NCBI GenBank assembly: GCA_016928255.1 | Contig: JAFGLB010000197.1 | Span: forward strand, 1-40,121 | Length of the DNA stretch: 40,121 nt | Origin: Bacteroidota bacterium | Lineage (GTDB): Bacteria > Bacteroidota > Ignavibacteria > UBA10030 | Direction: 5' to 3' | Shown: positions 1-40,121 of the stretch, piece by piece | How the letters are laid out: every line of letters begins with the position of its first letter | Position numbering within the stretch: position 1 is the first letter of the stretch | Made by a program: the position numbers and the translations under genes | Notes under the pieces: model-generated | What the model saw: only the letters and a program-made list of their open reading frames with translations | Database searches by the model: none | What the model was told of the DNA's origin: nothing

Positions 1-47
1 TGTCAAGGTTCCCGCCACAAATACGGCGGGCAAGCATAACCTTGACA
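1..47. repeat. Nested palindrome
   Basis: The outer arms TGTCAAGGTT (1-10) and AACCTTGACA (38-47) are perfect reverse complements. An inner CCCGCC/GGCGGG pair (11-16 and 25-30) forms a second stem. The element may continue beyond the left window edge. Confidence 0.6.
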
Positions 48-81
48 AGGTTTGATAACCATGAGAATTCGATAAAATAAT

Positions 82-179
82 ATCAATCCGGTCTGGCGAC
101 CGCCTGCCTACCGTTTACCCGCCTTAGGAGGGCAGGCAGGCCTGTCCCGTTGTTTCATAAACAGGGAGATGCTACATGT
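82..179. repeat. Direct repeat, copy 1 of 2
   Basis: This approximately 98-bp unit recurs at 362-460 with one substitution near its start and one extra G near its end. It contains an internal CCTGCCT/AGGCAGG inverted pair. The near identity of the two copies, 280 bp apart, points to recent duplication or an active dispersed repeat family. No coding content is seen. Confidence 0.85.
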
Positions 180-180
180 A

Positions 181-226
181 ACTTTCGTAAAGTCCTTATG
201 CTCAAACTTTATAACTTTACGAAAGT
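181..226. repeat. 13-bp perfect inverted repeat
   Basis: ACTTTCGTAAAGT at 181-193 is the exact reverse complement of ACTTTACGAAAGT at 214-226, separated by a 20-nt loop. It directly follows repeat copy 1. There is no U-run beside the stem, so a terminator role is doubtful. A repeat-element end is more likely. Confidence 0.6.
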
Positions 227-361
227 GGCTGAAAACAAATCCTCGACAAGATTCCCGACAAATACATTCGGGAATGACAGTTTACTTTTTCCCGTTTCCT
301 GCCTTTTTACAAAAAGTAGGATACAGGAGGGGTTATCGTTACGGTGGATTCAATATCCGTG

Positions 362-460
362 ATCAATCCAGTCTGGCGACCGCCTGCCTACCGTTTACCC
401 GCCTTAGGAGGGCAGGCAGGCCTGTCCCGTTGTTTCATAAACAGGGGAGATGCTACATGT
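362..460. repeat. Direct repeat, copy 2 of 2
   Basis: Second copy of the unit at 82-179, differing by one substitution and one added G. The sequences between and after the copies are unrelated, which sets the boundaries of the repeat. Confidence 0.85.
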
Positions 461-488
461 TTCCAGCGATTTTATCAATATATCTTCA

Positions 489-566
489 CCGTATGATAAA
501 TCATACGGCTGTCCATCACAAAACCCTTTGGGTTTCGTTTCGATAGCCGTTGAATTTATTCAACGG
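489..566. repeat. Array of three short hairpins
   Basis: Three successive hairpins are visible. CCGTATGA and TCATACGG flank a TAAA loop (489-508). AAACCC and GGGTTT flank TTT (521-535). CCGTTGAA and TTCAACGG flank TTTA (547-566). The stem plus TAAA/TTTA tetraloop design matches the element at 38731-38865, although the stem sequences differ. Confidence 0.6.
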
Positions 567-582
567 TTGTTATCAGCCATCT

Positions 583-618
583 CCTCCCCTTTTTGAAAGG
601 GGAGGATACAGGAGGGGT
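583..618. repeat. 10-bp hairpin with purine-rich tail
   Basis: CCTCCCCTTT (583-592) pairs perfectly with AAAGGGGAGG (596-605) around a 3-nt loop. The following tail AGGATACAGGAGGGGT (603-618) also occurs at 318-333, there preceded by a degenerate TTTTT/AAAAA stem. I infer two members of one small dispersed element family. Confidence 0.55.
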
Positions 619-709
619 CATTCAAAAAACCAATTTTATATATAACGCCGTAGACGTTTCATATTTGTAAGTACTTGTTCAATAATTTACATACAACTTC
701 ATAGGAGTT

Positions 710-726
710 GAACACCTACGGTGTTC
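710..726. repeat. 7-bp hairpin
   Basis: GAACACC (710-716) and GGTGTTC (720-726) flank a TAC loop in AT-rich intergenic DNA. It is not followed by a U-run on either strand that would make it a convincing terminator. Confidence 0.4.
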
Positions 727-856
727 TTTTATTGCTTATTACTCATTTCTACAAATATTCAGATCCTATGAAGCTGGATAAAGCTTTTTCTAAAGGCTAG
801 AATTAAGGAGGGATTTTATATATACTTTTTTACAAAAGTGTATACGAAGATTAAGT

Positions 857-906
857 AAACTTCCGATATTTCTCTTTGCGTTGGCTCGGGAAAATATCGG
901 AAGTTT
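857..906 (-). terminator. Hairpin at the end of the ABC permease operon
   Basis: AAACTTCCGATATTT (857-871) and its exact reverse complement (892-906) form a 15-bp stem with a 20-nt loop. The upper arm overlaps the TAA stop codon of the permease gene. Its position at the end of a three-gene minus-strand operon supports a transcription stop or mRNA 3-prime stabiliser. The T-tract is only the three T of the stem, so intrinsic termination is not certain. Confidence 0.6.
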
Positions 907-2152
907 ATTCATACCGCAGTGATTCAACCGGATCCAGTTTTGCAGCTTTACGTGCAGGAAATACTCCGGCAGCAAGTCCAACCGCAGTTAAAATACCAAC
1001 CGTGATAAGTATAAGTGGAAATGAGAGAACGGGCCGTCCGACAAATTGCATAGCGCCCATTTCATCATCAGCCGGAATCATGCGAACTAATGAGACTACC
1101 GTATAGCAAAAAAGAATACCGATTGTCCCGCCTGATAACGATAATAACAGCGATTCAAAAATAAACTGTGCCAGAATGTAACTCCGCCGCGCGCCTACTG
1201 CTAGTTTGATACCAATCTCCTTCGTCCGTTCCTTTACAACTACATACATCACATTAGCAACACCTACACCTGCAATTACAAGAGTGAGAAAACCAATTGA
1301 AAAAAGAAAAATTGATACACCAAGTCCGACTTTCTGACTTATTTTCTCAGCTTCAATGAAATCCCAGATGCTAATTGCGCGTTCATCCTTGGGATCAAAT
1401 CTGTATTTTCGTCCAAATACTTCATAAAGCGAACTTTTTACCTGCTCCTGCTGACTCGGGTCAATGGGTTGCACGACAATTGAATTAACGTATTTATTTC
1501 CGTAAGTCGTTCTGAATGTTGTATGAGGAATTATTGCCCTTCTAGTATCCGGACCGTTATTCATCGCCGTCTGAACTTTCTTTTGAATCAGACCGACAAC
1601 TGTATAAGGAACTCCATCGACCTTAACTATTTTTCCTATAGGATCCTCTTCCTTAAAAATATCTTTCGCAATGACTGATCCCAGAACTAAAACGCGCCTT
1701 TGATGAGTGACGTCAATATCATTCAAAAATCTCCCACCTGCCGATGGATACATCCGGCGCATTTCTTCGAAGCATGGATTTACACCTTCACATTCTGTCG
1801 CTGTTGAATATTTCCCATATGTGAGTGTAACATTATTGCGATATTGCGGAGAAATCATTCCAATCCCCGCAACAGACTTTGAAATAAGATCAATATCTTC
1901 TTCAATAAACCTGATCCGCCTTCCTTTCGGCAATCCCTGATATACCAATCCAGTTTCACCGGAATAGACAACCATAATCCTATTGCCGGCATTCATCATT
2001 CCCTTAAGCATTTGATTTCCTAATCCTTCACCAAAAGAGAGCAGAAGAACCACGGCGATTGTTCCCCATGTAATGGCGATCAGGGTGAGTGTTGCTCGTG
2101 TACGATGCACACGAAGGTCTGAAATAAAATCTCTGAATAATTCCAAGAACAT
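905..2152 (-). CDS. ABC transporter permease, MacB/FtsX type
   Basis: This 415-residue inner-membrane protein has the MacB-type layout without a fused ATPase. One N-terminal helix (about 20-40) is followed by a large periplasmic MacB_PCD-like domain (about 45-270) and three C-terminal helices (about 280-304, 326-357, 376-399). Family marks are the VVKERTKEIGIKLAVGA segment after the second helix and the ending FPARKAAKLDPVESLR. It would couple to an ATPase and a periplasmic adaptor to expel a substrate or to extract lipoproteins. It is the last gene of a minus-strand operon, 36 nt after a paralogous permease and downstream of a MacA-like adaptor. No ATPase gene lies between it and the window edge. 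The substrate cannot be told from sequence. Confidence 0.9.
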   Translation of the reverse strand: MFLELFRDFISDLRVHRTRATLTLIAITWGTIAVVLLLSFGEGLGNQMLKGMMNAGNRIMVVYSGETGLVYQGLPKGRRIRFIEEDIDLISKSVAGIGMISPQYRNNVTLTYGKYSTATECEGVNPCFEEMRRMYPSAGGRFLNDIDVTHQRRVLVLGSVIAKDIFKEEDPIGKIVKVDGVPYTVVGLIQKKVQTAMNNGPDTRRAIIPHTTFRTTYGNKYVNSIVVQPIDPSQQEQVKSSLYEVFGRKYRFDPKDERAISIWDFIEAEKISQKVGLGVSIFLFSIGFLTLVIAGVGVANVMYVVVKERTKEIGIKLAVGARRSYILAQFIFESLLLSLSGGTIGILFCYTVVSLVRMIPADDEMGAMQFVGRPVLSFPLILITVGILTAVGLAAGVFPARKAAKLDPVESLRYE

Positions 2153-2188
2153 ATCAGGTCCTTTTAATATTTCTCACGAATATTCCCG

Positions 2189-3421
2189 TTACGTCCGCAG
2201 ACATTCAACGACATCAATATTGGAAGCACGCCTTGCAGGCATGAGTCCGGATAAGAGTCCAACTGTAATTAGAACAAGTATTGTTATTCCTACAACCTCA
2301 TAGGATAACTCCGGTACTCCGACATATTCTTTAATCGGCAGCATTCCTAAAATTACAATAATTCCGTATGAAATTATAAAACCGATTGCCGAGCCGGTGA
2401 AAACAATAAAAAATGTTTCAGTAAAAAATTGAATTAAAATATTCTTCTTTGTTGCACCGACTGCGCGTTTAACCCCGATCTCTTTTATCCTTTCCTGCAC
2501 AACTATGAACATTATATTAGCGACTCCGAGCCCCGCAACGCCAAGCGTGAAACTTCCTATAAGCCCGAGGAAAATATTGATGCCAAGAAACATATAAAAT
2601 GAAAGGCGATCGAAATCGGTTGTATCCCAGATAAAAACCGCATCTTCATCTGTAGGATCGAATTTGTAACGTTTGCCTAATGCTGCCCGCACTTCCTTTA
2701 CTGTCTCCTCTCCGAGGCGCGGATCCTTGATCTGGTAAATAATATCACTTAAGTACACAGTACCATAAACCGATGCAAATGTTGAAAAAGGAATAAAGAC
2801 ACGATCCTGATCTCTGCTGTTATAAGATGACGGCTGTGTTTTTTTCTGCATGACTCCGATCACCAGAAATGGAGTCTGACCGATGAAGATGGTTTTCCCG
2901 ACAGCATTTTGATCCTGAAAAAGAAACTCTTTGACTTTATCTCCTAAAACCGCGACACGCCGCCGTTCCTGCAGATCAAGAGAATTAATAAACCTTCCCC
3001 CTGCTTCTGCAATAATATTCCGCATTTCACCATAGACTATGTTAACACCTGAAACAGTTGGATTGAGAATATTTGTGCCAACACGTACAGTTGTCCGTCT
3101 GCTGAATTCTGGACTTATAGCATTAACATTGGGTACCTGAGAAGCAATAAGTTTCGTATCTTCTTCAATCAGTGAAATTCGTCTCCCGATTCCGTATCCG
3201 GACCAGGGTTTTGTCGTCTTCCCCGGAAACATAATAGCAATTCCCTCGCCGATACCGTGCATGCTTGCAGCCGTCTGCTTGCGAAATCCGACTCCGAATG
3301 CAACGAGAACTACAATCGCAACAGTTCCCCAGATTATACCGAACATTGTCAGAAACGCCCTGAGCTTCTGAGCCTTCAGGTCAATAATGAATTCCGAGAC
3401 TATTGTGCGAAATTTTTCCAT
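2189..3421 (-). CDS. ABC transporter permease, MacB/FtsX type (paralogue)
   Basis: This 410-residue permease has the same plan as its neighbour: an N-terminal membrane helix (about 20-41), a MacB-like periplasmic domain, and three helices in the last 140 residues. The conserved VVQERIKEIGVKRAVGATKK segment and the terminal MPARRASNIDVVECLR are typical of MacB/FtsX permeases. The two proteins share many positions (EIG-K-AVGA, the FDP-DE-A-IWD block before the second helix), so they arose by duplication and probably form a heterodimer. It begins 16 nt after the adaptor gene, consistent with co-transcription. It lacks any Walker motif and needs an ATPase supplied from elsewhere. Confidence 0.9.
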   Translation of the reverse strand: MEKFRTIVSEFIIDLKAQKLRAFLTMFGIIWGTVAIVVLVAFGVGFRKQTAASMHGIGEGIAIMFPGKTTKPWSGYGIGRRISLIEEDTKLIASQVPNVNAISPEFSRRTTVRVGTNILNPTVSGVNIVYGEMRNIIAEAGGRFINSLDLQERRRVAVLGDKVKEFLFQDQNAVGKTIFIGQTPFLVIGVMQKKTQPSSYNSRDQDRVFIPFSTFASVYGTVYLSDIIYQIKDPRLGEETVKEVRAALGKRYKFDPTDEDAVFIWDTTDFDRLSFYMFLGINIFLGLIGSFTLGVAGLGVANIMFIVVQERIKEIGVKRAVGATKKNILIQFFTETFFIVFTGSAIGFIISYGIIVILGMLPIKEYVGVPELSYEVVGITILVLITVGLLSGLMPARRASNIDVVECLRT

Positions 3422-3437
3422 TTCTATTCTGAATTAA

Positions 3438-4535
3438 CTAATCGATCTTTTTAACAGGCTTCTCAAAAACTTCATCGCCCTCGTTAAGGCCGGAAACGAC
3501 TTCAATATTTATCGCATCGCTCAATCCGGTTCTTATATATCTTGTCTCTTCTTTTTTGCCTTCGAGAGCTATTTTCACAGACGCGGTATCATTATTGAAT
3601 GTCACAACACGTTCAGGTACCGTCAGCACATCGGCTTTCTTTTTAATAATAATACTGGCATTCGCAGAATAGCCCGCACGCAAGACCGTGTTCTTGGATG
3701 CCGGAACTAAAATTTCGACCGGGAACACCGTTGCATTATCCTTTTTTTCGGCCTTCAGCCAGATCTTACGAAGGGTGCCCCTTACCGTATCGCTCGGCAG
3801 CGCACCTACTTTTATTTCAACATCCATACCTTCCCTCATCTTTCCGACATCGATTTCATCGACAGTGCCTTTGAATATAAGCCGTTCCATATTAGCCATC
3901 TTCATCAATACTGTGCCTTCCTGGTATGAAGTCAATGGTGTGACCGGATCGCCGACCTCGATTGTCCTGTTCAGAACAAATCCCGAAATCGGAGCTTTTA
4001 CAATTGATTCGATCTGCGTTTCGCCTATTTTAACTTTGCCGCTTTCCATTAATGCAAGTTTTTCTGTTGAGATTTTTAACCGGAGTTCCGATTCATCGAA
4101 TTTTTTTTGAAAATCCTCGTATTCCTTGTCCGATATAAGCTTTCCTGCATACAGGCTTTTCATTCGCACGGATTCTTTTTTCAGGTTATCCATATCAACC
4201 TGACTCAATTCCACCTGCCGTTTTGCATCTGCAAGCTCGAGCGGCGTCGGATCGGGTTTTACTTCCAGAATCGGCTGTCCTATTTTTACATATTCGCCGA
4301 CATCTACAAAAATACGGCTAATAACTCCAGACACTTTGGACTTAACCGATATTTCATTCTCCGGTTCAATCGTTCCGACAGCCAGAGCTTTATCAATAAT
4401 TGTTCCTCTTTTCACCTTCACCTTAGGAAGACTGTCCTGGTCTGAAGAACTGTTGCTGCCGAAAAAAAGAAGCGATGCACCGCCGACTAATACGACGGCA
4501 ACGGAAGAAAGCACTATTTTCTTTTTCATAGTCAT
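3438..4535 (-). CDS. Periplasmic adaptor subunit, MacA/HlyD type
   Basis: This 365-residue membrane-fusion protein has an N-terminal signal anchor (about residues 4-25). Next come the first lipoyl/barrel-sandwich half (KSKVSGVISRIFVDVGEYVKIG, around 64-86), an alpha-helical hairpin (about 98-165), the second lipoyl half (IVKAPISGFVLNRTIEVGD) and beta-barrel and membrane-proximal domains ending at FEKPV. Such adaptors link an inner-membrane ABC permease to an outer-membrane channel. It is the first gene of the operon and is followed by two permeases, as in MacAB-type systems. ATG codons at 4535 and 4529 are both possible starts. The substrate is unknown. Confidence 0.88.
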   Translation of the reverse strand: MTMKKKIVLSSVAVVLVGGASLLFFGSNSSSDQDSLPKVKVKRGTIIDKALAVGTIEPENEISVKSKVSGVISRIFVDVGEYVKIGQPILEVKPDPTPLELADAKRQVELSQVDMDNLKKESVRMKSLYAGKLISDKEYEDFQKKFDESELRLKISTEKLALMESGKVKIGETQIESIVKAPISGFVLNRTIEVGDPVTPLTSYQEGTVLMKMANMERLIFKGTVDEIDVGKMREGMDVEIKVGALPSDTVRGTLRKIWLKAEKKDNATVFPVEILVPASKNTVLRAGYSANASIIIKKKADVLTVPERVVTFNNDTASVKIALEGKKEETRYIRTGLSDAINIEVVSGLNEGDEVFEKPVKKID

Positions 4536-4843
4536 TTAATTTTATAAGTGATAATGATATTGGATTTCATATAACCTTGCCCTTTGCATACCTTAAATAC
4601 GTATGCCTTGATAATTATGTTGCATTCTATCGGCTGATTATTATGCTGCAAATAGTTAACAACCGCTGTCATCAGCTTAGACCATTAAATACTTTAAAAG
4701 GTTGTAAAAATTACTTCACAGCTTTCCGACCGCTTGATGTCCTAAAAAGGCGAAAATTCGGATGGAAATAGAGAAGGATTAGTGAAGCAGATAAAGGTAT
4801 TCGGAAACGGAAAAGATAATCTTACTGCAGGAGCTTTCTCCTC
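4536..4843. other. Intergenic region, no gene seen
   Basis: This 308-nt AT-rich gap separates the adaptor gene from the helix-hairpin-helix gene, both on the minus strand, and must contain the promoter of the ABC operon. The only structure I see is a 5-bp hairpin, AGGAG and CTCCT with a CTTT loop (4829-4842), just after the upstream trio. It could be a weak terminator but has only a poor T-tract. Confidence 0.4.
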
Positions 4844-5137
4844 TTACAGTTTTTCCCTTTGAGCCAAAATTCTTTTTCTTTCCTTAGTGAAACTCCACCA
4901 AGGTTCTGGTTTACCGTCGTTTACAAAGGTTATAGCCGACATAAACACATCAAGGACACAAGGATCCTGTTTTTTACCTGTAAGACTGCAGAGCGAATCA
5001 TACAGAATAAAAGCGTCTTTACCGCGAAGGTCGTCGGGTTCATATATACCGAGCCGCCTCAAATCTCCCGCTGTGGATTTGCCAACATTCGGTAAATCTT
5101 CAAGCATCTTTACGTTTTTAAATCCCTTTTTTTGCAT
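4844..5137 (-). CDS. Small helix-hairpin-helix protein, Cdd1 (pathogenicity locus) type
   Basis: This 97-residue cytoplasmic protein has a helix-hairpin-helix near its N terminus (LEDLPNVGKSTAGDLRRLGI, residues 12-31). The conserved tail PWWSFTKERK is characteristic of the small Cdd1/TfoX-C-like family, sometimes labelled mitomycin resistance or pathogenicity locus. Such HhH modules usually contact DNA or nucleic-acid enzymes non-specifically, but no biochemical role is established for this family. It is the third gene of a minus-strand cluster, 32 nt after the DinB-like gene. Family assignment is good and function is unknown. Confidence 0.75.
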   Translation of the reverse strand: MQKKGFKNVKMLEDLPNVGKSTAGDLRRLGIYEPDDLRGKDAFILYDSLCSLTGKKQDPCVLDVFMSAITFVNDGKPEPWWSFTKERKRILAQREKL

Positions 5138-5169
5138 TTTTTTTACCGTATGTGTTTAATAAAGTGTGC

Positions 5170-5682
5170 CTATTTCATTTGTTCTATTTGCTGTAAATGA
5201 TGCTGGATATGACCGAGGTAGTCGACAACGATATGACCGATCGTTGTCGGTTCGTTTGTACCGATCGTTATTGAAACCTGCAAAGATTCTTCATTCATAT
5301 TTCCGATTATATGCGCGAGATGCAAATTATAAAATCTCCAAAAAGACAGCAGTTCTTTCCATTCGCGAGAATTATACTGCTGAATTTTTACCCATTCCTG
5401 CTGTTCATAACCAGGAATATTTAAAGACTTAAGGTGCTGGACCCGCACAAAGCGCTGATGATTGTTTGATGCGGAATCGATAAGATGTCCCAGAATTTCT
5501 TTCTTCGACCACTTGTCAGGCTGGGGCTTTTTTGATACCGCCGCATCTTCCATATCACTAAAGCGCGAAGTAAAATCTTCGATTGTTTTGATTATTACTC
5601 CCGGAATTTTTGCAGGAATATCCGAAACATTTTCAATATTCTCTGCAAATCGTTTTATCGAATATTTAGTCTTTATGAACAT
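5170..5682 (-). CDS. DinB-like four-helix bundle protein (DinB_2)
   Basis: This 170-residue protein matches the DinB/YfiT-like fold. A conserved His sits in KWSKKEILGHLIDSASNNH, and HIQHHLQQI near the C terminus supplies the second and third histidines of the usual three-His metal site. Members act as metal-dependent thiol transferases or stress proteins. The exact reaction cannot be deduced. The gene starts only 3 nt after the stop of the bacteriohemerythrin gene, with an AAGAGA-like ribosome binding site inside that gene, so translation is probably coupled. The spacing argues for one operon with the flanking hemerythrin and HhH genes. Confidence 0.82.
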   Translation of the reverse strand: MFIKTKYSIKRFAENIENVSDIPAKIPGVIIKTIEDFTSRFSDMEDAAVSKKPQPDKWSKKEILGHLIDSASNNHQRFVRVQHLKSLNIPGYEQQEWVKIQQYNSREWKELLSFWRFYNLHLAHIIGNMNEESLQVSITIGTNEPTTIGHIVVDYLGHIQHHLQQIEQMK

Positions 5683-5685
5683 TTT

Positions 5686-6093
5686 TTATCTCTTTTCTTC
5701 GATATCCAGATAATGCGAATATTTCTTATCTATAACCAGGACGTGATCGTAGTACCATTTTGCCAGATATGCTATCATTTCTTTCTGCTTATCCGGCCCC
5801 TTCTCTTTAACCTCCTGAGTCAGCATTGTGACCTTTTTAATGAAATCGAGATGTTGGTCGATGTGCACCGGCAGACCAGGATACTGGTGTTTGATCATGT
5901 ACCGTTCTTCTGTGGCAAAATGCCTGTATGCGTGATGGATAAGCGAATCAACTATGGAAGATGTAGCCTGCCACTCATTTTTCTTTTCAACCGATGCGAC
6001 AATCTGATTGAAGATTTCCAGTATCACTTTATGCTGTTCATCGATTTCCTTAATATCGATTTTAAATTCTTCATTCCATTTTATAGGCTGCAT
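5686..6093 (-). CDS. Bacteriohemerythrin
   Basis: This 135-residue single-domain hemerythrin shows the complete di-iron ligand set: H21 (DEQH), H58 and E62 (HFATEE), H77 and H81 (HIDQH), and H117 and D122 (HVLVID). The length and the N-terminal W-NEEF-IDI start fit the family. The protein binds O2 reversibly in the cytoplasm and is thought to serve oxygen storage, delivery or sensing in bacteria with variable oxygen exposure. It heads a minus-strand cluster followed at 3 nt by a DinB-like gene, suggesting an oxidative or iron-stress context. That link is inference. Confidence 0.93.
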   Translation of the reverse strand: MQPIKWNEEFKIDIKEIDEQHKVILEIFNQIVASVEKKNEWQATSSIVDSLIHHAYRHFATEERYMIKHQYPGLPVHIDQHLDFIKKVTMLTQEVKEKGPDKQKEMIAYLAKWYYDHVLVIDKKYSHYLDIEEKR

Positions 6094-6249
6094 TCCGGAC
6101 CCTCTCTGTCAGGTTCCATATGGTAGTTATTGGATTGCATTGCAAGCTATTTCAAGAGACACCCCAATCGTTTAATCTGCGATGAATTTATCGGTTTTAT
6201 TTGGAGAAAGCAAGGGGATGAGAGATAATTTAAGATAAATCTAAAGAAG

Positions 6250-6288
6250 AAGTAACCATCATCCCTTTAGATAAGATGATGGTTACTT
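6250..6288 (-). terminator. Rho-independent terminator after the DUF4097-type gene
   Basis: AAGTAACCATCATC (6250-6263) and GATGATGGTTACTT (6275-6288) form a perfect 14-bp stem with an 11-nt loop. Read on the minus strand, the stem is followed by a T-rich tract (TTCTTCTTTAG). It lies 10 nt beyond the stop codon of the exported DUF4097-type protein. Confidence 0.8.
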
Positions 6289-6298
6289 ATTTAGTAAC

Positions 6299-7111
6299 CT
6301 ATTCTTCTTTCAGGCGTATATTTCCTTTTTTGCTTTGCAGTTCCAGCATCGGTCCCCCGCCGTTAATTTTTCCGCGATAATCGCTGTACCGGTGCTTCCT
6401 CCCCCGTTCGACTGCACTCACATCAAAATCAGATGCAAAATCAACGCGCCTTTCAAAATCTGTCCGCAGTTCAAAACCGCTGTCTTTTGGTATTCCTATC
6501 AGAATTTTGCCTTTATATGTTTCGAAACGGCTGTCTTTATTAATCCCTCCAAAAGAAACGCGCACGTCTCCTTTATAGGTCTCTAAATCAATACTTCCGA
6601 TAAGATTCTTTATTTCAACCTGGCCCTTATATGTATTCAATATCAAATCGGTTTTCATGTCGCTAATTCTTATTTCCGATTTGTAGTCCTTAATTCTCAA
6701 ATCTGCCGTTGCAGGCATTGCAATTGTATAATGCACAAACGGCAGTGTATATGAAGACTCAAATGGATCTGTTATCCAATCCCAAAAATTCCTGAAATGA
6801 TGGCGTTTTACTTTTTTGTAATCGGTACGTATTGTAACTCCATCCTCACCGCCGTCAATCTTGATCTGGGTATTTTCTATGTCTCTTTCAGCATCCCATG
6901 TATCAGGGTCGTCCGATTCGATTTTTACATAAATATCAACCTGCGGTTTATCATGTGAGGTTATTGTAATACTGCCTTTATAATTATCAATGGTAAGGCG
7001 TCCGTCAGGCCTGAGTGCAACTGTTTTATTCAACTCGCGGGAAGCCTGCGCTGATACGCCGGAAACACCGGCAAAAATCAGCAGCGCTAAAAAAATGCAA
7101 GACTGTCTCAT
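6299..7111 (-). CDS. Exported DUF4097-like beta-strand repeat protein
   Basis: This 270-residue protein has a Sec signal peptide (cleavage near VSAQA, about residue 22). The body is rich in short beta strands with recurring D-x-Y-K-G motifs (DNYKGSITI, DYKSEIRI, TYKGQVEI, TYKGDVRV, TYKGKILI), typical of DUF4097 or putative auto-transporter adhesin head domains that fold as a beta solenoid. It is probably periplasmic or surface-associated, and its function is unknown. A strong GGAGG site lies 5 nt before the ATG but is buried in a perfect hairpin (7115-7151), implying translational control. The gene follows the response regulator gene at an 83-nt gap and ends in its own terminator. Confidence 0.8.
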   Translation of the reverse strand: MRQSCIFLALLIFAGVSGVSAQASRELNKTVALRPDGRLTIDNYKGSITITSHDKPQVDIYVKIESDDPDTWDAERDIENTQIKIDGGEDGVTIRTDYKKVKRHHFRNFWDWITDPFESSYTLPFVHYTIAMPATADLRIKDYKSEIRISDMKTDLILNTYKGQVEIKNLIGSIDLETYKGDVRVSFGGINKDSRFETYKGKILIGIPKDSGFELRTDFERRVDFASDFDVSAVERGRKHRYSDYRGKINGGGPMLELQSKKGNIRLKEE

Positions 7112-7114
7112 AAT

Positions 7115-7151
7115 TACCTCCGTATAAATTTTACTTATTTATACGGAGGTA
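7115..7151 (-). promoter_or_regulatory. 15-bp hairpin occluding the ribosome binding site
   Basis: TACCTCCGTATAAAT (7115-7129) is the exact reverse complement of the sequence at 7137-7151, with a 7-nt loop. In minus-strand mRNA the 3-prime arm carries GGAGG of the DUF4097-type gene, 5 nt before its ATG at 7111. The 5-prime arm carries the matching CCTCC-type anti-Shine-Dalgarno. When folded, the RNA would hide the ribosome site. It could also act as a processing or partial termination hairpin for the upstream regulator gene, but no T-run follows it. Confidence 0.65.
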
Positions 7152-7194
7152 TATTGGTTTTGTTGCGGTGTATATGGGGTGTTAATCCTGAATT

Positions 7195-7797
7195 TTAAGC
7201 AACTTTCCTGATCTTTTGAACTTCTTCCATAATACTCGCAGGAGTCGGTTTGCTTGCCGATAATGCACGGATTAAATCTTCCATTTTAAGAGGCTTGGTA
7301 ATGTAGTCATTCATACCGAGCGACAAGTACTCTTCACGATCGCCATGCTGGACATTAGCGGTCATAGCTATAATAGTCGGCTGTTGATCCTTGGCAAATT
7401 CTTTTCTGATCAGCATTGTCGCTTGCCTGCCGTCCATTTCGGGCATCTCCGCATCCATCAAAATTGCATCGTACGAACGGCGTTTTAAAGCATCTATAAC
7501 TTCAATTCCGTTGAAAGCTACATCTGCATGATATCCCAGTTTCCTTAAAAACCAAAGTGCGATCTTGATATTTACCAGACTGTCTTCTGCCAGTAATATT
7601 CTTAAAGGATGCCGCCTTGCCATTTGCACGTCAAAATCGGGAAGGTTATGCATTGCATTCCGCATCTGTATGCGTTCTGCCTGATGCGCTTCATCATTCT
7701 GCGCCTGCACGATTCCGGAAACCTGTTGACCGACCTCTTGTTGAACTTCGGTAGTGCTGGTCAGTGTCTCTGTGTTTACTTCTTCTATCTTTTCCAT
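7195..7797 (-). CDS. Single-domain response regulator with an extended N terminus
   Basis: With the ATG at 7797 the protein has 200 residues. I prefer this start because GGAGG lies 8 nt upstream; an in-frame ATG at 7845 would add 16 residues. Residues 1-62 are a Gln/Glu/Thr-rich, probably disordered segment. Residues 65-182 are a complete receiver domain: acidic pair E71/D72, phospho-acceptor D115 (AILMDAEMPEMDG), T146 (MTAN) and K168 (TKPL). No output domain follows, so it likely acts through protein contacts, as CheY-like regulators do. The sequence resembles receiver modules of hybrid histidine kinases. No kinase partner is nearby, and the next gene downstream is the DUF4097-type protein. 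Confidence 0.88.
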   Translation of the reverse strand: MEKIEEVNTETLTSTTEVQQEVGQQVSGIVQAQNDEAHQAERIQMRNAMHNLPDFDVQMARRHPLRILLAEDSLVNIKIALWFLRKLGYHADVAFNGIEVIDALKRRSYDAILMDAEMPEMDGRQATMLIRKEFAKDQQPTIIAMTANVQHGDREEYLSLGMNDYITKPLKMEDLIRALSASKPTPASIMEEVQKIRKVA

Positions 7798-8260
7798 TTC
7801 GCCTTCCTCCAAATTCTTTTTAAACTCTATTATCAAGAGGCACAATTGTAATGCCAGTGATTTTTGGCTAATAAGGCAAGCAGAATTGACAATTTTTTGG
7901 TTTTTATACGTTATTTGAGGGGCGGTAAAGAAAGATGATTTATGCGTTTTGTAGAGTTTTCACTTTTCCCCGTATTTATTGATTGAAGATATGATAAAAT
8001 CCTTAAAAATCCCCAATTTTAAGGCTTCTGGGAGAGGATTGCTTTTAAGCTTTTTACAAAACTTCTTTCAAAAAATATTGCACAGTTATAAACTGATTTT
8101 ACGTTAGGACAAGAATTTAAAAGGCCGTTATTAATTCGCAGGAATTTCTTTAATCGTAGGCCCGGATTGACAGTCCTAATTTTAACAAATCCCGGTCATG
8201 TCCGGTGACTTATCCGGATATTCATCTGATGATTTTATCACAACCTGATACTAAAATAAT
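7798..8260. other. Intergenic region, no gene seen
   Basis: About 460 nt of AT-rich DNA lie between the response regulator and the GHTSHG lipoprotein gene, both on the minus strand. It must hold the regulator promoter near 7800-7900. I find no convincing hairpin terminator, RNA gene or small reading frame. Several CCGG words cluster at 8195-8218 without forming a strong stem. Confidence 0.4.
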
Positions 8261-9142
8261 TTATTCTCCTGACCAACCTGCAATACGCGCCCATAACCAC
8301 CAGGCCGCATAGGCCTTTCTATTCGCATTCAAAGGCTGACTGTGTGCGGAACTGCAGTTGTACCAATCAACATCCAGTGTGTGTGTTCTTTGCCATTCCT
8401 GAGCCCAATTCATTGATATACCACTGCTGTCATAATCACAATTATCATCTGCACCCAATTCCATATAATTAACTAATCCGTCCGGATCGTAGCTTTCTAT
8501 ATCGGCAAAGTCATATAAAGCTTTACCGAACATGCGGCAATATGTACGTATTTGTTCGTTCCTTTTGTGCAAATTGCCGTCTGGTCCCGAACCATCCAGA
8601 TGTCCGGTCATATAAATAAACCGTACATTAGGAAAATCCTGTTCCAGGCCCGACATCAAACTTAAATAAGTTACAATGTTGGCACTATCCGCATTGCTTA
8701 CCTGTCCGCACCATGACCAGATTATTACATTGATTTCGGAATGTGAATTAAGATAATCACGGGTGGCATTTGCCCATGCAGTACGATTCGGATTACCGAG
8801 ATCGCTTGCACCGGAAAATGGCGAGTCATGAAATGTTAAGGCTCCATCTGATCCGGAGCTGTTAAAACTGTATTGATTACCTTTAAAAGAGACTAATCCC
8901 GACATACCGGAAGTAAGCTGACCGCCGTGTGATGTATGCCCATAGGCAATCTTCAGCTTCGCCTTTGCATCATCTATCCATTGAACAGGTATTTTACTCA
9001 GATCAGTGCAATCATGATCGACAATAATCATCTGACTATTTAAGCCGCCTTGTGAACCTACCGGATTGCTGTCACACGCAGCGAAACTGGATACAATAAA
9101 TATATAAAGCAAAATTGAGAACAATGAACCGGCGTATTTCAT
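8261..9142 (-). CDS. Lipoprotein of the GHTSHG family (function unknown)
   Basis: This 293-residue protein has a lipoprotein signal peptide with lipobox F-A-A-C, giving a lipidated Cys at residue 23. A clear AGGAGA site precedes the ATG. The mature protein carries blocks GHTSHG (68-73), WSWCGQ (142-147), YMTGHLDG (177-184), DIESYDPDGLVNYMEL (from 214), DNCDYD (233-238) and the terminal WWLWARIAGWSGE. All recur in the protein encoded at 37274-38491, so they mark a real family. Block order and spacing faintly resemble SGNH-type hydrolases, which is only a hypothesis. Unlike its paralogue it has no T9SS sorting domain and would be held in a membrane by lipid. Confidence 0.75.
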   Translation of the reverse strand: MKYAGSLFSILLYIFIVSSFAACDSNPVGSQGGLNSQMIIVDHDCTDLSKIPVQWIDDAKAKLKIAYGHTSHGGQLTSGMSGLVSFKGNQYSFNSSGSDGALTFHDSPFSGASDLGNPNRTAWANATRDYLNSHSEINVIIWSWCGQVSNADSANIVTYLSLMSGLEQDFPNVRFIYMTGHLDGSGPDGNLHKRNEQIRTYCRMFGKALYDFADIESYDPDGLVNYMELGADDNCDYDSSGISMNWAQEWQRTHTLDVDWYNCSSAHSQPLNANRKAYAAWWLWARIAGWSGE

Positions 9143-9312
9143 AACCGTCTCTCCTAATAGTTAGCTGTCCAAATTTGCACAGTTTCATATTTCCAGACAG
9201 TAACAGGTATCACAAATACGATCTTTTAGCGCGAATCCGGGAAGCTATGGTTTATAAAGAATTTTATCAGGTTTTTAACCTAATCAATGGAATTATAAGA
9301 GGATAGACGGTT

Positions 9313-9771
9313 TTAGGGCTGCTGGATTTTAAATCTGATACGCAGAACTCCGTTATTCCAATCACTGGATATAATACGAAATCCTCCGATTTCCTTTGTC
9401 GAAGAGGCGTGTATTCCACTGCAGGGACACACGTCATAATCGCCTATGCAGATAAGCCTGATCGTATCGCCTGCATCTTCAGGCAATTTTGTCAATGTAA
9501 CAATTTTTTCAGCTTCTGCTCGGGTTAGAATACGCTCTGTTACAGACAGATCGGATTTTATGACCTCATTTACATTTTGCTCTATTAGGGCAAGTTCATC
9601 AGCCGTCAGATTACGGTCGTAATGATAGTCGCATTTCGATTTCTTCTTCTCGATATGCGCACTGAATGCCCTGCCGCATTTAAACATTCGCACCATTGTC
9701 TGGTTTAAAATATGCTCTACTGAATGCATCCGCGGGTCATATTCTTTTCGATTAGGAATAACCTGATTCAT
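9313..9771 (-). CDS. AlaX-like alanyl-tRNA editing domain protein
   Basis: This 152-residue protein, counted from the ATG at 9771, matches the second additional domain (SAD) shared by alanyl- and threonyl-tRNA synthetases. It has the zinc-binding pair HSVEH (HxxxH) and CSGIH (CxxxH), followed by the usual SSTKEIGGFRI strand. Free-standing AlaX proteins deacylate mischarged Ser- or Gly-tRNA(Ala) in the cytoplasm. The protein is short, like the minimal AlaX-S type, and lacks catalytic synthetase domains. An upstream in-frame GTG at 9804 would add 11 residues but lies inside a dispersed repeat, so I reject it. It stands alone, with no evident operon partner. Confidence 0.8.
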   Translation of the reverse strand: MNQVIPNRKEYDPRMHSVEHILNQTMVRMFKCGRAFSAHIEKKKSKCDYHYDRNLTADELALIEQNVNEVIKSDLSVTERILTRAEAEKIVTLTKLPEDAGDTIRLICIGDYDVCPCSGIHASSTKEIGGFRIISSDWNNGVLRIRFKIQQP

Positions 9772-9790
9772 AACTGATTTTATGCAACGA

Positions 9791-9890
9791 AGATAAATTG
9801 CCACAACCTTTAAGTCGTGGTATTTGATAAAGAAAATATAGCAGACTTTAGTCCAATAAAATTATCGAAAATGGGATTAAAATCCAATTA
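9791..9890. repeat. Decayed hairpin-array element
   Basis: This stretch aligns with 38725-38824, starting AGATAAATTGCCAC in both. It keeps the same succession of stems: CCACAACC with AGTCGTGG (imperfect), GAC-TTTA-GTC (9844-9853) and GGAT-TAAA-ATCC (9874-9885). Two stems differ from the other copy by changes on both sides that preserve pairing. The right-hand fourth hairpin of the intact element is not evident here. Confidence 0.7.
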
Positions 9891-10090
9891 TATTTTTGGT
9901 TTTTTAATCATAATATGGTAAACAATTTTTAACTCTTATAATATAAAAGAATCTTTGAACACTTAACACAATTTAACGGAAAAGTTCTGTAGTTACGAAA
10001 ATCGGGGCTCTCTAAATATTTCTGGATTATCCAAACTATACTATATATATTTCTTAATAAAAGTTAATCCGGAATCCAAGACAATTTATT
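9891..10090. other. AT-rich intergenic region
   Basis: Together with the repeat before it, this gap lies between divergent genes (AlaX on the minus strand, the membrane protein on the plus strand) and must contain the plus-strand promoter. The TATA-rich segment near 10037-10055 is a plausible location. I see no RNA gene or small reading frame. Confidence 0.35.
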
Positions 10091-10603
10091 ATGCCGCGTT
10101 CAATAACTATTGTCGGCTGGTCGATCATTATCACTTCCTTCATTACTATCCTGCTGGAATTATCCAATTTTTTTTCCGATCCCATTCAGGAGTTCAATCT
10201 GTTGATTCAGGCATTTCCACGAAATCAATTCAGTATTGAACCTATTATCAAAATTTTTCAATATTTCCGAATCTGGTCTATTTATGCAATTATTTTTTTT
10301 ATTTTTGTGCTGATTGGAGCTATTTTGTTTATTCAATTACGGGCAGCAGGCCGTAATATTCTTGAAATTGCCTGCTGGACGGCAATTGCTAACGGCTGTA
10401 TTGACACCTGTTTAAACTATATTCTCTGGCAGGCGATGAGTAAAGCTCTATCAAATGTGGTGTCTGCTGCAGGAATAAGTTTGGGACAGATCTATCCTCT
10501 TAGAAACATCGCTTTAATCATGGGTTTATTTCTTTGGATAATTCCTTCAATCGGTTTGATATTTTATTTAAGAAATCCAAAAATTAAAATCCTGATGAAG
10601 TAA
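10091..10603 (+). CDS. Uncharacterised four-helix membrane protein
   Basis: This 170-residue hydrophobic protein has four probable transmembrane helices, at about 5-27, 56-82, 89-112 and 137-160, and a short basic tail (NPKIKILMK). I do not recognise a family or catalytic motif. It stands between the divergent AlaX gene and the pnt operon, 200 nt upstream of the latter, so it probably has its own promoter. The ATG at 10091 lacks a strong Shine-Dalgarno site, with only a weak GGAAT further upstream. It is likely a real gene, because the continuous frame encodes well-formed helices. Confidence 0.65.
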   Translation: MPRSITIVGWSIIITSFITILLELSNFFSDPIQEFNLLIQAFPRNQFSIEPIIKIFQYFRIWSIYAIIFFIFVLIGAILFIQLRAAGRNILEIACWTAIANGCIDTCLNYILWQAMSKALSNVVSAAGISLGQIYPLRNIALIMGLFLWIIPSIGLIFYLRNPKIKILMK

Positions 10604-10804
10604 TTTGATTCATTTTTTTTATCAGCTCTTGCCCCACTTTAAAAATCAATTTTTATGTATGCTTTTAGAAAAATAAAGAATCCATTTGCAGGCATTCAGG
10701 CTTATTTTTAAAGTTATCAATTCCTTATTTTTTGGCGAAATTGTAGATTTTGTGGTTTTTTTTTACGATTTTACAGTATCTAACAATAATTAGTGAATGG
10801 AAAA

Positions 10805-11947
10805 ATGAATATCATAGTAACCAAAGAAGCAGCAGCCGAACCGCGTGTTCCAATGCTGCCTCAAAATATCGAAAAACTCACAAAAAAAGGCGCCAAAATC
10901 ACTATTGAAGCAGGACTTGGCAGTTCGATAGGCATTTCAGATGCTGAATATAAAAAGGCCGGTGCTTCGATAGAAAAAAATAGAAAAAAGCTTCTAAATT
11001 CAGGGGATATTATACTGCGTCTCAGGAAGCCTGATATTAAAGAAATTGCTTTATTAAAAAAAGGATCAATACAGGTAAGTTACCTGGATCCTTTTAATGA
11101 TCCTAAACTTCTTAAAGCACTTGCCAGCCGGGGTGTCTCAGCAGTCTGTATGGAGATGATTCCGCGTTCGACAAGAGCTCAAAAGATGGACTCCTTAAGT
11201 TCGCAAGCCAGTCTGGCCGGGTATACTGCAGTTTTGCTTGCAGCAGACAATTTAAATAAAATCTTCCCTATGATGATGACACCGGCAGGCACGCTCCAGC
11301 CGTCCAAGGTATTTATTATCGGTACCGGTGTTGCAGGACTGCAGGCAATAGCAACTGCCCGCAGGCTTGGGGCAAAAGTCGATGCTTTTGACACCCGTCC
11401 TATTGCCAAAAACGATGCGCTTTCACTTGGAGCCAAATTTGTCGAGATCGATCTCGGTGAAACAGGACAGACCGAACAGGGATACGCCAAAGCACTTACC
11501 GAAGAGCAGTTAAAGAAACAGCGTGAGGCTTTGAAGCAGTACTGCTCACATGCAGATATTGTTATCACAACTGCGCAGGTATTCGGCCGTAAGGCTCCCG
11601 TTATCGTTACAAAGGAAATGGTGGCAGCAATGAAGCCCGGCTCTGTCATAGTGGACCTGGCAATTGAAACCGGCGGAAACGTCGAAGGAGCTGTTTTAGG
11701 CAAAACGGTGGAAAAGAACGGCGTAAAAATTATCGGAATGGCTAACATGCCGGCGCGTGTAGCAATGCATGCAAGCCAGATGTATTCCAATAACCTGACC
11801 AACTTTATCGATGAATTCTGGGATAAAGAAAAGAAACGATTTGAATTAAAACTCGATGATGACATTATAAAAAGTTGTCTTCTGACTCACAACGGGAAAA
11901 TCATTCATCCCAGGTTTGCACAGCAGACAAAGACGAAGGAGAAATAA
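10805..11947 (+). CDS. pntAA: NAD(P) transhydrogenase subunit alpha 1 (NAD-binding dI)
   Basis: This 380-residue protein is the soluble NAD(H)-binding domain I of the proton-translocating transhydrogenase. A Rossmann motif GTGVAG is at 173-178, followed by the acidic beta-2 end FDTRP at 195-199. Family segments include EPRVPMLP near the start, MTPAGTLQPSKVFIIG, the ADIVITTAQVFGRKAP block and the late MANMPARVAMHASQMYSNN. The split alpha 1 form lacks the membrane part, which is encoded by the next gene 2 nt downstream. I choose the ATG at 10805, which gives the usual MNIIVTKE start; an in-frame GTG at 10793 would add four residues. The complex transfers hydride from NADH to NADP+ driven by proton entry. 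Confidence 0.95.
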   Translation: MNIIVTKEAAAEPRVPMLPQNIEKLTKKGAKITIEAGLGSSIGISDAEYKKAGASIEKNRKKLLNSGDIILRLRKPDIKEIALLKKGSIQVSYLDPFNDPKLLKALASRGVSAVCMEMIPRSTRAQKMDSLSSQASLAGYTAVLLAADNLNKIFPMMMTPAGTLQPSKVFIIGTGVAGLQAIATARRLGAKVDAFDTRPIAKNDALSLGAKFVEIDLGETGQTEQGYAKALTEEQLKKQREALKQYCSHADIVITTAQVFGRKAPVIVTKEMVAAMKPGSVIVDLAIETGGNVEGAVLGKTVEKNGVKIIGMANMPARVAMHASQMYSNNLTNFIDEFWDKEKKRFELKLDDDIIKSCLLTHNGKIIHPRFAQQTKTKEK

Positions 11948-11949
11948 AA

Positions 11950-12246
11950 ATGACTTTGGATTTACTTGTACCGCTTTTATTTATATTCGGATTAGCTATT
12001 TTCCTTGGTGTTGAGGTTATCTCCAGGGTTCCGTCAATTCTTCATACACCTTTAATGTCCGGTTCTAACGCAATTTCCGGAATTACAATCGTTGGAGCGC
12101 TTGTTGCGGCAGGCGAAGGACACAATACAGTAAGCACGATCCTTGGAACTGCAGCTATCATTTTCGCCATGATCAACGTTGTAGGCGGATATATGGTGAC
12201 AAACAGGATGCTTTCGATGTTCAGAAAGAAAGAGGATGCAAAATGA
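11950..12246 (+). CDS. pntAB: NAD(P) transhydrogenase subunit alpha 2 (membrane)
   Basis: This 98-residue membrane subunit carries the first helices of domain II. It has three to four hydrophobic segments, with the family block FLGVEVISRVPSILHTPLMSGSNAISGI near residues 16-43 and a G-H near the middle (GEGHNTVST). Its ATG at 11950 lies 2 nt after the stop of the alpha 1 gene. The reading frame is open further upstream, but that extension would overlap alpha 1 and is not conserved in the family. Its TGA stop overlaps the ATG of pntB (ATGA), so the three genes are translationally coupled. Confidence 0.95.
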   Translation: MTLDLLVPLLFIFGLAIFLGVEVISRVPSILHTPLMSGSNAISGITIVGALVAAGEGHNTVSTILGTAAIIFAMINVVGGYMVTNRMLSMFRKKEDAK

Positions 12247-13643
12247 AATTTATAGCTGAAGTTTTTTATCTTATTGCTGCTCTTCTTTTTGTAACCGGCC
12301 TAAAAAAGATGAGCAAGCCTGAGACAGCACGGAATGGTAATTTCCTGTCATCATTCGGAATGCTGATCGCGATTGTTGCTACACTTGTTCATTATAATAT
12401 TCTTGATTGGACATACATAATCGGCGGAATATTAGCCGGCTCTGTGATCGGTCTAATTTTGGCAAAAACTGTTAAAATGACCGAGATGCCGCAGATGGTT
12501 GCACTTCTTAACGGTTACGGCGGTTTGGCAAGCCTTTTGGTCGGCTTTGCTGAATTCAGCAGACAGTTCTATGATGTAACGAATCCGGATGTTATGCATT
12601 CTATTGATTTATACACATCAATTACAATCATATTGACTGTCCTGGTCGGAGCGATAACTTTTTCCGGAAGCATAATAGCCTGGGCAAAGCTTAAAGAAGT
12701 AATGACCGGCAAGCCAATCCTGTTCAAGGGACAGCAATTCGTAAATGCGGCAATCCTGATTGCTGCTGTCGTCGGAGGAGTAATGTTCTGCATAAATCCG
12801 GCAGATAGTTACTATATTTTTATTGCATTGATTGGCATCGGTTTAATCCTCGGAATAACGTCCGTTATTCCAATCGGCGGCGCTGATATGCCCGTGGTTA
12901 TTTCCCTGTTAAACAGCTATTCCGGTATAGCGGCATGCCTGGCAGGATTTGTCATCCAAAATAACGCACTTATTGTCACAGGTTCATTAGTCGGCGCAAG
13001 CGGTATTATTCTTACCAAGATAATGTGTAAAGCTATGAACAGGTCATTAGCAAATGTTCTTTTCAGCGGATTCGGTGCTGTTCAGGTAAAAAGCGGAAGC
13101 GGTGAAAAGGGAGAAGTAAATCCCGTATCCGTTGAAGACGCGTATGCATTACTGGAAGCAGCCAATTCTGTCTGCATAGTGCCCGGGTACGGACTTGCAG
13201 TTGCGCAAGCACAGCATGCCTGCCGCGAACTTGCAGACTTGCTTGAGAAGAAAGGCACGGAAGTCCGTTTTGCTATCCATCCAGTTGCCGGACGTATGCC
13301 CGGACATATGAACGTTCTGCTTGCTGAAGCGAACGTATCATACGATCATCTTTACGAGATGGATGCGGTCAATCCGATTATTAACACTGTCGATATCTGC
13401 CTCGTAATCGGGGCAAACGACGTTGTGAATCCGGCTGCCCGCGAAGACAAGTCCAGCCCAATCTACGGAATGCCTATAATCAATGTCGATTATTCAAGAA
13501 CCGTAATAGTAATGAAACGTTCGATGGCTACAGGTTTTGCAGGAATAGAAAATCCGCTGTTTTACAAAAGCAATACACGCATGCTTTTCGGAGATGCGAA
13601 AAATGTATTGCAGGGTTTGGTAGCGGAATTTAAGAAAGTCTAG
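12243..13643 (+). CDS. pntB: NAD(P) transhydrogenase subunit beta
   Basis: This 466-residue subunit has about nine transmembrane helices in the first 270 residues (proton channel, domain II). The soluble NADP(H)-binding domain III occupies about 285-466. Key domain III motifs are IVPGYGLAVAQAQH, HPVAGRMPGHMNVLLAEA, GANDVVNPAA and KRSMATGFAGIENPLF. The length is normal for the family. It starts within the stop codon of pntAB and is the last gene of the operon, followed 17 nt later by a strong hairpin terminator. The complex supplies NADPH for biosynthesis and redox defence. Confidence 0.96.
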   Translation: MKFIAEVFYLIAALLFVTGLKKMSKPETARNGNFLSSFGMLIAIVATLVHYNILDWTYIIGGILAGSVIGLILAKTVKMTEMPQMVALLNGYGGLASLLVGFAEFSRQFYDVTNPDVMHSIDLYTSITIILTVLVGAITFSGSIIAWAKLKEVMTGKPILFKGQQFVNAAILIAAVVGGVMFCINPADSYYIFIALIGIGLILGITSVIPIGGADMPVVISLLNSYSGIAACLAGFVIQNNALIVTGSLVGASGIILTKIMCKAMNRSLANVLFSGFGAVQVKSGSGEKGEVNPVSVEDAYALLEAANSVCIVPGYGLAVAQAQHACRELADLLEKKGTEVRFAIHPVAGRMPGHMNVLLAEANVSYDHLYEMDAVNPIINTVDICLVIGANDVVNPAAREDKSSPIYGMPIINVDYSRTVIVMKRSMATGFAGIENPLFYKSNTRMLFGDAKNVLQGLVAEFKKV

Positions 13644-13660
13644 TCTTAAGTTTCAATATA

Positions 13661-13695
13661 AAAAAGCCAACCCTTGTCACGGATTGGCTTTTTTT
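13661..13695 (+). terminator. Strong terminator after pntB, probably bidirectional
   Basis: AAAAAGCCAA (13661-13670) pairs perfectly with TTGGCTTTTT (13684-13693), and two further G-C pairs lie inside after one mismatch. A run of seven T follows on the plus strand. The mirrored A-run at the left edge means it could also end transcripts arriving on the minus strand from the secreted-protein cluster. Confidence 0.9.
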
Positions 13696-13743
13696 ATTGC
13701 ATTTATCCTAAGTATCCGCCTATCGGCGCCGATTCCTGGTAAA

Positions 13744-13842
13744 TTATTTATTAAACACTTTATCAACAACAAAGTATAACAGGCAAAATATCACACCGAA
13801 ACCTATGGCAGCGATCAAACAAAGTTTAAGAAATGTTTTCAT
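13744..13842 (-). CDS. Possible 32-residue single-helix membrane protein
   Basis: A minus-strand frame from ATG 13842 to TAA 13744 encodes MKTFLKLCLIAAIGFGVIFC followed by LLYFVVDKVFNK. It has a basic N terminus, one transmembrane helix (about residues 6-25) and a polar end. An A-rich AAGAAAGAAAA stretch lies upstream. It begins 52 nt after the last secreted-protein gene and ends before the shared terminator, so it could be the final gene of that transcription unit. The reading frame makes biochemical sense, but a frame this short can arise by chance. No family is recognised. Confidence 0.4.
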   Translation of the reverse strand: MKTFLKLCLIAAIGFGVIFCLLYFVVDKVFNK

Positions 13843-13894
13843 GGATATTTTTCTTTCTTAAAGGACAATACCTTCCAGCTGATATTATTTAATG

Positions 13895-15490
13895 CTACTT
13901 AATCAAGACCATCTTCTTCGTAATTACAAAAGCATTTTTAACATTTAGCTGATAAAAATACACACCACTACCGACATGTTGACCGGCAGAGTTTGTGCCG
14001 TTCCATTCAATGGTATATTTACCAGGAGTCTGCATGCTGTTAACCAGTACGGCAACTTCACGGCCAAGGATATCATATATACGTAAGGACACGGCATGCC
14101 GTGTCCCTACAATGGTATATATAATTTTTGTTATTGGATTAAACGGATTGGGATAATTTTGAGATAACGAATATTTTTCAGGAACTCCATCCTGTCTGTC
14201 AATTCCATTCGGATCCGAATATTCAAGCGCGCCTATGTCCCATTGCCCGTCATTACCGCGAATTTTACATTCAAAATCCTGCGAGAAATTGTAATCTGGA
14301 AATAAATTCTTTATTTCCAGAGGAATTATTACATCAGGATTCAAGCCGATATTTCTGGCGGGACTTATTTCCGATAAATGAAAATCCGAACTTACAGGAC
14401 TTACAAACAGAGTATCGAGATTAGTCATTACATATTCTTCATCCATCAGGCTCCATCCATACCTCTCCTTCTGCGACCAGCTTAATCCTGTGTATATATT
14501 ATTCGATCTTGACATCAGCATGCCGGTTTCACCCCCGGGTCCGCCGTCGCAGATATTGTTCTTTATTATTACTTTGTTCAAATCTTCAAAGTACTGTGTT
14601 ATGCCAACTGCATTATTTGTGCTGCTGAACAGAAGTGTATTGTTTGTTATCACCAAGTATCCATAACAATACGAATTCTCGCTTCCATTCTGCCTGATAA
14701 TATTTGTTCCGGTTTCTTCTTCCTCATTCAACACGCCCAGAATAATGTTGTTATGAACTACTGTATTTGTATTAACCTCGAACGTAAAAACTTCCGATGT
14801 TGCTTTAAGAAAATTATTTGCCGTCAGAGAATTGATAGTGGTGAAAACGGAGACCGGATTACCATGCGTTCCTTCGCATTCAGTGATTGTATTATTCAGA
14901 ATTCTTAAGTTCTCGCTTCCCATGGACCAGATGCCTTTATATCCGACTTTTGTAATGATGTTATTACAAATAGTCACATTTTTTGCACCGGCATTTATAC
15001 CCGAATTTCTTTGGCAATTATGAATAAAATTGTTTTCTATAGTTACGCCGTCGGCATTTCCAATGGAAATCGAGCCTTTTCTGCCGTCTCTGGTCCGTGT
15101 ATGAGTTATTTCGCAATTCCTGATTATGATATTTTGCGCCGGAGCATCCCATGTTTTGTTATTCCAGATCGCATATGCGGCACCGTCGCTTGTGTTACCT
15201 TGGACTTTCAATCCCTCAATACAAACATTACACTGACCGTTTATCCCTATGCCATAGTTTCTTGTACTAATACTGAAAGAGCAGTCTTCAATTTTGCCAT
15301 AAGGCCAATAGTAGAGTTTCTGATTCGCTTCGTCAACCACATACTCACCCGGCCTGTCCAGTGCCGATAGATGGTTTACCATACTGTAATATTGGTCCCT
15401 ATCCCCGTAAACAGCTTCGCTCGAGAGCGAATCAAAGAAGATCGTATGAGATCCCGGATCGAAAGAAACAACTTTCTTAATACCGATCAC
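13895..15490 (-). CDS. Beta-helix protein with T9SS sorting domain, C-terminal part of an interrupted gene
   Basis: This 531-residue frame starts at a GTG (15490) and has no signal peptide. It is the continuation of the frame at 15503-16132, separated only by an in-frame TGA and four codons, so it is best read as the distal part of one gene of 746 codons. It contains many right-handed parallel beta-helix rungs (NNI/N-x-I repeats, about residues 90-320), a choice-of-anchor-Q-like segment ending DIGALEY, and a T9SS sorting domain in the last 88 residues. That domain is unusual: a 28-bp palindrome encodes VGTRHAVS in the loop where relatives have KLKVRSEV. Without the signal-bearing first part the product could not be exported. 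Confidence 0.75.
   Translation of the reverse strand: MIGIKKVVSFDPGSHTIFFDSLSSEAVYGDRDQYYSMVNHLSALDRPGEYVVDEANQKLYYWPYGKIEDCSFSISTRNYGIGINGQCNVCIEGLKVQGNTSDGAAYAIWNNKTWDAPAQNIIIRNCEITHTRTRDGRKGSISIGNADGVTIENNFIHNCQRNSGINAGAKNVTICNNIITKVGYKGIWSMGSENLRILNNTITECEGTHGNPVSVFTTINSLTANNFLKATSEVFTFEVNTNTVVHNNIILGVLNEEEETGTNIIRQNGSENSYCYGYLVITNNTLLFSSTNNAVGITQYFEDLNKVIIKNNICDGGPGGETGMLMSRSNNIYTGLSWSQKERYGWSLMDEEYVMTNLDTLFVSPVSSDFHLSEISPARNIGLNPDVIIPLEIKNLFPDYNFSQDFECKIRGNDGQWDIGALEYSDPNGIDRQDGVPEKYSLSQNYPNPFNPITKIIYTIVGTRHAVSLRIYDILGREVAVLVNSMQTPGKYTIEWNGTNSAGQHVGSGVYFYQLNVKNAFVITKKMVLIK
14083..14110. repeat. REP-like palindrome inside a T9SS sorting domain
   Basis: The core GGACACGGCATGCCGTGTCC (14087-14106) is a perfect 20-bp palindrome. 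With its flanks GTAA and CTAC it forms a 28-bp palindrome with one mismatch. It lies in frame within the sorting-domain coding region and encodes VGTRHAVS. A related 28-bp palindrome with the same GTCCCTAC end occupies the equivalent place in the gene at 37274-38491. Confidence 0.8.
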
Positions 15491-15502
15491 ATTAGGCTGA
15501 AC

Positions 15503-15505
15503 TCA
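15503..15505 (-). other. In-frame TGA interrupting a beta-helix gene
   Basis: The frame from 16132 runs through GAYIQM, then TGA, then VQPNVIGIKKV without any shift. A Trp (TGG) at this place would give IQMWVQPN, a natural continuation, so a single G-to-A change explains the stop. TGA acts as a true stop elsewhere in the window, for example at the pntAB/pntB overlap, which argues against recoding to Trp. Confidence 0.8.
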
Positions 15506-16132
15506 CATTTGAATATATGCGCCGTTCCAATAATCCGAAGATGCCTGGATCAGGAAAATATCGTCTCTTAGAGAAGTGCGAGTAATATTCCCATTCAAAA
15601 CAGTGAAGTATTCATCTTTCCTGTCATCCCAGAACGGATCCGACATGTTTGGTGTCTGGGCTATGAATGCCCTTTCTCCGTTTTCAAACAGCTGATTAAA
15701 AGGCGAGATAGCGCCGGTGTAGGCAGTAAAGAAAATACTATGCCAATTTGGATTTCCTCCGGCATCTTCTGCGGATTGACATGCCTGCCATTGTGCCGGC
15801 AGTATATCTGCACCGTCAATTACTGCCTTTTCCACCCCCCAGCCGTCGCCTTTGTATGTAACCGGTGCACCTGTACCACCGCTGAATTTCATTACGATAG
15901 TACCCCGATAATGCACACCACCTTTGAATAAAAAAATACCACCCGCACCAATTGAGGCATTTTTCGCATTTAGAATCGCATTTGCGTCGCCGGGACAATG
16001 CATCCATGCCGTTGAGGCCGACAGCCCGTCGCTGGAATCACTGCCGTTGGCATAATCAATATAATATGTTTGCGATAATACTGCTCCATGAGAAAGAAAA
16101 AATGAAACAGTGAGTAAAAATACTTTTTTCAT
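15503..16132 (-). CDS. Beta-helix protein, N-terminal part of an interrupted gene
   Basis: This 209-residue fragment has a signal peptide (MKKVFLLTVSFFLSHGAVLS, cleavage near Q21). The typical start of secreted beta-helix proteins follows: YYIDYANGSDSSDGLSASTAW, an N-terminal cap, then GTIVMKFSGGTGAPVTYKG and VIDGAD. It ends at a TGA after GAYIQM. The frame remains open and homologous in style beyond the stop, down to 13895. Alone, this fragment would be secreted without its helix rungs and without the sorting domain, so it is unlikely to be functional. The stop codon may be a real mutation or a base-call error. Confidence 0.75.
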   Translation of the reverse strand: MKKVFLLTVSFFLSHGAVLSQTYYIDYANGSDSSDGLSASTAWMHCPGDANAILNAKNASIGAGGIFLFKGGVHYRGTIVMKFSGGTGAPVTYKGDGWGVEKAVIDGADILPAQWQACQSAEDAGGNPNWHSIFFTAYTGAISPFNQLFENGERAFIAQTPNMSDPFWDDRKDEYFTVLNGNITRTSLRDDIFLIQASSDYWNGAYIQM

Positions 16133-16151
16133 ACTATCTCATTTCTTACAA

Positions 16152-18116
16152 TTATCTGATTAATAACATTTTTTTTGTACTGATAGAACCATTACCGCAT
16201 TTAAGCTGGTAAAAATATACGCCGCTTCCGACCTGCCGCCCGACGGAATCATTACCGTTCCATTCTATCGTATGCGTGCCTGCTGACTTCTGCTCATTTA
16301 CTAACACTGCAATCTCTCTCCCAAGAATATCATAGATTCTCAATACCACTTCACTTCTCACTTTTAACTTATAACTTATCACTGTGTTAGGATTGAACGG
16401 ATTGGGATAATTTTGAGATAATAAGAATCTTGAAGGTGCGTCCGATTGTTCCGTTTCATAGACGTTTGTTGCTCTTCCTAAATTTTCCAGAGCAAGGATT
16501 GTATCTACCCAATAATCATTACCCGGATCCGCAGCACCTACATAAGCAGAAATCATCACATCTGGCAAATATGGGTGCCCTCCCCCTAAACCACCGTTAG
16601 CCATGGTAAGGAAATTGTCCAGCATGTAGTCTGAAATAGTCTTATAACACAAGGCACCGGTCGTTCCACGGTAAGGTGAATCCGAATCCCTTTTATAAAC
16701 ATCATCTGCTGATACTGTAGCTTCAATTTCAGATTCAGTGTAATCCTTGTTTGAAAACCGTACGACCTGAGCGCCCTGAGCGCATGCATAAAACAGGTTT
16801 CGTGATACATTAAAGTTCTCTAATTTTAATGGTTCACCTGCATCACAATTTTCAAGACTTGATCCTTCAAATGACAACGGCGCCCAATCATATCCAATCG
16901 ATGCATTGTCTATAATGTTATTAACAGCATATCCTCTGTAGTAATCGACGGATGTACCCAGTAACGCACTATCATAGCCATCAGGGATAATGCGGAAATT
17001 TATCCCCTGTAATCCGTTTGCCTTGATTAAATTGTTATACACACAGGCAAATACCGGGCCGCGCCTGCTGCTGGACTCATCTCTTAATAAGACGCCAATA
17101 CCGGCATTAAAATCATTTTTAGGAGACAGAATAATAATATTGTGATGAACCTGCGTATAATCCTGATCAATACGCATGCCGTACGGAGAGTTGATTATTA
17201 TATTATGATGAATATCATCTCCGTATTCGCGATATATCGCGCTATTAGGAAGAGAATCTGAAGAATTTTCAGTTTCACCGTAGGTATATCCCGTAAGTCT
17301 TTGCATCCCTTTATGCACAATAGCGATAGGAGTGTATTGACCGGATTTTGCTCCATCGCCATCGAAGAGATTGTAACGGATAATATTTTTTGTCATGGCG
17401 CTTTGAATATTAACAGGATGCTCGTAAGAGTAGTCGGCGACCATCGCTAATTGAGCGTTCCCTGTATTTTTCTCGCCGTTTAAATTTCCATTGGCCTTAA
17501 AATAGCAATACTCAATAAGACAATTCTGCGGGTGTATCAAACGAATCCCTCCCGTAGCACCCGGGTCACTTTGCCGACCATGATTATGATGAATATACAG
17601 ATTCCGAAATGTGCAATTCTTCAAGTATTCTAAAAGGATTCCTTCTCCACCGCTTGGAGGATTCACAGAATCACCGCCTCCGGTAATCTCCATATCTTCA
17701 AACGTCCAAAACGACATTCCGGCGCCGCCTGTTCCCCAAAAAACTGCCGGGCGGAAATATGCAGGATCCCGGTATAGACCGTCCACTTTCGCCCATTCAC
17801 CGGGATATGATTTTATAGTATTCGGCGATCCAGCTAATCCATGACGGCAAGCAGTGAGACTTATATGTGTCTCATTATACGTGCCTCCTCTAAGATATAT
17901 TATATCTCCAGGATTCATCGCATTTATCGCAGCCTGGATAGTTGCATAACCTTTCCCTGGGCCGTGTAAACCAACATATTCGCCTCCATCCACTTCATTC
18001 CAACCAGAACCGTTTTCTGCTGGGGGTATATCAACATAATAATTTTCAGCTTGCAGCGAAAGAATTGCTAATATTAGCGTCAAATTGAAAGATATAGATC
18101 TAAATAATATTTTCAT
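16152..18116 (-). CDS. Secreted right-handed beta-helix protein with T9SS sorting domain
   Basis: This 654-residue protein has a signal peptide (residues 1-23) followed by YYVDIPPAENGSGW and a cap segment IQAAINAMNPGDIIYLRGGTY. About 400 residues of parallel beta-helix follow, with Asn/Ile-rich rungs such as NIIRYNLFDGD and VHHNIIILSPK. The last 88 residues are a T9SS type A sorting domain (QNYPNPFNPNTVISYKL to STKKMLLIR). Such proteins cross the outer membrane by the type IX system and are usually anchored or released at the cell surface. Many beta-helix enzymes are polysaccharide lyases or epimerases, but no specific family or active site can be assigned. It lies 19 nt before the interrupted gene and 54 nt after the gene upstream. 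Confidence 0.82.
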   Translation of the reverse strand: MKILFRSISFNLTLILAILSLQAENYYVDIPPAENGSGWNEVDGGEYVGLHGPGKGYATIQAAINAMNPGDIIYLRGGTYNETHISLTACRHGLAGSPNTIKSYPGEWAKVDGLYRDPAYFRPAVFWGTGGAGMSFWTFEDMEITGGGDSVNPPSGGEGILLEYLKNCTFRNLYIHHNHGRQSDPGATGGIRLIHPQNCLIEYCYFKANGNLNGEKNTGNAQLAMVADYSYEHPVNIQSAMTKNIIRYNLFDGDGAKSGQYTPIAIVHKGMQRLTGYTYGETENSSDSLPNSAIYREYGDDIHHNIIINSPYGMRIDQDYTQVHHNIIILSPKNDFNAGIGVLLRDESSSRRGPVFACVYNNLIKANGLQGINFRIIPDGYDSALLGTSVDYYRGYAVNNIIDNASIGYDWAPLSFEGSSLENCDAGEPLKLENFNVSRNLFYACAQGAQVVRFSNKDYTESEIEATVSADDVYKRDSDSPYRGTTGALCYKTISDYMLDNFLTMANGGLGGGHPYLPDVMISAYVGAADPGNDYWVDTILALENLGRATNVYETEQSDAPSRFLLSQNYPNPFNPNTVISYKLKVRSEVVLRIYDILGREIAVLVNEQKSAGTHTIEWNGNDSVGRQVGSGVYFYQLKCGNGSISTKKMLLIR

Positions 18117-18170
18117 ATTTAATATCTTCTTAAATAATTATTTTTTAATCACCACACTTTATGCAATCTA

Positions 18171-20012
18171 CTATTTGATCAGAAGCATCTTTTTATTACT
18201 AAAAAAACCATTACCGGTTTTCAGCTGATAAAAATATACACCGCTGCCTACTTTATGCCCTGCCGAGTTCGTGCCGTTCCATTCAACCGCATGATCACCC
18301 GCGTTTTTCACCTCGTTTACCAGAGCATCTATTTCCCTGCCCAGTATGTCGTATATCTTTAATTCTACTTCACTTCTCACTTTTAACTTATAACTTATCA
18401 CTGTGTTAGGATTAAACGGATTGGGATAATTCTGAGATAAACTTATTTTTTGAGGCAATGGGAGATTGCGAACATCGGCCGATGTCTCTTGAGATGTATC
18501 AATGCCTAAGACATAGTAGACTTTCTCGGTTTTAATTTGGTATTCTCCCGTTAACGCTCCTTTGCCTGTACATACGGGAGCTAAAGCAGAAAAATCTCCG
18601 TTAGCGGCATCAGCAAAGATAGGATCTGTTTCATAGGAATTTTGGTCCCAGCCGTATACTTCCCTCCAACCGTCAAGGTCATAGAATCCGCCTAATTCAC
18701 CATAACTGACAGATTCCGCAAATCCGAAGCTTACAGCAATATTTGGGTTATAATAGCAGTTTGAATCAATATTAATTCCATTTCTCAATTTAAGATAAAG
18801 CAAGTCCGACATATACGTGCCCAATAGAACAGTTCTCTTTTCCTGATGATAGTTTGCGTTTGTATCATAAACTACATTATCCGTAAAAGAATTATTTGTC
18901 ACATCGTCCCATGGACCGTTGTTATGATCTACCCAATTCAGCGTGGGACTCATATGAAAGCCGGTCGTTCCATAAACCGTGTTGTTACGAAATTCCTGAA
19001 ACTGCTGGTGAGTGGTACCTCCCCAGTCCTGTGACGAGACGGCGACACCTGATCCTGAATTAATTATATTGTGATGTATAAAGGCATGATGCGTCCCAAC
19101 ACCGATATGAACATACTTATGATTTTCAAAATAATTCGCGTAGAGTTCAAAAACACTCCCCGGATCTCCTGAGCTGTGCTTGTACTTTATGCCGAAGCCC
19201 GAGTATTGACCGTAACTATCGCCGTTTTGAAAAAAGATATTATTATGTATACTGATCAGACCCTGATTACTGAATAGAACAAGATTGCCGCTATTATGTG
19301 TTTGTGTATTATTCTGAGCGGCAGTTCTATCATAATTGTCATAGAATATCGAATTATATACTTCAATTTCCCTGCTTCCTTGTATTTCCATTCCGGCTAC
19401 ATTATCGGCGGCTGTTCCGTCTGTGTTACCTATTAACAAATTATTTATAGCAATATTTTGAGATGAACTCAACAGCAATCCTCTTCCATAAGCGTTTCTT
19501 ACTTCTAATCCTTGAACATGAATATTTGAACTTTGTAGTATATAGATCCCTATGCCTCCGCCTTCAGGATCTAAAATGGCATGATGTCTAGGATAATTTC
19601 TAATTACGACAGGCGATTCCTCTGTCCCATGAAGTCCCCGCATATAAAGGATATAGGAGCCACCTCCGTCAGCACCGCCGTCATCTCCTGGATGGTAAAT
19701 AGTATTGTGTACGCCCTCCATCAGGTATAGTACATCTCCGGGAGACAATCCCACCCAGTTAGATGGACGATACCCCGCATAAATACTTTGATTTATATTA
19801 ACCATTGTACGCCAGGGTTCTTCAAAGGTGCCAGGATTGTTATCATTCCCGTTTTTTGGATCTATATAATAGCATTTCCCGCCTCCTACCGCATTGCAGT
19901 ATCCATCTTCTATTTCTCCGCAATTATTCACAATTGCAACCTGCGGATACAAAAAACCTATGAATAGAAAATCAATTAGGAGTGATACAATTATTACGGA
20001 TATGGCTTTCAT
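18171..20012 (-). CDS. Secreted right-handed beta-helix protein with T9SS sorting domain
   Basis: This 613-residue protein has a signal peptide (about 1-24), then YYIDPKNGNDNNPGTFEEPW, a widely shared start of bacterial beta-helix proteins. LSPGDVLYLMEGVHNT and beta-helix rungs follow to about residue 420 (NIHVQGLEVRNAYGRGLLL, IAINNLLIGNTDG, FIHHNIINSGSG). A linker leads to the C-terminal sorting domain from QNYPNPFNPNTVISYKL to SNKKMLLIK. It is probably a cell-surface carbohydrate-active or glycan-binding protein with unknown substrate. It belongs to the same closely spaced minus-strand series, 41 nt after the PKD-containing gene. Its sorting-domain DNA is almost identical to those of its neighbours, while the rest is unrelated. 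Confidence 0.82.
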   Translation of the reverse strand: MKAISVIIVSLLIDFLFIGFLYPQVAIVNNCGEIEDGYCNAVGGGKCYYIDPKNGNDNNPGTFEEPWRTMVNINQSIYAGYRPSNWVGLSPGDVLYLMEGVHNTIYHPGDDGGADGGGSYILYMRGLHGTEESPVVIRNYPRHHAILDPEGGGIGIYILQSSNIHVQGLEVRNAYGRGLLLSSSQNIAINNLLIGNTDGTAADNVAGMEIQGSREIEVYNSIFYDNYDRTAAQNNTQTHNSGNLVLFSNQGLISIHNNIFFQNGDSYGQYSGFGIKYKHSSGDPGSVFELYANYFENHKYVHIGVGTHHAFIHHNIINSGSGVAVSSQDWGGTTHQQFQEFRNNTVYGTTGFHMSPTLNWVDHNNGPWDDVTNNSFTDNVVYDTNANYHQEKRTVLLGTYMSDLLYLKLRNGINIDSNCYYNPNIAVSFGFAESVSYGELGGFYDLDGWREVYGWDQNSYETDPIFADAANGDFSALAPVCTGKGALTGEYQIKTEKVYYVLGIDTSQETSADVRNLPLPQKISLSQNYPNPFNPNTVISYKLKVRSEVELKIYDILGREIDALVNEVKNAGDHAVEWNGTNSAGHKVGSGVYFYQLKTGNGFFSNKKMLLIK

Positions 20013-20053
20013 TTCTTCGTCTTTTCAAGATGAGTATTATCAAAACAATGGTA

Positions 20054-22417
20054 TCATTTAATCAATATCATTTTCTTTGTTTCAATAAAACCGGTTTCGG
20101 CCCTCAATTGATAAAAATATACTCCGGTTCCGACTAGTTTCCCGGCCGAGTTCGTGCCGTTCCATTCAACCGCGTAATCACCCGCGTTTTTCACCTCGTT
20201 CACCAGAACAGCAATTTCTCTTCCGAGTATGTCATAAATTTTTAATTTTACTTCACTTCTCACTTTTAACTTATAACTTATCACTGTGTTTGGATTGAAC
20301 GGATTGGGATAATTCTGGAACAGAGAAAATTTTTCTATACTATATTTATCTAATTCATCCAAAATGGCGGTAGTTGTACCGTATTCATAGGCTCCTATAT
20401 CAACAGATTGATCGTCAAAATTCCTCTGATGTTTATTAAAATCGAAATAAGTATTCTTGCTGTCGAGACAGCCCTTGTTTCTTGCTGGACTGCTCTCCAT
20501 TAATGTTAGATCTGCATCAAAACCATAATTGCTGAATAAGCCGTCCGGCCCTAATAAACCGGTAAATTGCGGGTCAGCAAAAATACTGGACATATCTTGC
20601 CCCTGCTGGTTTTTCCATTGTTCCATTGTCAGGTATTGAGCTGTCCCGCTCGGCGCATCGCCAATCTGAAAAAACGCACCTTCATCTGTACCTTGGCTTG
20701 CATAAAACAAATTATGATCCGAACAAACCTGAGGAAGAACTTCGTCAATGTTATTAATAAATAAAAACCGTGTAAAGTCGTTTAAGCCGTATGAATAAAA
20801 TATATTGTTTTTTATATATATGTCTTCATGATTTGTGTAACTGAAAGGATGTGAAACCCGGGTTTCGTTATTATCGATCCTTACAACGCTGCTCATTTCA
20901 TATATGTTGCCAGAATACTGGGCATTCCGGCTTACAAATGTATTGCCTATTATTATTATATTTTTGCTTGGTTTGTTAGCATCCACTATGTCAATAAAAT
21001 AACTCGGTTTGCCGGCATTATCCGAAATTAATATATTATTGCGCACAATTATATTTTCTGCGGCACCGATATTCATCATCCCTTCGGCATTGGTAATTAT
21101 ATTACGCTCGAAGGTGATATCTCTTATAATCTGGTTCCAGGGCCCGTTAGGAGAGAGTTGAACAAGCAGATAGTTAAAACGGGTGCCGCCTCCGTTATGC
21201 GGCCTTCCTATAGTCTCAGGATCTATCCAGCCATGGAAAAAGTTATCAGAAATCTGCACATTATTGCTGGTGCGTTCGGTATCCCAGTCAGCGCCTTCTT
21301 CCTGAAATCCGCATACTCTTAAAGCTGTTCTGCCAAAGGCGGGGCGGCAAAATGTGTTTCCTGCGATTACACCTTTATCTATAGCCGTATATGCAATATG
21401 ATTGCCTGAAAGATCAAAAGTATTATTTAAGCAGGCAAACCTTGATCCCCACATGGCCAGGAGGGTTGAACTTTTTTCAGGATCAATATATGCATTGGTT
21501 ATGGTTGAATTAAATATAAATGTGCCTGAAGCCAGTCCTGTTGGGGATGGGTTTATACAGAATAAGTCAGAGTACGCATCACGGCTATCTACTCTAAGAA
21601 ACAGAATATTTCTTGTATGGCCGCCCTGGGCAAAGAAAAAAACACTTGCCCTGTGCCCTTCATAAGCATTGAAATGAAAATCAAGATCAACAAATGATAC
21701 ATGAGCAAGTCCGATTGAGTAATGGTGAATTATCAAACCATCGTCAGGACCTTTGTACCGGATAACCGGTTTTGATCCGCTTCCGTAAGCTCCGAACATG
21801 TAACCCCAGGCAGGCCAAGCTTCGGGAGTGATTTCAGTTAATGTGAGCTCAAATATCTGTCCACGGTTAAATAATATTTGGTCTCCCGGCTCGTACAGTT
21901 CGCCAGCCATTTCGGAAAAAGCTTTGTCAGCCGTTTTCCATGGGCCGCTTGCTCCGCCCGTATATGTTTGCGACAGGCCGTCATAACTGTCGTCCCCGAG
22001 TTCAGAATCCACATAATAAATATTGCCTTCGCGTTCAAGTACTTCTACAGTAATCGTTTCCTTATCGCTGATACCCAGGGTATCGATTACCGTCAATGTT
22101 ACTGTGTAACTGCCTGGAATCTCGTAAACGTGTCCGGCATTAAACCCGTGGAATAGAGAGGACCCGTCTCCAAAATCCCACTGATAATCGACAATTGATT
22201 CACGCGGGGAGGATTCCCAGCCCTGAAAGAAAACAGGTAACGGCGCATACCAGCGGGTTAACCTTGCACCCGGAAAATGTGCCTCTATATCTATTGGAAT
22301 GCCTCCGTCTGTATACCATTGCGCATCATCCACTGTGATAATTGCGTTAATTCCCTGCCCTTTAGTAATGCCGCTGATGAATAAAAAAAACAGTAAAGCT
22401 GAAAATAAGTATTTCAT
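20054..22417 (-). CDS. Secreted PKD plus beta-helix protein with T9SS sorting domain
   Basis: Counted from ATG 22417, the protein has 787 residues. I prefer this start because AGGA lies about 9 nt upstream and MKYLFSALLFFLFISGITKG is a standard signal peptide; a GTG at 22441 would add eight residues. Residues 54-128 form a PKD domain (YQWDFGDGSSLFHG, then GSYTVTLTVIDTLGISDKE). From about 134 the beta-helix cap begins (YYVDSELGDDSYDGLSQTY), with rungs to about 640 and an anchor-Q-like ending SVDIGAYEYG. The T9SS sorting domain closes the protein. PKD domains often mediate binding in extracellular polysaccharidases, so a surface carbohydrate-active role is likely but unproven. Confidence 0.82.
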   Translation of the reverse strand: MKYLFSALLFFLFISGITKGQGINAIITVDDAQWYTDGGIPIDIEAHFPGARLTRWYAPLPVFFQGWESSPRESIVDYQWDFGDGSSLFHGFNAGHVYEIPGSYTVTLTVIDTLGISDKETITVEVLEREGNIYYVDSELGDDSYDGLSQTYTGGASGPWKTADKAFSEMAGELYEPGDQILFNRGQIFELTLTEITPEAWPAWGYMFGAYGSGSKPVIRYKGPDDGLIIHHYSIGLAHVSFVDLDFHFNAYEGHRASVFFFAQGGHTRNILFLRVDSRDAYSDLFCINPSPTGLASGTFIFNSTITNAYIDPEKSSTLLAMWGSRFACLNNTFDLSGNHIAYTAIDKGVIAGNTFCRPAFGRTALRVCGFQEEGADWDTERTSNNVQISDNFFHGWIDPETIGRPHNGGGTRFNYLLVQLSPNGPWNQIIRDITFERNIITNAEGMMNIGAAENIIVRNNILISDNAGKPSYFIDIVDANKPSKNIIIIGNTFVSRNAQYSGNIYEMSSVVRIDNNETRVSHPFSYTNHEDIYIKNNIFYSYGLNDFTRFLFINNIDEVLPQVCSDHNLFYASQGTDEGAFFQIGDAPSGTAQYLTMEQWKNQQGQDMSSIFADPQFTGLLGPDGLFSNYGFDADLTLMESSPARNKGCLDSKNTYFDFNKHQRNFDDQSVDIGAYEYGTTTAILDELDKYSIEKFSLFQNYPNPFNPNTVISYKLKVRSEVKLKIYDILGREIAVLVNEVKNAGDYAVEWNGTNSAGKLVGTGVYFYQLRAETGFIETKKMILIK

Positions 22418-22451
22418 GCAAAGGGTTCCTGAATTCAGCACAACAATAAAA

Positions 22452-24293
22452 TTATTTTAGAAGCATCATTTTTTTTGCTGCTACAAAACTGTTGCCGGTC
22501 TTTAACTGATAAAAATATACTCCGGTTCCGACTAGTTTCCCGGCCGAGTTCGTGCCGTTCCATTCAACCGTGTAATCACCCGCGTTTTTCACCTCGTTCA
22601 CCAGAATAGCAATTTCTCTTCCGAGTATGTCATATATCATTAATACCACTTCACTTCTCACTTTTAACTTATAACTTATCACTGTGTTTGGATTGAACGG
22701 ATTGGGGTAATTCTGAGACAATATAAAATCCGAAGGAATATTTGAATTCGAATTTCCATGGATTCCTGTTGTTCCATATATTTCCGGAGGACAGGGATAG
22801 CCCAGATATTCCCATATATATGATGTCAATGTAACAGGACCGCCGTACAATCCATTACTGTCATCACAAAAGCCTCTGGTTCCATCGTTAACATAATTCC
22901 AAGTCCTCATTTCAGATTTTATTATATCTTCATTCGGAAAAGGCCAGAGTGGTTCATTGATTAAGGAGTCATATCCCGGCTCACCCCAGAGTGTACCCGA
23001 AACACCATATCTTTTTATAACAGTTGCGCCAATATTCCCACCATCCGATGCTGCACCCTTGAGCGGAGAATCATCTTCAACACGGCAGATATATTTAAGT
23101 CCATGATTAACAAACCTATCACTGTACCCTGCAACAGGAGCGGGCACACCCCAGGTATGTCCGAAGTCTTCTGCATTGTTGAAATAATCATTATAATCCG
23201 ATGTCATGTAATTGACTATACCGTACGAATTACAATCAGTTATAATAGAGTTTCTGATTTGTTCACTGACAAATCCGTTATCGGCACATGCCCCGGAACC
23301 CCAGGCATATGATTCGTCCTGACAGACACCCCAGATATTTCCGATTGTCATATGATTTAACAATAGAGTCGGATTACCACTAACTCTTCCTCCTCCATAA
23401 CCTCCTTTCGAGTCCCAAATTATAGAATTCTCTATCAATCGAGTACCATTGTTCTTCGGATCGCTGATTGCACCCAAACCACCAAGGTTTAAGAATATGC
23501 AGCCTTGTATTCTTGCACTGTTATCGCCTGGAGTTGTTTCTTTATTCTCGAACCATATTCCGCCGTAGAGATTCCCGTATAAATATGGATCATCGTCTCC
23601 TGAATTTATGCTTATACAATTCTGCATCATAAAATCATGACAATCGTATGAAGTAAAAGTAGCGCACTGCTGTCCCCAGTTGGATGTCGGATCGTGGTAA
23701 TCATGCCTGGACACACACCGTCTGAAAATAATCTTTTCCGTCAGAATATCTTGGTCCCCATACGCCATGAATTTATACCGCCCGCATCCGTATGCAAAAC
23801 ATTCTTCAAACAAGACATAACTTGAACCGGTTCCGACACCGACTACCGTTGTATTATCATCGCAAATATCTCCGCGAAAAGAACATCTGATGAATTTCAG
23901 ATGATGTCCGCTCATCCCGTCGGTATTAACGGTAAAATGAATTCCCTGTATATGTATGTAGCCTGTATTTGTTCCTGATATCCTTAAGCGGCCAGTTACT
24001 CTTACCTGCCAATCGTTTTCTGCTTTGATAACCGTATACGCTGTTGGAGAGCCCGGTGGAAAACCATCCCCATAATAAGAACGTATCGGTTCATCGTAAA
24101 CTCCGTCTTTTATGATCAAAGTATCGCCGCTGTTCATTATCGAAAATGCATGTGAAAAAGTTGCCCAGGATTTCTCCGAAGAACCTGGATGAAGATCATT
24201 TCCATTCATAGCCACATAATACTTCGCCGCGTTAGAAAACGAAAAATGGAATATCATAAAAAATATTAATATTACAGTTTTGATTCTTTGCAT
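22452..24293 (-). CDS. Secreted right-handed beta-helix protein with T9SS sorting domain
   Basis: This 613-residue protein has a signal peptide (about 1-22), followed by YYVAMNGNDLHPGSSEKSW and SIMNSGDTLIIKDGVYDE, the cap of secreted beta-helix proteins. Rungs run to about residue 380. After them a segment LWPFPNEDIIKSEMRTW through TLTSYIWEYLGYPCPPEIYG appears; I recall it as a conserved tail in many bacterial beta-helix proteins, independent of secretion route. The protein ends in a T9SS sorting domain (AAKKMMLLK). The neighbouring genes lie 34 nt downstream (PKD beta-helix) and 27 nt upstream (heparinase-like). No catalytic residues can be assigned. Confidence 0.82.
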   Translation of the reverse strand: MQRIKTVILIFFMIFHFSFSNAAKYYVAMNGNDLHPGSSEKSWATFSHAFSIMNSGDTLIIKDGVYDEPIRSYYGDGFPPGSPTAYTVIKAENDWQVRVTGRLRISGTNTGYIHIQGIHFTVNTDGMSGHHLKFIRCSFRGDICDDNTTVVGVGTGSSYVLFEECFAYGCGRYKFMAYGDQDILTEKIIFRRCVSRHDYHDPTSNWGQQCATFTSYDCHDFMMQNCISINSGDDDPYLYGNLYGGIWFENKETTPGDNSARIQGCIFLNLGGLGAISDPKNNGTRLIENSIIWDSKGGYGGGRVSGNPTLLLNHMTIGNIWGVCQDESYAWGSGACADNGFVSEQIRNSIITDCNSYGIVNYMTSDYNDYFNNAEDFGHTWGVPAPVAGYSDRFVNHGLKYICRVEDDSPLKGAASDGGNIGATVIKRYGVSGTLWGEPGYDSLINEPLWPFPNEDIIKSEMRTWNYVNDGTRGFCDDSNGLYGGPVTLTSYIWEYLGYPCPPEIYGTTGIHGNSNSNIPSDFILSQNYPNPFNPNTVISYKLKVRSEVVLMIYDILGREIAILVNEVKNAGDYTVEWNGTNSAGKLVGTGVYFYQLKTGNSFVAAKKMMLLK

Positions 24294-24320
24294 TTGAATC
24301 TTTCTTGATTTTTTAAAAGA

Positions 24321-26426
24321 CTATTTTAAAAGCACCATCCGCTTTGTATCTGTAAAACTGCTGTTAGTTTTTAACTGATAAAAATACACACCGCTGCCGA
24401 CTAGTTTTCCCGCCGAGTTTGCACCATTCCATTCAACCTTATAATTACCAGCATTTTTTACCTCGTTTACCAGGACAACAATTTCTCTCCCGAGTATGTC
24501 GTATATTATTATTTTCACATCACTTTTCACTTTTAACTTATAACTTATCACTGTATTTGGATTGAACGGATTTGGATAATTCTGAGTCAAAGCAAAATCT
24601 GCGGGATGCATCTCTTTTTTTACATCCGTAATATAACCTCCGGTATTAATGTAATTTTCAAGATCGGCCTCATTTCTGCCAATATACCAATTGACTTTCA
24701 GACTCTGACTCTGGCATGATACAAGAAGAGTATTGAAAACTTCCTCCGGAGAACCGGGCTGTACCATAACCGACTGGCAAGTCATTGCACTGGATGACCG
24801 GATCATCATAATATATCCGTCCGGCAATAATATCTTGTCATTAGCAAGTATATACGGATTGGTGACCCAATTGAACGATAAATTATGTACACTTCCATCA
24901 TCGGTGCTGACAGAATCGTTTATTTCCAGAATATCACGCGAGCGTTCGTAATGAACCCGGCGAGTCCAGAAAACAGTAGTCGGATTTAAGCAGTACGCTG
25001 AATCAAGTCTGGCTAAATAAGTATCATCGTCAATTCTAATCATCGTACCATACGCCTTGCGCTGTGCTGGAAGCGAAGGATATGGACTGACCTGACCATT
25101 GCCGTCGACGAGGAGTACATTATTCATCTGGGAAAGAGGAGAATAATTCTGGCCGCCGCCGTTTCCGAGAATAACTGTATCATTAGAATGGAATATGACC
25201 GTTCCCTGACATGGTTGGTAATGACTTCCGCCATAACCGGCACGAAACCAGACGAGTCCGTCATGCTTATTCCAGCTTTTCCTCATAACAGCAACACCGG
25301 CACCGTCGAAAAATTTCGAAAGCGGCCAACCGGCATCGGACGGCGATATAGGTTCTACAGTTCCCCAATAAAGTAAATGGTGCCAATTCAGCCATCCTAT
25401 CGGCGGCGGCATTGTGTTCCAATCGGCCAGGAAATCATCATAGTCTCCCCGTCTGCATGGTGAAGGATTCGAATAATAATGCCAGGCTATAACGGGATCG
25501 TTGTATGCTGACGCAAGCTGTAATAAATTCGTATTGTAATAATAGACTATTGCATGGCCTTCGCCATGACCGGCGCCTACATACCCGGCTTTTGAAAAGA
25601 ATGTATGAACATCCGAATCCTGTTCCCAGAAAGACAGCACATAAGTTCTGTAAATTCCTTCATTATGAAAAAGATTGCCTGCATATGTATATGGATTAAA
25701 TGATGTATTCCGCGCCAGGGCGGCGAGGAGCGGTGAAAAATTCTCCAAATCCCATAAGCCATAACCGTTCGGAGAGGTTAAGGTCTCATCTATCATCATC
25801 CCGCTCCCTCCTGTTATGGCTCCGGGACATCTGTCGAACCAGTTACGGAGAATTTCTATTGCCCTTGTCTGGGATAAAACTGACTGCGGTTCTGACGGGA
25901 ACATCAGGGCCGGATATAACATTCGCTGTATGTAATAATCAGTCATATGAGATATGGCCCAATTATTAATATGCTCGGCGGCATAGTACCACTGCGAACT
26001 TACAAGGGATTCATTATATATATCTGTCGACATATTTATCATAACAGTTTTAGTGCGGCTTTGTTCATCCGGTGTCATATAATTCCATTGGAAATCGCAG
26101 ACATAAGCATAATCAGGATTCCATCTGTAGGTTCCCGTATCTGAAAATATTCCAGTTTCTTCTACATGAGCGACCCATGACATAAGCCAGTCAATCGATT
26201 CGTCCGACCGCAGTCCTCTTAAACATGCCTCTAATGCAGACTCAAACATTTCGTCGCTTAAATGATCGTCACCCAGTCTTTGCGCAAGAACAGGTATATT
26301 TTCAGGACCAAACAGAAGGCATGGATGCGTTTCTGCCTTCGGCGAGCAAAATGCAATTCCAGAAATCAATACCGAGAATACTAATAAGCCGAGAACCGTC
26401 AGGAAAATTCCTTTTATAGATGTCAT
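24321..26426 (-). CDS. Secreted heparinase II/III-like protein with T9SS sorting domain
   Basis: With the ATG at 26426 the protein has 701 residues. This start has AGGA 8 nt upstream; an ATG at 26444 has none. A signal peptide (about 1-27) precedes an alpha-helical region (about 35-350, with NNWAISHMTDYY and a GAGHGEGHA motif at 285-292) and a beta-sandwich domain (about 370-600). This layout fits heparinase II/III-type polysaccharide lyases. The region GVAVMRKSW, then GYGGSHYQPCQGTVIF, matches the family segment that usually reads HGHAD; here it is H402-Y-Q-P-C406, so two positions differ. It may be a divergent or inactive lyase of acidic polysaccharides. The T9SS sorting domain spans about 614-701. 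Confidence 0.7.
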   Translation of the reverse strand: MTSIKGIFLTVLGLLVFSVLISGIAFCSPKAETHPCLLFGPENIPVLAQRLGDDHLSDEMFESALEACLRGLRSDESIDWLMSWVAHVEETGIFSDTGTYRWNPDYAYVCDFQWNYMTPDEQSRTKTVMINMSTDIYNESLVSSQWYYAAEHINNWAISHMTDYYIQRMLYPALMFPSEPQSVLSQTRAIEILRNWFDRCPGAITGGSGMMIDETLTSPNGYGLWDLENFSPLLAALARNTSFNPYTYAGNLFHNEGIYRTYVLSFWEQDSDVHTFFSKAGYVGAGHGEGHAIVYYYNTNLLQLASAYNDPVIAWHYYSNPSPCRRGDYDDFLADWNTMPPPIGWLNWHHLLYWGTVEPISPSDAGWPLSKFFDGAGVAVMRKSWNKHDGLVWFRAGYGGSHYQPCQGTVIFHSNDTVILGNGGGQNYSPLSQMNNVLLVDGNGQVSPYPSLPAQRKAYGTMIRIDDDTYLARLDSAYCLNPTTVFWTRRVHYERSRDILEINDSVSTDDGSVHNLSFNWVTNPYILANDKILLPDGYIMMIRSSSAMTCQSVMVQPGSPEEVFNTLLVSCQSQSLKVNWYIGRNEADLENYINTGGYITDVKKEMHPADFALTQNYPNPFNPNTVISYKLKVKSDVKIIIYDILGREIVVLVNEVKNAGNYKVEWNGANSAGKLVGSGVYFYQLKTNSSFTDTKRMVLLK

Positions 26427-26458
26427 ATCATCAGTCCTATACATTATGAATTCGATTT

Positions 26459-28729
26459 TTAGTTCAATAAAATCATTTTCATTGTTTTACTAAAACCCGA
26501 TTCACATTTTAATTGATAAAAATATACACCGCTGCCGGCTTTCTGTCCCGACGAGTTTGTGCCGTTCCATTCAACCGTGTAATCACCCGCATTTTTCACC
26601 TCATTCACCAGAACAGCTATTTCTCTACCGAGTATATCATATACCTTTAACACCACTTCACCTCTCACTTTTAACTTATAACTTATCATTGTGTTAGGAT
26701 TGAACGGATTGGGATAATTCTGGTAAAGCCTCATTTCCTGCGGCAAAGAGATTTCCGTAACTTCAGTACAGCCCGATAGAATTATCTTTGCGAGTGAATC
26801 ACGTGCAGCTTCCCAAGTATCTGGATTAGTCGACCAACTGATATCAGTACGAATCCAGGTAGGGTCTGACAGTTCCTCCACACCGACTTCCCATACCACT
26901 TTCGGAATTATCGAATTCACAATATTTTGAACGGCTTGAGGATTAATTTCTGAAGCCATTGTCAGATAATCATGATCCTGTAAACCCCGCCGCCAGTATT
27001 TCATCCGCAAACTGGCAAACGGTCCTTTTACATTATATGAAGAATTCGGAAAGAGACAATCAGTACCGGGATACAGCAATACACCATCGCCATTCGAATA
27101 ATTATAACCCGTTTCGCCTTTCTCCGCATCTGTTTTGGTGAACGATCCGAACGTACGGGCACTTTGAAATAAATCCACTTTTCCCGCACCGGCCTGGAAA
27201 TCGTCATAATAAGTTGCTTCCCAATAAAACCAGCGATTGACATGTTTCTTAAATTGAGTCCAAGCTGTAACACGGAGTGCTACTCCATCGTCATCCGTTG
27301 CAAATGATCCGGCGGCAGGGCGCGCACCATTATAAAGCATGAATTGCTTTACGGGATCACCTATATATTGATTTGCCGCATTTTCCCACACATCTGTAAT
27401 ACCTATTGTAGCTGTAGACGCAGGAATTACGAGCGACGGCGTATTAGCAACTGCATCGGGCAATTGAATTGTCACCATTGATTTCAGGCGGCTGCCCGGT
27501 CCGGGATTGTTTGCGAGCCATTGACTCCAAGTTTCAATCTGCAAAAAATTACTCGACTCATCTATCAAGTATAAAAAATAGTCGGTCTCGGGAGAATTTG
27601 CCTCGAACCAATTAACCCAGTTATCGGAATGCCGCCGCATAGCAGTATCGCTTTTCCATGAATCCGGAATACCATAAGTGTGCACCGAATAGACATTATT
27701 TCCAACATTCACGCCGGGTCCGTCATATCCGTTAGCACTCGTAAAAAAATCACCTTTCAGTCGTTCTGAAAGATCATCGGCAGGATGATCATCCGAAGTA
27801 TAATCGCTGTTAATCCAGCTATCATCACCAATAAGAGAGATTTTATGCCGGTGAGTTATCATAAAATGTCTGTCCTGAATCAATTTTGCATCGTCTTCAT
27901 CATCACCTTGAATCCATCCCTGCCCAAAAAACCGCTCATTAATCTCGCCGCCGCTGAAAGCCAGCATCGTTTTAGCGGTCGGCATGTCAGGAAGTGCAAA
28001 ATCATAGACAGTCAGCTCGACCGGAACAACATAATTATGATCTCCACTTTCTGTGATTTGAACCGCTCCGGTATACAGTCCAGCTGCAGCATTTTTAGGA
28101 ATGTATATATCCACCCATATGCTTTGATTTTTTTGCTGTTCGATTGTAAATGACGGGACCAATTCCAGCGGTACTGCTATTTCCGGATAATGTTTATCGT
28201 GATCCGGGCGATCAGTCCATAATCCAGTTCCCGATCCGTTTTCATCATAAGGCCTGCGCAAACGTTCAGGAATATGGCGTTCATCATACGTTTCATAACC
28301 CATGAGACTTAGTCCCCTGATTTGCAGGTATCTAACATAAAAAAGTTCAATATTTCTTCCGACCCAGTTAAATACGCCGTCACCGCTTGCAGGACTCGAT
28401 TGAATAACCGAACTTTCGGGACATGTGAGCAGGCCAAATGCAACATTTACCTCCGTCGCCTGCTGGATTGCAGCTTCAATTACCACATTAAAATTTACTA
28501 CTTCATTTTTTGCCCCTTTAATTTTTACTTTCGTTCCATCCCAGATATGATTAATTACAGCTCTGCCGTTTGGCTGTCCAACACGTAGTTCCTCCTGCGC
28601 GACCTTATCACCGCCCTCATTCACCCATATTGCACTAATACCCTGTGCACAAACTTCCATGCCCTGATGCCAAAACAAAATAAATATGACAAATACAATC
28701 ATTTTAGTAATGCATTTATCGTTCATCAT
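26459..28729 (-). CDS. Secreted DUF4091 glycoside-hydrolase-like protein with T9SS sorting domain
   Basis: This 756-residue protein has a signal peptide (about 1-29). An N-terminal beta domain ends at the typical VPVELTVYDFALPDMPTAK (about 235-253). A TIM-barrel-like middle carries an adjacent acidic pair D390/E391 (YFLYLIDESSN). A DUF4091-type segment follows, with RWFYWEATYY, then NGDGVLLYPG and GPFASLRMKYWRRGLQDHDYL. This order resembles GH123-like beta-N-acetylgalactosaminidases, where an Asp-Glu pair is catalytic; I infer a similar hydrolase. The T9SS sorting domain occupies about 669-756. An AAAGGA site precedes the start. It sits between the heparinase-like and pectate-lyase-like genes, consistent with a shared glycan target. 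Confidence 0.75.
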   Translation of the reverse strand: MMNDKCITKMIVFVIFILFWHQGMEVCAQGISAIWVNEGGDKVAQEELRVGQPNGRAVINHIWDGTKVKIKGAKNEVVNFNVVIEAAIQQATEVNVAFGLLTCPESSVIQSSPASGDGVFNWVGRNIELFYVRYLQIRGLSLMGYETYDERHIPERLRRPYDENGSGTGLWTDRPDHDKHYPEIAVPLELVPSFTIEQQKNQSIWVDIYIPKNAAAGLYTGAVQITESGDHNYVVPVELTVYDFALPDMPTAKTMLAFSGGEINERFFGQGWIQGDDEDDAKLIQDRHFMITHRHKISLIGDDSWINSDYTSDDHPADDLSERLKGDFFTSANGYDGPGVNVGNNVYSVHTYGIPDSWKSDTAMRRHSDNWVNWFEANSPETDYFLYLIDESSNFLQIETWSQWLANNPGPGSRLKSMVTIQLPDAVANTPSLVIPASTATIGITDVWENAANQYIGDPVKQFMLYNGARPAAGSFATDDDGVALRVTAWTQFKKHVNRWFYWEATYYDDFQAGAGKVDLFQSARTFGSFTKTDAEKGETGYNYSNGDGVLLYPGTDCLFPNSSYNVKGPFASLRMKYWRRGLQDHDYLTMASEINPQAVQNIVNSIIPKVVWEVGVEELSDPTWIRTDISWSTNPDTWEAARDSLAKIILSGCTEVTEISLPQEMRLYQNYPNPFNPNTMISYKLKVRGEVVLKVYDILGREIAVLVNEVKNAGDYTVEWNGTNSSGQKAGSGVYFYQLKCESGFSKTMKMILLN

Positions 28730-28755
28730 AAATGAATTCCTTTTTTAGATATAAC

Positions 28756-31629
28756 TTATTTCATTAAAATCATTTTTTTCGTTTCGACAAAACCGTTGTT
28801 TGTCTTTATTTGATAAAAATATACTCCGCTGCCTACTTTATGCCCTGCCGAGTTTGTGCCATTCCATTCAACGGTATGATCACCCGCATTTTTCACCTCG
28901 TTTACCAGAACAACTATTTCTCTCCCGAGTATGTCATATACTATTATCTTCACGTCACTTTTCACCAATAACTTATAACTTATCACCGTATTCGGATTGA
29001 ATGGATTTGGATAATTTTGATACAAACAGCACTTACAGGGTACAGTCAAATTGCCCGGCTTATCATTTATATCCGTTGTACCCATCGCATCTGTATATAA
29101 ACTTTTAATTTTTGCGGTGGAAAGACAGCTTTTATATATTCGCACTTCATCTATTATTCCGTTAAAAGATTTCATCTGCCCGTCATCCGAACCTCTGCCA
29201 ATATAGAGTTTATCGAAAAACCATGGCCCGGTTGCTCCTTTTACTCTATCAACAACAATCTGTTCGCCGTTAAGATACATTCTTACCACTTTGTTAATCG
29301 GATCGTATGCTGCGGCTATATGAGAAAAGACATTCGGCTTTACAACGGGATATTCAACACTAGCCAGTGAATATCTTGAATTCTCATGTGTGACCCATTG
29401 TATGGAGAGCTTGTCGTTTACAAGCCCGAAATTAAAGTTGGTCCATTCAGAATCATCGTTAATAACCCAGTTGTCGATATTCACTGAAAATGGAATAATC
29501 CATGCTGCCAAAGTAAAAGCCTGATCATCACCATGCAGAGAATTACTGTTCCAGCCGGGCACGGTAATAACATCATCAATTCCGTCAAACAGGTATGCCT
29601 CACCAATCTTGCCGGGAACAAGCACCGGCCCATTTACAGTACCGTCATAATTGTTACCGCTTGAGTCCGTAGCACTGCCGTCGAATTTATAAAATGCCGC
29701 CATTTCTATAGGCGTTTCGTCTCCGGTTGATACCGTTATCGTATTTGAATAATCTGTCTGGCCGGATATTTCGGAGAACGCGCATACACGAAAATGATAA
29801 TCTGAATTCCCGGATAAATCTATCAAAGTATATTCGATCGAATCTTTCATCGCCGATTCAGTGCGAGAGAAATTAATTCCATCTCTGCTCTGTTCAATTC
29901 TAAAAGAATTCTCATTGCCGGAATTATCTTCCCAGTTTAAATGAACACTATTTCCTGACACCCGGGCTGATAAGTTACCAGGTGCGGCAGGCGGCGTAAG
30001 GCCATTTAGATTGCAAAAGCGCTGCTGAGCGGGAATAATTCCGGAATAAGGCAGGTCAGGACCAATATTCGGCCATGGTGTATCTCCCCATGGCGCGTTG
30101 GCAAAAAAATCAGGTTTTGATAAAAGGTAATACGAATTTGGTATATTGTGATTTGTGATATTTGGTTCCCAAAAAGTATTTTCACTTATATAATCAAAAT
30201 TGCCATGACGAATAAGCGTATTCATTGTAAGATTCGTATCGCTGAAATTATCTGGTTCTTCCAGTATGAACCATACAATACGGTTCATAATTGAATTTTC
30301 ATGATGAAGAATATTGCCTATAAAACTCATATAAGGATTATTCTTTTCTATAAAAACAGGCCTGCTTGTATACGAATTTGAGTATCCGTCTGGACAAACC
30401 ATAATATTGCGTAGAAAAATGTAACTTGAATTGCTTCCCCAGTATCTATCCACTGCGGCTTTATTTGTGGAGTTGCCCTCAAAAAGAGTCAAATATGCAT
30501 GATGGCCATGTGCAGACATATCCGCATGCATCTGTGTCCATTCGCCATCCTCATCCATCGATACCCGGCAGTAATTGTATGCATATACATTGCCGCAAAC
30601 TCCAACCGCAGTCATTAACTTGCCCTGCAAATAATCGAAAATATTGTTTTCAATCAGATTATCGGTAGCACGGTCGACAAGATTTATTCCGTATCCCATG
30701 CCTCCCACATATTCATGCCCGCGTTCGAAGTAGCTGTCGCGAATAACATTTCCCAGTCCGCCCCAGATACCGATATGAGATCTTGAACATTGATAACTTC
30801 TTATATTCTTTGCCCAGCAATATACCGCCCTGTCAACATGTATATTGCCATAATATCCATTACAGTTAACAACAAGATTAAAGTGAAGATCTTCAACACC
30901 GGCATATCTGGCAGGATTGTTATATTTTGTAACGGCCGGATTCATGCTAAGGTTATATGAATAATAAAGCGGTTTATGGAAAGTCAGTGAATTTCCAATC
31001 GTATCCACACCGGTAACTAATAAAAACTGGCCTACTGCCCGCCAGCCCCAATGATCCGCTGCCCAGCTGTCATTCTCACTTGGTGCTACGATTGGCCTTG
31101 CCATAACAGCTTCATCATTATCCTGCCTGATCTCAACAAGATCGCCGGTTGAGAAACCGGAGGCATCACCAACGATTATCTGAGAAGAACCTTTTTCACA
31201 TCCTCCAGTTACAGCAGCGGTAAATCCCTTGCTTGGATTTCCTATCCAGATATTTGTCCGCTGGTACTGATCAGGATCGCTTGCCAGTTTTTCAAATTTC
31301 ATAAAAGTCCGGTCAGGACCAGCACCACGCAGTACGATAGATTTTCTGATATCAATCCTGTCTGTTATCAGATACGCACCGGCAGGAATGAAAACCGCAC
31401 AATTCACAGGACAGGCATTTATTGCATCTTTTAGGGCCTGAGTATCATCGGTATTTCCATCGCCGACTGCTCCATAATCCATAATATTTACACCCACCGG
31501 ATATACAGGGACACCGCCGGGAATTCCCGGTTCCCAGTCAATTCTTCTATCTGCCGGTACAATATCCTGTGAATAAACTTTTGCATAAATTAAAATAAAA
31601 AGAAATACCGAGAGTTTTTTTAGGCGCAT
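28756..31629 (-). CDS. Secreted pectate-lyase-3-like protein with FN3, LamG and T9SS domains
   Basis: This 957-residue protein is the largest of the series. A signal peptide spans about 1-20. A pectate lyase superfamily start (VNIMDYGAVGDGNTDDTQAL, 47-66, then FIPAGAYLI) leads into a beta-helix to about 545. FN3 covers 548-635 (PGNLSARVSGNSVHLNWEDN). LamG/concanavalin-like covers about 645-848 (FYKFDGSATDSSGNNYDG, then GIIDEVRIYKSCLS). The T9SS sorting domain is 870-957. The DYGAVGDG-DDT motif is shared by GH28- and PL-type beta-helix enzymes. The LamG and FN3 modules suggest carbohydrate binding at the surface. Substrate is unknown. It lies 26 nt before the DUF4091 gene and 19 nt after the Ig-repeat beta-helix gene. 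Confidence 0.85.
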   Translation of the reverse strand: MRLKKLSVFLFILIYAKVYSQDIVPADRRIDWEPGIPGGVPVYPVGVNIMDYGAVGDGNTDDTQALKDAINACPVNCAVFIPAGAYLITDRIDIRKSIVLRGAGPDRTFMKFEKLASDPDQYQRTNIWIGNPSKGFTAAVTGGCEKGSSQIIVGDASGFSTGDLVEIRQDNDEAVMARPIVAPSENDSWAADHWGWRAVGQFLLVTGVDTIGNSLTFHKPLYYSYNLSMNPAVTKYNNPARYAGVEDLHFNLVVNCNGYYGNIHVDRAVYCWAKNIRSYQCSRSHIGIWGGLGNVIRDSYFERGHEYVGGMGYGINLVDRATDNLIENNIFDYLQGKLMTAVGVCGNVYAYNYCRVSMDEDGEWTQMHADMSAHGHHAYLTLFEGNSTNKAAVDRYWGSNSSYIFLRNIMVCPDGYSNSYTSRPVFIEKNNPYMSFIGNILHHENSIMNRIVWFILEEPDNFSDTNLTMNTLIRHGNFDYISENTFWEPNITNHNIPNSYYLLSKPDFFANAPWGDTPWPNIGPDLPYSGIIPAQQRFCNLNGLTPPAAPGNLSARVSGNSVHLNWEDNSGNENSFRIEQSRDGINFSRTESAMKDSIEYTLIDLSGNSDYHFRVCAFSEISGQTDYSNTITVSTGDETPIEMAAFYKFDGSATDSSGNNYDGTVNGPVLVPGKIGEAYLFDGIDDVITVPGWNSNSLHGDDQAFTLAAWIIPFSVNIDNWVINDDSEWTNFNFGLVNDKLSIQWVTHENSRYSLASVEYPVVKPNVFSHIAAAYDPINKVVRMYLNGEQIVVDRVKGATGPWFFDKLYIGRGSDDGQMKSFNGIIDEVRIYKSCLSTAKIKSLYTDAMGTTDINDKPGNLTVPCKCCLYQNYPNPFNPNTVISYKLLVKSDVKIIVYDILGREIVVLVNEVKNAGDHTVEWNGTNSAGHKVGSGVYFYQIKTNNGFVETKKMILMK

Positions 31630-31648
31630 TTTTCCTCATTCATTGAAT

Positions 31649-34135
31649 TTATTTCATCAGTACTAATTTTTTTGTACTCACAAAACCGGTATTTGTTTTC
31701 ATTATATAGAAATACATACCGCTTCCGACTTGCAGTCCCGCAGAGTTACTGCCGTTCCATTCGGTCGTATAATCACCGGCATCCTTCACCTCGTTTACCA
31801 GAACAGCAATTTCTCTTCCGAGTATATCATATACTGTTATTTTCACGTCACTTTTCTCTTTTAACTTATAACTTATCACTGTAGTTGGATTGAAAGGATT
31901 GGGATAATTTTGTCCGAGAATGTAACCAGTTGGATTTTCTGTGATTACTGCAGCTGTAACTGATACACCTGTACCTTTTACTGAGATTGTCTTCGTTATT
32001 CCTCCTGCTGTGTTCGTGATATCTCCCGTATAACTACGTTCTTCTATCGGTGCAAATCTCACATATATCGTTATCGTTGGAATTATTCCGTCCGCGTACG
32101 CTATCTTCTTTGTTAAACTAAATCCAGATCCTGTTGTAGTCGATATACTATATCCTGTCGGCACTGCTATAGTCAATGTGTCATTGGCAGGCGATAGATT
32201 TATTCCTTCTATAGTGTACATTCTTTCACTTGATACTGTATCTACACGAACAGTACTGAATTCTAGTGTGTCTGCACTAACAGTCAATATCGATGCCGGG
32301 GCAGGTATACCTGTCCCGCTTACCGCGACATTTTGTGCCGCTGCTCCTCCTCCTGAGTTTAAAATATCTCCGTTATAGCTCTGCACTTCTGTCGGGAAAA
32401 ATCTAACAAATATCATTGTAGAGGACAAATTACCGCCTGTATACGGAGTGTTCAGTGATGAAGTATAGCCGCTATCGCTTGTTTGAGAGATTGAATATCC
32501 AGCCGGAGCCGTAATTGATATACTCCCAGAATCTGGAAATAAATTAGTCCCCGATATAGTAAATGACGACTGGCTTGCTGTATTCACAAATACATTGCCG
32601 AAAGAACAGGATGATGGAGTAATAGTTATGACCGCCGTTGACGGATTTGATTGCCATAACGATCCTTGTTCATAACCAGTAGCCGAGAGCAATGCTGCAA
32701 GCGTACTGTAATTTATTTCGTCCGGCCATGCACCGGTCTGCCATCTTCCCGGCCCAAAGAATTTATTATTCCTGCTTATCGTATTTATAGTACTAAGCCT
32801 GCTGAAATTAGTATTGGATACAGTTCCGTATATCGAATTATTTTCAAATAGAATGTCCGACCCTTCTGCACATTTTGATGCCCATAAACCTGATCCCCTC
32901 ACTGTCATCGTATTGTCATACACATGTGTCCGCCCGCTGCTGGTTAGATATGTGTTTCCATTCCATACGTAGCTTATATCAACCTTGAACGCTATATCCC
33001 CTGAAACATCCATTGTTGTAAATGCATTGTTGTGTGCGACCCAGCCGACACCTTGCAGCATATATCCCCTAGGACTGTTCTCCACCTTGCAGTATCTTAT
33101 TGTATCGTTGAAATTATAAAACGTATCCCACCCTGACATATCTGCACCGTTTACATAACAATACTCCCATACCGTTGCCGTATCACGCTCACCACCGAAT
33201 CCGGCCTGCTCAATATTCGAGTATATACCCATAATTGTATCTCTTATAACATATACACTATCATAACGGTATAAATTCTTGTGTGAATACCAGGAATAAA
33301 ATGCAGTATATGCGCCCGAATCCGCACGGCAGGCTACTACCAAATTATTGCTCGAACCACCTGCTAAGAAAAATGTTATCCCGAGAAAGTTCCGCATATA
33401 CAAATTCCTGAATATCGAATTATTTGCAGGATATGGATTTAGCGCATGGAAGCCATTGCGTATATCCAGATCCTCCATAGTCAAATACTCGGCCTTGAAT
33501 ATGTTCTGCCGCAATATCTTGACTCTTGGCGGGAGTCCATCATGTGTCCTGCAATAGACAGTATCTATCGGTGAATTTCTGTGTGCCGGGCCGTAACTCG
33601 ATGGTGTTAAACTATTGAGATAGCGAGACAACGAATCCTTTTCATCCAAATCAGATATGTCTTCACTGTATTGCGTCATTTTTGTTAATTCGCCATATAT
33701 ATATTCGTAGCCATACGATGAATAACAAAATCCTATTGCAGGCGCCGCATATACCGAGTCGTATCCAGCTCTCTTTTTCCAAATCAGATTACTGCAATCC
33801 ATCATTATTATCGGTCTATCGCCTGTTCCATATGCACCGATATAAAAACGATTCGTTGCAGTGCCAACATATCCTTTTTCCCATAGAGGCTTTGATAACT
33901 CCCCGTATAGTGTATCTCCCCGTTTAAACAATATCCTTTCGCCTGTCTCAAAATCCGTCATTGAAACTTTATTCAGTGTCTTCCAGGCTGTCGTTTCTGA
34001 CCTGCCGTTGTTGGAATCATTTCCCGTCGATGACGATATATAATAGGTTGTCTGCGCTGATATTGAAAAGAATAAAATATAAACGTAATAAAATGAATAT
34101 CCAATCCGCTGCAGTATAGAACATTTGTTCTTCAT
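31649..34135 (-). CDS. Secreted beta-helix protein with tandem Ig-like repeats and T9SS sorting domain
   Basis: This 828-residue protein has a signal peptide (about 1-28) and then YYISSSTGNDSNNGRSETTA, the cap of a beta-helix running to about 480. Two tandem repeats of roughly 110 residues follow (about 505-735). Each carries a GTNLFPDSGSISITAPAGYSIS-like strand pair (second copy GINLSPANDTLTIAVPTGYS), a VRF-P-E--SY-GDI segment and a V-GTG ending. They resemble the beta-sandwich repeats that often precede T9SS sorting domains. The sorting domain starts at GQNYPNPFNPTTVISYKL. The repeats may act as a stalk holding the beta-helix off the surface. The enzymatic role is unknown. Confidence 0.82.
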   Translation of the reverse strand: MKNKCSILQRIGYSFYYVYILFFSISAQTTYYISSSTGNDSNNGRSETTAWKTLNKVSMTDFETGERILFKRGDTLYGELSKPLWEKGYVGTATNRFYIGAYGTGDRPIIMMDCSNLIWKKRAGYDSVYAAPAIGFCYSSYGYEYIYGELTKMTQYSEDISDLDEKDSLSRYLNSLTPSSYGPAHRNSPIDTVYCRTHDGLPPRVKILRQNIFKAEYLTMEDLDIRNGFHALNPYPANNSIFRNLYMRNFLGITFFLAGGSSNNLVVACRADSGAYTAFYSWYSHKNLYRYDSVYVIRDTIMGIYSNIEQAGFGGERDTATVWEYCYVNGADMSGWDTFYNFNDTIRYCKVENSPRGYMLQGVGWVAHNNAFTTMDVSGDIAFKVDISYVWNGNTYLTSSGRTHVYDNTMTVRGSGLWASKCAEGSDILFENNSIYGTVSNTNFSRLSTINTISRNNKFFGPGRWQTGAWPDEINYSTLAALLSATGYEQGSLWQSNPSTAVITITPSSCSFGNVFVNTASQSSFTISGTNLFPDSGSISITAPAGYSISQTSDSGYTSSLNTPYTGGNLSSTMIFVRFFPTEVQSYNGDILNSGGGAAAQNVAVSGTGIPAPASILTVSADTLEFSTVRVDTVSSERMYTIEGINLSPANDTLTIAVPTGYSISTTTGSGFSLTKKIAYADGIIPTITIYVRFAPIEERSYTGDITNTAGGITKTISVKGTGVSVTAAVITENPTGYILGQNYPNPFNPTTVISYKLKEKSDVKITVYDILGREIAVLVNEVKDAGDYTTEWNGSNSAGLQVGSGMYFYIMKTNTGFVSTKKLVLMK

Positions 34136-34257
34136 TTTCGCGATTCTTCAATCCTTTTTAATTATCCAATTGCCAGCAATATGTAATTACATTATCTCGT
34201 TATGCTTACGTTAGCTTTATAACTTAACTCAAAAATATTAAAAAGTTATTTATAGCT
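34136..34257. other. Longest gap inside the secreted-protein series
   Basis: At 122 nt this is the widest spacing among the twelve genes and is AT-rich. If the series is not one transcript, a promoter for the genes from 34135 downwards could lie here. I see no terminator hairpin in it. Confidence 0.3.
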
Positions 34258-35616
34258 TTAACGTAATAGGATGAGTTTCTTAAATTGTGAAAAAGCTCCT
34301 GCTTGCATCTTATACAAATACACACCGCTTCCGGCTTTCTGTCCCGACGAGTTCATGCCGTTCCACTCAACCGTGTAATCACCAGCACTTTTCATCTCGT
34401 TTACCAGAACAGCAATTTTTCTTCCGAGTATATCATATACTATTATTTTCACATTACTTTTCTCTTTTAACTTATAACTTATCACTGTATTAGGATTGAA
34501 AGGATTGGGATAATTTTGATAGAGAATAAAATTATCTGGCACATCAGCATTTAATGCGGGCATGACTGAAGTGCCGGATGCCGGGGGTACAGCAGCCGAG
34601 TTTATATCGAATCCGGGCCTGCTCATCCATTCACTTATATCCACTGCCTCAAAATCGCTTCCTTGAATACTTTTCAGTGAATTGATCTCATCATCATCCC
34701 ACCTGTCATCATGAGTCCCCTGAAAGAACCAATTGCCTCCATTATCAGCAACTATAATTCCATATTTTTTCATTGTTTGAAGAATAACCTGCATGCGTGG
34801 AGAAAATCTGGATATATCAACATCTGCTTTCAATCGGAACCTTAAACCCATAGGGGGGCGATTCTGATCGGTAGAACTTGAAGCATAATGTCTAGCCGGC
34901 CATATATAAGCGCGTTGAGTAGTGCGTACGGTGAATCTTATCGCATGGTGAATCACTCCATCGCCTGCTAAAGCACGTTCGACTTCATCATATCTGATCA
35001 GCAGGGGGAATATCGGCAGTCCTGCCGCATCTGCCGATGTCCATCCGTCTTCTCTAAGTGCGTTGGACGTTAAATCGAAAACTGCTCCGCCTCCGGCCCA
35101 CCAATCACTTGGATTATCCGGCGGAAAAGTATCCCAGTCTTCCGGTTCTTCCATAGAATGCCCTGCCGGCCAGGTGTACCATGTTTCATATAGTTTTTTA
35201 GCACTTGTATCTATGACAAGTATATGCCTGTCACCTTCATCATCGTCTGTAAAATAATTTAATCCCTCAACAAGCGGCGGTATGGGTATCGGATAAGGTC
35301 CCGGATCGCTTTCGTATTCAAAAGTCAATGAAATCATTGCCTGTCCCTGTCCCACGAGATTATACGAGATTCCCATGGAGCGCCCCTCGTAATAAGTACC
35401 AAAATCCGGATGAATACCGGTAGCTGCACCTATGCTGGCAACGTAATTATTCGAATTAGTGTGCACGGGAAGTGCATCAATCGGCATGTTCAATGCATGG
35501 TTCAGGGGAAAAACCTGACCTGTATAATCCGGCATTTGCTGAGCATAGATCAAGTACGGTATCAAGATCGTAATCGATACGAAGATAAAAGCAGATAATG
35601 ATTTTTTAGTTTTCAT
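34258..35616 (-). CDS. Conserved secreted protein of unknown function with T9SS sorting domain
   Basis: This 452-residue protein has a signal peptide (about 1-25). It is not a beta-helix. A globular domain (about 30-330) contains the blocks RHILVIDTSAKKLYETWYTW, PLLIRYDEVERALAGDGVIH, HAIRFTVRTTQRAYIWPARH, PPMGLRFRLKADVDIS and MKKYGIIVADNGGNWFFQGT. I recall these as a conserved family in secreted proteins of several phyla, with no assigned activity. The domain ends at DEINSLKSIQGSDFEAVD. The sorting domain is a diverged copy (VYLYKMQAGAFSQFKKLILL). Gaps of 122 nt downstream and 73 nt upstream separate it from its neighbours. The function is unknown. Confidence 0.78.
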   Translation of the reverse strand: MKTKKSLSAFIFVSITILIPYLIYAQQMPDYTGQVFPLNHALNMPIDALPVHTNSNNYVASIGAATGIHPDFGTYYEGRSMGISYNLVGQGQAMISLTFEYESDPGPYPIPIPPLVEGLNYFTDDDEGDRHILVIDTSAKKLYETWYTWPAGHSMEEPEDWDTFPPDNPSDWWAGGGAVFDLTSNALREDGWTSADAAGLPIFPLLIRYDEVERALAGDGVIHHAIRFTVRTTQRAYIWPARHYASSSTDQNRPPMGLRFRLKADVDISRFSPRMQVILQTMKKYGIIVADNGGNWFFQGTHDDRWDDDEINSLKSIQGSDFEAVDISEWMSRPGFDINSAAVPPASGTSVMPALNADVPDNFILYQNYPNPFNPNTVISYKLKEKSNVKIIVYDILGRKIAVLVNEMKSAGDYTVEWNGMNSSGQKAGSGVYLYKMQAGAFSQFKKLILLR

Positions 35617-35689
35617 AAAGTAGAGCCCTTATAGCATTTTTAAACCATTTTCCAGCCGCGTTTTTTTTTATTTATCCAGCTTTAATGAA

Positions 35690-37267
35690 CTAGCGCAGCA
35701 GGACAATCTTCTTTGTATTCACAAATCCGGTCCCGCTCTTCAAACGATAGAAATAAAAACCGCTGCTTACTTCCTTGCCGGATGAATTCTTGCCATCCCA
35801 GGGAATTCTGTGCAATCCGACGGTCAGGTTTCCATCTATTAAAACGCGTACTTCTCTGCCGAGTAAGTCATAAATTACAAGTTTTACATAACCGTCAAAA
35901 GGAATAAAAGTCTCAATTATTGTTGAGGAATTAAACGGATTTGGATAGTTTTGATATAACTGATATTGAAAGGGTATGCCTGTAAAATTAATGTCGCTTT
36001 TATCCCAGTACTCATATGCCCCGATATCCCATCTTACGTTGCAGGGACGATGCCTGCCGTCGAAATCATATTCAACATCCTCTATTGTCTGGCCTTTATC
36101 GATAGCAGGCGATCCGGGCTGCAGATGAAAATCATTGTTATTTGGGTCAACAAATAAAGGATCTTCATCTAGAATATTATATTCATCAAAAACCGCCGGA
36201 TGGGAAGCGTCGAAAATAAGATTATGGTCTCCCGAGACTTCGCCTCCATCAGATGCCCAGTAACTTGAGCTTATTTTATAAAAAATATTATTTCGGATAA
36301 CGTTGCCGGTCGAGTTATCGCGGAAACCGGCACCGTGATACTGAATATCGGCAAATGTATTGTTTTCTGCCGTTATATACGAAACATTGTACACGCAAAG
36401 TCCCCATGCACGGCCGTGAGCAAAGACATTATTCCGGAAAGTGAAATGCGATGTAGGGGTGTTCTCTATGTTGGAGGCCATCAATGCCTGATGGAAGTCG
36501 TAACCGACATTAGCTTCAAACAGTATATTATATGCATGCTCGCCGTTATTTGTAAAAGTCTGGAAGCAATCCACATGCGCACTGCCTATTTCGTCAAAGT
36601 CAGTACCGTGAAAATAATTATTGCGGATAATATGATTATCGCCGAAGAATCTCGAATAGTCGCAGTCGCCGTTACCGTACTGAAATAACCGGTCAACCTC
36701 GTTTCTTTCGACCAGCCAATCGCCTCCTGTTATAGTAATTCCTGACTGACAATGATAAATATAATTATCTGCTATGTATGCAGATTGGGGAAAAGGTTCA
36801 TGCCAGAACCCGTTTATTGCAGTTGAATTAATATTATAGAAATAGTTATCGACCACCTCAACAAAATCACTGCGGACAAATACGCCGCCTCTATCTGTCC
36901 AATCCGTCAATGATGAATCGGTAGTAATATTAAAACCTTCAATACGGAGATAATTACAATCGATTGTATAAAATCCCCACATTGTCACCGAACGTCTTGG
37001 CTGGGCTTTAAAAACGATTTTAGCGCCGGCAGCTCCTGAATTTTTAATTCTAATTCTCTCACTGTATGTGCCGGATTTGACTATTACTGTATCGCCTGCT
37101 GAAACATTATCGGCTGCTTTTTTTATTGTCGACCAAGGTGAATTCTCTGTACCCGAGTTTGAGTCGTTCGCGGCATGATTATTTTTATCCACATAATGCG
37201 TTGCCGCATTCATATGCAGAAGAAATATCTGCGTGAATAGAAATATTCCTGCCGATAACCTTTTCAT
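35690..37267 (-). CDS. Secreted beta-helix protein with anchor-Q segment and divergent T9SS domain
   Basis: This 525-residue protein has a signal peptide (about 1-21), then HYVDKNNHAANDSNSGTENS and the cap VSAGDTVIVKSGTYSERI. Parallel beta-helix rungs run to about 370 (NYLRIEGFNIT, SGITITGGDWLVERNEVD, NTFADIQYHGAGFRDN). A choice-of-anchor-Q segment follows (LQPGSPAIDKGQ, DFDGRHRP, WDIGAYEY), then a T9SS domain. Its sorting domain is clearly older and more divergent than the others (NPFNSSTIIETFIPFDGYVK, YDLLGREVRVLIDG), so it did not take part in the recent homogenisation. It starts just 6 nt after the stop of the GHTSHG gene. Confidence 0.83.
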   Translation of the reverse strand: MKRLSAGIFLFTQIFLLHMNAATHYVDKNNHAANDSNSGTENSPWSTIKKAADNVSAGDTVIVKSGTYSERIRIKNSGAAGAKIVFKAQPRRSVTMWGFYTIDCNYLRIEGFNITTDSSLTDWTDRGGVFVRSDFVEVVDNYFYNINSTAINGFWHEPFPQSAYIADNYIYHCQSGITITGGDWLVERNEVDRLFQYGNGDCDYSRFFGDNHIIRNNYFHGTDFDEIGSAHVDCFQTFTNNGEHAYNILFEANVGYDFHQALMASNIENTPTSHFTFRNNVFAHGRAWGLCVYNVSYITAENNTFADIQYHGAGFRDNSTGNVIRNNIFYKISSSYWASDGGEVSGDHNLIFDASHPAVFDEYNILDEDPLFVDPNNNDFHLQPGSPAIDKGQTIEDVEYDFDGRHRPCNVRWDIGAYEYWDKSDINFTGIPFQYQLYQNYPNPFNSSTIIETFIPFDGYVKLVIYDLLGREVRVLIDGNLTVGLHRIPWDGKNSSGKEVSSGFYFYRLKSGTGFVNTKKIVLLR

Positions 37268-37273
37268 TTGATA

Positions 37274-38491
37274 CTATTTTATCAGAAGCATTTTCCTTGT
37301 TTCAATAAATCCGTTTTCGCATTTCAGCCGATAAAAATACATTCCTGTGCCAACCTGCAGTCCCTCCGAGTTCTTTCCATCCCATTCAACTGAATAATTA
37401 CCGGCATTTTTAACTTCATTAACAAGAGTAGCTATTTCTCTTCCGAGTATGTCGTATATCTTTAACTCTATGGACTTCATGAATGACGTCCCTACCGCCG
37501 GTACCGAATAACTAATCACTGTTCTTGGATTAAACGGATTAGGATAATTCTGCAACAATTTGAAAGTATTGCATATATTATTGCTTTCCACCTCAGTATT
37601 TTCTTCACCGCTCCATCCTGCAAGGCGTGCCCATAGCCACCAAAGAGCCCGGCCTTTCATTACGCAATTTAGTCCTTGAGAGTGGTCACAGCAATCGTCG
37701 CATATCGTTGCCGCCTCCTGTATCATTTCACTTTCAGTATTTACCGCAATCCAGTTAGCCGCCCAGTTGGCATCCAGGCTTTCATTTCCATCGCTGTCGT
37801 AATCGCAGTTGTCGTTCGCATATAATTCCATATAGTTTACCAATCCATCCGGATCATAGCTTTCGATGTCCATAAAGTCAAACAGGATTTTATTACTGTC
37901 CAGACAGAAATCGCGGATCTGCTGATTATTAATATTCAGATCTCCTTCAACACCTCCTCCATCCAGATGTCCCGTCATATATACGAACTTAATACTGTAA
38001 TATTCTCTTTCTAACTGAGACATTGGAGCGAGATATTCATCTATCATAATCTGTCCGCTCTTGTCGGATGCCTGTCCGCACCACGACCACATTATCACAT
38101 TAACATCGGGATTATTAGTTCCGCGTCCGTTCACATTCGCTTTTCCTAAATAGCTCCTTGTATTGTTCACCCAACCAGGATAATATCCCGCATCTCCTCC
38201 CATAGCTCCATCGTGAAAAATCATTGCTCCGCCTGATCCATTTGAGTTATAATCATACATACTGCCATGTATTGCTAGAAGCGCCTCCATACCTCTAACC
38301 AGCTGGTTGCCATGTGAGGTATGTCCATAAGCAATAATCAGTTTTGCTCTGGCACTATCGATCCAGTTAGTCGGGACCTGCAGGCGGTCAACACAAGAAT
38401 GATTGGCGATAATCGGCTGTGTTCTAATCAATTGAACAAATGATAACAATGTAAACAGCAGGGAAACTGAATAAGTAAATATTCGTTTCAT
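37274..38491 (-). CDS. GHTSHG-family secreted protein with T9SS sorting domain
   Basis: This 405-residue protein has a signal peptide (about 1-24), no lipobox, and the conserved blocks GHTSHG (56-61), WSWCGQ (135-140), YMTGHLDG (171-178), DIESYDPDGLVNYMEL (from 208), DNCDYD and WWLWARLAGWSGE. The same blocks occur in the lipoprotein at 8261-9142. A Cys-rich insert ICDDCCDHSQGLNC precedes the last block and is absent from the paralogue. The T9SS domain (314-405) contains an 8-residue loop, VGTSFMKS, encoded by a REP-like palindrome. A strong AGGAGGAG ribosome site precedes the ATG. As the first gene of the minus-strand series it is probably nearest the promoter. The activity is unknown. Confidence 0.8.
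   Translation of the reverse strand: MKRIFTYSVSLLFTLLSFVQLIRTQPIIANHSCVDRLQVPTNWIDSARAKLIIAYGHTSHGNQLVRGMEALLAIHGSMYDYNSNGSGGAMIFHDGAMGGDAGYYPGWVNNTRSYLGKANVNGRGTNNPDVNVIMWSWCGQASDKSGQIMIDEYLAPMSQLEREYYSIKFVYMTGHLDGGGVEGDLNINNQQIRDFCLDSNKILFDFMDIESYDPDGLVNYMELYANDNCDYDSDGNESLDANWAANWIAVNTESEMIQEAATICDDCCDHSQGLNCVMKGRALWWLWARLAGWSGEENTEVESNNICNTFKLLQNYPNPFNPRTVISYSVPAVGTSFMKSIELKIYDILGREIATLVNEVKNAGNYSVEWDGKNSEGLQVGTGMYFYRLKCENGFIETRKMLLIK
37468..37495. repeat. REP-like palindrome inside a T9SS sorting domain
   Basis: This 28-bp imperfect palindrome has the core GGACTTCATGAATGACGTCC (37472-37491), with a one-pair stem mismatch and a 2-nt centre. It ends in GTCCCTAC like the palindrome at 14083-14110. 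It is in frame and encodes VGTSFMKS at the loop position where other sorting domains have KLKVRSEV-type sequence. Confidence 0.7.
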
Positions 38492-38942
38492 ATACTCCTC
38501 CTATTAATTGTCAAATAACATCGTACAAAATGATTAGTATAAATAAAACTCAAAATATAAAGAATTCACAAACAAACAGTCCAAATTTACTGCAGGCGGA
38601 ATAGTGTACAGAGACGCACGTCACATTAATAAAATCCTCATATAAAATCTTTTAAATATTGATTTTTTACGCCATAGTAAAGTAATTTTTCATTATATTG
38701 TTTAATAATTATGTTACGCAGAGAAGATAAATTGCCACGACCTTCAGGTCGTGGAACCGAGTAATTAAAACGGAGTGGGCTTTAGCCCAACAATTTTTTT
38801 GAAAATGGGTTAAAACCCGATAATACTTACGATTTTCTAAACCACGAGCTAAAGCTCGTGGCAATAAAGTTGTTTTTATTACACATTTCCAGCAAACAGC
38901 GTCACTTGAGTTAATGATATATAATTTTAGGAAATATATAGA
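38492..38942. other. Divergent intergenic region with a repeat element
   Basis: This 451-nt region separates the leftward secreted-protein series from the rightward ychF-like gene and must hold promoters for both. The AT-rich part 38510-38600 next to the strong ribosome site of the GHTSHG gene is the likely control region of the series. The centre is occupied by the hairpin-array element at 38731-38865. No gene is seen. Confidence 0.5.
38731..38865. repeat. Four-hairpin REP-like element with terminal inverted repeats
   Basis: This 135-bp element is bounded by ATTGCCACGA and its reverse complement TCGTGGCAAT. It contains four hairpins, all with tetraloops: CCACGACC-TTCA-GGTCGTGG, TGGGC-TTTA-GCCCA, GGGT-TAAA-ACCC and CCACGAGC-TAAA-GCTCGTGG. 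A decayed relative lies at 9791-9890. The form fits non-autonomous REP/BIME or MITE-like elements mobilised in trans, which is inference. No transposase is present in the window. Confidence 0.8.
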
Positions 38943-40028
38943 ATGCAGATAGGTATAGTCGGACTTCCTTCCTCGGGAAAATCCACATTATTCCAGACAA
39001 TAACAAAAGTACATCTTGATTCTACCGCACTGACCAAGGTTGAAGCACACCATGCAATTGTTAAAATCCCGGATGCCCGTCTCAACAAATGTGTTGAAAT
39101 TTTTACGCCGAAGAATACAGTTCATGCGACTATCGAATTTGTCGATGTCGTCGGATTGAAAAAAGGCGAATCCGGATCAACGAAGTTTACCACTAACTTC
39201 CTGTCCAATGTAAAATCGAACGATGCTCTTGTACAGGTGGTTCGTTTGTTCAACAATGAAACAGTCCCTCACCCTGACGGTTCAATTGATGCTTTGCGTG
39301 ATATTAATGCGTTCGAGACTGAGTTTATTCTTTCAGATCTGTCGCTCGTGGAAATGCGCATCGAGCGCATTAAAAAACAGCTTATGAAAGTACAGGATGA
39401 ACAGGCAAAGCGTGAACTTCCGGTGCTTGAAAAGTGCAAGCAGTTGCTCGACAGTGAAAAGCCGCTTCGAGAAGCTGAGTTTTCAAAAGATGAACTTCAT
39501 TTATTAAAGACCTATCAGCTTTTGTCTAATAAACCGATGCTTATCGCATTGAATTTCGACGAATCACAAAAAAGCGAGCTAGAAAAACAAGTAAAACTTA
39601 TAAGCGAGAAGAAAGAAAAGAAAAACACGAAAATCGTTTCCTTCTTCGGAAAAATTGAATTGGAAATGTCAGAACTGCCCGATAGCGAAGCAAAAATTTT
39701 TATGGAAGAATACGGCATTAAGGAATCGGCTCTTGATACGCTTATCCGTGAAGCGTATGCTCTTCTCGGACTCCAGTCGTTCTTCACGGTCGGCGAAGAC
39801 GAGTGCAGGGCATGGACCATAAAAACCGGCATGACCGCACAGGAAGCGGCCGGAGTAATTCACACCGATTTTTTTGCTAAATTCATCCGCGCAGAGGTGG
39901 TTCATTATGAACATTTTATTTCCGCAGGCGGATCATTTTCAAAAACGAAGGAATCCGGACATTGGAGGCTTGAGGGAAAAGAATATGTCGTAAAAGACGG
40001 CGATATTATTTCTATCAGGCACAGCTAG
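38943..40028 (+). CDS. YchF-like (OBG family) P-loop ATPase with TGS domain
   Basis: This 361-residue cytoplasmic protein has close to the usual YchF length. The P-loop GLPSSGKST is at 7-15 (canonical YchF reads GLPNVGKST). The switch region reads FVDVVGLKKGESGS. A coiled-coil insertion lies at about 135-200, the G4-like segment is ALNFDES in place of NKxD, and a C-terminal TGS/DUF933 domain covers about 280-361 (FFTVGEDECRAWTIKTG to VKDGDIISIRH). YchF proteins bind ribosomes and prefer ATP over GTP, acting in translation or stress control. The variant P-loop suggests the DUF933 paralogue branch rather than housekeeping YchF. It is transcribed divergently from the secreted-protein series. Confidence 0.85.
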   Translation: MQIGIVGLPSSGKSTLFQTITKVHLDSTALTKVEAHHAIVKIPDARLNKCVEIFTPKNTVHATIEFVDVVGLKKGESGSTKFTTNFLSNVKSNDALVQVVRLFNNETVPHPDGSIDALRDINAFETEFILSDLSLVEMRIERIKKQLMKVQDEQAKRELPVLEKCKQLLDSEKPLREAEFSKDELHLLKTYQLLSNKPMLIALNFDESQKSELEKQVKLISEKKEKKNTKIVSFFGKIELEMSELPDSEAKIFMEEYGIKESALDTLIREAYALLGLQSFFTVGEDECRAWTIKTGMTAQEAAGVIHTDFFAKFIRAEVVHYEHFISAGGSFSKTKESGHWRLEGKEYVVKDGDIISIRHS

Positions 40029-40121
40029 TGCCACTTCTCAGAAATAATCTTGTGTTTTATAAGTAAGGTTTATCAGATATGGCACTAGTGCTCGTTTCAT
40101 TACCATGGTTAAATTAATTAA

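Follow-up and report, generated by a model that had tools for sequence, protein, structure and literature searches.

The window analysed here, a 40,121-nt stretch of DNA from genome G000 (3.16 Mb in 224 contigs), contains twelve cargo genes ending in C-terminal sorting domains. The window proteins that were scanned against NCBIfam gave C-terminal matches to TIGR04183 of 31.8–43.1 bits (cut-off 23), confirming the original prediction that a 41-nt stretch shared by several of these genes lies inside a type 9 secretion system (T9SS) sorting domain. The genome encodes approximately 78 T9SS type A sorting domains as well as SprA, the component of the machinery that was searched for (802 bits, cut-off 200), and the TIGR04183 matches together with SprA identify the window sorting domains as predicted T9SS secretion tags. 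The cargo regions upstream are unrelated in most cases, as had been proposed, although a few pairs are weakly similar (24–34% over 80–221 aa). The one cargo searched for in five sister species, that of g26459, had no match in them.

The 41-mer, which reads AACACAGTGATAAGTTATAAGTTAAAAGTGAGAAGTGAAGT on the coding (minus) strand, is identical at all four places originally reported, with exact matches running to 41–59 nt, pair by pair, among the four genes (Table 1). Five others among the twelve cargo genes contain near copies: the four expected at about 24520, 26650, 31855 and 34460 were recovered, together with a further one in g28756 that the original prediction had not listed. Dinucleotide shuffles gave no match to the 26-nt core at up to three mismatches, and a whole-genome search at the same threshold gave 13 copies, all at places coinciding with sorting domains. 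Within the T9SS type A sorting domain the encoded peptide, NTVISYKLKVRSEV, covers one strand, a turn and the first part of the strand that follows, together referred to here as the sorting-domain hairpin.

Table 1. Sorting domains, repeat tracts and the candidate exchange tract in the window.
Feature	Gene	Position	Strand	Remark
Sorting domain	g16152	16152..16436	(-)	TIGR04183
Equivalents of g16152 sorting domain		end at 13895, 18171, 20054, 22452, 24321, 26459	(-)	
Further equivalents of g16152 sorting domain		end at 28756, 31649, 34258, 35690, 37274	(-)	
Heptamer tract (41-mer), sorting-domain hairpin	g16152	16348..16388	(-)	exact match
Heptamer tract (41-mer)	g18171	18367..18407	(-)	exact match
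Heptamer tract (41-mer)	g20054	20250..20290	(-)	exact match
Heptamer tract (41-mer)	g22452	22648..22688	(-)	exact match
Heptamer tract, near copy	g24321	24520..24552	(-)	26-nt core, 1–3 mismatches
Heptamer tract, near copy	g26459	26658..26690	(-)	26-nt core, 1–3 mismatches
Heptamer tract	g28756	28955..28980	(-)	more diverged
Heptamer tract, near copy	g31649	31848..31880	(-)	26-nt core, 1–3 mismatches
Heptamer tract, near copy	g34258	34454..34486	(-)	26-nt core, 1–3 mismatches
GTAG-type REP palindrome GTAGGGACACGGCATGCCGTGTCCTTAC, same hairpin	g13895	14083..14110	(-)	peptide VGTRHAVSLR
GTAG-type REP palindrome, same hairpin	g37274	37472..37495	(-)	partly decayed; peptide VGTSFMKS
Likely gene-conversion tract, shared with g22452	g20054	20109..20236	(-)	0 silent differences, two replacements; hand-counted from difference map
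Partner of likely gene-conversion tract	g22452	22507..22634	(-)	hand-counted from difference map

Nine related window sorting domains were aligned by codon, and their silent divergence was expressed as a fraction of saturation, the silent difference expected with codons drawn randomly from the window's own usage. This fraction was 0.63 at the domain start, 0.10 in the region of the 41-mer, 0.62 and 0.56 in the middle segments and 0.83 in the last 17 codons. Across 15 domains genome-wide, codons for the same residue differed at 0.18 in the frozen stretch versus 0.46 elsewhere. Approximately 40 nt are frozen within otherwise old copies, and the sorting domains are not freshly copied. Codon bias was considered as a cause of the freeze and rejected, the expected silent difference in the core being 0.64, as high as elsewhere.

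The identity of the 41-mer had been attributed to whole sorting domains being exchanged by gene conversion, or to recent duplication with cargo replacement. Exchange among the 3' ends of these genes agrees with the sharpness of the domain boundary, the DNA similarity between genes with unrelated cargo beginning abruptly approximately 263–272 nt before the stop codon, where the original prediction had asked for breakpoints, and with the expansion in this genome of the heptamer-type domain, which is absent from five sister species. It also agrees with a single two-sided tract in the adjacent genes g20054 and g22452, in which approximately 128 nt without silent change are flanked on both sides by diverged sequence and end before the last codons (global P ~0.02 in a GENECONV-style run test with the core left out). 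No other gene pair reached significance in that test with the core left out, and outside the heptamer core the domains stand at 56–83% of silent saturation, the upper value in their last 17 codons. Since conversion of whole domains, or their recent duplication, would have removed silent differences outside the 41-mer as well, the 41-mer is not evidence of homogenised domains. The homogenised-cassette explanation of the 41-mer is therefore largely refuted, and it is unlikely to account for these genes overall; what survives of the proposed exchange is the boundary at the domain start and the g20054/g22452 tract.

The frozen DNA is a tandem repeat, made up of the heptamers AGTGATA, AGTTATA, AGTTAAA, AGTGAGA and AGTGAAG, with the general form (AGTKADM)n. 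Periodicity at lag 7 exceeded a synonymous-reshuffling null both in this genome (z 8.5) and in G038, a relative from another family (z 10.7), while lags 4, 5, 8, 10 and 11 gave no comparable excess under the same reshuffling (largest z 2.4). Because 15 of the loops in this genome are related and leaving them out reduces its lag-7 signal to a weak z of 2.3, G038, which contains several heptamer versions (AGTTATCAGTTAAAAGTGA, AATTATCAATTATCAATT and CAGTTATCAGTTACCGG), is the better independent evidence for heptamers, and heptamer captures in the present genome may be few. Of 98 genomes from the order, 48 matched a degenerate heptamer pattern. Its reversed control likewise matched in some AT-rich genomes, but in G038, G078, G082 and G089 the heptamer pattern is many-fold commoner than the control. 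Heptamer tracts are also intergenic in this genome, two of them having an exact 17-mer in common with the 41-mer, and the silent-site freeze is confined to this repeat, which is present outside sorting domains as well. In G078 several sorting domains share an identical string of 25–28 nt with intergenic sites whose flanking sequences are unrelated.

A different origin for the heptamers would be growth in place, in which the natural codons for ISYQL, already heptamer-like, expanded into the turn by replication slippage and the intergenic resemblance arose by convergence. Heptamer-bearing domains are of normal length, which makes insertion no more than a possibility for them and agrees with growth in place, as do the coverage of the strand codons by the repeat and the commonness of heptamer tracts across the order. 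It is harder to reconcile with one genome in which sorting-domain and intergenic copies have exactly 26–28 nt in common, including the order of the variant heptamers, and it leaves unexplained the palindromes described below, so that growth in place appears rather doubtful as the explanation.

In g13895 and g37274, as in seven further sorting domains of the genome, the same hairpin is encoded by a palindrome of the pattern GTAGGGAC-N12-GTCCCTAC, read in frame, with common arms (GTAGGGAC and GTCC(CTAC)) and a variable inner sequence. Of 72 loops, 9 were more self-complementary than their synonymous reshuffles (P<=0.01; 0.7 expected), and eight of these nine are of the GTAG-palindrome type. The genome contains 17 copies, of which seven are intergenic, one lies in a RAYT-like transposase gene and nine lie in C-terminal sorting domains (CTDs). 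The last number is far above the 0.1 expected, given that sorting domains make up approximately 21 kb of the 3,155 kb, although some of these domains share ancestry. The palindromes are short, start with GTAG and are dispersed in the genome, and the copy inside the RAYT-like gene identifies them as GTAG-type REPs. Exact 28-nt palindromes were found in 23 of the 98 genomes of the order, in which a control pattern had no match. Of the 46 intact copies fetched from relatives, RAYT-like genes hold eight and sorting domains only two, with the others in intergenic DNA or other reading frames; because sorting domains account for so few of them, the CTD excess may reflect retention and not preferred landing.

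The association with RAYT consists of palindromes inside RAYT-like genes, so named because their proteins, at 42.7–75.7 bits against NF047646 (E 5e-11 to 3e-21), stay short of its curated 80-bit cut-off; the in-frame palindrome, carried by all RAYT-like proteins scored, may itself lower this score. Such a REP-type palindrome is found in frame in the RAYT-like genes L146, L296, L298, L303, L312, L315, L319, L321 and L324, at about one place, after the PNHxH motif. In named genomes, a pattern requiring the palindrome and then the next strand was matched nine times, at 7 loci. Eight of these matches fall in sorting domains from Ignavibacteriales, Ignavibacteriae, Neomarinimicrobiota and Chlorobi records, with differing inner palindromes; since the pattern demands the following strand, they indicate spread and not enrichment. 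The hairpin of one sister species contains CCCCCTTTTATAAAAAGGGGG.

Constraint on the nucleotides themselves, with 40 nt frozen by a function of the DNA or mRNA such as binding or the pacing of translation, would fit the confinement of the freeze to the 41-mer stretch, but the same place in other domains of the genome holds quite different DNA, palindromes included, and G038 has several heptamer versions there, making such constraint very improbable.

The structural model of the g13895 sorting domain (pLDDT 90.5) places strands at residues 17–23 and 28–35, and the repeat-coded VGTRHAVSLR forms the turn and the start of strand 28–35. The closest solved chains by profile were PorU and FlgD, with which a fold search agreed weakly (PorU, TM 0.71). 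The loop often keeps its length, from which it appears that the repeat replaces the old turn; the VGTSFMKS type adds five residues. The existence of two junction types suggests that repeats were captured independently at least twice in this genome.

Taken with the fold, these repeats indicate that the sorting-domain hairpin has probably taken up dispersed repeat DNA in frame time and again, and has retained it where the peptide still makes a hairpin. The 41-mer would be a translated piece of the dispersed heptamer repeat, and transfer would have run from the repeat to the hairpin, with both heptamer tracts and RAYT-linked GTAG-type REP palindromes entering as they moved or recombined around the genome. 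The incoming repeat would often substitute for the old turn with its length kept, and in-frame copies would persist through selection on the fold, where the encoded peptide still forms the hairpin. The approximately 78 sorting domains of this genome would offer many targets and make capture visible. The heptamers may have come by recombination or may partly have grown in place, and a tract, once captured, would spread with duplication of the domain. The silent-site freeze suggests that exchange of short tracts then keeps the tract alike while the rest of the domain drifts.

In-frame repeats are already established in the form of intragenic REPs and the Rickettsia palindromic elements (RPE), of which RPE-1, -4 and -6 have been discussed (PMC3733652). 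The palindromes described here resemble the GTAG-tagged REPs tied to REP-associated tyrosine transposases, which are likewise short, dispersed, mostly intergenic and in some cases intragenic (PMC3733652, PMC2817692). Reported intragenic REPs occupy varied positions, for the most part in genes of DNA repair or RNA-related genes (PMC3733652), whereas in the present case a single hairpin of a single secretion domain is struck again and again, and in several phyla. The Rickettsia elements are also repeats in frame inside working proteins (PMC3733652), but by description they are longer and scattered over unrelated genes, whereas here there is one target domain, which takes up non-palindromic heptamers too. 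Recombination among surface proteins with sorting domains is also described for T9SS cargo of Porphyromonas gingivalis, in which adhesin and catalytic modules vary through domain rearrangement or allelic exchange; the parts of that account considered here make no mention of repeat DNA in the sorting domain, unlike the present case (PMC5266723). The literature searched, which excepted most subscription papers, contained nothing that connects sorting domains with gene conversion, with palindromes or with heptamer repeats in this way, and no earlier report of the sorting-domain hairpin as a recurrent repeat target.

If this capture is real, repeat DNA supplies amino-acid sequence to one functional export-signal hairpin, repeatedly and in several phyla, and it becomes testable how often selfish repeats turn into working protein parts and through what filter. 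The locus also cautions against inferring whole-domain conversion solely from short stretches of identical DNA in sorting domains. In a broader proposal, mobile repeats (RAYT-driven REPs and heptamers) would find a general refuge in this hairpin in several phyla, surviving there through the tolerance of the domain, and would then act as recombination handles passing sorting domains between cargo genes. A secretion signal would in that case owe part of its spread to parasitic repeat DNA; the proposal is speculative and seems unlikely to hold in this form.

Several further observations concern repeats in other positions. Among L394, L165 and L317, whose products were named by eye, an in-frame heptamer tract is present in an apparent methionine synthase of two relatives and an in-frame palindrome in an apparent HypF of one relative. 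A second hairpin, near the C-terminus of the sorting domains of L090, L097, L104 and L117, contains inserts of 50–60 nt, those of L097 and L090 being 83% alike over 53 nt; no copies of the four inserts were found outside sorting domains in the sequence at hand.

Within the window, the paralogues at 8261–9142 and 37274–38491 are 47% identical over 279 aa, the former having a lipoprotein-like start and no sorting domain and the latter a terminal sorting domain whose hairpin carries a palindrome, so that one cargo seems to be paired with two different surface-delivery signals. The open frames 13895–15490 and 15503–16132 adjoin with a gap of 12 nt and look like a single interrupted beta-helix gene, because the signal peptide is present only in the upstream frame and the sorting domain only in the downstream one. 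Another dispersed repeat, of 85 nt, occurs outside the sorting-domain genes at 82–166 and 362–446 (99% identical), and a 105-nt pair at 9777–9881 and 38711–38815 is 72% identical at a distance of 29 kb.
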